The notes under the pieces: model-generated
Seen by the model: the letters and a program-made list of their open reading frames with translations, nothing else
The model's database searches: none
What the model was told of the DNA's origin: nothing
DNA from: Ricordea florida
Lineage: Eukaryota; Cnidaria; Anthozoa; Corallimorpharia; Ricordeidae
Assembly: GCA_949710005.1 (NCBI GenBank)
Contig: OX453273.1
Location: forward strand, 35,855,538-35,919,537
DNA: 64,000 nucleotides
Direction of reading: 5' to 3'
Program-made: the position numbers and the translations under genes
Part shown: piece after piece, positions 1-64,000 of the stretch
How positions within the stretch are numbered: position 1 is the stretch's first letter
Layout: each line of letters starts with the position of its first letter

Positions 1-92
1 CATGAATTTTTTTTTCTCGGTTTTCCTTAGCTGGATACATATAAAAAACGATTGTAACCTTCAATCGGTGTGGAAACGTTTTCAAACCTGAA
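1..92 (+). repeat. left terminal inverted repeat of element A
   Basis: Starts with a T-rich run after CATGAA, then CTTAGCTGG and ACGATTGTAACCTTCAA. The same blocks recur in the same order in the reverse complement of the right end, with ACGATTTTAACCTTCAA as the counterpart of the last block. The outermost ~15 bases are outside the window. Confidence 0.8.
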
Positions 93-289
93 TTTTTGCG
101 CTCTAAAAAGGGCTATTTTGCAGTCAAAATTGTCCCGGGGTCTGGGACCTAGTTCACTCCTTGCGACGGTCTTCGTGACGTAATTTTGTGTACACACAAG
201 TTGCAGAACGTGTTAGGCTGAGAGGGGAGTCAGTCATAAGCAAGTGCCACTCTGCTAATTCTATAGATTATAGAACGCTTTTCTGCGAA

Positions 290-1244
290 ATGTCCAGCGA
301 TTCCGAAGAAGGTACCATTTCTGAGTCTTATGGGGACTCAAGTGACCAAGTCGATTCAGGAGAAGAAATTGAAGTGGTTGGCCATGTTGAACCGTATGAA
401 GACGAACCTCTGGCAAGTGACGATGGCGACCATGAAGACGAGGAAGACGAAGCAGATGCTGATGGATTAACTCCAGCAGTTTTGGAGGCCAGATTCGAGC
501 GGCAAATAGCCATTGGTGAATGGTTAGTGAAGCTTTCTAAACATCATAATCGTGCTACTGTCAGATAAATATAGTATTTTTCTCGTTTTAGGTGCGAATG
601 TCAGCACTGCAGCGACCTTCAATTAGTTAGTGCTCTCGAGTTTCGTTGCTGTCGTGAAGTTCTTGTCGCCACGGCAAAGCTAACTTTCGATGGATCAATT
701 GAAAGATTGAGTTGTGTCACCCAACACGAGGACTACGAAGCCCTTACCAACAGAACTGTTCTGTTGCAAGTTGCACCCTTGTTGCGGAATAAGAATGGAA
801 GAAGCTACAAGCGACGAACTGACGTGACTGAAAACGAGTATGTATTGTTGAATTGTGATTGACTTTCTCTTCATTTTTGCACTTAAAACTTCCAACGCAC
901 TACACTTTGTTACCATTTACGTTCACTGTTGACGTGACTACAAGTTATTGATCTCTGCGAGCATCTTTGTCTCGAATGGCCGCTGCACTTCTCACTTCTA
1001 AACGAACATGAGAGATTGAAGGTTTGGACATATCACTTTGCACATCGTCATATTAATGGTAGCCCTGCTTTGCATTGATAGGTTCGTAAGAAGCGTTGCT
1101 TACAGATGGCTTGTACGGTGGATGTGTGGATATATGGGCTGGGATAACACAAGACCATTACCAGCTTGTGTCTATCATAACCTGAGGACCAAGTATCCAT
1201 CACACAACTCAAGAGGATATGCCACTGCACAGGAACGAGAATAG
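290..1244 (+). CDS. P2X7 ballast-domain-like protein, element A (3 exons)
   Basis: Exons 290-522, 592-837 and 1082-1244 join in frame to 213 residues. The start ATG at 290 was chosen because the element B homologue starts at the equivalent point before the acidic stretch. Residues ~1-70 are rich in Asp, Glu and Ser and contain a YEDEPLA motif. Then comes W-C-E-C-x2-C, FRCCREV, FDGSIERLSCVTQH and ALTNRTVLLQVAPLL; the last exon has YRWLVRWMCGYMGW and LPACVYHNLR. This is the cysteine-rich cytoplasmic domain known from the C-terminus of vertebrate P2X7 receptors, where it binds zinc. No transmembrane or channel part is present, so it is a free-standing domain, not a receptor. Its role in the element is unknown. 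Intron donors are GTTAGT and GTATGT; both acceptors are AG. An AATAAA on + at 1614-1619 could serve the 3' end. Confidence 0.88.
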
Positions 1245-2051
1245 ACTGTGCCTCCTTTTCCTGTGAAGAATTTTTGTGAAATTCGTGCCAAATATCAATC
1301 ATTGCTACAAGTAGTCAGAAACAGTGCCAAGTTTCCTTTACTATAGGAATACCCATAACTGATTCATGTGTGGTACATCTATTCATGTAGGTCATGTGTA
1401 TGACTCATGTTGGGAGAACTTGAAAATTCTTTGCAAGCAGTTTGTGTCCCTCATTACACTCTATCTTCTGTTTCTGCTGGATTGTTACATTTTCAAAATT
1501 TATTTAATCACTCCTCATGGTTAATTTTATTTTTAATGAAATGAATTCTAAAAACAACAAGGATTCCCCTACCTTCTCTTTAGGAAAGGCAAGTGATATT
1601 GTTTGAGACATAAAATAAATGTTGCAGTAATATAGATAATGCCAGTTGATTTGAATGTAATAACACAGCATAACATTGTGGTTAGTTCCATAACATCTTA
1701 AATACATACTCACACATATTATTGTGAGATTAATTTCCTGTGTTGTCCTCAACTATCTCCCAGACTGGGATAAATTCCTTTTCCAAGTAATGTTGGTAAA
1801 GTTCAAAGTTGTAACAACCTTTTCTCAAGGATCTCTTATGTACAATGTACCATAAAACACTCATGAAAAATACTTATGTTCATCACAAGGTAACTTGCAC
1901 AAAAAATAAGCATGTTCTACGTTTTCATATTGCCCAGAGTCAGATAATTTTATTTGTAAATGTAGGCTCGCACAAACAACTCATGGAAACAGGACAGCGC
2001 ACAGAATGCACAACTACAACAAAAAAGTCAGCACACATTCAGTATATGTGT
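1245..2051. other. 3' flanks between the convergent genes of element A
   Basis: AT-rich sequence between the two stop codons. It holds possible polyadenylation signals on both strands: AATAAA at 1614-1619 on + and its complement near 1949-1954 for the - gene. Open frames here look random. No transposase fragment was recognised. Confidence 0.5.
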
Positions 2052-3774
2052 TCAATTACACTTTTTCTTTCCTTTTGAATGCCCTCGTGCAGGCTGTTTT
2101 GGCTTCCTGCTAACTCGTGTTTTCTTAGAAGCCTTGGACTGAGAAGTTGGTTTTGCTTGTTGCATTCTCTCCTGCAATATATTCTGTTCTTCACCTGCAG
2201 AGACAGAATTACAACTTGATGTTAACTTACCAAAGTAAAAATAACACCATTTTTTTTATTTTTTACCTTATATTCAGTATCAGAACTTAACCAGGAAATA
2301 AAACTCCAATAATTTGTGTAAATCTTATCAATATACATTGTACAAGGGGATAGATTTTACCATCTGGGAATAGCTCAGTGCTGATCTTCTGCCTTTCTTT
2401 GTAGGACTTTACTGCCTCTGGTTTACTTGCTCTGTTGGGAAACTGAGTAGTTAGGGATTCAGGGGCCTTGGATGCGAATCTGTCAAATGTCTCCTTCAAT
2501 GTAGCCTTGGGCAAGCTGAACAGTAATTTCTTCAATTCCTCCACATAGTCTGCAATCAGAGTGACATTGATTTTTATTTTCAGTCAATGGATCTAGACAC
2601 TTGACTGTATCGCAAACCTTTACATGACTTCCATCAAATGGTTTCATAATAGTGTTATATCCTCTAAAGTATTGATCAAATGTAACTTCGAATTGTGTAC
2701 TCAGGCTGCAAAACTTAAACCTAATAAAATATACCAAGTTACTTACCATAGGTAGGTGGAGAAGCAACATCACGCACAACTTCCTCCCCAAGTTTGAACT
2801 TTGGATAAGATACTTTATAGTACTTTTCACCATTCTTTCCAGCCTGTGCCTCTCTTTGTACATTTTCATTGAAATGAAGACTTGCCAGGATATGTCTAGA
2901 AGGGAAAGGGGGGAAATAAACAAAACCATCAAGTTGGATGGTAACTTCTGGACCTTGTCAATTTACATGTACACTGGCAGCACAGGATATGTAATACAGC
3001 TTGGTGAAATTGTTACCTCTGTCCTGGTCTGAGGACAGATGAAAGTGGATGTAGGTAACCATTTTATCAAATGTCTTGTGTAATGCAGATGGCCCTACTT
3101 CTTATTAGCTACGTGAATAAAAAAATCGAGAATCAAAAGCTGGTAATTATGCAAGCTCAGGTTTTGTAATTGTATTCATAAAATATTCAGACAACCACGT
3201 GGTGATAAGAAGGGAACATTCATAGACGGAAAATGTCCAAAATACATTGCTTGCGAGTAATACCGTCAAAATATTGATATTATTCCAAAAAAGAAACCAA
3301 TCTATTAACTGACCCGAAAAATTTACGAATAAGCAGCAAGAAGTAAGAGTTATTTACGCTTATGCTCAGTTCACTTACTTGGCGTTTTCTTCGTTCCGTG
3401 AGAGTATCTGTTCTTTCGGGAACAACTGAATCCCTCGTAGGAATGGATCCTCGAATCAAAACTTTATTCTGCTTTGAGTGCTCGCCAAGATCAAGGGAGA
3501 TCTTTCGCGAATAGCACGACTCCTCGAAGTGCGCTGAACACAACGATGTGTATTTGGTGACACTGGACTCACGAAAATCGGCACGATGCCTTTGGACGAA
3601 TTTCACCCACTTATTTTGCACAACCGGATCCTTTGGAAACTGATGCATGCTGATTCCAACGGTATGAGAATTGTTCTTACAACTCGTATTATTCGGCGCT
3701 CCAGCAACGCAGTATCTTCCCCCTCTTTTCTTTTTACCGGAGCAAGCCTCACTGTTCGCCGCACTGTCGTCCAT
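2052..3774 (-). CDS. THAP-domain protein with long C-terminal module, element A
   Basis: Exon 1 (3774-3379) encodes a THAP zinc-dependent DNA-binding domain: CVAGAPNNTSC, GISMHQFPKD, WVKFVQRHRADF, LCSAHFEESCY. The family pattern is C2CH, but the first two cysteines are nine residues apart rather than two to four. Further exons read well at 2895-2747 (ILASLHFNENVQREAQ, YPKFKLGEEVVRDVA), 2549-2361 (DYVEELKKLLFSLP and an FPNRASKPE stretch) and 2194-2052 (Gln/Lys-rich tail, stop TGA at 2054-2052). These last three joins keep frame. Exon 1 ends in phase 0 (CGCCAA then GTAAGTG), but the 2895 exon needs two incoming bases. A 12-base candidate microexon at 3028-3017 adds PGQR in the right frame without solving this. 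So a further small exon or a frameshift lies between 3379 and 3028. The start at 3774 is the last Met before the domain. The function of the C-terminal module is not recognised. Confidence 0.75.
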
Positions 3775-3892
3775 GTTGGTTTCGATGCTTGTACACAACT
3801 TTACGTCACTCGAGAAAATCACGTGACATTTTGGCCGCGCAGAACAAGGGACAATTTCGTTCGCAGATAGCGCGTATTTTGAACTAAAAAAA

Positions 3893-3998
3893 ATGGTTTG
3901 GAAAATGTTTCTTCCTGGTTTGAAGGTTAAAATCGTCTTTTATACATACCAGGCTAAGAAACAACGGGAAAAAAAATTTCATGTCATATGCACTTTAA
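3893..3998 (-). repeat. right terminal inverted repeat of element A
   Basis: Reverse complement begins TTAAAGTGCATATGACATGA and then follows the left end block by block for about 90 bases. The TTAA plus AGTGCATATGA tip is shared with both ends of element B. Confidence 0.85.
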
Positions 3999-4803
3999 TT
4001 GAAATTACTATGGACATGCAAGCGCGGTAATGTCTAAGTGAGAACTCTTCTTTCCATGGAAAGAAAACCGTCCCCACAACGACATTCAGCCAGTTTAGGG
4101 ATATTTTCGGGCATTTTTCGTTTTTATTGAGAGATCTTTTCACAGCGTTGTATTTGTATTATTACATGGCGTACAATAAATTCTAACCCACTGCTGATGG
4201 TAATCAGGTTTTTATCCTGCGGGTAGCCAATAACTCCACGGCCGTGCAATTGATATATCAGCTAACAACTCTCGTCTTTCCAAGATAACCAACGAAAATC
4301 ACAGTCCAGTTCGCTGCGACGGTTCCCGGGTTTTCATTTAGCTTTAGTGCGAGAGAACTAAAAATAGCTGCATGCGTATTGTCTGGGCTCCTGGTATTGT
4401 GAGTTTGATCTACTCCTGCACATAGAGTGGCCATGGCAAAACTGAGTTGTGGATAGATTTTCAAACCCCATTTACAAAACGTACAAATTGTTACAGTTAT
4501 TGATATTAAAATGTCCATCAACAATTTGGAATAGTTTAAGAAATATGCGTCATACAGTTGAAGTAGCCGAGTTTGACAACAGGACTGACGAACAAACAAA
4601 CATTAAACGAATACTGTTTAATTCAGATTAGCTATTGGATTAAGCGCCCGTCTGCTTTAAATTTGGCACGATTTTAAGCCACGACATTGGTTCAGATTTA
4701 TCCAGTGCAGCAAAAGTTTTTATTTGATATTTAGAAATTTTAATTTTACGAAACCTGAATTTTCAAAGCCAAATTTAAAGTTACTAAATATCAAGGTAGT
4801 AAA
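3999..4803. other. intergenic, no gene seen
   Basis: Between element A and the next inverted-repeat element. Open frames on both strands are short and have no recognisable motif or splice structure. Confidence 0.4.
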
Positions 4804-5292
4804 CAGGGACACCCGACGACTGTTTTCTGTAACTGATAATATCTGTTCGGAGAAGCAAAAATTGCCTAGAATCTTCTATAGCTTGTGGAAGACTGAAAAT
4901 TTCTCGATGACCGTTCCATTCATGCACAATTCTCTTAGCATATATAATCAATTCCCTACAATTTTCTGAATTACTAGTTTAATTTTTTGCATTTCAGTCC
5001 CCAAGTTAGCCAATTTTTCATAGAAAACGTAAACTTAAAATTTTCGGATTCGAAAATTCGATGGAGAGAGGAATCAGAAAAAATTCTCACTTTCGTAAAC
5101 CTTAGAATTTTCGGGAAAATAATACAGTGGTGCCCTTGATTTCGAAAAGACTCAAGTTGCCCTAGGACGACCGAACGGATACAAATTTTATAGCGCCGCT
5201 TAGAATGCATTTCTAGAGACCTGAAAGTTCTCTGGATAGTCTGAAAAATGTTTTCAATGCATTTAGGAGGAAAGCGTCGTTGGGTGCCTCTA
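4804..5292. repeat. inverted-repeat element with CAGGGACACCC ends, 6-bp duplication
   Basis: The left end reads CAGGGACACCCGACGA; the right end is the complement with small changes (CGTTGGGTGCCTCTA). The flanks are AGTAAA on both sides, a 6-bp target duplication. No coding capacity; it is a short non-autonomous DNA element (MITE) of about 489 bp. A relative lies at 20856-21252. Confidence 0.8.
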
Positions 5293-5639
5293 AGTAAAGG
5301 AGAAATTAGTTCCATTTACCTCCAACATTCAACACATATTCTCATACGCAAGCTACAAAGCATTTTTCATCTTGGATCTCGTCCGCCGATAACATGAACG
5401 AGTTACATGAAAATTAACGTTTTACCTTAAGTCTTGCGTTGCCAAGAGGTTTGGCCTGGAGGAAAGTCAGACGTAATTAGTTACTTCCAACGTCAAGTTT
5501 AATGCCACAGTTTAATAGAACAATTAGTTGGGGTGAGTCTCACCCCAAGTAATTGTTCCAGAAGTAAAAACTTCATAACAATTTATAAATTGCGATTTAC
5601 AGGTAAACGTTAGAGCTGCAATGTCTGACGCAGATTTAA

Positions 5640-6281
5640 CTCGGGGAATTCAAGATTATAGACGAGAGAAGCACACAGGTAGCCTCGGGTTTCACTTTGT
5701 CAGAATTAAGTGCGTTCTCAAACTGGTTGCATGACGTATCGAATAACTTGTCACCCCCTAACATATCTAACTTAATTACTTACCAACCCAACATTCATTC
5801 ATATGAGACAAGATCATCTTCAAGACGCGACTATTTTGTTGAAAGTTCAAGATTAGATATACAAAAATAGTCATTTTCAAGAAATGGTGTTAGAAATTTG
5901 GAATAGCTTATCTTGTGAAGTGCGCCAGCTATCAATATACAATTTCAAAACTAATATTCATAATCTTCTCCTCCAGAAATATTTTAAAATATGATGATTC
6001 TATCGATTTGTGTGAGGCTAGGGAACGCAGCAAGCCGAGGTCTGAGACCTTAGCTTGTTCAGTTCTCTAGTCATATCTTAAAACGTTCTTTTATCCTTGT
6101 AAATGTGTATCGATGTATTTGTAATTAGTGTAGAATTTGAATCTCTTGCTCTCGTAATTTTTTTATTTATTTTATAATATGTGTGTTAACACTGTTAGCT
6201 TCAGTTTCCTAACTGTCGGCAGTGCATTTTTTTGTAGTTTCTGTAATAATATTGCATGAATAAAACTGGACTGAACTGGTT
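5640..6281 (+). mobile_element. decayed 3' end of a LINE-type retrotransposon
   Basis: Two frames give typical non-LTR reverse transcriptase C-terminal text: IHSYETRSSSRRDYFVESSR (5792-5851 region), then, after a stop and a frame change, LEIWNSLSCEVRQLSIYNFK ending with TGA near 5992. The 3' part ends in ATAAAACTGGACTGAACTGG with no coding content. It is 5' truncated and broken by stops. The exact 5' limit is uncertain. Confidence 0.6.
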
Positions 6282-7357
6282 TTTTAACGACTTTGAGCAC
6301 AGGCAGCCCGAGTTCCCGATTTGAAAGGGTTTATACGAAAATGCAATGGTATTGTTTTTTAGTCGAAGGAAGTTCATCCTTTTCCAATAAAATCGACTTA
6401 CTTTGTTCCTGTGGTGTATTCTGTGTTATCTGCCTGATTCTCAGGCCATTCAAAGGCGAATATATTATTAATACTTATAAGTTGGAAAATTCTCGTTCAA
6501 ATAAATTGTCGGTGATAGTTGAAGAGAGTTACGCGCAAAGGATTGCCATGAATGATTAATGGTTCTTCCGTTCGTGATTACCTGTTACTACGAGTATATC
6601 GCTGATACAGATAGAGCTACAGCATATCCGGCTCTCGCAACCTGTTGTCGGCCTGCTCTTGCTATTTTAATTTTAACTAGTTTGGAAGCGGTCACCATTT
6701 TACATTGTTGTTTTGTTTGTTTTTTTTTCTTTTTTTTTTCGTATAGCTAGAAAAAGTTTAAAGTCGAGTTGACGTGTTACATCTTGTGTTTGCGGTCACC
6801 TCACGGTCCGAATTTGGCAATTAGTTTTAACTAACAGATAAAACTGCATGAAGTGATATGAGAAGTCATGCGTAATACATACATAGCGCACACTTTTTGC
6901 GCCATTGCAGAAGGCATAAGGGTAAAGAAAAAGCTTTTTTCCGCATGTTTGAATTGAATAAGAAACAGGAGACATGAAGGAATAAAAAAACATTTGCACT
7001 AGAGTGGAGATAGGAAAGCTGAAAGCAGACTACAAGTTAGCTAACTGTAACATTCCTTTCCAATGATCGGCTGCAAGAGCTTGTATACATTCAGATGGTT
7101 TTATTGCAGCAAATAAACGCAATCAGGACGAAATATCATTTTTCTTCCAGTAGTTGTTTTTGGCAAGGGTCAAAATATAAGTTTTTTCAAAACTCTGGCA
7201 TGTGGAAAATACTTGTACGTAACGGAAAGCTGAATGTAATTTAATATTTAGGAGGTCTCCTCGTCGCTTTTTAAAATCTTTCTCTTTGTATTTTTTCTTG
7301 TGGAATAAATCAATAAACCTCCAGAAATATCAATTAACAAAGGAGCAAATTAAAATC
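6282..7357. other. intergenic and 3' flank of the potassium channel gene
   Basis: No gene recognised. It contains a T-rich tract at about 6719-6739. The - strand 3' untranslated region of the channel gene presumably occupies the right part. Confidence 0.4.
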
Positions 7358-10300
7358 TTAGCAACTAAACACTCCAAGACTAATTGTACTACCGCGCTTT
7401 CTGTTCTCATTTCTGTCTCCTGTGGTGTTAAGAGACCTCTCTTCCAATACGATGTCTTCTTCTATTGCGTCGAGATTCCGTTTTACAGACTCAGTTATTG
7501 GTCCATTTGTGTCTTCAATACCATCTTCCTGTACTCCATTTTTCTCGCATCGAGACTTTACTTTCCCATCAGAAGAACTGGCAGAATTATGCCTCGATGA
7601 CTTCTCTTTGAGAGATCTTACAATTCGCACGCTTACGCCATATTGTTCGAGTACGTTGTGCATTGAACAAAAAATGCTCGAGACGAAAGCTAGACCAACG
7701 AATGCTGACAGAATCAGTATATAATCTACGTTGTTTTTGAAACTGGGAAGATAGTCTCCGAACCCGATCGTGCTTAAGGTTATGAAGGTAAAGTAGAAAC
7801 ACTCCAGATATGTCCACTGCTGGTGCCTCACTTTAACTATCAGAGCGCACAGTGGAAGCAAGAAAAAGAGGGTAAAGGAAATGGTTGTTATTGCAACTTT
7901 AAGCTCCACTCGCCTGGGAGGTTGATTTTTTAAGACTCTCTTTTCCAAGTAGGTGATTAATTTACCAAGTTGTTCCGAAATCTTGTCCCCGACGGCCTTG
8001 AGAGTTAGACAGGTTCCAGGTATGCCTATTAGTGCATATATCATACAGAAAACTCTGCCTGGGACAGTTTTCGGTACGATGTTGCCATACCCTGTGTAAA
8101 GAATGTAAAGGGACATGAGATTATGCAGAAGATAACTAAGAAGATAACACCCAGAGGACTGAATCGAGAGGGCAAACCTCAAAGGTTAAGTGTAAGGGAG
8201 ATGCTTTGTTTAGAGGATGGGACGATAAACTATTTATGAACTAAATAACACGTTAAAGCTAAAACAATAATTAAGTATATATGAAATAAATTATATAATT
8301 GCACTGCGGTTGTAAATGTATTTGAAGATACGATTCGACTCTCGGAGTATTGACACAATTTTTACATGCTATGTTATTACATGCCGCGATGTCCAAATCT
8401 TCAATTCCTTTTCCTTCCGCGATGAAAATATCTGTTTATTTCTCGGGCTATCCAGGAGAACGTCCGAGGTTAAATTTCGCATTCAGTCACAAATCACACT
8501 CAAGCTAGTAAAGCGTATCTGCGAAGTTAACCAAAGTACATACTAATAGTTTCATTAAGTCGACGTGCATACGTCAGTGGCATTGAACGAAAATGGCGTC
8601 GTGGAAAATAAGCACGAATGTGGTGTCCAGTAAGCTCAAATCATACACAAATGCACACACCGTTCGCGGTAAACCCACACTAAAAGCTGACGAGTGTTTT
8701 CGGAACGGGTCGGTGCGGGAACTTTACGAGACTCATTTTACGAGCGAACATTTATGAGTGAACATAACGAGAATCATGCTATATCAATGGAGCTATTAAA
8801 TGTTAATCTAACAGAGAATCTACCAAATCATCATAGTATATGTGGACGTGATCGTGAATCCAGTAGAATAACAATACGAAGTTTGGAACTTCTGAGGAAC
8901 AAGAGCAAACTGAAAAGGTTAGAGAATTTGTCTTTTTACTGACGTATTCGTTCAAGTATACCGAAGTCCTCTAAAGTGCATTGTCATCTGAAGGTTGGAC
9001 TTGAAAACAGCACGAGAAAACAAATTTTAAATTTCTGTCGGGATGCTCTGGGAAAGTTCATCAAGGTAAAACAAATCTAAAGTATCGAGCTAGCCGGTAT
9101 TTGTCATTGTCTTCTTGTAACAGACCGATTACACTTTCCAAATCTCAGACCTACGTAGCGAATTACTGTAAATTCAAATTTAAAAAAAAATTGAGCACAC
9201 CTATTTAAGTTTCAAAAGAAAAAGTAATTCAGCCTAAATATATAGCAACCAGCTCTATTTTTGATTTTCACATGCCATTAAAATTCTTGCTCTTTAATAT
9301 TGTCTCAATTTTCCTTTGAATGAGGGTTCCTGATTTTCAGCCAAGGCAAAAATATTCAACACTCAGTTCAAGACACAACGAACATATTTCTCTTAGATTG
9401 CAAGAGGTAAGCAAGCAATCGAGCTTTTTAAATTCTTTTTTTGGTATTGATTGTATTTATCTTGATTTATTGAAGACAGAAGATCCCGCAAAACGTGTCA
9501 TTATTAAGAAGTAAATATCACTTATCACAGAATTAGCGTAGAATATAGATTGCAAAACTGACAGTCGCTTTTTTGTGAGGGAATTTTCTTACACAACGAG
9601 GGGATATGTGATTTATTTACCTCGTGCTGCGCCTCGGTGAATAAATCACATATCTATGAAGACTGCGAGCAGTCGGTTCTTTTCCTCAGACTGTCCGCGT
9701 GAGGTTATTTAATAATTATGCAAATGTCGGAAAGAAACGAAGAACCTACAGCAATAATACTAAGTCCTGCAAAAAGTTGGTTATTTGCTTGAGGAAAATA
9801 ATTCTTCCAGTCGTTGGCGAATGTGCATCAGGGCAGTGTTTGATTGTTTGAACTAACTATTAATTATTCACTAGTGCAACAGCCAATAAATGAGGCATAT
9901 TTGGGTCACATGCATTAACCTTGATACCCAATGGACACTTAGATGAAACGGTATCACGGGTTTGATCGGAGATCAAACATAATTTTGCTCTCAGATCAAA
10001 CACTTGCATTTTAAAAAGCATTCTTTAATAATTAACACATCGTTAACAACAATTCCAAAAATAACCTGAATATTAATCCATATAACTAACCTTGATTTTC
10101 AAAGAAACTACACCTGCAGTTACATTTTCGTGAATATCGGACCTCTGCAAACAACTTGACTCTTCTTTCTGTTTAATTAGTAATAGCAACTTCGGAAGTA
10201 CTAGTACAAGTGTTTGGTTCCAATACTGTGGATACTTCTCGAATTTTCTCATCGCTACCCTTTTCATACTTAAAGTGCATATGAAACGAAATTATATCAT

Positions 10301-13300
10301 TCCTCCAAATTATGATTTTGTGTACTTCATGTTCTCTGTTTTCCATTATCAAAATCCGTTTGCCTTGATCGACAATAAAACTGATAATTTTCGACTCTGA
10401 AAGTTGGTCTCCCGAGTTTAAATTTTGCGACATTTCCCGCGCGGCCAGAAAGGTGTGAGTGACGTCATTAGTTGTGTAGCAAGCGGTGAGGAAACATGGC
10501 GGAGAGTGGGAAAAAGAGAGTATCCGGAAAGTTTTGCGTGGCTGGTGGCCCTGGAAGAATTAGTTGTACAAATAGTAGCTTGAAACCAGGGATTTCGATG
10601 CACCTCTTTCCATCCCAAGATGTTTTAAGGAAGCAATGGACAAAATTCGTCCAAAAACACAGGCCTGATTTTAAGCCATCGAAAACTTCAGTGTTGTGTT
10701 CGGTGCATTTTGCACCAGAGTGTTTTTCGCGAAGGCTCGATATTGCTGGTAACAGCTCAGATGTCTCTACTAGTAGACGACTGGAAAAGGGATCGGTACC
10801 GACCATTGATGTAGCTATCAGCGAGCCAAACACACCATCTTTAACAAGTCGGGAGCGAAGGAAGGTGAGTGGTTTGGTTTGCACTACTAAGCGTCCTAGT
10901 CGACTTAAAGAGCTTAAATTACATCTTGTTTTTCATGCAGTAATGAGAACTGAAATGATTTACCATAACTCTTGGCCACATACTTTCTAAAACCTTTTTT
11001 TACGGCAGCTTGCGCTATAAATTTTATTTGTTTACGATGATTAGGCTTGTACTTTCTTCACCTTAGTGCCATAGATGTCCTTGCGTTACTGTTTTGAGGA
11101 GTTCAAAATGTATGTGCGTTACTGGTTGCATCAAATCCTCAATCTTGAATGTTTGTGGTGAATAAACTCCGCGGAAGACTTTTGTGTATCTTCAGCTGTC
11201 TAAAAAGTTGTAACTTTTTTAGATCGTTAGAGATTTCTTAACGCCGGTGAATGCTTCTGCTTCGCATTCAGCCAAGTTGGGTTCAACTGCAACAGCGGCC
11301 GATCGCGGTGAGGCCGAGTTGGAATCTTTGCCTGACACTCCAGAGGCAAACATTGATCGTAGCATGGGTATTGAAACTCCTGCCACTGTACCTGGACAAA
11401 GAGTTGTTCTATCAATAAGCATGACCCCTGACTAGTTTCACAGGAAAGAGAAGGAAAATAGAACCAAAATAAATTTACTTCTTAGCTGTTCAATTCCCTG
11501 CTTACACTGTACTAATTGCATATAACCGGCAACATAAGATCTTAGTGCCAGCCCTGAATATACCATTTATAAAGAGATTGTTTTCAGCATTCATATTATA
11601 AACAATACTGATGCATTTAACTGGAACATGTAATGTTATTCAATAAATAATAATATAATCCAACTTCTTCAATTAATTTATCTTTGTAAGTACTGTTTTG
11701 CTAACATATTGTCCTAAGTGCAGAGCAAAATAGCTTTGCCAGGGTAGGTTTGCTTAGCTCCTGTCCTCAGCTGAAGTATACCCTGTAGTATGGTGACTAG
11801 TAAATCTGGATCTGACGTTGTGATAAATGCAAGCTGGTAATGGTCTACAGTTGTCCCAGCCTAGATAACCAAAGATCCAGCGAATAAGCCATCGGTAAGC
11901 GGTAGCTCTGAGAAACCTGAAATGCACAGAAGAGAAAAAAAGAGTTATTCCATATGTATTTAACAGTCGTGATTACACGAAAATAAAACATTCCTTGAAG
12001 TGAGTATAAATTTAGAAAGCCTGCGAGCAGAGTCACTTTGATCTTACTGACCTCGGCTCATATCTAAGAATAATTGACGCATGCTAGTAGGTAAAATGAA
12101 AGAGCCAAATCCTACAACTCGATCCACGTCAAAAACACAACATTTATATCCTTACTCGTTTTCTGAAGTGTTGCCCCTACGTCGGTACGTTCTTCCATCT
12201 TTCCCTTTAAGAAGAGGTGCCACTTGTGTAAGAACTGCTCTGTTCGTAAGTGCAATGAAGTCCGGGTGCTGGGTAATACACGTGAACTGTTCAATAGTGC
12301 CATCAAACACAAGCTTTCCAATGGCGCAATCGACTTCCTTGCAGCATCTAAACTCCCGTGCGGACTCCAATGCAGCGTCATTGCAATGGTTACAGGAACA
12401 CCTAAAGTAGTCATTTCAGACACGGAATCCATAAGATGAATAACAACCATTTACGCCGAGTGCTTCACACACAGACATGGGCCGTGCATGCTTCATACAT
12501 GCAGTTCGTCGAACAGTCCTCTGTCGAGCTCAGTCGAGGCAAAAAAAAAAGAAAACGGAGGATGACTTAAATCTAGCTGTTCGATTTACAATAAAAACAA
12601 AACTTTCAGACATACCAGTTGCCGACTGGGATCGTTTTCTCGAATCGCTGTTCCAAAGTTGCTGGAATTAGTCCATCTTCGTCGGCTTCATCATTCTCAT
12701 CGAGGCCATCAAGAGAATCCTCGATCGTCGCCAAAGGTTCGTTCTGGTACGGTGCAATAGAGTCTGTTATGGTTCCTACATCTGAATCACTACCTTCTGA
12801 GTATTCTGTTTCATCTTCAGAAGAGGATGATGAAAAATTCTCATCGCTTTCAGCCATGTTGATCCACAGTATTTGAAGTTTACACGGCAACTCGTGTTTA
12901 TGACAGCAAATGCACAAGAGAGCAACACAACTAATGACGTCACCGGGAATCAACTGGAGCCCAGGCCCTTGTCGCACGTTTTGGCCTAAATACGTGTAAC
13001 TTCTATCGAAAAAAAAAAATATGTCGCGCCGTCCCACAGAACTTATTTTGCTCTCAAATTGTTTATTATATGATGAGGTTTTCGATTTAAGAAAAAAAAG
13101 AGGGGTTTAAATTCCGTTTCATATGCACTTTAAACAAAGAGTTAGAACGGTGACCAGTTTTATAGCTTATCAATTTCTCTCTATACCTGCATTAAACAAC
13201 GACGATGCACAAGTAACAAGAAGACTATGACTCGTCTTTCGCCATTTACACCTGCTGTCTTGCACATTTCAAAATCTCGTTACGTTTGTTGACACCAACA

Positions 13301-16300
13301 GGAGCTTTGTCAAAGCTAAGGGACGGACCATTAGAAAAGTGATGTAGGGGGGGGGGGGTGGGGAAAAAAAAAACAAAAAAAATTCATGCAGAAGGAAGGT
13401 CTAATTGTGACTCTTTCACACGTAGTAAAAAAAATTCGTGCAGAGGGGTTCACCTGAAAAAAAAAATTCCTGCACAAGCAGTGAGCGAAAAAAAAATTCG
13501 TGCAAGCTGAAAATTCCCCACTCCCCCCCATCACTTTTCTAATGGTCCGTCCCTAATTATAAGTTTCGACTAAGATGACCTAAAGTAGAATGCACTACAA
13601 TCTTTAACTTTAGTTATTACGAACCCAATATATAACTTGTAAATTTCCACAGCATATCACTCAGGTGACTGTTCTAAAGGATTAAAAATTTCAATTGTTT
13701 AACAACCTTGGGAATATACTTAAGGTCAGTTAAGCCCCCATGAAACATTTAACATGAATTTTCCTCAAACTTCGCAAAATTTGGATTTCTGTGTTCACCC
13801 CCTCCTAAACCATAAGTAAAAATAGACAGTGTTCAAAGACTTTGACCTGATAAGAATTCTCTTTCCCTATTTCCCCTCAGGCTAACGCAATTTACGTGTA
13901 ACTGGCTTTGTTATAACTTTCAACATAATTATGATTACTATTATTTATTTTATTTATTCGTTCACTTATTTATTTATTTTATTTTATTTTGTGTGCGTGT
14001 GCGCGTGTCTGTGTGTGAGCTTATTATACAAGCTCAGTTTATGTAGCCTGCCTAGAATAGCTCTGCTAACGGCGGGCTACAAAGGCCTTTTTCTCAGTAA
14101 TGTACAAATAAAGTGAATGTTGTTGTTGGTGTTGTTGTTGTTGTTTTATTAAATTGTTGAAGTTCACAATACTGATTTCAAATCCAGAATAATTCCTCCT
14201 CTTCTTGGTAGATAGCTTCCTTCCCCTCCTTCTTATGCTTTAAGTGCTGCGCGCTCGTTCGATATTTGAAATCACGCGTATGATTTTAGACCAAATTCAC
14301 GCTGGGAAATTTTACTGCCAAATGTGGCCAAGTTGAGTGCACAATATGTTGGTCAGCCGTAACAACCGACACAATACTTCATGAGTGTGACACTTGAAAG
14401 GCCATGTGTGTTTGGGCACTGAATATGTCTACGATTGAAGTATTAACCTTCCTGATTCGAACAAATTAAAAATGGCTGCTGTTGTGAGGCTACTTCATTA
14501 TGCATGCTGTACTTGAATTGTCTTGGGAAGTTCGCGTGCAAACATTTCTTGCTCGGCTACAACATGCGTAATGAAGTAGGGACCTGAGCGGAAATCATTC
14601 CGAATATTATCCTCGGTGCACTTACTGTAGGCCGGTCTGAACTATTGTCTCTGGACAATTTAGATAAAGGAAAAGTGGAGAAGGCTTTTGAAGACCTTAA
14701 AAATCTTGTGGAGCCAATTACAGAGCCATTTCGGACCATCGAGGTCAAAACATAGGCATCGCGTTGGCCAGTACGACCCCATGATTTAACGCAAAGCAGA
14801 GAGATGGTACAAGCAGTTTATGAGAAGATTATCGTTTAGGTTTGCTCCAAGAAGTCCTTGGAAAGTTTTTATAAAGGTGGAATCGCCTACAGAATTATTC
14901 CAAATTATACGGACACTTGCGTCAACCACAAACTACGGCTTATTCACCGGCGAGACCAAAAGAAACACAAGAAGGCTGTCTTGGTGTTTACTTCTTTTGC
15001 CAGGGCCGGTAAAAAGTCTTTTTAATAAGATTATGGGCACCTCTTACTCAGATGATGAGTTTCCCAAGAAGAAGTTCAAGAATAAGAAGAGAATTGAGGC
15101 TATTGTAAATGAGGAGAAGCAGTTTGGAATGACATACGATTTTGATTAGGAAATTTTACAATTTGATTTTTGTTATAGTGTTTGCAATATGCACAACTTC
15201 CCAATACACACATCGGTACTTCTGTAAGTTGTACTCATTTCCATGAGTTAAAGAGTACAAATTTAAACCATGAGCAATAACTTGTACTTGTTGATACAAA
15301 GAAAACATTTTGGTTCCTATTGTCTACGATGTTGTAGGTAACTTATAGTAGAGTGCACTCACTTTATCTGTGAAACAAATAATACTAGCTACTACTAAAT
15401 AGTGTTGATTAGACAATAGGAGACAAAGAAATTAGCATAATTTAACACCTATTTTGTACTGTTTATATTTCACGGATTAAGTGTGTGCGCTCTAATACAT
15501 TTATTTGTTTTGTTATAAGGTGCTCATGCTAAATTCATGAATTAAATATTACTAAAGATACAGCTTGCTAAACAGTGTAGAGTAAATACACTTAATTCCT
15601 GAAACAAACATAGTACAAAGTAGGTGATAAATAATGCTAATTTGTTTGTTCTCTATTGTCTCATCAACACTATTTATTGTAACTAGTAATATTTGTTTCA
15701 CAGATTTAGTGCTTCTACTCTAGCATAATTTAGTGCTATTTGCTGTGTAATTATACGTTCACTGGTTTAGAGGGAGCACTTAACCATTGTATATAAATAT
15801 AAACACAAGGAATGAGTCAAATACAAATAACTTTTATTCCATTAAAACTTGACACACAATTAAAGTCAAATACATAGATATTTTTTTTATAATCTCATAA
15901 TCGGTATATATTGAGTAATTAAAGATGCATTTAAAACATACAAACATAAAATAGTTTTGCATTATTCATTGTTATGATTTCCTGGTCAATAGACATAACA
16001 ACTGTTATTGATTGGTTATAAATAGTTAAAATCAGTTATCAATCAATTTTCCTTCTTTAGAGAAACAAAGTCAATTTATTTGAACTGTAAAAAAGTATTG
16101 GTGATAGTACTGCACTGTTTTTACTACAGTCGGTCACATTTCTTTTACAGTTTAATGTGAATAGAACAAGTCTATCTCAAAATTACTTTTTGGCTCTTTT
16201 TAGCATATTTGTACGCAGAGCTTTTGAATATTGATAGATAGATATATACTTTAAGTGGGTATTTTCAAATGAATAAATATAAAGTTAAAAAATAAAGTTA

Positions 16301-19300
16301 GAAAGCAAACACTAAAAGTGTGTAACATAACTAGTTCAAAATAAAAACAACAAGAAAACAAACTTATTAATTTTTTCCTTCTGCTTAATTTGTGCCATTC
16401 AGCTGTCCTAGCTAATTAAAGTAGTACTACTGTTTCATGGATTTAAATGCAATTTTTACTGTACATTTTTATATGTACACAATAGAACAGCAATGAAGCA
16501 ATTAGAGTGGTTTTTATAAACCCATGAAACAAAAAAGTAATCATAAAAGAGTAATAGCCAGATTCACACAATAGAAAACAAAGTCTTGAGTTGAATGCAT
16601 GCATGATTTCCATGACCAGTCCATGATTGTCAGGACAATATTACTTACTTGCTAATTAATTCGGCTCGAATTCTTCCTCAAAGCATTTAATTGCTTTGAT
16701 TTTCTTAAAAATTCTTCTTTTAATTCAGACCTCCTTTGAGCGAGATCGCCTATGGGAAATCGTAGTTTTTCTGTAGTTTTGGTCGTTCTTCGCGGAGCTC
16801 TTCGCTTCTTGCTCCCCATCAGCCACAGCAGCACTCAACGCCACCTAAAAATTCACCAATTTTGTGACAAATTTTCAATATTAAATAAATAACAATCAAT
16901 GTTCTCGAGGTTCCAAAAATATTTAGTAGAGTCAAAAGTGTGGTTCTATGGTTTTAATTTGTTCATAAATCCTACACGAAGGCAAAAAAATAAGAAATAA
17001 AACAAGGTACTCACACTTCATATCGATGATTGCTCTTCAGATGTCTATGCCAACTTTGCTCCGGAGCAAAAATGCGAAAAAAAAGTGAAAATATAGCAAA
17101 TTTGGTACGAGAAGAAAGCTCACGATGCGAAGAAACGATTTGTCTTTGGTGCAAAACAGACAAACTAGCTGCCAGGCTTCTATGGGCCAATAAAACTACA
17201 ATACCAGCTGTGGATCGAATGAACCATTATCGGCCGAGCTCAATTGTCTCTTTAAAAGACTGGGATCAAGTGGACATTCTTTTGGCTGATAAAGGGGTAG
17301 AAATTTCCCACCGTGATTACACTCCACTCAGTTCAATTACAATTATTTATTTGAACAGATTCCATTTACGTTTCAACTGAATTTGAAATTTTGGAGGCTG
17401 ATTTGTCGCTGGTAGACAAACCAGCTTTTAATCATAAAGTAAATGAGCCAAAAAGAATTAAGCTTTAAAAGGCAGTAGCCAATGAAATGCAACAGCACCA
17501 CCACTCTAGATCACGCTAAGATCAATAAAAAACAATTAATGAATGGTTTTGAAGACAAAAGAACTTCAGCCCATTTTTGTCTTCTTTCAAGAATTTTGAA
17601 TCACTTAGCTTTTAAGGTGTCTAAAGCCCGGTTTAAATGTCGAACTTCACATGTGCCGAATCTAATGTAAATGAAATAAATCTATTGTTTTCCCTCATCT
17701 GCATTAGATTCGGCGCATGTAAAAGTTCGACGTTTGAAGCGGGCCTAAAATACAGAACTGATGGAAATAGGACTTTTTGTCATTCAATGAAGACATCGTA
17801 TAGTATTCAGTGTAGAGAAGTGTTTCACTTAGGCTAGGTAGAAAACATTATTACGTGGTTTGTACTAGATTCATAGTATCAAATTAGAACTGTCGTAGCA
17901 TTTGTAGCTTTAATGCTGTTAATGCCATTTTTGTCTGGAACAATGTTCGTGTATTCATGGATACAATTGCTGCTTCATCAACCGCACTTGAACAACGCAT
18001 ATTTACATTTTATGTTTCTTTTTTACCTGTTAAAAATTTTGCTTATTTATAACGCTAATATTCTTTGAAAATTAGTAATTGTAAACCCCGCTTGACTATC
18101 AGTGATGCACCTATTAATAAAATTATGCAGTCAGGTAAATAGAGATTACTCCATGGAAAATGCGCGCGTACGATTCTTATTCACGAGTTGAGTAGTATCA
18201 GAATGCGAACGAGTGAGCGAGTCTCCTGTTGAAGAAGTTGGATAATAAGACATTTTTGCGGGCGTAAGCTGCAGAACACCAGTGACGTAAAAATTACTGG
18301 AAATGGTTGAGCAGAAAAACGTAGCCTTTGGTGCAAATAAAAAACATTTTATGCCAATGAAATAACTTTCCATCCCAAAGAAAAACTTGCGTTAGGTGTA
18401 TGGCGATACTTCAAAATTAAGCAGGTCATTCTTACAATGCATGGTTACACTGTTAAGACTGTATGATGAAAAAAGTTCACTAAAATAGGCCTTTTTTGAA
18501 CACGATCATTGTGGATATCTTAGGCAAGTTTTAAAAATGGCATTGACTAGATAAAAGAAGAATGACTGAACAACAGGTACCACAAATACTCCTCATTCTA
18601 ATAAACTTCTGGGTGACAAAAACCTACAATACCTTATGGCTATAAATGCACACACTTGCTGAAAAATTGCTAATTATACAGTCTGACACCCAGACAAAGG
18701 TTTCAATATTATTGTCGAAAGAAGCTCATTTTTGAATTTGAGATATCAACGTGTTCTGTGCAAAAACCGAAACAACAAATACACATCTATCACCCGACCA
18801 CAGAATTATTCTGCGAATGTTCTCAAGTCCATTTTAATCCTGATTCGGATCTCTCTTGTTCAATTTGAATTAAATTATCTTCCTACATTAACGCTCTACT
18901 GCCTGGCAATGGCGCAAAATCCAGATTTGTAAAAATCCGACAAGAATTCAAAAGGTTAGCATTTGAAATTATTTGTACCTGGTATCACACCCACAAAGAC
19001 CTCTCATGAAATATAAAGGCTTTCTGAAGCTGATTTTCTGTGGCAATTAATTGAAAAGAAACTGAAAATAGAGAAAGAATCTCTATTTATATAAAATGTA
19101 ACTAGAAGGAGAGATTGTGTAAATGGTCGCATTCACTTGACTTTACGATTACTCTTACTGTGTCTATTAACAACACGCGAAGCTGATGAATTATTTTTCA
19201 AAACGCTATGCCTCCCATTGGGGAACATTTCTTTGACAAACGACAAAATTGATTAATAAGTTATTTTCTCGCTCTGCTCTAGGGGGAAAGTATCACTATT

Positions 19301-20289
19301 AAGTGAATTCTCTTCGGGTTTATCTGGCTTTGTGTTTAGTTGAATCTTTCTACAATGAAAAGTGGAGGGTTTTGAATTTGACAGTGGTCGAAAGGGTCTC
19401 AAAAATGATAACATTCCTACGTGAAAAGGGAAGAAACGGCATTTAATAAAAAAAAAATTCGTATATTCCAGAAAATACTCTTAAAAGAGTAAAGATTACC
19501 CTTGCTAAGTCAAAGCAACTCCTGCACGAATTCTGTCCTCGGAAATCGGTCACAAATTGGTTCTTGTTGAGTTACATGGTTTCCGCATACGATATTTATC
19601 TGGTATACAGCGGTTGGGAAACCTTTGCTAAATTAATATGCTGTCTGAAGCTCATTGCTGTTTGTGACAATGTAATATTCTGGAGCTTCAAATTTTGTTT
19701 AAAATCCTCAGATTCAAAAAAGCGTTCGTTGTAACCGCTGTAAAACCGAAAGCTTTGAGCGTACAAATGCCATAATTATAAGACGAACGTTTTGTTTGTT
19801 CAAAAGAAATGGAATATTACTTGCTACACTCTACTGTTTAAGTTTACAAGCCTCCTTGTTTTGTTTCAGTAGGTACTCTGTATACAGCGCTTCGAACTCT
19901 AACGTCAACGTTCTTCACAAAGTTTAAATTATTCTTGTTGTTGGGAACACGGCTCCCGCTTTCAATCTTATTTTAAGCAACTTACCTATTGTTGTGAGCA
20001 CAACCATGGCAAACAAAAAAGCGTTTCCATAATTCCATTCCAAGAAGTCATCGTTGCCCAAAGTCGTTGAAGGTAATGTTTTAAGCAACCTTTTGGCGTC
20101 AATTTCTGTTATGTTATACTTTTTCAAAATACTACTTCTAATGTTTTGGAAGTGTTGCATTTGCTGGACCTGATATGGACCTTCAATAACTTGAAATATG
20201 GCGGCACCGACAAAAACATAAGTCATGAATAACACTATTCGAACAATGAGAATCTGTGTGCTGTCAGAGATCTCCATTTCCACGCACAC
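7358..20289 (-). CDS. two-pore-domain (K2P) potassium channel
   Basis: Two coding exons, 20289-19986 and 8091-7358, join in frame to 345 residues. They are separated by an intron of about 11.9 kb. The join rebuilds the first selectivity filter across the splice: VVLTTIG in exon 1 and GYGN in exon 2. Exon 1 has helix M1 (ILIVRIVLFMTYVFVGAAIF), the extracellular cap and pore helix 1. Exon 2 has M2 (FCMIYALIGIPG), M3, the second pore with STIGFGDYLP, M4, and a hydrophilic tail rich in Ser, Arg and Glu. This 4TM/2P plan defines background K+ leak channels of the plasma membrane. The start could be Met at 20289 or Met at 20277. The donor is GTAAGT and the acceptor ACAG. The intron hosts element B, several MITEs and a decayed gene. 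The K2P subfamily cannot be assigned by eye. Confidence 0.9.
8593..9410 (+). pseudogene. decayed unknown gene fragment related to 40517-40951
   Basis: Starts MASWKISTNVVSSKLKS, then HTVRGKPTLKADECFRNGS, then a stop. The reading continues in another frame with LLNVNLTENLPNHHSICGRD up to a possible donor near 8918. The - strand frame at 40517-40951 has the parallel text HTVRGRPTLKDGVCNERIF, FRNGSFRELK and LANVSLESNQ. Further exon-like blocks follow: NSTRKQILNFCRDALGKFIK ending at about 9065 before GTAAAA, and about 9341-9410 between CAG and GTAAGC (RQKYSTLSSRHNEHISLRLQ). The family is unrecognised. It lies antisense inside the K2P intron. Confidence 0.45.
9602..9654. repeat. hairpin inverted repeat
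   Basis: Arms GGATATGTGATTTATTTACC and its near-exact complement enclose about 12 bases. It is probably the remains of a small foldback element. Confidence 0.6.
10496..11435 (+). CDS. THAP-domain protein, element B (2 exons)
   Basis: Exons 10496-10864 and 11223-11435 join in phase 0 to 193 residues. The THAP domain fills residues ~10-85: FCVAGGPGRISC, GISMHLFPSQ, WTKFVQKHRPDF, LCSVHFAPECF. The last C-x2-H and the HxFP motif are normal; the first cysteine pair has the same nine-residue spacing as in element A. Exon 2 adds a low-complexity Ala/Ser/Pro-rich tail ending SISMTPD. It lacks the long C-terminal module of the element A protein. The ATG at 10496 is 223 bases inside the left end. THAP proteins bind DNA sequence-specifically; binding to the element ends is an inference. 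The donor is GTGAGT; the acceptor follows a T-rich run. Confidence 0.88.
11436..11753. other. 3' flanks between the convergent genes of element B
   Basis: AT-rich, no open frame of note. AATAAA-like signals occur on + near 11466 and 11643. Confidence 0.4.
11754..12857 (-). CDS. P2X7 ballast-domain-like protein, element B (3 exons)
   Basis: Exons 12857-12616, 12401-12156 and 11916-11754 give 216 residues. Exons 2 and 3 are exactly 246 and 163 nt, the same as in element A, with the same phases, although the proteins share only about 60 percent by eye in exon 2. An acidic Ser-rich N-terminus with YQNEPLA is followed by W-C-S-C-x2-C, FRCCKEV, FDGTIEQFTCITQH, ALTNRAVLTQVAPLL, then YRWLIRWIFGYLGWDN and LPACIYHNVRSRF. 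All cysteines of the zinc-binding core are kept and there is no stop or frameshift, so the copy looks intact. There are no membrane segments. An ATG further upstream in the same frame (13037) was rejected because the region between is not protein-like and reaches the element end. Confidence 0.88.
13320..13553. repeat. Harbinger-like MITE, copy 1
   Basis: Terminal inverted repeat GGGACGGACCATTAGAAAAG, flanked by TAA on both sides (13317-13319 and 13554-13556). A 3-bp TWA duplication fits PIF/Harbinger. The interior is a series of A-runs followed by ATTCRTGCA. A close copy lies at 21742-22033. Confidence 0.85.
13914..14150. repeat. low-complexity TTTA, TG and TTG tracts
   Basis: TTTAT-rich, then GTGTGCGTGTGCGCGTG-type, then (TTG)n at about 14117-14143. 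An AATAAA at about 14105 precedes the TTG run, which could mark a retroelement 3' end. Confidence 0.6.
14490..14597. repeat. foldback element, diverged copy
   Basis: TACTTCATTATGCATGCTGT pairs with ACAACATGCGTAATGAAGTA and is followed by GGGACCTGAGCGGAAATC. This is the outer-arm order of the better-preserved foldback at 52365-52516. Confidence 0.6.
14590..15149 (+). pseudogene. decayed coding sequence of unknown family
   Basis: One frame reads IIPNIILGALTVGRSELLSL, then DKGKVEKAFEDLKNLVEPI to a stop at about 14755. The next frame reads RPHDLTQSREMVQAVYEKII, then a stop, then FYKGGIAYRIIPNYTDTC and KKAVLVFTSFARAGKKSF. A third frame gives the Lys-rich end DEFPKKKFKNKKRIEAIVNE, which stops at 15149. 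The composition is protein-like, but it needs two frame changes and has an internal stop. No family recognised. Confidence 0.35.
15150..17624. other. AT-rich intronic stretch, no gene recognised
   Basis: Very AT-rich from 15150 to 16650. Short open frames at 16652-16834 (-) and 17030-17380 (+) have no motif I recognise. The first is preceded by a plausible acceptor (TTTTTAG before GTGGCGTTG), so a small exon on - cannot be excluded. Confidence 0.35.
17625..17745. repeat. hairpin MITE, TAA duplication
   Basis: Arms of about 44 bases (AGCCCGGTTTAAATGTCG at left, complement at right) share CGAACTT and GCCGAATCTAATG blocks. Flanked by TAA on both sides, as expected for PIF/Harbinger-type MITEs. 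Confidence 0.7.
17746..19985. other. K2P intron, no further feature seen
   Basis: AT-rich. The open frames near 18146 and 18732 look random. No repeat boundaries were found by eye. Confidence 0.35.
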
Positions 20290-20855
20290 CCTGAAGGATG
20301 TTCATACCTCGCTGCGAGTCAAAACAATCCACAGAACCCTTGGGAGTTCCAAGTCTGTGGCTAATTGAAACGCCCATGAATATTTCATTTGAAGTGGCTT
20401 CCACACTGATCAATTTATTTCTTTTGCGCGTGAAAATTAAAACACCCGGCCGCGGAATAATTCTAGTCACGTAAAAAAGGGTGTCTGAGTGACAAAGAAT
20501 GAGAAGAAAATAGAAGCCTGCCGATGAAATGTGGGTCCTTTGATTACGAAGTGGACGCCTTTTTCTCTTTCAAAGTGTCCTACGATTCCATGTGAATGGA
20601 CGACTGCTTTTGTCCCTGGACAAGGAAAAAAGCGATCGCCACTCATTATGTGAAATTGGCCTGATGCTAGAAATGTTTATAAAAACAACGCGACGAATAT
20701 GGAGCCATCAATGAAAAAAATATTCAACAATGGAATTTCGCTAATTTACAAAGCTTTCCGCCGCTGACATTTCACGGAGAGGGGTAAACATAACAAAACC
20801 TGAGCAAACATTAACAGGAGTAATCCCGCCATTCAAATTCAACTATAGCACATTT

Positions 20856-21252
20856 CAGGGGCACCCAACGAGAATATAGTTCAAAACCACTTAAACATAG
20901 CATTGTTAAAGTGTTTTAGTATTTAAAAGGTAGATATAAGCATATTTTTATCCCCTAAAATTTTTTAATCTGTTCGGATTTCCTAGCTGAAAGTCTTGTG
21001 ATCCGAAAATTATAGCGATCAAAACTTACCTTTTCGAAAATTTCAGCTAGAAAAAAGGCTCCCGAAAATTCTAGGTGACCTTTTTACGTTAAAAATCCGT
21101 TAAAAATGGGCAATAATACCATTTTTTAGATGTTCGAAAATCCTAGGAGTGGCAAACTAGCAAGAAATTTTTTTAACAAATGTTCCGAAAATTCTAGATC
21201 TCAATCGTCTTCCGAACAGATATTTTCCGAAAATTGACGTTGGGTGCCCCTG
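20856..21252. repeat. inverted-repeat element with CAGGGGCACCC ends, 6-bp duplication
   Basis: CAGGGGCACCCAACG at left and its exact complement at right, with ACATTT repeated on both flanks (20850-20855 and 21253-21258). It is the same family as 4804-5292 and is non-coding. It lies just upstream of the K2P first coding exon. Confidence 0.85.
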
Positions 21253-21741
21253 ACATTTAGGTTTTTTAGATTATTTTGGTATTATCACAAAAATTCTTAC
21301 AGGATTTACGAGCCATTTTAACCTCCTTTTGGATACTTCACACATTTTCAGGTGTGACTTAATATATCTCAGTCAGGAGCTCCTCCCATCAATAAAATGA
21401 ATCAACGCTTAAATTGAACTAAAAGCTCTGGTGTGCAAGTGATAGTCTGTCGCGCCACTGGAAAATGGTTTGCTCGGTTGATGATAACAACTGTAGTTAA
21501 GGAATCATGAACCGAAGAAAATGGTTTGGTCGCAAAAACACCGACAAATAGCGCGACAGGTTGTTTTCGCTTAGAAACTGAAAAGTAGGAAAAAGATAAC
21601 GATCAGTCATTTAAAAGTTTATAAAAGCCGAAATCTTGCAGCTTTAAATTAATGAAACTAAGCATTTCCTTATTATTAATGGTTTCTTGCACTTTAAAAT
21701 AATGGATCGATAGTTTCACGAGTCCCAACTGACACTATTTA

Positions 21742-22033
21742 GGGACGGACCATTAGAAAGGTGATGGGGGGGCGGGGGTGGGGAAAAAACCAAAAAAAAT
21801 TCATGCAAGGGAAAATGCCAAGAAAAAAATTCATGCAAAGAAGAAGGTAAAAAAAATTCATGCAGAAGAAAGGTCCAATTGTGACTTTTTCACACGTAGT
21901 AAAAAAAATTCGTGCAGAGGGGTTCACCTGAAAAAAAAAATTTCTGCACAAGCAGTGAGCGAAAAAAAAATTCGTGCAAGCTGAAAATTCCCCACCCCCC
22001 CCCCCCCCCATCACTTTTCTAATGGTCCGTCCC
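21742..22033. repeat. Harbinger-like MITE, copy 2
   Basis: Same GGGACGGACCATTAGAAAAG-type ends as 13320-13553 (GAAAGG in the left arm), here flanked by TTA on both sides. It has about 60 bp more of the internal A-run plus TTCRTGCA repeat. On the - strand the repeat reads as recurrent CMNFF, which is a by-product, not a gene. Confidence 0.85.
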
Positions 22034-23448
22034 TTATGCATTGAAGTATCCATTCCCATCAAACCGGGTGGGAAACACTTATACAGTTCTCGTGGTAAAG
22101 TTTGTTTTATGCTGAGCGGCATCATTTTTTTTAGGCTAGCACTGAGTAAGTATTTGACAGTAAATTAGACTGCGACTGAATCTCCTTTCCTCTTTCTTTT
22201 CGCTTTTTGAACAAGAAGCCTAATACATGAAGTCACGTCGGTTTGGGCGGCCAGCGACATACACACGTGGCTAAAGCCAGAAAGCGATTCGAGGCCAAAA
22301 AAAAATTAAGAAAATGGTTGCTCAGCAAATTCGTTAGTCTGGGCAGGTATTTCTTGGAGTTACAAATTTTCTGTCAGTAACTGGGTTGATTCTAGTTCTA
22401 GACCTGTGCTACTGCACCGTTTTCTTCTTATCATCTCCGATTTCTTATATGTAACATTTTTTAGCAGGGAAAGTGTAAGACCAAGCAGAAGGTAAACCCT
22501 TGCAAAGGACTTGAGCAGGAGCGAATCCGATTGGCTCCTGACCCGAGCAAATTCAGATGATGGGAACTGGGCAGCTGATTAATTGGGCAGTATTTTTGAT
22601 GAAACTGATTGGGGTTATTGAAAGGAAGGTTTTTTCAAAGGAAAGCAAAGAGTGCAGGGTTGAGTCAGCTTTATTTTGGGGACTGGTGACAGCAATAATG
22701 AGTGGAAAAGAAAAATCTTGATCATAAGTTTAAATTAATTCTCAAGCGCACGTTATGGATTCAAACCCGTAGTGGCATTGTATTCTTCCTACGCTGCTAT
22801 CATATATGATATATTTCGAACAATGTGTGCCTTATGTCTTTTTGACGATGTAAAGTCAGGTGGCAGTTATATTTCTTGCAGCTAATTTAATCGGGTTGTC
22901 GTCAGTGCTGCGACCCTTTGCATATACTTATTACAGATTTTCATTTGTGCTGGCGTCGGTTTGACGCTCCAAATCAGCTTCTTTATCCTTTTACGGTGCA
23001 AAACTAGCTCTGTGGCGTCAGCTCGTTTTATAACCGGATATTTGTGTTTTAATTTCCCACAAACGCAGCACATAAAGACGCGTTCAGTTCGGTCTCATGT
23101 TGAAAGCACCTTTAACAACTGGAAATAAAACATCATTAAATGACTATTTGGTTTTGTGCGGTTTAATGGGCACAGTAGGCCGTAAAATGTGGTAAAACCA
23201 GCTTTACCTAAATTGTTTTTCTATTAATCCAGCATTGTTTTCACCTTAAAAACAATGCTTTCAAACCTGTCCACATTGAACCTCACTGTGAAATAGTTTT
23301 GAGCGTCTCGTGAGATGAGCTCTGTTGTTTTTATCAGCAAAACCTGTGTGGTTACTTACTTGTTTAGAAGAACAGGTTTGAGATCAGTAATTATAAACAA
23401 CACCTGCTCAATCAAAGCAATCTAAACATGGCAAACCGCGTAACTTAC
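22034..23448. other. downstream of the partial receptor, last exons not found
   Basis: A - strand frame at 23073-22882 (VCGKLKHKYPVIKRADATEL and a Lys/Arg-rich end) could be the cytoplasmic tail of the receptor at 23449-24110, but no splice join in frame was found. Otherwise no gene seen. Confidence 0.3.
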
Positions 23449-24110
23449 TACGACGATGAAGTAGCAGCTTTTGGATGGCGATTAAGCAACAGAATTATTA
23501 TAAGCAAGGGTATTGTCATAGAGTAAACGCAATAGTACATTCTGTAAGCGATGTAGTTCGGCGAATTTGCAAGCCGACAAAGCAGTCTTGTTGGATTCAC
23601 TTGAAATATCCTCCAGTCAATCAAAAATGCCAGGCAAACCACGGCAGTTGACAACACCACAACTACGAAGAATATCAAAGTCTGCTTTTTACCAATAGAA
23701 TCGAATTCCTCACTGGAACAAAACACGACCCAGCAGCGATGTAATAAAACAAGACACAGAACCAATAAACTTGTGCCCAGAAAAAGCAATGTTAAAACTC
23801 CAGTTGTTTTGCATAATAGATCCCCGTATTTCCATTTTAGTTCTAACAACGAAGCGACCATCAATGGCATGGTGATTATCGCAGTAAACATGTCCGCCAC
23901 AGCCACGTATAGCAAGGTGATATTCCCCGTATCTGACTGGTTGGGTTTTCGAAAACTTAACACACAAAGAAGCCCGTTGCCTATTAAGATCGTCGAACAC
24001 ATGCCAATAATGCCGGCGGCTTCGAGAGACAGACCCATTGGTGAGACATCGAAGGCTTCCATTTCTTCATCGCGTTCAGCAGGAACATCGTTTGAATATG
24101 GATCGCTCAT
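23449..24110 (-). CDS. orphan rhodopsin-like GPCR, first coding exon (TM1-TM5)
   Basis: The exon starts at Met 24110 and ends at a donor (TA then GTAAGTTA) in phase 2, after about 220 residues. It has five hydrophobic helices: TM1 with STILIGNGLLCV (the GN motif), TM2 with LLYVAVADMFTAI, TM3 after the conserved Cys in DLLCKTTGVLTLL, TM4 FFVVVVLSTAVVC, and TM5 with SMTIPLLIIILL. At the end of TM3 the usual DRY is replaced by LHRCW. Helices 6 and 7 with NPxxY were not found downstream on this strand. The gene therefore either has a distant last exon or is truncated. The ligand is unknown. Confidence 0.7.
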
Positions 24111-25097
24111 TTGTATGTTGAATTACACTTGTCGATATTCTCTTATTTCAGGCTGTTTTCTCACCAGCGGAAAAGGACGCCCCGTATTTTGTGTTAAATT
24201 AACCTTGTCCCTGCTATCGTTTCACGCTTTAATAAATCTCAATATCACAAGTGAGCATCGGGCAACACGCGACTATCCGGGCTTTACAGCTCAACTTGAA
24301 TTATTTATCTGTTTTGAAAGAAAGTAGGCTAAATGCCACATACCTGGGAAGAATTCAAGATAAAACCTTCAATTGGATTTCATCAAACAAAAACTTTCTT
24401 TTCTGTTTCTAATGATGGAGAGAACTAATGCCGTTTATCTCTCGCCCGAACAAAACACCATGTTCACCGGCGCCGTTTAGACAGATCTCTTGTAGCTTTT
24501 CTGTACTTGATATGCTGTGATTCACACTCACTTTTAGCTTCATTTCTCGGAGAGAGCTGCAGCGAAAACCTGGTTTCATACTGACATCGCGCCGCAAGAA
24601 ATGAACTGATGTAAGAAAGAAACGCTCCGTTTGACTTTAAAATTACTACGACATCTTTGGCAGTTGAAACTTATTAAGTTAAATTTTATTTTGTTGGATT
24701 CATTGACCGTAACTGTCACCAGTCACATGGCGGCCATTTTGCACAGGACCATAACGATCTCGAGGCCACTTAGCTACTGACCAACAGAACTATTAAAAAG
24801 GAAAATAAAAAACAAACAAACAAACAACAACAAAAAAACTGCCTGTTAACCATGGATCAATTCAATAAAACGTACAGTTGTAAGTGTCTCTATTGTTTTA
24901 GAGTTTGAAAACGAAAGATACACTTGTAAATTACACTTGCAAAATTTAACTAAGTTGATTCCATCTTTTCTACAACTGGAAGAGTTATTGTTTTCTGTTC
25001 TCCAAAAACCACGAACTTCCACAAAGTGTTTTTCCACATGGAATTAAGAAAACATATCGGACCGAGTTTCACCCCATCATAATTCCATATTTTTAAT
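24111..25097. other. upstream of the partial receptor, no gene seen
   Basis: Contains an (AAAC)n stretch near 24808-24838. No exon or family recognised. It should hold the receptor's 5' region on -. Confidence 0.35.
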
Positions 25098-25292
25098 GAG
25101 GCCCTGTTAGGGGGGTTCTTTATGTCGCCCGTCTGAGTTTCAAACCTTTTCACGTCGCAATTGATCGGAAGGTTCGCAGGTCGCTGTCGTAATTTCGCGT
25201 GAGCGGCTCGTCGTTCGTCATTTCAGTTCCTTCGTGTCGCCGTTTCAAGGCCACTGATCTCGCTTGTCGGAATTTACCCCTAACAGGGTCTC
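25098..25292. repeat. short inverted-repeat element (GAGGCCCTGTTAGGGG ends)
   Basis: The left end GAGGCCCTGTTAGGGG matches the complement of CCCCTAACAGGGTCTC at the right. TTTAAT occurs on both flanks (25092-25097 and 25293-25298). 195 bp, non-coding MITE. Confidence 0.75.
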
Positions 25293-26371
25293 TTTAATGT
25301 TAACTTTCATTTATCGTGTCAGAAGGCAGCTCGATCAATTACAACCGAACTCAAGCGGGGCCACCCAACGTTTTTCTGCCAATCGCAAGACGAGTTAAGA
25401 ACAAAAGAGTCAGAGTTAGCTCCTTTTCGGACCAATAATAACAAGTGTCAAATTTGACTGGGAATTGATGTGAAAGGCAATGTGAAAGTGGATTGCGACG
25501 CTTCCTTCGCGGCGAAGTATTGAAATGTAATGCACTGTATTGTGTAGTAAAGATGAGAATAACTCAGTTCGAATTGAGGTTACAGGTTGTGAATTATCGG
25601 CCTCCAAAATTGTAGTTGGTCATGAAATTCCGTTTTGTCAGTGGCCGTCGCGTCAACATGCTGGCGATCCGTTATTCTTAACCAACTTGTGATCAATTTG
25701 AAGTTATCTATTTTATTTAGTCCTTCGTTGTCTCCATTGTCGGGTCCACATAAAATACTTTACAGTGGGACATACTTGACACAATGAGAAGGCTTTATGC
25801 AAGATGTGCCACGACCTCCTAGATGGGGACTGGGAGGATTATTTGATAATAAGCAGAGAAAGGAGGACTCAGGGAAGCCATGATTTTAAATTTATTGTAC
25901 CGAAAAGAGACTAACATTACAGCCATAATGACATTTATATTTTTAAGAATATCATATTCGCTGAACGATTGATGGTGCACGATTTAAAGGTGTAGTGGGC
26001 TACAAAGTCTCACTTTTCAAAATGGTTTCAATGACAGTAAGATCTCTACGAATACGACGGCCTGCATGTTCTGCAGCTGGGTTTTGTGGTAGGGCTAACA
26101 CCTCAGGCTATACACACAGCAAAACCATTCTTTTGAATGCTATACGGCGAAATCCTTGGCTTTTCAAAGATAAAAGAAACCAACGCACGTTTCTTGTCTG
26201 TTACGGTGTTTATCTTTCTGTACAATGTGATTCAGTTGTAGGAAAGTACATATTGGGGATGATGCTAGCTTGACTTTGTTGGTTGAGTCGTACATTTTTT
26301 TTCTGTCCGTACAGCTCTTGCTCTTTCACTGCTTTTTAACCTTTCCATTGTGTAATCTCTTATTATCTTTG
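25293..26371. other. intergenic, no gene recognised
   Basis: A + frame at 25995-26273 (92 residues) shows no motif. No splice signals make it convincing. Confidence 0.3.
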
Positions 26372-26566
26372 CAGGGAGTTCATTAGGTATCGGAGATCGG
26401 AGAATTCTCCGGCTACTACGAAGAATTCTTCGCCTAGTATAAAGAATTCTTCCGCCAAATTTAGATGGCCTGAGCTAGTTTTAAATTTAGCCGTGGAGCG
26501 CTTTCAGAATATTCTCCTTTACTTTACACAATTCTCCTGCTATTAAAATTCTTATTGAAAACCCTG
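26372..26566. repeat. CAGGG-ended MITE with TCTTTG duplication
   Basis: Starts CAGGGAGTTCATTA and ends TTGAAAACCCTG. TCTTTG occurs on both flanks (26366-26371, 26567-26572). The interior repeats GAATTCTTCG- and GAGAATTCTCC-like motifs. A 6-bp duplication, as for the CAGGGRCACCC elements. Confidence 0.75.
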
Positions 26567-26608
26567 TCTTTGTAAACATTTCTTGAGAGTGAATGGGCTG
26601 CCCGAAAG

Positions 26609-27252
26609 CGATCTCAAGGAATACATCATCAACAACGTAGGGTTCATAACATATTATCGAGTCCAAACAGTTTTAAAACGATCTCAAGGAATACATCATC
26701 AACAACCTAGGATTCATAACATATTATCGAGTCCAAAACAGTTTTAAAACGATCTCAAGGAATACATTATCAACAACCTAGGATCATTCATAACATATTA
26801 TCGAGTCCAAAACAGTTTTAAAACGATCTCAAGGAATACATTGTCAACAACCTAGGATTCATAACATATTATCGAGTCCAAAACAGTTTTAAAATGATCT
26901 CAAGGAATACATCATCAACAACCTAGGATTCATAACATATTATCGAGTCCAAAACAGTTTTAAAACGATCTCAAGGAATACATTATCAACAACCTAGGAT
27001 CATTCATAACATATTATCGAGTCCAAAACAGTTTTAAAACGATCTCAAGGAATACATTGTCAGCAACCTAGGATTCATAACATATTATCGAGTCCAAAAC
27101 AGTTTTAAAATGATCTCAAGGAATACATCATCAACAACCTAGGATTCATAACATATTATCGAGTCCAAACAGTTTTAAAACGATCTCAAGGAATACATCA
27201 TCAACAACCTAGGATTCATAACATACTGTATTATCGAGTCTAAAACAGTTTA
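26609..27252 (+). repeat. minisatellite, nine ~71-bp units in a three-unit higher order
   Basis: Units begin CGATCTCAAGGAATACA at 26609, 26679, 26750, 26824, 26895, 26966, 27040, 27111 and 27181. Lengths are 70-71 bp, with 74 bp in the two units that carry GGATCATTC. Variants (CATCATC, CATTATC, CATTGTC, TGATCTC) recur every third unit. Confidence 0.95.
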
Positions 27253-27440
27253 ATCGCCAATGCTGCTCCTTCTAGCGTTGAGATTAACATAGCCTGACAC
27301 GTGTAAATTCTTAAACGTAACTCTAATCCAGAGATCTGTTATCGTAGATTCAGCCTGAAAAGAGAAGTATTAACCCTTCCACCAGAACCAAGAGTTGGGC
27401 AACGATTATCCACAGTGAGAGTCACTGCACTTTCTTATAC

Positions 27441-27701
27441 AGCTGTTTTCAATTTACAGTCGAAATAATTACGCGGTTGTTTTGTTTTTGCGCTGCTACG
27501 ATAGGTGATTGGCTGAAGGACCACTATGTCAACCAATCAGAGGTAAAACGCGCGAAGTTCGCACGCGGTTTCCCGAGCTTCCTGCTGACGACATGTACTT
27601 GCTATGAATTCTGATTGGCTGTTTTGACTGTGTTCATCTATTGCGATTGGTCAACATATCTGCTCTGGTTTTAACTTAGCAACAGTCAATTGAAAAGCGC
27701 T
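27441..27701. repeat. MITE with GAGCGSTTTTCAA-type ends, copy 1
   Basis: Left AGCTGTTTTCAATTTACAGT, right TCAATTGAAAAGCGCT. It contains paired GATTGGCTG and CGATTGGTC blocks. A diverged copy in the same orientation lies at 56626-56886. Confidence 0.65.
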
Positions 27702-28077
27702 CCAACAAAAACACTACGCATTCCTACTCTTGAGCTTATAATTTTCTCAATTCTCATCAATTGTTTTCTTTAATGTTTTAAAAATTCTTAGGAGAATTTT
27801 TTAATCTGATCACTTAGTTGAGTTTAAGGACTTCTGAAATCCGAGCCATGTCGATATCACCTCGGGACAGGTCTGAAATTCTTTAACGTTCATACATTCA
27901 CAACGTTTATGGCTAACTAAACCTATATTGTTCATTACAAACGGACCCATATCTTACGTACATATTAAAAAAATTACACTGTGTTTGCAGTCTTACTTTG
28001 TACACTGGCTACAGAGTTTTGTCGACTGCGACCATGATTTTACATATACACATTGTATTCACATTTCTTGTACACTG

Positions 28078-28663
28078 CAGGGCGCAACAAAAGTGCCGTC
28101 TGATAGCCCGGGGCTAGTGGAATGACTTGTCGGGCTAGCGTTTTCTTATCGTAGCTTGCCCGATGGGCAAGCACCGTTGGTTCCCCTTTTCTGACGATAA
28201 ATTGAACCTTAATACCAAGAAGTGTCTAGCAGAAAGCTCCTGAGAGAAAATGATAACATTTTGAGACCAAATTATAGTAGCGTGACAACGTTTTGCGCCG
28301 CATTTTAGTTGCCGCAATAGAGCTTTGAAGAGAATTTACTTCATCGAATGTCGACAGACTAGAGATTACAGTGCTAGTTTAATTGACCGATCGCAACCTT
28401 CATGACATTCACAAAAATAACTGTGTTGTGATTTCCGTAAATTCATAATATTTTTTACCGTCAACGGGGGTAAAATGTAAAGTACTACGAAGAATTAGTT
28501 TATATCTATGCCTAGTATCAGCACTTGTATTTTGCGTAATTAAATCTGATTATTCTTTATAAACAATTTAATTTGGGCTAGCTCCTCAGAGCTTCGGGCA
28601 AGTAACCTCAAGTAACAGCTTGCCCCAAGGGCAACCTGATCTTTTCATTTTCGTCTCACCCTG
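28078..28663. repeat. 586-bp repeat with CAGGGYG ends, copy 1
   Basis: Begins CAGGGCGCAACAAAAGTGCC and ends TTTTCGTCTCACCCTG, an imperfect terminal inverted repeat. It is highly similar along its whole length to 47175-47779. Inside, GGGCTAG and CTTGCCCG blocks are repeated in inverted order near both ends. Non-coding. Confidence 0.85.
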
Positions 28664-28811
28664 ACACATAAGGCGACATCAAAAAACAACCACATGAACT
28701 ACATGCAACAAGTCCATTAAACAGAACTGCACGTAACAAGTCCATTAAACAGAACTACATGCAACAAGTCCATCAAACAGAACTGCACGTAACAAGTCAT
28801 TAAACGGTCCA

Positions 28812-31800
28812 TTAAACGGTGGCGTCGGAGTCAAGACTGTATTTCCGGTATAACTGGTTTATAATGGTTGTAACTCGACTCATTCCCTCGACACAGGCCT
28901 TCATGTCTCGAACAACATCTCTGTGCGGCGCCTCACCTTTTTCGGTGGCCCCCAGGGAGGTGAGGAAATCCGATCTATAGGGGACCGCTTTAACCGCCAA
29001 CTAAAAACAAACAAACAAACAAACAAACAACTGTTAACTTAAAAGAGCAAACTGAAACAGAGCAATGGAGTACTCTTGAGACATACCATCAGCGTCGAAA
29101 TACTCGGGCAACAAAAGCCGACTGCTGCACTACTGTTTTGATTGACCACACAAGGAGTAACGTGAATCAACCATGCAGCGAGACCATTCTTTGGTTAGCT
29201 ACTGAACAGCACTGTACTGTGGTACTGTTTGTTTTACTATACAATATGGTTCTATCTTTTTCATCTGTGGATCAAACCATGCAGTGTGACCATTCTTTGT
29301 AAAGCTACTGAACAGTACTGTACTGTGGTACTGTTTGTTTACTATACAGTGTGGTTCTAACTTTTTCATCTGTGGATCAAACCATGCAGCGAGACCATTC
29401 TTTGGTTAGCTACTGAACAGCACTGTACAGCCGAAGTGTTTGTTTTACGAAACGGTGTGGTTCTAACTCTTTCGTGCAGTGTGACCTTGGAAAGTTACTG
29501 AACAGTACTGTGCTACGGTACAGTTGGTCTTGCTAGAAAGTGCGGTTCCAATTTATAAAGCTTTTATACGGCACCGTAATATGATCATGTTTGTTGTTCG
29601 TGTGGAACGAAAAACGGATGGAACAATGTTGCACGATTAAAAGCGACCATTCTTTGAAAGTAGGGGGTCCGGTGTTCGAGCCTTGGTGGGGGCACTGTGT
29701 TGTTTCCCTGAACAAGAAACTTAACTCCATACTGTCTCTCTCCACCCAGGTGTATAAATGGGTACCTGTGATATAATGCTGGGGTAACTTGTGTTGTTTC
29801 CTCAGACAAGAAACGTAACTCCACACTGTCCCTCTCCACCTAGGTGTATAAATGGGTACTGGTGATATAATGCTGGGGGTAACCATGCGTTGGACAAGCA
29901 TCCCATCAAGGGGAGGGGGGAAGGGGGGAAGGGGGGAAGGGGGGGTAACAAAACTCCCAAGTAGGTTACGCTACTGAAACCGGGATAAGCTTCTGCCGTA
30001 TAGGGCTCATGTGCGCCATTATACCTACAAATGTACCTTCACCTATTTTGTGCAAGGGCTCTTTTTTGGTATTTCATGGTCATAAAAATATGTTGCACGT
30101 TCAACATAGTGCGAGTTAGAGTGAATAAGAATACGAACTAGATTAATCCTTACCGCAAAAACACCTCGAACGACCCAACCATGGTATCTTCGAAGTGTTT
30201 TCCCATACGCCGTACCTAATGAAGACAATAAATGCACCCGATTATTACGCAAATTGCTTTCAAGAAAGCCACTACGAAACGTTTTTAAAAATGAAGTCTA
30301 AGTAAAACATAGTAAATCTCAATTTTCTTGCATTTGTAAAGAGTTCACTAAAACCGAACATTAAGATTACAATGATGAACACTGAAAAAAGTATACAGCA
30401 TATTTATAGAGACATTAAGGTTTTACTGGAAAAAAATAACTGGAAGGTTCGTAAAGCTCATATTTTCTTTCAGTACAAGGAATAAATTATATATTAAACC
30501 GCTAATTAGAGAGAATTCGGATTCAGATCCCGTTCCAGCCTCCGCTCTTTTTTCCAAGCTAAATCTCAACTCCATGCTAAAAACGCTGCGTGTTGACAGA
30601 GATGAAATACTTTACTTAAATACTTCACGCTTTCAGGAGTTTCTGATCTCGTACCTGCCGCCACGGCAAGATCCTGTTCGCCTCGAACCACTTCAGCCAG
30701 GAACACCTGCATGAACTCCAACGCCCTGTAGTATTATTACAAGACAAATGACCAATAATTAACAATTATTCACCAAAGTGGAATTGAATACTGGTGGATA
30801 TTTACCTAGCCGCGGACCGTCAAGGTAAATATTCACCACTTTCATCGACACTGAGGTGAATAACTGTTTTAGTATATACCATACAAGCTAAATAACTAGC
30901 GTTTATTCTAATAATTTCCTCTTCGGAAACCGAAACTTGAGGCCGTTTTGTTTCTCTTCGGCTGCTTGGAGGTGAATAGTACTTTGCTAATCATCTCCGA
31001 GTAAACCAATCAGAACGCGCGAAATGAACTATTCACTTGAGTGGTATAAACTCAAGCATCTGAACGGGCCGGAATCCTAAATCCTCGAATTTGATTGGCT
31101 AATCACGCGCTCAAAATAGAACTTATGATATCAAAGAAAAACCAAAGAGAAATTACGAATTACGAGAAGTGGGAACCTCTGTTGGTACATTTAGTATAGT
31201 TCTTTTTGCACCAAAATGTAACTTATGTTAATTTAATTAATTGTAACTTTTTTTTTCAATTTAGTCATAGTAATACATAGGGGAAATGTATAGGTTTTTG
31301 TGTATTTGTTCGCAGATTTGTAACGTAGTTTAAAATGTAGTAACGTAACGTAGTAACTGTACAGGTGTAAGTAGTGTGTTGAAAAGTCAATAAAAAAATG
31401 TTAAAAAAATAAAATAAAAAAATAAAAGGGGTGCGTGGGGTGCTAGAAGGATGACCCGCTTGGCAAACTTTTCCCATGTAAACACTTTGGCTCGCCTATC
31501 CGAGTAAACTCGGTGAACTCAGTCACGGGTTTGCTACAGGGAGCACACACGACGGAACGTTTCCTCACATCCATCCAGTTGTAAAAATCTGGTCTAATCT
31601 TACACGGCCAGATTTTAACTCAGCTTTACGGGTCACACCTTTGTGTCAAAAAAACGCTCGCTAAAGTCGGCTCGGCTTGAAGGGTGACCCTCTGAACAGA
31701 GACAACTTGTCTCCATATAAATGGGGCCTTGGATGTACCTTGTTCTTACCTCTTTAGCCACAAGAGCGCGTCTGTTGCCGAATTCTTCGCAGCACATGTG

Positions 31801-34800
31801 TTACTTTTTAACTCCTGGTAAACGATATTTTGAAGTGTGACGAAGGCCTTTGGATCTGTCTCGTGTTTGGCCATCAGTTTCTGAAAATACAATTTGATGT
31901 ACTTCTTGAGTAAAAGATTTCCCACTCATCCACGTTCTTTAGGATTTATCAGTCAAAAACTCACAACGCTGTTTGGAAACCCTTGGGACGCTAATTCAAA
32001 TCAGTTTCTGTCTTGACTACAAGCTCAAGGCCAGGGCAAAAGATCAAGGTAAAAGTCATTATCTTCTCTACCCAAACAGTGCAGCTTTGTAAAAAATGTT
32101 AGAATGTTCCCAAACCAAAAGCCCAAAATTGTACGGAAGAACCAGGTAGGGGGGAAGGGAAACGAGTGAAGGGGGACGAGTGAAGGGGGACAAAGGAGGG
32201 AGGGGGAAGAGGGAGGGGGAAGGAGCGAGGAGGAAGGAGGGAGGGGGAAGGAGGAAGGGGTGCAAAAGATGTTGGACAAGTCGTCTGTAGAACTCCACAA
32301 AGTCTGCAATGCTTTTCGCAGTCCAAACGCAAGTCACCAGCGATTTAAAGCACGAGTGCAAGTGAATGTTAATAGCGTGTTTTTAACGCCTAGGAGAAAA
32401 GGTTTAGCTCATAAACTGAAGCGATAAAAAGGAAACGTCTTCTAAACCGCTCAGCTTACGCCCAGTAATAACAGGCCACGGGTAAAGTATGAGAGAGTCG
32501 GCAAGAAGCTGCACGTATTCAGCTGGAGTTAGATTATCTGAAGAGTATTAAATACCGAGACCAATGCGAAAAAACAAGCAAAAACAAAAATGTGGTAATA
32601 AGGTGGGTCGGAGAAAGAGGAGATGGGAAGCGACTTATCTTCCTGATCCGAAGCACCCAAGGAAGGAGACCCGATGGGCGCAAGCCTTGGAATAATTTGC
32701 GGCTGTCATACGTCATTCCCTGGCGTTTTTCTTCAAATTATCATGCGAAAAAGTTTCTGACGAAGAAAACACTGTTCGAAGCCACTAAGAAATTCAAAAT
32801 ACAACTCTTGAGGTACGATCTGACTTTTTTCCCTAGCTTCAATTTTATGCAATTTCCACTGAAAACGGTTGATGCTTCCAACATCACATCGACTATGCCT
32901 TCAAGTAACACCATGCATTCGACTATTTTCCTCTATTAGTTGCCTCAACTGCCTTCAGTCGTGGCAAACGCGTGAAAACTCACTTTAATATTCCCACCGA
33001 TGTCCATCTTCACTGGAGCAAAAGCAGTTGATCCCAGAACATCTGAAACAATAATAAAAAACGTATTCGTGGTGCCTACTTTTTACAAAGCGCTTCCATT
33101 GCAGCATGATAACACTGATGATTAACGATCCCTGATCACTAAAATCACACGTGAATACAAATGAATTCTGATTAATATGAGGCGAAAAGTTAAAGGTTTG
33201 ACTCTCGCAGAGTTAAGGAAATGTTTAGCGATTGTGATTTGGCTTCAAATAACAGCGTGGGACAGGATTCGAACCCGCCCATGACTTCGCGGAAATCGGT
33301 GCGACGCTCTACCAGCTGTTGAAGCAGGCCAATCGCGGGCACATACATGCTTAGGAATGACACCTAAACGATTTTTAACATAATTATGAAACAAGTGATG
33401 AAAATCTACAGTGCAAGTCTATAGTTTGTTTAACCCATTTAGAAACGTCCATGATGTTATATGGAATTGACAGTCATTATGTCGAGCAAGAAGAGCGGTC
33501 AATCCTGGATAAAAATGTCAAAGAAGCGTAGATATGAGACTGATCTTTACTAGATGAAGGATGTATTATACCACTCACCTAAAAATGGCAAAATAGAAGA
33601 GCAAGAGCAAAGAAACGGTTTTGTAGGGATTCCATTATCAGCACCGATCTGAAGCTTTTCAAACCTGAAGAGAAAAGAAAAACAAATTTAACACTTGGGT
33701 CATCAACGAATAAAATGATTCTGAAGTCACGGATATGCATATCCACGTCACGCTCAAAAGATGTTAAAAGGGAGGGAGAAACTGTTAGCGATCTACTCGC
33801 GCACAATTTGATTTCTTTTGTCCTCTTTACTTGTGCACGTCATGCCTCAACGAAAGGAATACGGAAACAAAACTACAGGGGTAAAGGAATATCGCGAGCC
33901 GATAGCTGCAAGATTGCATGTAAGACATTTCGATGAAAAGTGGTGATCTTCGGATACTCATATGCGGTTGTGTGGTCAGATCATGTCCTCAGCGTAAAAA
34001 ATATAAATGGTACTCATAGAGGTCCAGTTAAAAAGAGTTACGGAAGAACAATGTAAGAAAGCAAAAAAATAGTGCTAATCCTAAATCAATGGAGATGCTA
34101 CACACAATGATACAGTACAATAAATAGAGGATATTGCATGACCACGCTGAGATACGAAACTTCTCTTCTCATGTTGAAAAACTCGAAGAAACATGTCGCA
34201 TCTCCAAACGACTTTGTAATGATCTATTTATTACATCAACACCAGTGAAACACCAAACCATTTCATTAAATACTTTTTGTAGTTCTCAGCCCAGTCAAAA
34301 TGTGCCGGCAGCCGGCGATTTTGCCGCCTTCTACGAAATATCTGCCGCCTACTACACACTTAAAAGTTCATTCAATAAATCAGGTTTAAGTTTTAACTTG
34401 CCATAAATCAGTAAGCAATTCACGCTGAAGCTCTTAAAGAACTGATATGAAGCCTCTTCTAGATGGAATTGTGACTAAAAAGCATACACCAACGTCTTTT
34501 GTGAGTCGATCTGCAAAGGGACGAATGAGCGAACGAATATTTCAGAGCGGCGGGGTAACTGGGGCCGAGGAACGCCTTGCACATTGCGTGGGAAAATGAG
34601 CCGCCTGAACGGTCAGCAGTCAATGTTCTTCCAGTTACAAACAAGATTTGAAAAAAAAAAAAACTCTTCAGTGTAATGTAAAAGCTATGTAGGGGCTCCG
34701 CTGGGTTTATCCCCCAAACTGCACGAGATACAACCATTTGAAGACAATATTTTCATCTTATTTTCTGGGCAGACATGCCTCTACTCCCCCCAAACACCAC

Positions 34801-37800
34801 CACCATCCCCCCAACCCCCAGGCAGCAAGGGCCTTCGTCCTTATCTGCCTACTACTCCAGCCATCTTGCCTACTACTCAATAAGATTTTGACTGGGCTGA
34901 GTTCTAGAGCTCAATTTCTTCCGCAACGATAGCAACGGTGTTATTTTCACGTGTGAAGATATCATGTTTTCGCGCGAAAGCTCACCTGGTACTTCACTGG
35001 TGTTTACATAATAAAGAGAATTACTAGAACCGCTATACCAACGCTATCTTCCATGAGTATCACTACTTCCACTCAAAAACACACTGCACAGGAAAAAGAC
35101 CTAGGAATTGAAAAGAAATTGAATGCAGCGAGATGGGTGGGTCCTCCGTGATAGCTGTAACACGTCATAGAACGATATAGCCAATAGCAAGGAGGTTCTA
35201 TTTCAGCGCATAGCCTGAGATGATATATAACAGCGCCTGCAATTGGCCAATGATATTCATGAAGTAATGAGTCTTTCCTCTCATACAGGTCACAATTATC
35301 ATGCTACAAAACGAAAACTGTGAACCACAGGTTACCTGGATTTTGCAGAAGTAAAAAACGTCAATGGCTCGGCATCTCTCGAGTCCTCTGAATTCGAAGA
35401 GTGTGAATCAAGCGAATGCTGGGACGACTCAATCGACCCTGTCTTGCGATTGGATGCGGAGCTGTTGGCCGGTTCAACAGCCTGCCCGTGTCCACGCTCA
35501 CTCTGGTCAGCAGAGTTTGTTGAGGAGCGATTTCCAGTCGGTTGCGATGCGGCCTGGGTCGAAGGATGCTTCCCATTGGGCACAGACATTCTCTCGCTGC
35601 CTCCTGATTGGTCACTTGTCGCAGTCATCATACTTGGAGGAACTGGAAAAAAAACACCGCGCAGATGACCGAGAATACTCTAACATAGAGTCAACAGATG
35701 CCGAATGATTTACTGAAAGACAAAGTGCCGAGGAACTGTTTATTGTACCTTCTACTCCGTTCTGCGAACAGAAGCAGTAAAACAGTTTTAAACTAAGCAT
35801 CAGGACATCTTTCCCTTTTGGCGGTCACCAAGTACACTTTCTTGGTTTGGAATATTGATAATTGATATTGGGGGTAGCCCTAAGTACGCATCTCACGAGT
35901 CAAGAGAAAGAGCTACATAATCAATGGGTGTCCTTCGCCATTTTAAGATCGGCTCTCTTGTGCTTGAGAGGTGCGCGCGCACCAAGACGTGTTCGCACAA
36001 TGGACCTTGTTGACGGAGACCGTGACATTGATAAACAACATGCCGGAATCAAATAATATTAGTGTACATAGAGGTTTTTTTTAACATCGACGGAGAAATC
36101 AGACTTCGGAGGACTTAAGTGAAGTCGTTGACTCAGGCTAAAAATTAATTAAACATTGAAGTAAGTTGGAGATTTATATTTAGGAATTTGTATATTTTGT
36201 TTATAGCATTTTTTCAGAACTTATTTTAATATTATGTAAATAATGGGAGATTTGTAAATAGTAAATAAACGTTGTTGTCTATTTTTAATAATCAACAGAA
36301 ATAGAAATATACGACCAAAATAGGCAACTTACAAGGAAAACACGGAGAAGTCTAAATACTCGTGTAAGAGAACTCAGAAGGAATTGTGGGAGCTTGTCAT
36401 ACCGATATGTGAATTGTTTACTTCAATTTGGTCGTAGGGGACTTGTCCCACGAACAGTTCTCACGAAGCGTTTTGAGGAACAAGTCGCACGTACTTGTAC
36501 CAAAAATTCAAATCAGGGACCTAATTTCAGTCCCTGCAACTAGATTTTGTGGCAAATGGCTAGTTTACAGGATGGGACTTGTCCTCGCGACTTGTTGCGG
36601 GGACTAGTCGCAGGGACAAGCCCCCCCCCCCCCCCCTCGTGTGTGCCGACCTTATGATCGAGTGGGGATGGCAGGGAGGGTGAAACCGAGTAGGGGTGAA
36701 AGAGGGGTGACCCCAAGTGGGGGTGGAAGGGAGGGTGAGATCGAGTGTGGATGGGAAGGGGGTGAGATCAAGTCGAGGTGGGCGATGAGTCCCGCCGAAG
36801 CCAAACGTGATCAAACTTTTGAGGAGGATAACGTCCTCCGACGTCTGCACAGTACACTTCTCATTTTCCAAAACACCCACCATTGAATGAAGAGCTAACA
36901 GTGCTCGCTACACTAGAAGTCGGCGAGGGAGGCGGCGTTGAAGACCTGTGAACAAAATTAATGAAGTTCACAACATGCACACTGGTGTCAGTAGAGTAGG
37001 ACGGATACATAGACAGTAATGACGACAGGTAGTATCAGGGAATGATCACCAGTGATGACCTGCAAACGAATCGTTTTCAAAGTAACAATGTACACGCAAA
37101 AATTTCAATGCTCTGATTGGTCGAGAGCAAATCAATTAATCCCAAACAGTGAAAAAAGTTGAAATTGAGCGTAAAAATCTAAAAATTGAGAGAAGAAATT
37201 TGAAATTAAATTTTTGCATGTATATTATTAACAAGTAATCAATTAATTTCGAGTGCAATTTTGTATAATAACAAATTTTTCAGCACTGAAAACTATTAAA
37301 TTTTGATTACCTATACAAACTGGTGCTGCATCGGTGAGAGTTTGAAACACAAAAAATGGGTTTATCAAACAAGTTGATCATGTAAAAAGGTACCACTGCA
37401 CAGTAAGATTTAAGGGGAACAATCAACTGGTTGATATTCTAACGCAATCCTCTTAATTGTTCTATACAAAAGGTATGGGAACCACAAAGGGAAATGTGTT
37501 TAAATATTAGGATCGATGTAAGTATCTGAGCACCTACCCCGTCCCTAACCCAAAAAGTTATAAGCTAAACCGTTAGTGTTAATGTTAGGTTAGGAGAGGG
37601 ATAGGTGCACAATTGCCCAGATGCTTACATTGATCTAAATATTTCAGTTAACATTGGAGATTTGACGGATAGATTTATAGCCAGACTGCTTAAATCAAAG
37701 TGTAACAAAAACAGTTCCCTTTAATCTACAGAATACATTTTTCAAGAGCTTTATAACATGATAAAGCCTAACGGGATGTTAGCTGAGCACGAGCTCTATT

Positions 37801-37982
37801 GTTTTATAATGTAACTAATTAGAGACATGCAGGGAAATATCATGTTACCGTTCCATCCGGGGATTTATAGTGCCATAGAACATAGGCTTGAGGCTGGATC
37901 GACCAAAGGAACCTGCATTCTATATATGGGTTATTGACCAAGCTTGTTCGGTCAAGATGGCTGGATATTGGCTAAGTTCTTT

Positions 37983-38025
<43 letters not shown>

Positions 38026-38036
38026 CACGCAAAAAA

Positions 38037-38071
<35 letters not shown>

Positions 38072-41000
38072 AAGCTTGGTCAATAAAGGATTTATTATAT
38101 GGGATAAAACACCAAGAAATGATCCGTGTACGTGTTTATTTTCAAGGACTGAAAAGGAAGCCCGTTACATGCAAAAATCAAGTTTTCTCGTTTTCCAGCT
38201 CCATCGATACACAAACCACAGGAAATCTTTAACTGTCACGGAAAAGATTTTTCAGGGAAAAACTAAGAAAGAAAATTTTGGTAAACCGGCTTTCGCCTCG
38301 GATGAATTTTCCTTGCGGGACAAAGCCCTTATCCCGAGCGGGCAAGATAGCTCCATATTGCCCGCTCGGGTAGCCAATCACAGCGCGAGATTCGGTTCAT
38401 CTTGCCCGCTCACGGAGCTAGTTATATAATAAGTGGAGTTACTGAGTGTTATAAACTGTGCTGAGTCTGAGGGTAAACAGGGTTAATATGGGTTATTGTT
38501 ACGAGACAACAAATATAAATAAATAAGCCTCTTCTCTGTTTGTACAGAAAAGAATGACAAACATACTTCCGTTACGAACTCAACTATTTATTGCAGACTG
38601 ACAACTGAAATTCGAGTAGTCTACAAGGGGAGCGGGAAGTATTCTAAAGTGGCGGGGTAATCTAAAGTTGCTTCGATCGCTAAACTTATATATACGCTAA
38701 CAAGCTATCTCAACTCTAAAACTAAAGAACTTTAGTCGCCACTGACAGTTTAAACTCACGAGCTCCTTTGAGACATCCACTTGAGAGGAAACACTTCTCC
38801 ACTCACGGCAAACGCGATCTCCAATCAACTCTTGACTACTTTAGACTAACTCCGAGCGTCCGTACGTAAGTGCTAGAGCTGTGCGATAGCGCTCTTTAAA
38901 TAAATTCACAGATAGTTCCAGAACATTCGAAAGATTACAAGAATAACTATTTATAGAAGGGTTACTTAACTTGTTTACATAATATTAGTGCGTCCTACAA
39001 TTCTCTAAAAGAAAGATTGCGTAACTACGCAAACATCCGCATACTTTATTAACAACAGGTTCTAGAAACATCTCCTCATAACAGTTATACAGTATTGCAA
39101 TGCTGTCGCATACCTGCCTGCCTCGTGGAGTAATTGTCTTCTCAGTGAACTGTGCTTTGCTGATGACAAACTCTAACCAAAGAAAATCACAAGTTCAGTG
39201 GCATGTGTTCATTGAGAAAAAAAAATCTACTACCTGCAACTATTTTTAAGTGATTGAAGAGCATGCATTCCTCCAATACACTACATTTCAGAATGAAAAC
39301 AGCTGAAACCGTTTTAGTCACTGCACCATCCTTGCTCCTTAGTCACCAAGTGTAGCCAGTACACCAATCAGCCAAGTATTAGATCTGTTCTCTGGGTAAT
39401 GCACTTTGTCTGTGATGTTACAGAAGCATCAGCAAGGTGTGGAAAGGAACAACTTTAAATTTGTGGCCATAAAACAAGGGCATCACCGAATAAAGAGCCC
39501 ACTGTGATTTCAAAGGCCTTTATATAACTCTAAAATAGCAAACCCCTCTTAAATTCAGCGAACACCAGGCACTTATCAAGTGTGCACATGAAAGAAAATA
39601 AATGACATATAAATCCAATTGTCCTCAAAATCCCCCACTGAAGAAGTTATGAAGTTTCTCCCCAGAGGAAGAACAATGTACTTTAGAGGCATCATTTTCA
39701 TACCAGTGAAAGCAAAAGGAGACAATTGCCTCATTTGTGCTTTAAATTTACTGTTACAATCACTGTAATGAAGTTAATATTTTACTTATATTACCTTACT
39801 CAACGATGTGCTTGGAGATGTTGGAGATGATGGGGAACTTCCTGCAAGAAAGCCGGTGAAAAAAGGTCAAATTATGTTCCAAGGAGGGTCTTGACTAAAA
39901 AATCTTGATTTCATTTCATATCTTTAAAAATTAGTCATAAATGTAATGGGAACCTACATCTGTCAGTAACTAATCTCCTACCCTTAAGCAGTTCTTTTTC
40001 TTACATTGGAACTCAATCCAATTCAGTACTTTTGGGCATGAACCACTGAATGACATTTGTACAAGTTTGCTTTGGCTGTATCCTCTCACAAAATATTATA
40101 ACCAACTTACCGAAATTGCTTTCAGCTAGCTCCATGCAATCACAGACGTTCTTGAGGAATTCATCACAGGTTGCTGAGAGCATGGTGGCTGCTTCACTGA
40201 ATTCCTGTCCAATAAAATACACCTTGTAACTGTCTTTATGAACTTTTATCCAGTACATACTTTCAAGAGGAGTTTGATAGTTTCCAAAAATGGTTAAACT
40301 TTAAACCTGAAGATGGAACTATTCAATGTAACACGAGTTAAGAGAGTAAGCAAGTTGTACTGTAGTACTGGCTTCATAAACACTTTATTATTAATTTTAT
40401 AGTATGGTTCTAATGTATTCATCTGGGAGTAGAATCATGAACAGAGACAATAATCATTAGTTGGATAGAAACTCAGAAGCACTGTAAGTTTCATGATTTG
40501 AGTTTCCCTTGCAGTCTTAATTGTAAACAAGACGATCTAAGATCGTAAGTCGGGCAACAGGTAGACGTGCTGTTATGAGTGTTGACCACTTATGGTGCGG
40601 AGTGGTCCAAAAAAGAAATGCTAAGGGTACCAAGGTCCTGGTTTCCAACGTGGCATCTTTGTTGTCGTTTCCTCGAGTTTCATCCCGAGGCACCTTGTCT
40701 TTATCAGCAAATGCTCTTCTGTCACTCTGTCCACATTTTCTGTTCATTGGTAACTCGTTTGATTTCTGGTTTGATTCTAGTGAGACATTCGCTAAATCAT
40801 TTGATTCTTTTGTTATTTTCAGTTCGCGGAACGACCCGTTTCGAAATATGCGCTCATTACACACGCCATCTTTTAGAGTCGGTCTACCGCGAACGGTGTG
40901 TGGGTCTGTATGTCTGAGTGTAGAAAAGATGACACCATTTGTTTTCGACACCGTAGAAAGAAGGTTGCGCCAGTATTACGTGTCTGCGGTATTCCCCATT

Positions 41001-44000
41001 GCAGGTGACTGCGATTTGCGATGAAACTCGAGTGTAAACCTATAGTCGGTTGCCCGACTAATTATATCAAGAGAGAGCACAAAAACTTGTAGAAAAAGTA
41101 AAGGCACACAGGGGTCTTCAGGCCCACACGGCTGGAGCTTATTCAAGTTTTTGAAGCACCTGGGAGTATTACTAACCCCTGGATGGGATGCTAGTCCATT
41201 GCAGGGCCATCCCCAGCATTATATCACTGGTACCCATTTATACACCTGGGTGGAGAGAGACAGTGAGGAGTTGAGTTTCTTGTCTAAGGAAACAACACAG
41301 TACCACCACAAGGGCTTGAATTCCAAACCTGCTGGGAAGTCCAGCACGCTAACCACTATACTACCATGTCTCCACGAGCACCCAACCTTGGCTACAGCAC
41401 ATGTAAAGACAGCCCACAACAACCGACAGCTTGTCTGAAGAAACTGTTTTAAACAAGCTGTCTGTTATCGTCTGAGTGACAGACAGCCAATAGTGGGTGA
41501 AATGTAAATGGACTGTTAGTATGTCAGTTGCTGGGAAAATATTTAGCTCACAGTCATGATGCATGGACTGAGCAATTGGTCCCTACATTGTGACCTTAGG
41601 CTAAATATTTTCCTCTCTGGCTGTTTTACTCAATCAATAAGTACATACCATAATGTACTCCTTTTTGTGATATAGAAACCAGTGAAATACCACGTGAGAT
41701 TTCAGGTGAAAACATGATATCTTCACACATGAAAGTAACATGATATCTTCACACATGAAAGTAACATGTTATCTTCACACATGAAAAGATCACCCTTGTA
41801 ATGGTTACATAATCAATTGTGTCTTTCTCACAGGCCCTTTTGAGAGTGGGGCTTTTGTCTTGGCAAAATTTCATCAGAATGGCTAAAAACCTTTATCTAA
41901 TAAACAAAATATCACATGCCCTCTTGTGAATACGAATTTTATCTTCAAATTTTATCTTCTCAACATCTCGCTCTCACTCATTTGCGGTTGAACACTCGAA
42001 GGTAAAATCTGTATTCACTAGCGGGCATGTAATATCCTCTATATATTCCTCAACTTTGTTACATACTCAGCATTAAATTTTCCATTTCAATGCCCAAAAT
42101 AAACACATACCTGGCTTTCCTCTTTATTGGAGCAAAGTAATTTGATGGTGCTGATCTGTTGCAGCAACAAACTGCGATACATGTCCAACTCCTGCATCCT
42201 TTCTTTTAACTGACTCATAGCTGTTTTGGAAGATATGGGATTATTTTTTTAATCCTTTTATATCATATATTTAATCCTGTTAGCCATGAAATAAAAGTAC
42301 TGTGAACTTTCTGAACACAATCAACATAACAAACTAGAGACCATGGTGAAAACTAGAAAAACAGAAACCTGTTACTTACATTGGCCATGAAGTTCTGAAT
42401 GTCCATTGTGCTGTATAGTTGTAAGACAAGCCTTAGCTGTTCCAAGAGCTACAAGCCACTGCTGTCTCTCTGCAGGGGTGGCAGCTCTAAGATATATGTG
42501 CTGATCTGGGGGAATCTTGAGGTCAATTCTCATAGCATCAGAAGGGTGTACTGTAAAATCAATGATTTATAGCCTGTAAAGCACTGATAAAGTCAAGCAA
42601 AAGACCTCCCCGTGGGGCACTGTTGCCTCACGACCACACTGTATCTTGCATACAGTCAACTCTCAATAATTGAATCCCTTGGTGCAGGCCTTCTGACAGG
42701 GTGCGCGTGTGCGGGACCGCACAATTAGATCAAAGCTGCACAATCCCACACAATTTCTGAAAATCTGCGAAATACCGCACAATATGGAAAGATTTGGTTA
42801 AAAATCTAATTAAATCGGTATTCCCATCGATTGCCAAGGTTTAAAGAAGCTTTTTAGCCTATATTTAGGCTATTTGCCTTGCAAAACAATTGAGAAATCC
42901 ACCACTTTCCACGATTGAACAGCTCCAGCGGCTCTTCATAGCTCTGTGCCATCCTGGGCACTAGTCTTGGCGATTAGTGGCAATATTGTTTTGCAAATGA
43001 CGAATCAGATATTCTTTTAAATAGCACCATGTGGCTTTGTGATTCAAAGTGAAAAAAGTATATTCCCTTTCTATTGATCTCTGCCCAATCACACAGAGGC
43101 TTGACAAACTATTTTTGTGAGTTATAGATCGATAAACAGAACACAGATCAGTTCTTTGCATTTCCTGACAAGCTTCGAGTGCCTGGCAAAAATGTAGTGA
43201 ATGCCAAAAATTTTCTTGTAGTTGGTTCTATTTCCGGTCGTTGGCCGGGTTTTTTTGGGCCCGGTGATCAAATATTTGTTTGTTTACACGATTGCGCAAT
43301 CCCGCACAATCCACGTTTTTACCGCACAATTTGCCTGCCAACTTCCACACAATTTTCTTTTTTTCCTGCACCCTGTCAGAAGGCCTGCTGGTGCAAGAAA
43401 AAGTAGCTGCTTATGGAGGTGATCGGTTTTACAGTAGCTAGCAATAGCTAGCAATACTCTTCCATTTGTGTAAAATATCTGTCAGCACTACAAAAACTGA
43501 ACCTTGTGACATCTGAGTAAGCCAAGGATTTTGGGTGGCCACTTACAAGAGACACAAAACAAATGCACTTGTCAAATTTCAGGCCTCAAAAGTAGTCGCA
43601 GTTGCTTAAGTAGTTTGACAGGTGGTCACTTAAGAAAGCTTTTGAGTCAGTGTCTGACTAAAAAGACAAACAGTTCTTTACAAGGTGGTTGCTTAAGACA
43701 AGTGGTCTGTACACTGTACCAGGGATGTAGGTAAAAGCCAGGAGCTGGGAAAATTACCCGGCTGTGAGCGTGATTTTTCCGGCTGTAAAGGCGAGTAGCC
43801 ACCTCAAAAAGGACTTACTCTCTCTCATGAAATGTTTCCAGAGGAATTTCAGTAATTTTTTTATGTACTCACACCTTTCTTTCTCTTTTACTTCCACTGA
43901 ACGTAACACTCCATTTTGTTAAGTTCGAAGGATGGCATTGAGTTTTTGTTTGCAGGCTCTACCCGTTGCGTCAGCAGTATTTATACCTTATGTATACAAA

Positions 44001-47000
44001 CTAATGAATGTCAAATCGCGAATTCACTGGGAAAAGTTCCAAAGGGGATCAATTTTGGACCCAAAATGAAGGAAAGCATGTTTCCACTCCTGTTAGTACT
44101 AACACTTAAATCAGTAGAAAAGTCCTCCATGCGATGTTTCTTATCCTGGTTAGCCACAGAAGTTCTTCGGTTTCACATCATGGATTCTTCAATTTATTCT
44201 GTTTTCAGTAGTCGTTTTGTTCAATAACAAGTGCCCATTTCACTCATATAAGTTCTCATTCAAGTGCTCATTTCACTCTATGAGTTCTCATCAAAGCTTA
44301 CTACATTAGCAAGAGATTTTCTCATCTTCAGATCACTTTCGAGCCAACTGAAATTCATATACTGCCTGTAATCCTGGGGGCAGTCAATGTCGGAAGAGCG
44401 AATGTTTATCTTCTCGTCACGTTTAGCCCCTAGCCGAGTGAAAGGCTCATGAAATTCAGAAATCCAAGTTGGCCATTGTCCTAACTGAAGACATTCAAAC
44501 TCCTTTTGATTTTAGTAAGACCGCTAATCGTCCTGTTAAGCTACAAAATTGCCACAAACTCTGGCACCAGTATGATACACTTTCAGCGTGAAATTTGATC
44601 AGTAGACTTCAGTGATGACAATTGTCGTCTTCATATCGGTGCTCCCGAGTTCTATCCCACTAATTACGAACAGTGTCTACACTGGACTGAGTGAGTGAGT
44701 GACACTTTGCATATCAGAGTCCCCACAAAAACTCGCAAAATTAATACGCTTCGCGTATCCACGAGTTAAAAAGAAAAGAAAATGGCAATACAAACCAGAA
44801 ATTTCACAACATCCCATCTTGACCGATCCTCTACTTCCAAGACCAACTTCCTCTTGTGACTTGTAGTAAGCTAGCACACCAACTTCTAGAACAAACCATC
44901 TGGGTTGCCATCCTAAAGGCAAAGAGAGGTGAGTGTACACTGTAATGTACACACACTAACTGTAAACTAGTGTTGTGGGGATAGTTTCTAAAGAAACTGG
45001 TGCTGCGTTGGTGGGGAAATGAAGCACGACAAATTGGGATAATCAAACGAATTGATAAAGTAAGTTATACCACCGTAAGGTAAAGGGGAGGCCCCTTCAT
45101 CAGAGCAAAGGGCTAATGCTCGAAACATCAGCACCTCCGTTTTACCTTACAGTATAATTTACCTTATCAATTCGTTTGATTATCCAATTTCTAACTATAA
45201 ACTGTGCAATTTAAAGCAATTATTCAAATTGCTGCTTCAGTAACTGGTCAATCTCATTGTTTCCTTGCTTCAAAATACTTGACATTGTAAGAAAAAGTGG
45301 AATGTTGACATCCCTTGGGAAATAAAATGGTAACATTAACTATCTGTTTAGATAAACATAAACAACGCAGCCATGGGATATAATCTTACTGATCAAACAC
45401 GCGAGCCACATTGAGTGGAAATCAGCCCAAAGTCTTCACAGTATGGACCTAATGTAGCCAAAAAACAAAGGCCAAGGGCCAATATTCTTCCAGTACAAAC
45501 CTGAGCAAGCTTTCTCCATAAGGGATTTATCACATGGCTGGAACCTGCACCTAGAATTTTGTACAGTTGACTCCCAAAAACTCAAACCCACACTAATTCA
45601 AACCTTGCACTAAATCAAACCAAATTGTTTATTTATCTTTGTCTGAATGCAGCATAGTGTAAGGCAACAAAAGATAAATGGTTTCTTGAATTCCCAAGCA
45701 CATGTGCATTTGTCGGCAGTGTGTTTAAAGTGGTGGTACATGATTATGTGAAGAAAGTGTGATATGAAATGTAACAAGTATGTATATGTTGTAGTTCAAT
45801 TTTTTCCTTGGTTCAAATTTTATTTTCCTTTGTTTTCTGGTATGGTAATATATGATAATGAGTCTGAAACAAAGGAAAATAAAATTTAAACCAAGGATAA
45901 TATTGAACTACAACATATACGCTAAACGGTAAACAAGTTTCATTGTGGATTTTCAATTCAAGCGGATAGTTAAATTTTGTCCTGTAATCTTGAACTCCAT
46001 ATCTCTGAATTGCTTTCAGCTTTTTTTCCTGATGATTGTTCTTGTAACTTAAAACAATTTGTTTAAGTGATTTTGTTGTTGTCTAAAGAAGTGGAAAAAA
46101 TTGTTTTTTTCTTTTGCTACTGGTTGTATAGTTCAATAAATGGGCTAAGAATTGACTGCTTTTCCTGCATTGCATTCTGGTTGTCAGTTTTTTGGGTGCA
46201 GGGAATTCAAGCAATCAATTTCCCCTCTCTTTCTGTCATACATTCACTGTACTTTTACCCTCACTAACTCAATCCCTTGATGACTAGAACCTCCCCCTTG
46301 AACCTCCCCCCAATTTTTTGTTTCCCTTCAAGTTATTTTCCAAAAAAAATTTCACCCTCTATGACTTGAACAATGTAGGTCAATCTGTGGCAAGTGTACA
46401 TGTAATTTGTTCTCCTATTTTGTATTACACAAAATGTGTTAGCCCAGGAACTGAACTTCTCCAGCTGCTGTACTCTATTTTGGTTTTAGGTAACATTCTG
46501 ATTTTTACAGTGATCTAAAAGTGTATTGTTTTATTGTAACTTAACCTCTCTATTAAAATTGAATTTGGTTAAAATGTACTTTGTATGAATAGAAAAACAG
46601 TTAACAATTTTTTTTTCCTTATTACTGGGACCACTTTATCTCAACTACCAATAACTCAACCCTTTTCAACTTCCCTTAAGGTTCCAGTTATCAGACGTCA
46701 ACTGTACGCTGGAAAATGCTACCCTGACAATGTAGTGAAAATCGTGGTTCTTAAGTGTGAACACTTTTTAGATATTTACGGTTTTGATAGTTGTTATCTC
46801 TGTAAATCATATGTCAAGTCCAAATTCATCTTTGATACACCTTACGTTTTCTCAAAGGTAACATTGGGAGCAATGGAGATGTTTTGTAAAAATTATAAAG
46901 GTTAAAACACAATATATTGAGCAAGATATATATCTTTTCTCAGGCACCTTCACCAAACAACTATTTATCCACTGTTTTTTCATCAGATGGAATAATCTTT

Positions 47001-48668
47001 TACAAGTGTTGGCTATTATTAAAGGAGAGAAAGGGGAAAGGTGAGAACATGCAACAATGTACAGCACTCATTTAAGGAATGTTACAAATCAGATCTTAGT
47101 AGTGAACAAGTTACCCAAGTAGACTACTATGTTATCGTAAACAAAAGAATGCACAGGAGGGCTTGATCTCCCACCAGGGCGCGACAACAGTGCCGTCCGA
47201 TAGCCCGGGGCTAGTGGAATGACTTGTCGGGCTAGCGTTTTCTTATCGTAACTTGCCCAACAGGCAAACACCATTGGTTCCTTTTTTCTGACAATAAATT
47301 GAGCCTTAGTACCAAAAAGTGTCTACTAGAAAGCTCCTGAGACAATTATGGTAACATTTTGAGACCAAATTATAGTACCATGACAACGTTTTGCGCCGCA
47401 TTTTAGTTGCCGCAATAGAGTTTGTCAGCTTGATGAGCTTTGAAGAGAATTTACTTCATCGAATGTCGACAGACTTCAGATTACAGTGCTAGTTTAATTG
47501 ACCGATCGCAACGTTCATGACATTCACAAAAATAACTGTGTTGTCATTTCCGTAAATTTATAATATTTTTGACCGTCAACTAGGGTAAAATGTAAAATAC
47601 TACGAAGAATTATTTTATATCTATGCCTGGTATCAGTACTTGTATTTTGCGTGATTAAATCTGATTATTCTTTAGAAACAATTTAATTTCGGGCTAGCTC
47701 CTCAGAGCTTCGGGCTAGTAACCTCAAGTAACAGCTTGCCCGAAGGGCAACCTGATCTTTTCATTTTCGTCTCACCCTGCCCACACAAGTAAGGTCAAGT
47801 AAACTGACATTCACTTTTAAATAAAAGGTATATGTTATGGTTCAATTTTTTCCTTGGTTTAAATTTCTTTTGGTACGGTAATGTATGATAATTAGTTTGA
47901 AACAAAGGAAAATAAAATTTAAACCAAGGATAAAATTGAACCACAACATTTACATGTACAGATTGGAACTCGGTTGATTGAACTACAAACTAATTCAAAC
48001 TCAATATTTCACTTATTTCTGCTCACCCCCTACCGTTAATATCAAGGGCTAGGGGTCGGTTGTATTGGTAGAACAGAATAGATTGACTACGTTTTTTAAG
48101 TATCAAATATCTCAATTTACTAACTTCTTTGTTGATGACGTGTTAATCGTTGACTGTAGGATCAAATACGATAATGATGGGCGTTTCTCTTAATATACAA
48201 AATATTCGATAGAAATAATTCTCTGAAGTAATTAATGAAATATAGATACCCTTTGTTCACTTTTGAACACGGATAAATAAGTAATGACGTGTAGATGTTC
48301 CTGGTGAAACCGTGTGAGGATTTGTCTGGATTTTGACATCAAGCCAGTTGTCTCTGAGAAACATCTACCAGAACGCCAATGGAAAGAAACATACAAAAAC
48401 CCCGTTGATAAACAGCGTCTTTCGGAACCACTCCACTGGACAATAAATTGTAAGTTTGCAAATGCGAATGAAGCCGACATCTGCAAACTCTTACTATAAT
48501 CCAAACATACCGGTAGGACTATTATTGAAATTAAAGATGAACGAACGTTGTAGGTTCTACAGATGCAGCATTGCTAAAAATAAATCAAAGTAGTGAGATT
48601 AATCATTATGTCCACGTACCACTCAAATAGTTTGTCCATTTCCACAGTACACCTTCCATTATCGCCAT
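28812..48668 (-). CDS. PLEKHA8: PLEKHA8/FAPP2-type protein: PH plus glycolipid-transfer domain
   Basis: Fifteen exons join in frame to 532 residues (the vertebrate protein is about 520): 48668-48620, 44912-44796, 42550-42380, 42220-42111, 40204-40111, 39841-39800, 39159-39114, 36945-36881, 35642-35336, 33664-33579, 33042-32984, 31880-31750, 30725-30655, 30215-30154, 29000-28812. Residues ~4-98 form the PH domain ([35 protein letters not shown]), which in FAPP proteins binds PI4P and Arf1 at the trans-Golgi. Residues ~113-330 are a coiled then Ser/Pro-rich linker (SPSSPTSPS, STPPPSPTSS). Residues ~335-530 are the GLTP fold with the headgroup-binding residues kept: Asp, Asn and Lys in MDIGGNIKK, Trp in LLWLKR, His in YHGWVVRGVFA. 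FAPP2 moves glucosylceramide from cis-Golgi to trans-Golgi. Start could be Met 48668 or Met 48659. Exon 39841-39800 uses the donor GTAAGG because this alone keeps frame with the next two exons. Confidence 0.93.
29166..29556 (+). repeat. tandem repeat, about 105 bp, nearly four units
   Basis: Units start ATCAAACCATGCAG (first ATCAACCATGCAG) at 29166, 29271 and 29376, with a decayed fourth from about 29480. Each has GCTACTGAACAG, ACTGTACTGTGGTACTG and GGTTCTAACTTTTTC-type blocks. A diverged single unit is visible near 40340-40490. In the last PLEKHA8 intron. Confidence 0.85.
29640..30045 (+). mobile_element. tRNA-derived SINE, + orientation
   Basis: A box-B-like GGTGTTCGAGCCTTG is followed by a body with GTGTATAAATGGGTACC, here duplicated in tandem (about 104 bp), and a tail sharing GCATCCCATC and ACTCCCA blocks with the - strand copy at 41100-41410. 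A G-rich tract is inserted at 29911-29947. The 5' box A is poorly kept. Confidence 0.6.
29911..29947 (+). repeat. G-rich tract (GGGGGAA)n
   Basis: Five or more runs of four to seven G separated by AA or A. It could form a G-quadruplex. Confidence 0.8.
30790..30840. repeat. hairpin inverted repeat
   Basis: TGGTGGATATTTACCT pairs with AGGTAAATATTCACCA around a short GC-rich loop. It is intronic and is part of a larger repeated region with further GTGAATA motifs up to about 31060. Confidence 0.6.
31160..31436 (+). repeat. possible retroelement 3' tail
   Basis: AT-rich non-coding sequence ending in TCAATAAAAAAATG and an A-rich run to about 31430. The shape fits a retrotransposon 3' end, but no coding part is present. 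Confidence 0.35.
32148..32262 (+). repeat. polypurine tract
   Basis: About 115 bases that are almost entirely A and G, with runs such as GGAGGGAGGGGGAAGAGGGA. Such mirror-like purine tracts can form triplex DNA. Intronic in PLEKHA8. The proline-rich frames on the other strand are by-products. Confidence 0.85.
33255..33325 (-). repeat. tRNA-like promoter sequence, SINE head
   Basis: On -, AGCTGGTAGAGCG (box A type) and GGGTTCGAATCCTGTCC (box B type) are about 40 bases apart. The acceptor arms do not pair into a full tRNA, so this is read as the 5' part of a tRNA-derived SINE. Intronic in PLEKHA8. Confidence 0.6.
36618..36800 (+). repeat. poly-C followed by degenerate G-rich repeat
   Basis: A run of about 18 C, then irregular 30-40 bp copies of GGGTGARAYCGAGTRGGG-type sequence, ending close before the 36881-36945 exon of PLEKHA8. 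Confidence 0.6.
37318..37425 (+). repeat. degenerate Penelope-like terminal sequence
   Basis: ACTGGTGCTGCATCGGTGAG, TTATCAAACAAGTTGATC and GTACCACTG correspond to blocks at 44998-45075 and 55113-55165. Non-coding. Confidence 0.45.
37921..38432. mobile_element. foldback/MITE with a 156-bp near-perfect hairpin
   Basis: From 37931 to 38086 two arms of about 70 bases pair almost perfectly (TTATTGACCAAGCTTGTTCG at left, complement at right) around GAGACGAAGTCGA. A second inverted pair with GAGCGGGCAAGAT and TTGCCCGCTC lies at 38336-38412. The open frames across it are by-products. In a PLEKHA8 intron. Confidence 0.8.
38497..39083 (-). mobile_element. solo LTR with 5-bp duplication
   Basis: On - it starts TGTTATGAGGAG and ends CTCGTAACA, with TG...CA termini. 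GTTAT is repeated on both flanks (38492-38496, 39084-39088). A TATATATAAG box lies near 38690 and AATAAA near 38590 on -, in the right order for U3-R-U5. There is no internal retrotransposon sequence. The right end lies 31 bases from the 39114-39159 exon of PLEKHA8. Confidence 0.8.
40517..40951 (-). CDS. unknown ORF related to the fragment at 8593-8942
   Basis: 144 residues, open from MSKTNGVIFSTLRHTD to the stop. It shares HTVRGRPTLKDG, FRNGSFRELK and LANVSLES with the broken copy at 8593-8942. The middle is hydrophilic (many Asn, Lys, Asp). There is no signal peptide, membrane segment or known motif. It sits in the PLEKHA8 intron between exons 42111 and 40204, on the same strand. It may be a free gene, an alternative exon or the remnant of a dispersed element; I cannot decide. 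Confidence 0.4.
   Translation of the reverse strand: MSKTNGVIFSTLRHTDPHTVRGRPTLKDGVCNERIFRNGSFRELKITKESNDLANVSLESNQKSNELPMNRKCGQSDRRAFADKDKVPRDETRGNDNKDATLETRTLVPLAFLFWTTPHHKWSTLITARLPVARLTILDRLVYN
41100..41410 (-). mobile_element. tRNA-derived SINE, - orientation
   Basis: On -, TAGTATAGTGGTTAGCG (box A type) is followed by GGTTTGGAATTCAAGCC (box B type), then GTGTATAAATGGGTACC and a tail with GCATCCCATCC. It is the same family as 29640-30045 and the better copy of the two. Confidence 0.7.
41711..41788 (+). repeat. 26-bp tandem repeat, three units
   Basis: AACATGATATCTTCACACAT plus GAAAGT at 41711, 41737 and 41763. A related inverted motif occurs near 34952. Confidence 0.85.
41909..42035. 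repeat. palindromic MITE
   Basis: ATATCACATGCCC and TTGTGAATACGAATTTTA pair with TAAAATCTGTATTCACTA and GGGCATGTAATAT. Ends 76 bases before the 42111-42220 exon of PLEKHA8. Confidence 0.7.
42686..43386. mobile_element. hAT-like non-autonomous element
   Basis: Terminal inverted repeat AGGCCTTCTGACAGGGTGC with its complement at the right. The flanks CTTGGTGC and GCTGGTGC resemble an 8-bp duplication, as in hAT. CCGCACAAT motifs repeat near both ends. No transposase. It may have inserted into an older element that starts ACAGTCAACTCTCA at 42653. Confidence 0.7.
45031..45191. repeat. head-to-head Penelope-like ends with hammerhead-like core
   Basis: AATTGGGATAATCAAACGAA at left pairs with its complement at right; CCACCGTAAGGTAAA also pairs with TTTACCTTAC-type sequence. 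Between them, on +, GGGCTAATGCTCGAAAC resembles stem II plus the GAAA box of a hammerhead ribozyme, but the CUGANGA box is lost (CAGAGCA). Confidence 0.55.
45564..46704. mobile_element. pogo/Tigger-like DNA element remnant
   Basis: CAGTTGACTCCCAAAAACTC at left and GTTATCAGACGTCAACTG at right, flanked by TA. Subterminal AACTCAAACC-like repeats occur at both ends. No intact transposase; the interior holds a nested palindrome (45782-45920). Confidence 0.6.
45782..45920. repeat. palindromic MITE, copy 1
   Basis: GTATATGTTGTAGTTCAAT and CCTTGGTTCAAATTTTATTT pair with the inverted copies at the right. The same structure recurs at 47828-47953. Confidence 0.85.
47175..47779. repeat. 605-bp repeat with CAGGGYG ends, copy 2
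   Basis: Near-identical in layout to 28078-28663. The ends CAGGGCGCGACAACAG and CGTCTCACCCTG are flanked by CCCAC on both sides, a 5-bp duplication. Non-coding. Confidence 0.85.
47828..47953. repeat. palindromic MITE, copy 2
   Basis: Same arms as 45782-45920 with small changes, and a deletion in the left arm interior. Located 49 bases after the 605-bp repeat. Confidence 0.8.
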
Positions 48669-50281
48669 ATTTGATATTTTTTTGAAGAATTATATTTCGT
48701 CGTTACTTTCCTCCGCGGCAACTTTATTCGTGTAGCTGCTAGAGCAGTTATTTATCTACGTCTGTTTCAGCTCTCTATGCCCTCTGTGTGAGACTGTTTA
48801 TTAATATTTCTAGCCTGCCGCCATTTTACAGAATTTCTAACTTGTATCACGCTTGCGCGGCTCCGAACTTCCGGTACAGAGAAGCATTATGGGATTTAGC
48901 AGTGACTTCCGGTAGACGTTTTTTTCCCAACAAAATAGGCTCGCAAAGTGTACTTAGCTTGCTAGGGTTGCTGAGATTCTTTATTTCATAGTCGAGAACC
49001 AAAGACTACTTCGGGCTGATCGAGATATTTCAATAATTTCATGCATAACTGATCACTACTATTCATTCCTGAAAGAAGCGTGAAAAATAGCTACGTAAAA
49101 AATGAAGCATTCGCTTTCATATTCTAAAACAAGCAAAATTAAAGGAGAGAAGCAAAATAGGAATTAAAAAACTAAATTTCTCGCACCATTTTCGACGAAA
49201 TTACTAAACAAGACAACCTTGGCCTTCTTATGCTGTAAACAGAAGATACTACAGTTCTTCTCAGTAAGAAAAAGATTGTGAAAAACTGTGAAAGAAAACT
49301 TAAACTGTCTTCATTTGCAATTTTCAACCTTTTTCGTGATAATTATCGGCCCTGTTAACGCAATTTACGCTTATAATTAATCGCTTGCATCTGAGTTCGT
49401 ACGAAAATTAACTGCCTCTTGACATTGTCACTGATGTTTCGTAACACCACTCACAATGCGGTGCTCTCCTCTGTAATCGGCACAACTGATCCTCTGAAAC
49501 AAGAGACCACGAGCAGTCTGTCTTTTTGTCTGAGATCCTCCGCTCGGACGTTATGTGATTGAGTTGAAAAGAGGGGTGGGAAATTTTCATGCATGGCGGC
49601 TTCGCGCCCGCTGCTCGTATCGTGATAACTCGTGCATCGCGCTCCACGCACAAAGAAGGAGAAAAATAGAGACTGCCTCCCAAGGACTATGTTTTTGTCA
49701 TTTAGATAAAGCTTCATTATTCTAGCCGTTTTGTTTGTACGGAACCAATCAGATGAGTTTTCCTGATCACGTGAATTGTAACTCGATCGTTGTATATAGA
49801 TTAATTGATGTTCTGATCTTAGGAGTTTTAGAATTTTGAGTAGATCCGAAGAAAATAAACCTAGTAAAACGATTGCGATTTGTCAAGTTTCTTAAACTTA
49901 TGATCTACTGAAACAACCGCAGTGATAACTTAGATGTTTTTCCTATTTTCATATGTTTAGATCACATGCCCTTGGGTTATACCAAAGCATAGCCCTCACT
50001 AGCAATTTCCGTTCTGATTATCATCATCATCAACGCCATCACTATCAAGTCCTTTACTAAATACGCGATGAAAGTCTTTCTCTGTTAAATACAAAATTTG
50101 GATTAATTAAAATAAAATAAAACGGTGCGTTAAGTGTAGATTTGATATTTATAGCATTTTCTGGAATATTTGGCGCATCATAGTGGATGAAGTGCCACTC
50201 GATTGAAGCTACACATTGATCAATAAAGCAAATTTGATTTCTCAGATATTTGACATGGTGTTTCAGTCCGTTTAAAGTGTA
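48669..50281. other. PLEKHA8 upstream region, otherwise no gene seen
   Basis: Should contain the PLEKHA8 promoter on -. No clear TATA or CpG-rich island by eye. Overlapping - frames at 49408-49717 have no recognisable motif. Confidence 0.35.
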
Positions 50282-50389
50282 AAGGCGCTGTTACTCTGTA
50301 CAATGTTTCGTGCAACTTGTCTAGCAACGCCATTGCGCTCGCATTGCAAGACAACTTGCACGAAACATTGCACAATGTAACAGCGCCTT
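50282..50389. repeat. hairpin MITE
   Basis: AAGGCGCTGTTAC and CAATGTTTCGTGCAACTTGT pair with the complement at the right (ACTTGCACGAAACATTG, GTAACAGCGCCTT). The arms are about 45 bases. Confidence 0.85.
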
Positions 50390-50685
50390 AAACCTTTCAT
50401 TTAATTTTGGCTCTTTTTCCGTACACCTCTGCAAGATAGGAAATAATGTTTGAATTATCACATGCGTGGAAATCAATCTCTATCCGCTTTTTGCGCAGAA
50501 CGCATTCAACCTCGATCAAAGGTCAAAGACTTTTATTTTTATGGCAAAATAAAGAACGCGACACAATTTTAGCTCCTTGATATCATTTGTTTAGAACAGA
50601 AACACCATATTTCTGCAGTAAAATGCAAAGCTCAAGTGTATTCCTTTGAATGCACCTTGAGTTTGATTGTACGATTTGTTTTTTT

Positions 50686-50706
50686 TTTGTGTGTGTGTGT
50701 GTGTGC
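50686..50706 (+). repeat. (TG)n microsatellite
   Basis: About ten TG units directly before the stop codon of the - strand receptor. Confidence 0.9.
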
Positions 50707-50709
50707 TGT

Positions 50710-51588
50710 TCATAGCAAATGAAGGTGATCTGATATCCATACAACCATTTTGTCAACGGTATCTTTTACAGCAGTGCGAATTTCTGTCAACCTCCATGCA
50801 AAAAGCAAAGGATTTAACGCAGAGTTGATGAAAGTGAAAGTCCATGTAATCTGAAACCACAAAGTCAATGACAGTCCCGACAATGAAATAAAAAATGAAG
50901 TTACAATGTATGGAAGATAGCACAAAAAGAACATGAAATAAACAAGGAACATATTAATGAAGGACTTTTTTAGACACGCCATTCTTCCTGAGCCGTCATT
51001 CGTCTGTAACTGTAGATGCTGTTGAGCTTGTATCTGCATTTCGTGGCGTCTGACGATGCGATAAATCTTGTAGTACAGTATGGTATTGATTACCAAACAG
51101 GCCATAACAAATGGTGCAGCCATGAGGCGGGAATATTTTGCATTCCAGAGACTGATCGAGGCGAAAATTAAGGATTCTAACCATGTGTTTACAAGAAGAC
51201 AACTCACTCTCCTGACTGTGACAATCTCTTGGTATCTTAGGTGAAGTTGAAGAGTCAGAAATCTGTCGACACTGAGCAATGTAACTGTTAAAAACGAAAC
51301 TGCACAAAGCAAGAAAGCGAGTGTTCTCCTCAACTCGTTTAAAATGCTGTAATCCTCTTCGCAGTCAAAGATATCTAGAACCACGTTGAAAATGAACAGA
51401 GGTTGAACAAGAAACCCAACACACACATCTGAGAGGGCAAGTCCAAACAAAATGGTATTGGACGGTGTAAAAAGAGATGGTGTTCTTAAAAACGAAACAA
51501 GGATAAAAAAGTTTCCAACCGCCGCTACGAAACAGAATGGAACGTTTGCTGCAGCGTTAATCAGAAACGGAATCGAGCTTATGTTCAT
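50710..51588 (-). CDS. rhodopsin-like GPCR, single exon, seven helices
   Basis: 292 residues, start Met at 51588. Seven hydrophobic helices: TM1 with FCFVAAVGNFFILV (GN motif), TM2 with FGLALSDVCVGFLVQPL (SD in place of AD), TM3 ending LLSVDRFLTLQLHLRY (DRF in place of DRY), TM4 with a W in NTWLESL, TM5 FVMACLVINTILYYKIYRI, TM6 FFLCYLPYIVTSF (CYLP for CWxP), TM7 FINSALNPLLFAWR (NPLLF for NPxxY). The short N-terminus has an NIS glycosylation site. The layout and motifs resemble the large intronless cnidarian set often annotated as melanocortin- or adenosine-receptor-like. The ligand cannot be predicted. It lies head to head with the WASP gene, 1.3 kb away. Confidence 0.9.
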   Translation of the reverse strand: MNISSIPFLINAAANVPFCFVAAVGNFFILVSFLRTPSLFTPSNTILFGLALSDVCVGFLVQPLFIFNVVLDIFDCEEDYSILNELRRTLAFLLCAVSFLTVTLLSVDRFLTLQLHLRYQEIVTVRRVSCLLVNTWLESLIFASISLWNAKYSRLMAAPFVMACLVINTILYYKIYRIVRRHEMQIQAQQHLQLQTNDGSGRMACLKKSFINMFLVYFMFFLCYLPYIVTSFFISLSGLSLTLWFQITWTFTFINSALNPLLFAWRLTEIRTAVKDTVDKMVVWISDHLHLL

Positions 51589-52364
51589 CGTGTGACTCGT
51601 TTTATGATCTTACTTGACAAACAATCCAGAATAAACGCTGCATACGATTCTTAAAAGTACGGCTTATTAGGTACTGCATGCGAAGTCGACACGTCGTAAC
51701 TTTGTACAGCACTGAATCTTATGCTGGAACGGATACATTGTTATAAGACAAGTGGCTATTTAGTGCAAAAGACGGTTGAAAAGGAAATTTTAAAATTAAT
51801 AATGAATCAATTTTGCTTTCCCAGCTTTACTCCTGCACATCTCAGAACGGCGTCTTTCTCACTTGAAAATTAAACTTTGAAGGCCGCATCCCCATGATGG
51901 CAAATTTTACAATTTCGACCGAGCAATTGGTTTGTAAAAGAGTACTTTCCAGCACTAAGCTCGCTAATTCTAAAGCACACGACGCCCGCCATTGTTTTAA
52001 TTTTATACCGTTCCTGTGGGGCAAAATTAAACTTAAAATTATTTTTTCTGTTGTCCTAGGGTGGTCAGTTTTTCATGATTTAAACACCTGTATAATAACC
52101 TAACGTAAACGTTATTATAACTTTTTCTTAGCACGCCAAGTGGTACGCTCATTTTCACCCACACGTTTAACGCCAAGGTCAGGCATGAACTTCAAAACAC
52201 ACTGTCCAGAATGTTTTCCGTTTCAAAGACGCGACTCTCTTCCTTAAAAAATAATTAAACATTCAAAATCTTCTGCAGTTGCAATTGTCATGCTGTACAT
52301 TTTTTTCAGTAACTAGGAGACTGAAGTATAATGTTGGAGAAAGCAAATGTCAGTGTTACAAGTT
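51589..52364. other. intergenic between divergent receptor and WASP gene
   Basis: No gene recognised; short open frames only. Promoters of both genes are expected here. Confidence 0.35.
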
Positions 52365-52516
52365 GGTAAGATTTCCGCACAGGTCCCTACTTCATTATGC
52401 ATTCTGTAACTATACTATTCGTTCTTCGAACACAAGAAATATTTGCACGTGCCTTACACCAGACAAGACAGCTTCAGAATGCATAATGAATAAGGGACCT
52501 GGGCGGAAATCTTACC
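52365..52516. repeat. foldback MITE
   Basis: GGTAAGATTTCCGCACAGGT then CCCTACTTCATTATGCATTC pairs with the complement at the right end over about 42 bases. A truncated relative lies at 14490-14597. About 360 bases upstream of the WASP start codon. Confidence 0.85.
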
Positions 52517-52879
52517 TTAAAAGTTTTACAAAATGCTGCATCACGCCATGTATGAGTTTTCCAAACCAGTATACATAGTCTATAACTTGTTATCTTTCAT
52601 CCATTTAACAAATTGACGTCAGTTTTTTATGCGTCTGTCCTCTTATTGATGATAAATTGCGTCATAACATTGTCAAAGTGTTGTAGATCCACGAGCCGAT
52701 AGTATGATCAGAGGAACCGCCATGTTGTCAGGGAAACTGCTGGCTCACATGATTAAGAGCCGGCCACGCGCGCGCTGTAAGAGAGCCATGAAAAGCTGTC
52801 ATCAAAGGAACCTATATACTTTGCAAAAATAAAAGGATTTGTAAGGAGGAGCTGCCTATAATTCCAGAAACAAATTGGC

Positions 52880-55800
52880 ATGTCATCAAAAAAGAACCAC
52901 GTGCCATCTGGGCTGCTGACAGATGGTGAAAACAACGTGATCAGAGACATTTTAGGACAAAAGCGCTACGTAAGTGTTGAAATTAGGCCCGAACATTTAT
53001 TTTTCACTTGATAAATCATTTTCGCCTTTTTTTCTTTAAATGGCATGTGACACTAAGTCAGCCGGAATCCTGAAGCATGTTAAGTTAAAACTAATTACAA
53101 GGTATTGACACGAAAAATTATTCAGTCAGCTCAATAGCAATATGATTAATCAGTGCCACAAATGGGTCTAAGTTTGTTGAATTTAAAAACGAACAGAATA
53201 TTTATCTCCAGTATATTCCAGTAAAGCAATCTCAATCACATCTCTCGGAAACAGCAGCAAAGCAAGATTTGAAGACGACCATTAATATTCTTTTTGAACA
53301 ACACTTATTTGCGCAAGGATTTCCCAGAAAGCCCGGCACTAGTCACCTCGTACGAGGTGAACAGTTAAAAATTAGACCCGTAACCCGCAAGGGTTACGGG
53401 TCAATAGCTCATGAGGCGCAGCCGATTGTTTTAGTATCACCCAACTAGTCGGACAGAAAAGGCAATAATAAAGTTAGCAAATGCCAGTTGAAAATATATT
53501 TATTTGGGAAGAAAGCGTCACGAATTTCGCTTCTCGAGGACTATTAGTCCTCTACAGGAGCCCATGTCCTCTAATAGCGCAACCAATCAGAATGCGGCAA
53601 TTAGTCCACTTGTTGGGTGATACTGATATCCAGAGATTGTGAGCCAGTATCATATCCTTTTATCTCACTCCTCAGTCGTTAGCAACAGGAGTTGTACAGC
53701 TTTACCTAGCTATACCAAGAGATCGTACACGTTGGACTAAGATTACAACTGGAGTGGTGTGCCTGGTCAAAGATGGCCTCCTCAAATCCTATTTCATCAG
53801 AGTATTGGACATCACTGTAAGTACCCACAGAAAAAAAATAGTTCCGGCAATACGAAAGTTGAGAATTTTAGACAAAACGCAGCACGGAACGAATAGCGTT
53901 AAAATACATTGCAAACCACAGTTTCAGAATAACCGGTCATAATTTGGGTTTTTAGTTTGCGAATTTTTTTACATTGTGTTTGGGAGAATTCTCGAGCAAA
54001 TACAAACACTCGACCCTTACATCTCCTCACCTTTAGTTTCGTCACGTTTTACAGGATCTGCCCTCGAATTCCCCTAAAAGCACCTCGGTTTGCATAAGCC
54101 TGTAGAAAACAAGCAGATGCTTTTTATTTCTTGAGCAAAACCTTTTTTTTTGTTTTGCGACTTTTTTCCTTAAATTGCTTACACTTCGCTTAGGCAAGAG
54201 AAAGTAAGGTAAGAGAACGTATCATCCATACTTGGTTCTCTTACTATGTATGATAAGTGTACAGAATCTATTTTTAGATCGGGAAACTATTTCAACTGAC
54301 CAATGGCTGATGTCCTTCTCATCACGTGGTTGTAATTTCGTTGCGCCATGTGGAAACCGCGTAGCCATGGAACGAGATATAAACAGATTCTGGGCTAAAA
54401 ATAGATTCTGTCTCCTTATCATACCAGACGGGGTTATGTTCTCTTTCCTCATTTTCTCTTGGCTTAGATTATTTACTTCACCTGTTCTACTTTACATTCA
54501 CTGATATTATCAGTTACATTCAGTTAACTTTTTTGTATCTCCTTGTTTACTCACATCACTTACAACGGCTCACATGACACGTGTTTCCATAGGGACTGTG
54601 CAATAATTATCAAGAGGGGAGCAGTAAAACGAGAGGGGGGGCACAATGTAAACTCACAGCCTTAGGGAGGGGGGGGAAAGTAAATTTCTGGGAAATTGGG
54701 GGAGGGGGCAACTGAAAAACTGACTTTAACATTCAAATACCACAGATATTTCACTAAAAGTTATACTCATTACTTTCCGGACTCATATAATAAGAATAAA
54801 ACATGGCTTACATCACATCTGGGAAGTGTGGGGCGTTCGTTATAATTGTTGGGAGATTTGGAGTGGGATCAGAGCTAATTTACCTGTTTTGAGAGGAGGG
54901 GTATTGTGTAATATTTCTCCTTGCGAGGCTCAATTTTCGTCCCACCCTTCTGATAATTTATTCCACAGTCCCTTAATTACATTGCTTACACTTAGTTATA
55001 ATCACTTACTTTACCTACTCCACTTTACCTACTCCACATTAGCATTCTCATACATTTCTCATACCACCACTTCGCACACTCATTCGTTGATATTCACCAG
55101 GCTTAAAATGAAACACAGGAAATTGGGTAAATCAAACGAGTTGATTAAGTAAGTTATACCACCGTAAGGTAAAAGGGAGGCGCTGACGTTTCGAGCGTTA
55201 GCCCTTCGTCGGAGCCATTGAGAGAATTGTGGGTTACGTTCAATTTATATAGAGAAGTTTGGAACCATGCTATTGGTGGAACCATAGCATTGTGTGAATG
55301 GAAGTGAATAAATTAGATGAATGATTAAATGAATGAGAAACGTTCGTTGATACCGTGGGGATTAAGAGAACCGAGTTGGAAGATAAACTTCTGTTCTAGG
55401 TTTTTACGGCTTTCCGTATTGTCCTGATGCACGGAAAGTCCACAAACCGCCATGTTGCAGGGACGGCGGAGCCGGGGGGGCTGGGGGGGCTTTAGCCCCC
55501 CCACTTTTGAGGAGGATGACATTTTATTTTGTTTAAGCAACAACTTTACACGAGCCTCGTCGGAAACGTTTCGCCCTTTACGTATTTTTAACATTTTCTC
55601 AGCGAGTGCTTCCTTCCCACAGACGGGAAGCTTGTGTTCAAAAACCGCAGGTAAGCGTTGGAGACCGGAAGGCTGAGAAATAACCTCCAAAATATTGCTG
55701 TAAGCATTAAAAGTACCTTTCATTTTACGCTTTATCCAGGCTAATTATTTCAAGACGTATGTCGCGGAGAATGTTTTTAATACGATTTCCGAGACTCTAG

Positions 55801-58800
55801 ATTTCAAAATTTTTCCCCAGACCCCCCTACCAACTCGCGCCTCCGGCGCTTATTTTCAGCCCCCCCACTTCAAAATACGCTCCGCCGTCCCTGTGTTGTG
55901 AGTTGAGTGGTTAGGTAGATTAAAGCGTCGCGCTACAGGTTTCGATGCATCTTTGTCATTTCGTTCGGATTAGCAAAAAAGCTTGTGATTAAAATGGTTT
56001 TCCTCAATGATACGATTGTTATTGAATTGACCACTGTTTTTACCTTTTCGTTGCCATCGCAAGACAAAAATGCACTTTTCAGAACTGAGGACAGTGCCTT
56101 TATAGTGAGTACGGTTGTAATGGGTGCACTACAGGTACGTTAAAACCAATTTTCGTTATTGCTTGTTTACAGAAAAGTGAAGTCAACTGGGAACAAGAAC
56201 TATACAAACAGTTTAAGTACAGAGCTGCTACGCCAACATTCCATACCTTCAATGCCCACGTGAGTAACATTAAGTCAACGGTTACTATAGAAACCGTCGA
56301 TTGTTGACTATAAACTGTTTACGTTTTCGTCATACATCTTCAGTATTTTCACATTTTGACCTTTATTTGTAGGATTGTCGAGCTGGGTTAAATTTCTGTG
56401 AAGAACTGGAAGCAGAGGCTTTCCGCGATGCCATCAAGGAAAGAATTCGAGATTTCAAACGGAAGCGTAAAGGTACAAACATTTCAATAACAGCTAAAAC
56501 ACTTTCACTTTCAAAACACGACTTCGATCGAGTTCTAAGCTGAGTTTCAGATCCAATTTTGATGTTCTAATGTTAGGGAGAAAGCATTGATCATATTTCA
56601 TTTTTTTAACAACGTTTAACCAATAGAGCGGTTTTCGATCCAATGAGACAGCTCCTACCTATGTGACTGACATTATTGGCTAGAGAACCCCGTGTCACGT
56701 TAGCAACTAATCAGAAATGAAAACCAAACTGATCGCGAGGAGACTCACCTCACCCTTTTTACGCACTTTGTGCTGCCCCTGGTCTGCATCCTGATTGGTT
56801 CACAACAGTGTGTTCCTCTGCTGCGATTGGTCTAAGTAACTGATTTAGTTTTGGCCATCACTGTAAGACATCAGTTGAAAATCGCCTTAAGAATCCTAGA
56901 ATTTCATCGCTATTATCAAGTTAAAAAAAAAACAACACATCAATGAAAGATTTTTAAGCGACGGGTGGTATGGAAGTGATGTTATTACTAATGCCATGGT
57001 TGTGCGATGTTCAATCAGTTGGGACTGTCCCGAACATTTCTCGGTCCCAATGTCAAGATACAGATTCTCCTAAGTGGTCCCCATACAATTTCTGTAGTCT
57101 TAGTATGGAGAATCGGCATTACAACATTCACACAGCTCAATTCTTGTGCTTCTCGTTTACTCTTATTACATGTTTTTATTACCATATGTTGATATCAAAA
57201 TCATGAACAAATTGATTGCTGATCACTATAAGGATAAACGGATCGGCAATGCTGTTTTCTACGCGTCTCAGCTATCTGTTTGCCACTGACAAATTGCAAT
57301 GATGTAATCTTTCAGAGGCGCGTCAACGTAAAATGATGACTCAGCAAATGATGAGGATGGGTCCACTGACACAAATTTCACAGATGCAAAGCATGCAACA
57401 AATGCCGCAGCTGCAGAAGATGCAGCAACTGCAACAGGTGGCACAAATGCAACAATTCCAGCAAATGCAAAAGATGCAACAAATGCAACAATTGCAAAAA
57501 ATGCAATCGGCGGTTCACGGTCCAATGGGAAGAGGCATGCAGATGGCTCGTTTCCCGGCAATGTCCGGACGTGGCGCATTAATGCAAGGTCAGCCAAGAT
57601 TTTCCTCGCACCAGATGATGTTATCACCACAGGGATCGCAAATGATGGGTAGGGAAAATAGAACCTTCTGCTACGATTTAATAAACAGGAAGAGGTAGAA
57701 AAAGAAATAAAATAAAAAGACGGAAAACAGGCATCCTGACCGCGGGAGGGCGAATTTGTGCTACAAACAAAGGCATCTATTGATGTTACTTATACTGTCT
57801 ATCAGTAAGTACGCAGGCTTTGATGGCCAATTAAGGAGACTGCAGCCGTACTATATGGCCCGCTAAATTACTTTCGGTTTAACATCTAAGCTTTTTAAAC
57901 CATGTCTAGGTGACTTGATTCAACAATTTTGAAAACCGCTAAAATGTGACAGTGAATTGCGTGGAATAATTCGGGGTAATACCCAGTCTGATACCCAGAT
58001 GATATCGGCCTTCACGAGACAGGAAGAAGAGGGAATCTGATTGACTGATCTTAGTTATTGGGTCTCAGGCCGTTTAAGTTGTGTACTGATCAAGTGACGT
58101 ATTATTTACTGTATTTCATTTATTAGGACAAAGAATGCCCCAGGGGGGAATGATGCGCTCACCTTTGGCTTACCAACAACAAAGAATGAATATGCAGCGA
58201 GGGATGACTAATGGCAGAAATGCAGCTCACTTTGGCGCGGCTCCAGCTACACCAGTAGCGAGAAGACAATTTGAAGGCAGGGTACAGCACCCACCTACCG
58301 GTAAGCACTATATTGAACCAAGATACAACGGTAACGGTATCAACAACGATAACGATAACGATATCGATAACGACAACGACAACGACAATGATAACGACAA
58401 CGACAATGATAATGATAACGATAATGCGAATAATAACGATAATGTTATTGCTAAATTGAACATTGTAGAGCGTATTTTTTATGCTAGAATGAACAAAAAG
58501 CCAAAAACAGTGATAAAGATGAAACTATATAAACTAGAAGAACCAACGAGAATTAAAGAACTGCCTCTGAAATTTAAAATCATACGTCTGGGGAAAAATC
58601 TTTAAATAATTAACAATTACATGTAACGTAACACCCAGCTGGGTATGGTTCATGTACGACGAGTTTAGGGATCCAGCAGATTTTTCAAAACGGTAGCAGT
58701 TAGTAAGAGTTTCGACTAAGTCCGTAATAAGTAATTGAAAATATCTTGTCAAATTCGCGTATATATTTTGCTTACTTACCTTCGAACTTCCATCCCACAT

Positions 58801-61800
58801 CTATTTGCTTCGGTAATATTGTGGGATATTCTTTTCAAGCCAAATTTGAATTTGTCCTCGTCTAATTCAACAAATCTTTCTTCCATGATGACCGTTTTCC
58901 GTACTCATGGTATATAGGCTGATAGCCTATGAGTCAGGAACCAATCACAGCGCGCTTCTGCTCATATCCAGGGATTGTAGGTCAAGAGAACATAAGGAAC
59001 AGAGAGGCACACTCGGGACAAAGGCTGGAATATGGAACTTCAGTAAAGTTATTTATAGAAACGGAAGTAAGTTTTCCGAGACGTCCGCATGAGTCCATTG
59101 TAGCCCAATCCTTCTAGATATCTGTATTTAATGGCTGCTCGCTGCTCTTGAATACATACGAGTTTTTCTAATTATGGATTATTCAAACAAGAGTCCAACT
59201 CGGTACGTCGCGAACATACACGAGCATCACCGTGAGGCATGCGGACCTCTCGGAAAACAGATTTCTGTGTCCAACGATAACTTTCCTGAAGTTTTCATAT
59301 TCTAAGGGCTGGACTGAGAGAGTCCCTCTCTGTCTCTTGTACTCTCTTGTTGTAGTTATAATAATTCATAACTAAGTACCAGGCTTCAACCAAGAGAATT
59401 TAATAGAGCGTAACGGTAGAACGTGTTCTAATTTAACTGGAGCCCATGATCTAGTAGCGTGCTCACAGACGAGAAATCTATCGGAGCGAGACTTTACTAT
59501 CCTCTTCTATTAAGCTCAACATACTTTTCAGGGAGAGTAGGTCAGCTGGTCTTGGTACGATTTTTTGTTTCAAATGTATAAGTGCATCTGAGTTGTTTCC
59601 TAATTGTTTGGTGCGATTAAATTATGTTTGTTCTTTTATCTTTTTTACTTCAAACCAGTTTCCGGGATGATTTTTTCTCCGGAATTAACAAACCCGCTTC
59701 GCTCCCATCTCAAAAATGAAATGGCTCGCGCCGTGAAGTCTGTATTCGCTAGAAAGATCGCGTGAGGAGTTTCCAATTTTATCATTACATTTTATCACCA
59801 CAGTAACCACCTTCGGTCTACCTAACGATTGTTTAATCATTGACCTTAAAGATTCACAGGAAAGAATATACTCCACAGTCAAGCCAGTGGACACAGAACA
59901 AGAGCCTGTTGACATTGCAACAAAGAAAGGGTCTACAAAAGAGAAAATAGACGCCAAAGGTGAGAGCCGACTTCGATAATTATCCAAATTTTCTTACACT
60001 TACCGCTGTTTTCAATTACCCTTCCAGGTTCACCGGAGAGTTGTGCTGTTCCATATTCACCTAAAATAGAACCCGTTAAGGATGAAGAGCCGTTTGATGA
60101 AGGAAAGAAAAAGAATAAAAAAGAGAAAAAGGGTAAGAAAAGTAAGGGATGAAATTTTCAGAGAGAACCCTTTCCTTGTTTATGGAACTCAAGGACTTTT
60201 AAAGCATTTCACAATTTCGGAGGAAGGCAAGTATATATGCAACCTATAAAAAAAAAAACAAAAGAAAAAACAATTAAAAAACGAGGAAAAGAAGCGAAAA
60301 GGCGAGTAGGTCGACACAATAACCGTATTAACCATTTCCAGTTAATGTATATTGGATAAAAAAATGGGATGAAAATATGCTAATTCACAATGTGATGCTT
60401 CCTATGCTATGTAATAGTGTTTACCTGCTGCTCAACATCGTCAGTATTATCATAATATTGCGCTACAGTCCACAACTGAAAAATCAAACATCTCTTACTC
60501 TTTCCCGGTAATTGCCTACAACCATTCGCCGAAATCTGTTACGCGTGTGAGTGGGCAGCCCGGTTCCAGAATAGAGGAGAGGAGACGTGGTTGGTGCTAA
60601 TACCAAGGGAGTCTCCCCGACATTACCCAGGGGTAAACTGGTATCTAAGGCCGACTTTACTGACGCCATATTGAATGCATTGGCGTAGTGTTGAGTATTA
60701 AACGGCTGGGACCATGTTGAATATATAATGACACTTTCAAGGGGAAGTGTGACGTGCTGTGGATGTGAATCGACCGCTGACCGATCGGGTGGCGTCGCAA
60801 ATATATAGTTACAGAGAACGATGGAGAAGATTCTGGACCAATGGGAAGACGACGACATCACAATGAGCCAATAAAATGTCGTTGAGTACATTATTTTAAG
60901 TGATCTCGTGAAGTTGACCATTCTTATATATGTATTTCCTTTTTGTTTTGTAGCAAGACCGGGACTCTATTATTAACAAACTCCAATACACTGTTGCTGT
61001 ATTGTCTAAAGATAACGCACGTGTCTTTTTTTTTGGAAAAACGAAACAGTGGAGCTACAGCATGTATAATGGTGATGTATGGAGTGATCGGAATTTCCGG
61101 TGCCTTTTGAGAAGTCAATACTTCTTCACCAAAAATTTCCGTAAATGCTGCGTAGACTTAACATTGCTGATAATGCTCCAAACTATGGTGACGCCCATAC
61201 ATTGCTGCAGGTCTTAATTTCGCAAACCAAATAATAATTCTATAATTTTGTACTAAACTAACTGTCCTATGATATTACCTGTTTGACAGGGATTTTTGGA
61301 GGCCTTTTCAAAAAGAGTCCAAAGGATTCAGGGGTGAAGTCTCGAATTAAACCAGGCAAGCAAGGTTCAGATGCGCCACTCAAAGATGTCGCAGCAACTC
61401 CAGGTTAGACTATAGCTTCAGCGCCCGTTGCGCATGACTGTTTTAATTGAAAATTCGGTTTCACGGTTTCAGGGAAGATGTATACGTTTTTTCCTACAAT
61501 GATGTATTTTAACTGGAAATGAGCAAAATATTTATTACCAACATCATGACGTACCTGTATAAGATCTCACGTTTTTTTTAAAATGAGAATGACTGTCTGT
61601 AATTCCGTTGTTGGTTGAACTCTCACGTTCCTGTCAGAGCGAACCCAGGGCCCCCAGCACTCGAAAAGTAAGCTTACCTTTTATATTACAATGGTACCAG
61701 CTTAAAAACATTCGTAAATTATCAATTCACATGATAAACCATTTTTTGTGCATGTGTTTCAATTTTCCACCAACCCAACACACGTTTCTTTAGAAACCAA

Positions 61801-62980
61801 CCCCTTTGTATGTTATTCGCAGTGTACAATGCCTTACATTTGTCATTTACCCTGTTCATTGTTCCCAGTCCCACCACCTGCGCCTCATTCCCAGCCCTCC
61901 CCTGCTCGGTTCCAAGTCACAGAAAAGAAACAGGATACAAAGCCCGAGATACAGACTACGACAGAGACGTCATCATCGCCACCTCAACCAAATGCTGCCT
62001 GTCCGCACCAATCAGCAGAAGTGCCTGCTCCACCGCCGGCACCGCCACTTCCTGTGCCCCAACCTCCTTCCACCATAATTCCACCTGCTCCCGTCGACAG
62101 TGGCATGTCGGCACCACCCCCTCCACCACCTCCGCCGCCACCACCACCAATGGATATCAATTTCATCAGTAATACTGTAGTTAAAAGAAGTGTTGAGGGA
62201 GGAGGAGGTGGGGCAGCGAGTGGCCCTCCCTCGTTCTTGGACAGTATACTTGCTGGCCCTCAACTGAAAAAGGTAACTGCGGTGTTATGCTATCTGCATA
62301 TGGAACGAGCTAGAAATAACTAGCGAGTAGCAGGATGAAATAATGTCTGTTAAGCTACTGGTTTCATCCACGTTTATCAATACGACCCCCAAAAATGATA
62401 GTCCCTATACCTTGTGGGACAAATCACACCAGGTATGTATGTATGTTTTCACACTTTCATGACTAAAAGGATATTACGCTATGGCTTATATATAGATCAC
62501 ATGTACTCTATATGAGAATATTCATTTGATTTTTATTTTTACATATTGTAATATGGCTCATTAGTTCACCAGATAATAATGAGAGTAAAATATTATCATT
62601 ATCACCATCATTACAATCATTTTGATTATCACTACCATTATTATTATTATTATTATTGTTATTATTATTATTATTATTGTTATCATAATTATCAGTATTT
62701 TTAAAAATAATCAAGTATTTGTATTGACATCAAAAACTAACTATTAAGACCTAATTCCATTTCATTTCAATTTTTAGATTGTTACCAGTTTATAGTGCTT
62801 AAAAGTGCTTTTCTAAATAATTTTACATGTATATGATTTTGCTTGACAAATCATTCTATCATAATCTTTTTCATTATCATAGTCTTTTTTTGTTTTTAAT
62901 TGATCGCGATCATCTTATGTAAATCTTCTTTAAGTTTTGAATAAAGATTATTATTATAATTATTATCATCATCATCATCA

Positions 62981-63014
<34 letters not shown>

Positions 63015-63786
63015 CATAGGATTTTTCCACGATATCTTTTTAGCATTCTCAATCATTCAGAGTTCTGTATCAAAAATCTTCTCAAAAGCCATCCAAAAAC
63101 TTATTATGGCCAAATAGTAAATTCTTTCCGTGACAAATTAACAAACTGCAGGTTGAAAGAACCACTGCCCCGAAGCAGCAGGAAGAGTTCACTGGAATGA
63201 TGGGTAATTTAGCACGTGCGCTGGACGAACGACAGAAAGTGATGCACTCATCAGGTAATTCAACTACATCTGTCTTAAAAACAGGTGAAATTAATTCATT
63301 GATTTATTTTCCTGCTGATTCATCTTTATATACTTTCAAGTCTTTCTGTGTTTTGAGTACGTTGCGCGCAAAAGTGCAGAATATTGAGTATGAGGCAACT
63401 AATTGAAAGGAAACAACCCTGGTAAAGACATAACAACATCTGGGTCATGCCTCGTGTAATATAATTTATTCATTTTCGTTTTTAGTTAGGGTTAGGTACA
63501 TTGTTAAGAATGCTTTGTGTTCTTTGTTTTACGTCAGTTGTGTGAATAAATTATATTACACCGGAGATGTGCCCGACATCTTGAGATGTTTCGTGGTAAA
63601 TTTTCCTTTATTTTATATATAAATCACACAAAGATTAGCAAATGGTTTGTTTTTTTCTGTAACTCAGCGAATCCCCACGTCTATTTTTGAACATTTCACT
63701 TCGCTTCCTTTTATTTAGACGAAGATGATTCCGACGACGAAGATGACGACTGGGATGACGACGAGGACGACGATTGGTCGGACTAG
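52880..63786 (+). CDS. WASL: WASP-family actin nucleation promoting factor, GBD/CRIB not seen
   Basis: Twelve exons join in frame to about 608 residues: 52880-52969, 53676-53816, 56173-56259, 56373-56472, 57316-57648, 58127-58300, 59852-59959, 60028-60132, 61290-61403, 61869-62272, 63152-63254, 63719-63786. Residues ~10-139 are a WH1 domain ([50 protein letters not shown]), the WIP-binding module. Residues ~140-250 are an unusual Met/Gln-rich stretch. A basic run follows ([19 protein letters not shown]), where WASP proteins place their lipid-binding patch. The proline-rich region (~420-525) has an eleven-proline run. A WH2-like actin-binding motif ([15 protein letters not shown]), a C helix ([16 protein letters not shown]) and an acidic tail with two DDxW motifs (DDDW, end DWSD) bind actin and Arp2/3. 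No CRIB motif (ISxPxxFxHxxH) was seen. Exon 59852-59959 has the weakest acceptor. An optional in-phase 30-base microexon could lie at 61638-61667. Confidence 0.88.
53375..53402. repeat. perfect short hairpin
   Basis: GACCCGTAACCC, loop GCAA, GGGTTACGGGTC. It lies within an intronic repeat that also carries paired CCTCGTACGAGG. Confidence 0.8.
54610..54712 (+). repeat. G-rich intronic tracts
   Basis: Several runs of five to nine G (GAGAGGGGGGGC, GGGAGGGGGGGGAAAG, GGGGGAGGGGGC). No gene. Confidence 0.7.
55179..55216 (-). ncRNA. degenerate hammerhead ribozyme-like motif
   Basis: On -, CGACGAAGGGCTAACGCTCG followed by AAACGTCAGCGCC. GGGC and GCTC can pair as stem II with loop TAAC, followed by the GAAAC box. 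The CUGANGA box reads CCGACGA, one change from consensus, so activity is doubtful. Hammerheads are known in Penelope-like elements. Confidence 0.55.
55458..55893. repeat. inverted-repeat element inserted in the Penelope-like fragment
   Basis: CAGGGACGGCGGAGC at left, exact complement at right. TGTTG is repeated on both sides. Inner ends are GC-rich (GGGGGGCT and AGCCCCCC). Removing it with one TGTTG restores the endonuclease reading frame across the site. Confidence 0.88.
56626..56886. repeat. MITE with GAGCGSTTTTCAA-type ends, copy 2
   Basis: GAGCGGTTTTCGATCC at left, TCAGTTGAAAATCGCC at right. GATTGGTTCACAACAG and TGCGATTGGTCTAAG correspond to blocks of 27441-27701. In WASP intron 4. Confidence 0.65.
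58341..58445 (+). repeat. (GATAAC/GACAAC)n hexamer repeat at a splice boundary
   Basis: About 17 hexamer-like units encoding Asn-Asp if read through. It starts 40 bases after the donor of the 58127-58300 exon. Confidence 0.9.
62590..62695 (+). repeat. (TTA)n/(TCA)n microsatellite
   Basis: ATTATT repeats with scattered ATC and GTT units in the WASP intron after exon 10. Confidence 0.9.
62946..63017 (+). repeat. (ATT)n(ATC)n microsatellite
   Basis: ATTATT, then ATCATC, then ATTATT units; about 135 bases before the WASP exon at 63152. Confidence 0.9.
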
Positions 63787-64000
63787 TCACGACACGTGAT
63801 CAGAACGTGATCCAATATGTTTTTATATCCTTGGTATCGCATTTTCGATGTTTCGAGAGCTTGTTTTCACCTTATCACATTCGCCGATTTATTTTTTGTT
63901 AATCCTAAAATCTCTCTTTAAACCATCTTAGAATTATATCACAGTGTGAGTAAAGTGACTTTCATTTTGACATGAATTGTACTGTGCAATAGTTGGCCAG
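63787..64000 (+). other. 3' untranslated region of the WASP gene
   Basis: Follows the TAG at 63784-63786. No clear AATAAA before the window ends, so the transcript end probably lies outside or uses a variant signal. Confidence 0.5.

Follow-up and report, generated by a model that had tools for sequence, protein, structure and literature searches.

Two very probable non-autonomous Kolobok transposons that keep a KolX gene in the genome of Ricordea florida

Our analysis indicates with high confidence that two elements in the window (the whole stretch of 64,000 nucleotides analysed), A and B, are internally deleted, non-autonomous Kolobok transposons of the Kol0 lineage that are moved in trans. 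Each carries a gene for a P2X7 ballast-like protein, convergent to the remains of a transposase gene. Kojima and Bao (2022, PMC9587614) reported that Kol0 families of Kolobok encode, besides a DDD/E transposase, the protein KolX, which is similar to the seven-cysteine P2X7 ballast; the element type and its link to P2X7 were thus already described in 2022. What is new here are two non-autonomous, recently spread families that lack the DDE core and keep KolX; among the titles listed by the literature search, none is on KolX-bearing families without DDE. The features of element A are as follows.

1 to 3998: element A, 4.0 kb, read as a non-autonomous Kolobok (Kol0) transposon; its first 15 bases (predicted TTAA and AGTGCATATGA) precede the window
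1 to 144, plus strand: left terminal inverted repeat, inner part, 72% identical to the reverse complement of 3840 to 3983
290 to 522, plus strand: predicted KolX exon 1 (213 aa in all; Pfam PF20478)
592 to 837, plus strand: predicted KolX exon 2, with the zinc-motif residues WCEC..C, CC and sixth Cys
1082 to 1244, plus strand: predicted KolX exon 3, with the seventh Cys and the end QERE-stop
2052 to 2194, minus strand: last transposase exon, stop at its end
2361 to 2549, minus strand: transposase C-terminal exon DYVEELKK..
2747 to 2895, minus strand: transposase C-terminal exon HILASLHFNEN.., acceptor out of phase with the THAP exon
3379 to 3774, minus strand: THAP exon, the first of the transposase gene, phase-0 donor
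3840 to 3994, minus strand: right terminal inverted repeat, ending in TCATATGCACT
3995 to 3998: TTAA target-site copy on the right side; TTAA is present at both ends in the copies L049, L050, L051, L053 and L054

The first-pass annotation described A as a DNA element with long inverted repeats and a TTAA tip, and both were found. In the imperfect 144-bp repeat, positions 1-144 align with 3840-3983 in reverse complement at 72% across 145 columns (E 1e-16). The alignment has a local score of 88, compared with 66 for the best of 4942 random window pairs and 31 for the best of 1000 shuffled pairs. The right tip, read inwards, is TTAAAGTGCATATGA at 3984-3998. Base composition predicts 0.0004 exact copies of this 15-mer in the window, and beyond the site of A it occurs at 10270-10284 and 13119-13133. 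In seven other copies of A (L048-L054) the left end has AGTGCATATGA exactly at the predicted place, preceded by TTAA in six and by TGAA in one (L048); L051 and L053, two of the six, represent one duplicated site. The termini are 5'-AG...CT-3' in A, B, L078, L079 and L090, the right end of A being read from the window and its left end from other A copies. This agrees with the RR..YY termini of Kolobok elements (PMC9587614).

As proposed earlier, the ballast-like gene (plus strand) and the THAP gene (minus strand) of A are convergent and contain introns. The former has three exons with GT-AG introns and an intact, separate frame of 213 aa, which bears out the view of a free P2X7-type protein. 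Pfam matched P2RX7_C (PF20478) to it with E 1.1e-8 (35.7 bits, cut-off 23.5), and THAP (PF05485) to the minus-strand gene with E 2.9e-14 (54 bits, cut-off 23.9). The statement that A holds exactly two genes is correct as to these two, but the minus strand also keeps three C-terminal exons of a Kolobok transposase between 2052 and 2895. The absence of a transposase core was corroborated by tblastn (E 0.01), in which D1, D2 and E exon queries from the relatives L078/L079 gave no match in A or B. The THAP donor of A is in phase 0 and the following exon needs phase 2, so that a direct join leads to a stop after nine residues, and this mismatch points to a missing piece between them; by eye, splicing from a weaker donor beyond the first could bring the phase back. 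Matches to exons 2-3 of the A minus-strand gene follow DDE exons in L077/L078, L079, L089 and L090. Therefore, the THAP gene of A is the 5' exon of a transposase gene with a deleted core. The suggestion that the THAP and ballast proteins are both accessory proteins thus keeps only its second half, KolX being most likely an accessory protein of transposition. A PDB search with the C-terminal exons of A gave no match, and Rfam gave 0 matches in the window.

Element B is a second, complete element with the following features.

10270 to 13133: element B, read as a non-autonomous transposon, TTAA on both sides, identical to L081 over 2864 of 2864 bases
10274 to 10293, plus strand: left inverted repeat, matching the right one at 19 of 20 bases
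10496 to 10864, plus strand: THAP exon of the transposase gene
11223 to 11435, plus strand: linker exon of the shortened transposase gene, stop at its end
11754 to 11916, minus strand: predicted KolX exon 3
12156 to 12401, minus strand: predicted KolX exon 2
12616 to 12857, minus strand: predicted KolX exon 1 (216 aa in all)
13110 to 13129, minus strand: right inverted repeat

B lies whole within the window, has TTAA and AGTGCATATGA at both ends, and its KolX and THAP genes are convergent. Its transposase gene keeps nothing beyond the first linker exon. PF20478 is above the cut-off in B as in A, and PF05485 was found in A, B, L078 and L079, where THAP is N-terminal as in the Kolobok transposases that bear this domain (PMC6004289). 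The ballast-like proteins of A and B are 57% identical with introns at matching positions, and the THAP exons are 49% identical. All seven cysteines of the A protein (C79, C81, C84, C97, C98, C119 and C189) are invariant in B, and, judged by sequence, the protein of both elements is KolX. Silent sites between the two KolX genes are saturated, with dN 0.42, which argues that A and B are old, separate families and did not arise by local duplication.

Transposase genes with a core were found in longer relatives. Exons 2-3 of the A minus strand matched 122 genome places at E 0.001 or better, and the D2 exon matched 168. In L077/L078, L079, L089 and L090 the A-type C-terminal exons are preceded by SDRHRG, DIWH or DQWH, and CLEGFH exons, and L079, L089 and L090 also have the D1 exon (GDGR). 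These last three hold the signature residues GDGR, SDRH, DQWH/DIWH and CLEGFH, consistent with the DDD/E transposase with C/DxxH signature of Kolobok, which is deleted in A and B. L089 carries at 202-6331 THAP, D1, D2, E (CLEGFH) and C-terminal exons and a convergent KolX, between 33-bp repeats with TTAA at both ends. Its D1 and D2 exons are 99% identical to those of L079 (GDGRFDSMGH; SDRHRG, DQWH), and its D2 exon was assigned by this identity; 0.36 kb in its linker region is absent from L079. L090 (about 810-7929) carries THAP, D1, D2, E, the C-terminus and a convergent KolX in the layout and on the strands seen in A, with 149-bp repeats (93%); both of its ends have TTAA, and one has AGTGCATATGA. 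In L089 and L090, TTAA stands outside AGTGC or AGTGT ends. The search for a transposase between the same ends was thus successful in that both are longer, have similar ends and contain a DDE core, and they are candidate full-length elements that carry all parts. L078 and L079 were also considered as complete elements and were rejected. In L078 the D1 exon was not seen and the third KolX exon is broken off; L079 is without about 0.65 kb, including the second C-terminal exon, that is present in its sister L089. The Pfam Mutator transposase model PF20700 matched the D2 exons with E 1e-5 (L079) and 1.3e-4 (L078), both below the cut-off.

Among the best-scoring genome candidates, none of the full-length elements reached 90% similarity to A or B along its length. 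L090 is the nearest to A with all parts and has 73% of KolX exon-2 residues in common with it. The gap of A is occupied by DDE exons in L056, a decayed A relative with a left end 91% like that of A. The D1, D2 and E exons of L056 stand just before a stretch 94% like the intron of A itself, and the E residue is changed to K. When 68 of the D2 matches were used for pairing, a D2 exon lay no more than 10 kb from 23 of 64 KolX exon-2 loci, and in 22 of these cases the two were convergent. The partners lie within 3.1 kb of each other in 17 of these convergent pairs and 5-8 kb apart in five, which may be separate elements. By eye, one more KolX locus, at C3:25662456, has a D2 match within 10 kb, which is not convergent.

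The host genome (537.8 Mb, 48 contigs) was searched for other copies, and the copy counts are lower bounds, as they come from best-scoring candidates only. The copies of A that the first-pass annotation expected elsewhere exist: there are at least eight, two of them without part of the element in the sequence read. The left 400 bases of A as query gave 12 genome matches, of which eight are listed at 100%, that of the window included. L049, L050, L051, L053 and L054 are full-length copies (99.1-99.8%) with TTAA on both sides, L051 and L053 sitting inside one duplicated stretch. L052 matches A over 1-1942 only, and for a further copy, C3:11066066-11069468 on contig 3, no match to the left end is among those listed. 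The extra 2.2 kb in L048 was considered as a possible transposase core and rejected, being a nested Penelope-like element between 14-bp repeats (RVT_1 just above the cut-off, GIY-YIG below it); L048 is thus an A-family element with an insert, with TGAA and not TTAA on both sides. B and L081, on another contig, show 0 mismatches in 2864 bases and have flanks only 29-32% alike. The 4-bp TTAA duplication of Kolobok elements was found in B, L049, L050, L051, L053, L054 and L081. Other B copies measure 3.43 or 3.58 kb, and L082 and L084 keep the linker and part of the D1 exon. The exact 15-mer TTAAAGTGCATATGA occurs 42 times in the genome compared with six for the reversed control, and 22 of the 42 form 11 inward pairs with spans of 2.86-4.01 kb, the other 20 being single ends; A of the window, whose left end lies before it, is outside these pairs. 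Near-identical copies at unlike sites show that the A and B families moved recently, and since they are without a core, they moved with help from elsewhere.

A third family, L087 and L088 (98.5% alike, 3.6 kb), has the ends TTAA AGTGCCTATGA or AGTGCCTACGA. Of KolX it keeps exons 1-2 and a portion of exon 3, along with one transposase C-terminal exon. It has no THAP or DDE match but contains other open frames, and the two that were tested had no Pfam match above the cut-off. The 15-mer matched 38 stretches in viral contigs. Searches with KolX, THAP and the C-terminus against viral contigs, and with KolX against genome contigs and phages, found no relative.

Kol0 Kolobok elements of the Kolobok-1_XT type share TTAA, RR..YY termini and DDD/E plus KolX with the A and B families and count cnidarians among their hosts (PMC9587614), but A and B have no DDE core, and the deposited Kol0 families were compared by description. 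Internally deleted P elements such as KP are non-autonomous and resemble A and B in that the ends and a portion of the transposase gene remain; some encode repressors such as the KP protein (PMC7776569). However, KP belongs to another superfamily, and A and B keep a second gene, KolX. A full-length element carries a transposase (THAP, linker, DDE core with DxWH signature, C-terminus) convergent to KolX; A has lost the exons between THAP and the C-terminus, and B all those past the first linker exon. A Kolobok transposase from another copy probably binds the AGTGC... ends, excises the element and inserts it at TTAA. The shortened THAP product could be a repressor, in the manner of the KP protein of P elements.

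The first-pass annotation also considered a domesticated pair, in which host genes for a THAP protein and a ballast protein lie between old inverted repeats. The intact KolX frames in A and B and a dN of only 0.42 alongside saturated silent sites, which points to long purifying selection, would fit this. Selection in an autonomous lineage explains the same dN, however, KolX is broken in L051 and L084, and the THAP gene is a broken transposase. Domesticated genes are single-copy and immobile, whereas nearly identical copies of these elements, flanked by TTAA on either side, stand at other sites; the identity of B and L081 at two sites refutes domestication as the main reading, and we hold it to be highly improbable. 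A piggyBac element would share the TTAA duplication, and a passage in section 12 of PMC9587614 could be taken in its favour. All seven cysteines are present in A and B, whereas most of them are missing, as stated there, from the proteins of that passage, and the AG..CT (RR..YY) termini are, according to PMC9587614, the contrast with piggyBac. The proteins tested gave no Pfam match to a piggyBac transposase, and the longer relatives carry a THAP-DDE transposase with DIWH/DQWH; L089 and L090 refute this reading, and we give it practically no credence.

It could also be supposed that the shortened THAP protein and KolX move the element as a self-sufficient pair, without a DDE transposase. Recently amplified families carry just these two genes, and, among the matches listed (the best 150 of 413 KolX candidates and the best 150 of 227 D2 candidates), all 11 elements with an exact end on both sides have a KolX exon-2 match and none has a D2 match. 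But neither protein has a nuclease or transposase domain in Pfam, the THAP exon of A is not in frame with the rest at consensus splice sites, and the genome also contains relatives with DDE exons between similar ends. There is thus very little chance that the pair suffices, and we favour movement in trans of deleted Kol0 elements.

The bearing of A on the origin of the P2X7 tail, which the first-pass annotation raised, is genuine and was already published in 2022, Kol0 having been proposed as the source of the P2X7 and Nanor ballast (PMC9587614). P2X7 ballast-type domains occur across Metazoa, and a tick protein joins a 'TAHP' (presumably THAP) domain to the ballast domain (Rump 2020, PMC7016195); the word stem 'transpos' is absent from the text of PMC7016195. 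The P2X7 tail and Nanor have the zinc-cysteine ballast domain in common with KolX (PMC7016195, PMC9587614), but they are host proteins, P2X7 being fused to an ion channel, whereas KolX is a free transposon protein. The homology of KolX and P2X7 rests on Pfam, as PDB searches were weak or empty: phmmer with KolX found no match, and a two-sequence KolX profile found P2X7 alone, with E 4.5. The ballast of P2X7 contains sites for GTP/GDP and for dinuclear zinc (PMC9859053), and R546 and R578 of its GDP site are kept in invertebrates (PMC7016195). Their counterparts are R163 and R195 in KolX of A, both also present in B, in a KolX-P2X7 alignment that itself is not significant. Strand transfer by the transposase of P elements depends on GTP (PMC7776569). 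As a guess, KolX might be a zinc- and guanine-nucleotide-binding partner of the transposase.

KolX is intact in nine of the 11 exact-end elements (L049, L050, L053, L054, B and L080-L083) and broken in L051, an A copy, and L084, a B copy with a premature stop. L051 holds most of the KolX differences among A copies, in one scrambled patch. A search from the THAP end found 10 A copies (86% or more), eight of them with KolX, that of L051 being broken; the exceptions are L055, which is cut, and L057, which is without KolX. For B, a KolX exon-2 match was found in seven of seven, the match in L085 being incomplete and that in L084 having the premature stop. Changes among the B copies gave no clear selection. 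Retention of KolX by every exact-end element of two separate, recently spread families without a transposase core would fit the idea that KolX is kept on purpose. It would then favour the DNA that carries its own gene and serve as one half of a split transposase, the half that binds guanine nucleotides and zinc, in the role that GTP has inside the P element transposase. Because the structures represent few events and selection among B copies is not clear, we consider this only a guess, and rather unlikely.

Our study provides independent confirmation, from one genome, of a P2X7 ballast protein inside Kolobok transposons, convergent to the transposase. Together the elements are a natural deletion series from which the lost and the retained gene can be read, and this is useful for asking about the role of KolX. 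If KolX were indeed kept on purpose, the tail of P2X7 would be a captured transposition cofactor.

The A-family insertion at locus L048, elsewhere in the genome (490-6737 of that locus), has TGAA at each side, not the usual Kolobok TTAA. A Penelope-like retroelement (3499-5727 of the locus; RVT_1 match, GIY-YIG below the cut-off) is inserted within this copy, with 14-bp direct repeats at its two sides. The flanks of the A copies L051 and L053 have more than 5 kb in common at 99% identity, and both copies lie in a duplicated genomic stretch. A third family bearing KolX, the P2X7-ballast-type zinc protein, has members at L087 (2104-5719) and L088 (1035-4673), and neither interval gave a THAP or DDE match. 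This family also holds open frames without explanation.

Further features of the window are as follows.

15339-15732, long palindrome
23448-24122, minus strand, rhodopsin-type receptor frame, 7tm_1 match
26605-27251, tandem array, unit of about 70 bases
28078-28672 and 47175-47789, 0.6-kb direct repeat, 90%
37931-38086, long palindrome
50710-51609, minus strand, rhodopsin-type receptor frame, 7tm_1 match

Two Ion_trans_2 exons lie around the second Kolobok element, B.

7358-8185, minus strand, Pfam domain match
19924-20301, minus strand, Pfam domain match below the cut-off

They read like two parts of a single two-pore potassium channel gene. If both come from one gene, element B would be located inside an intron of that gene.
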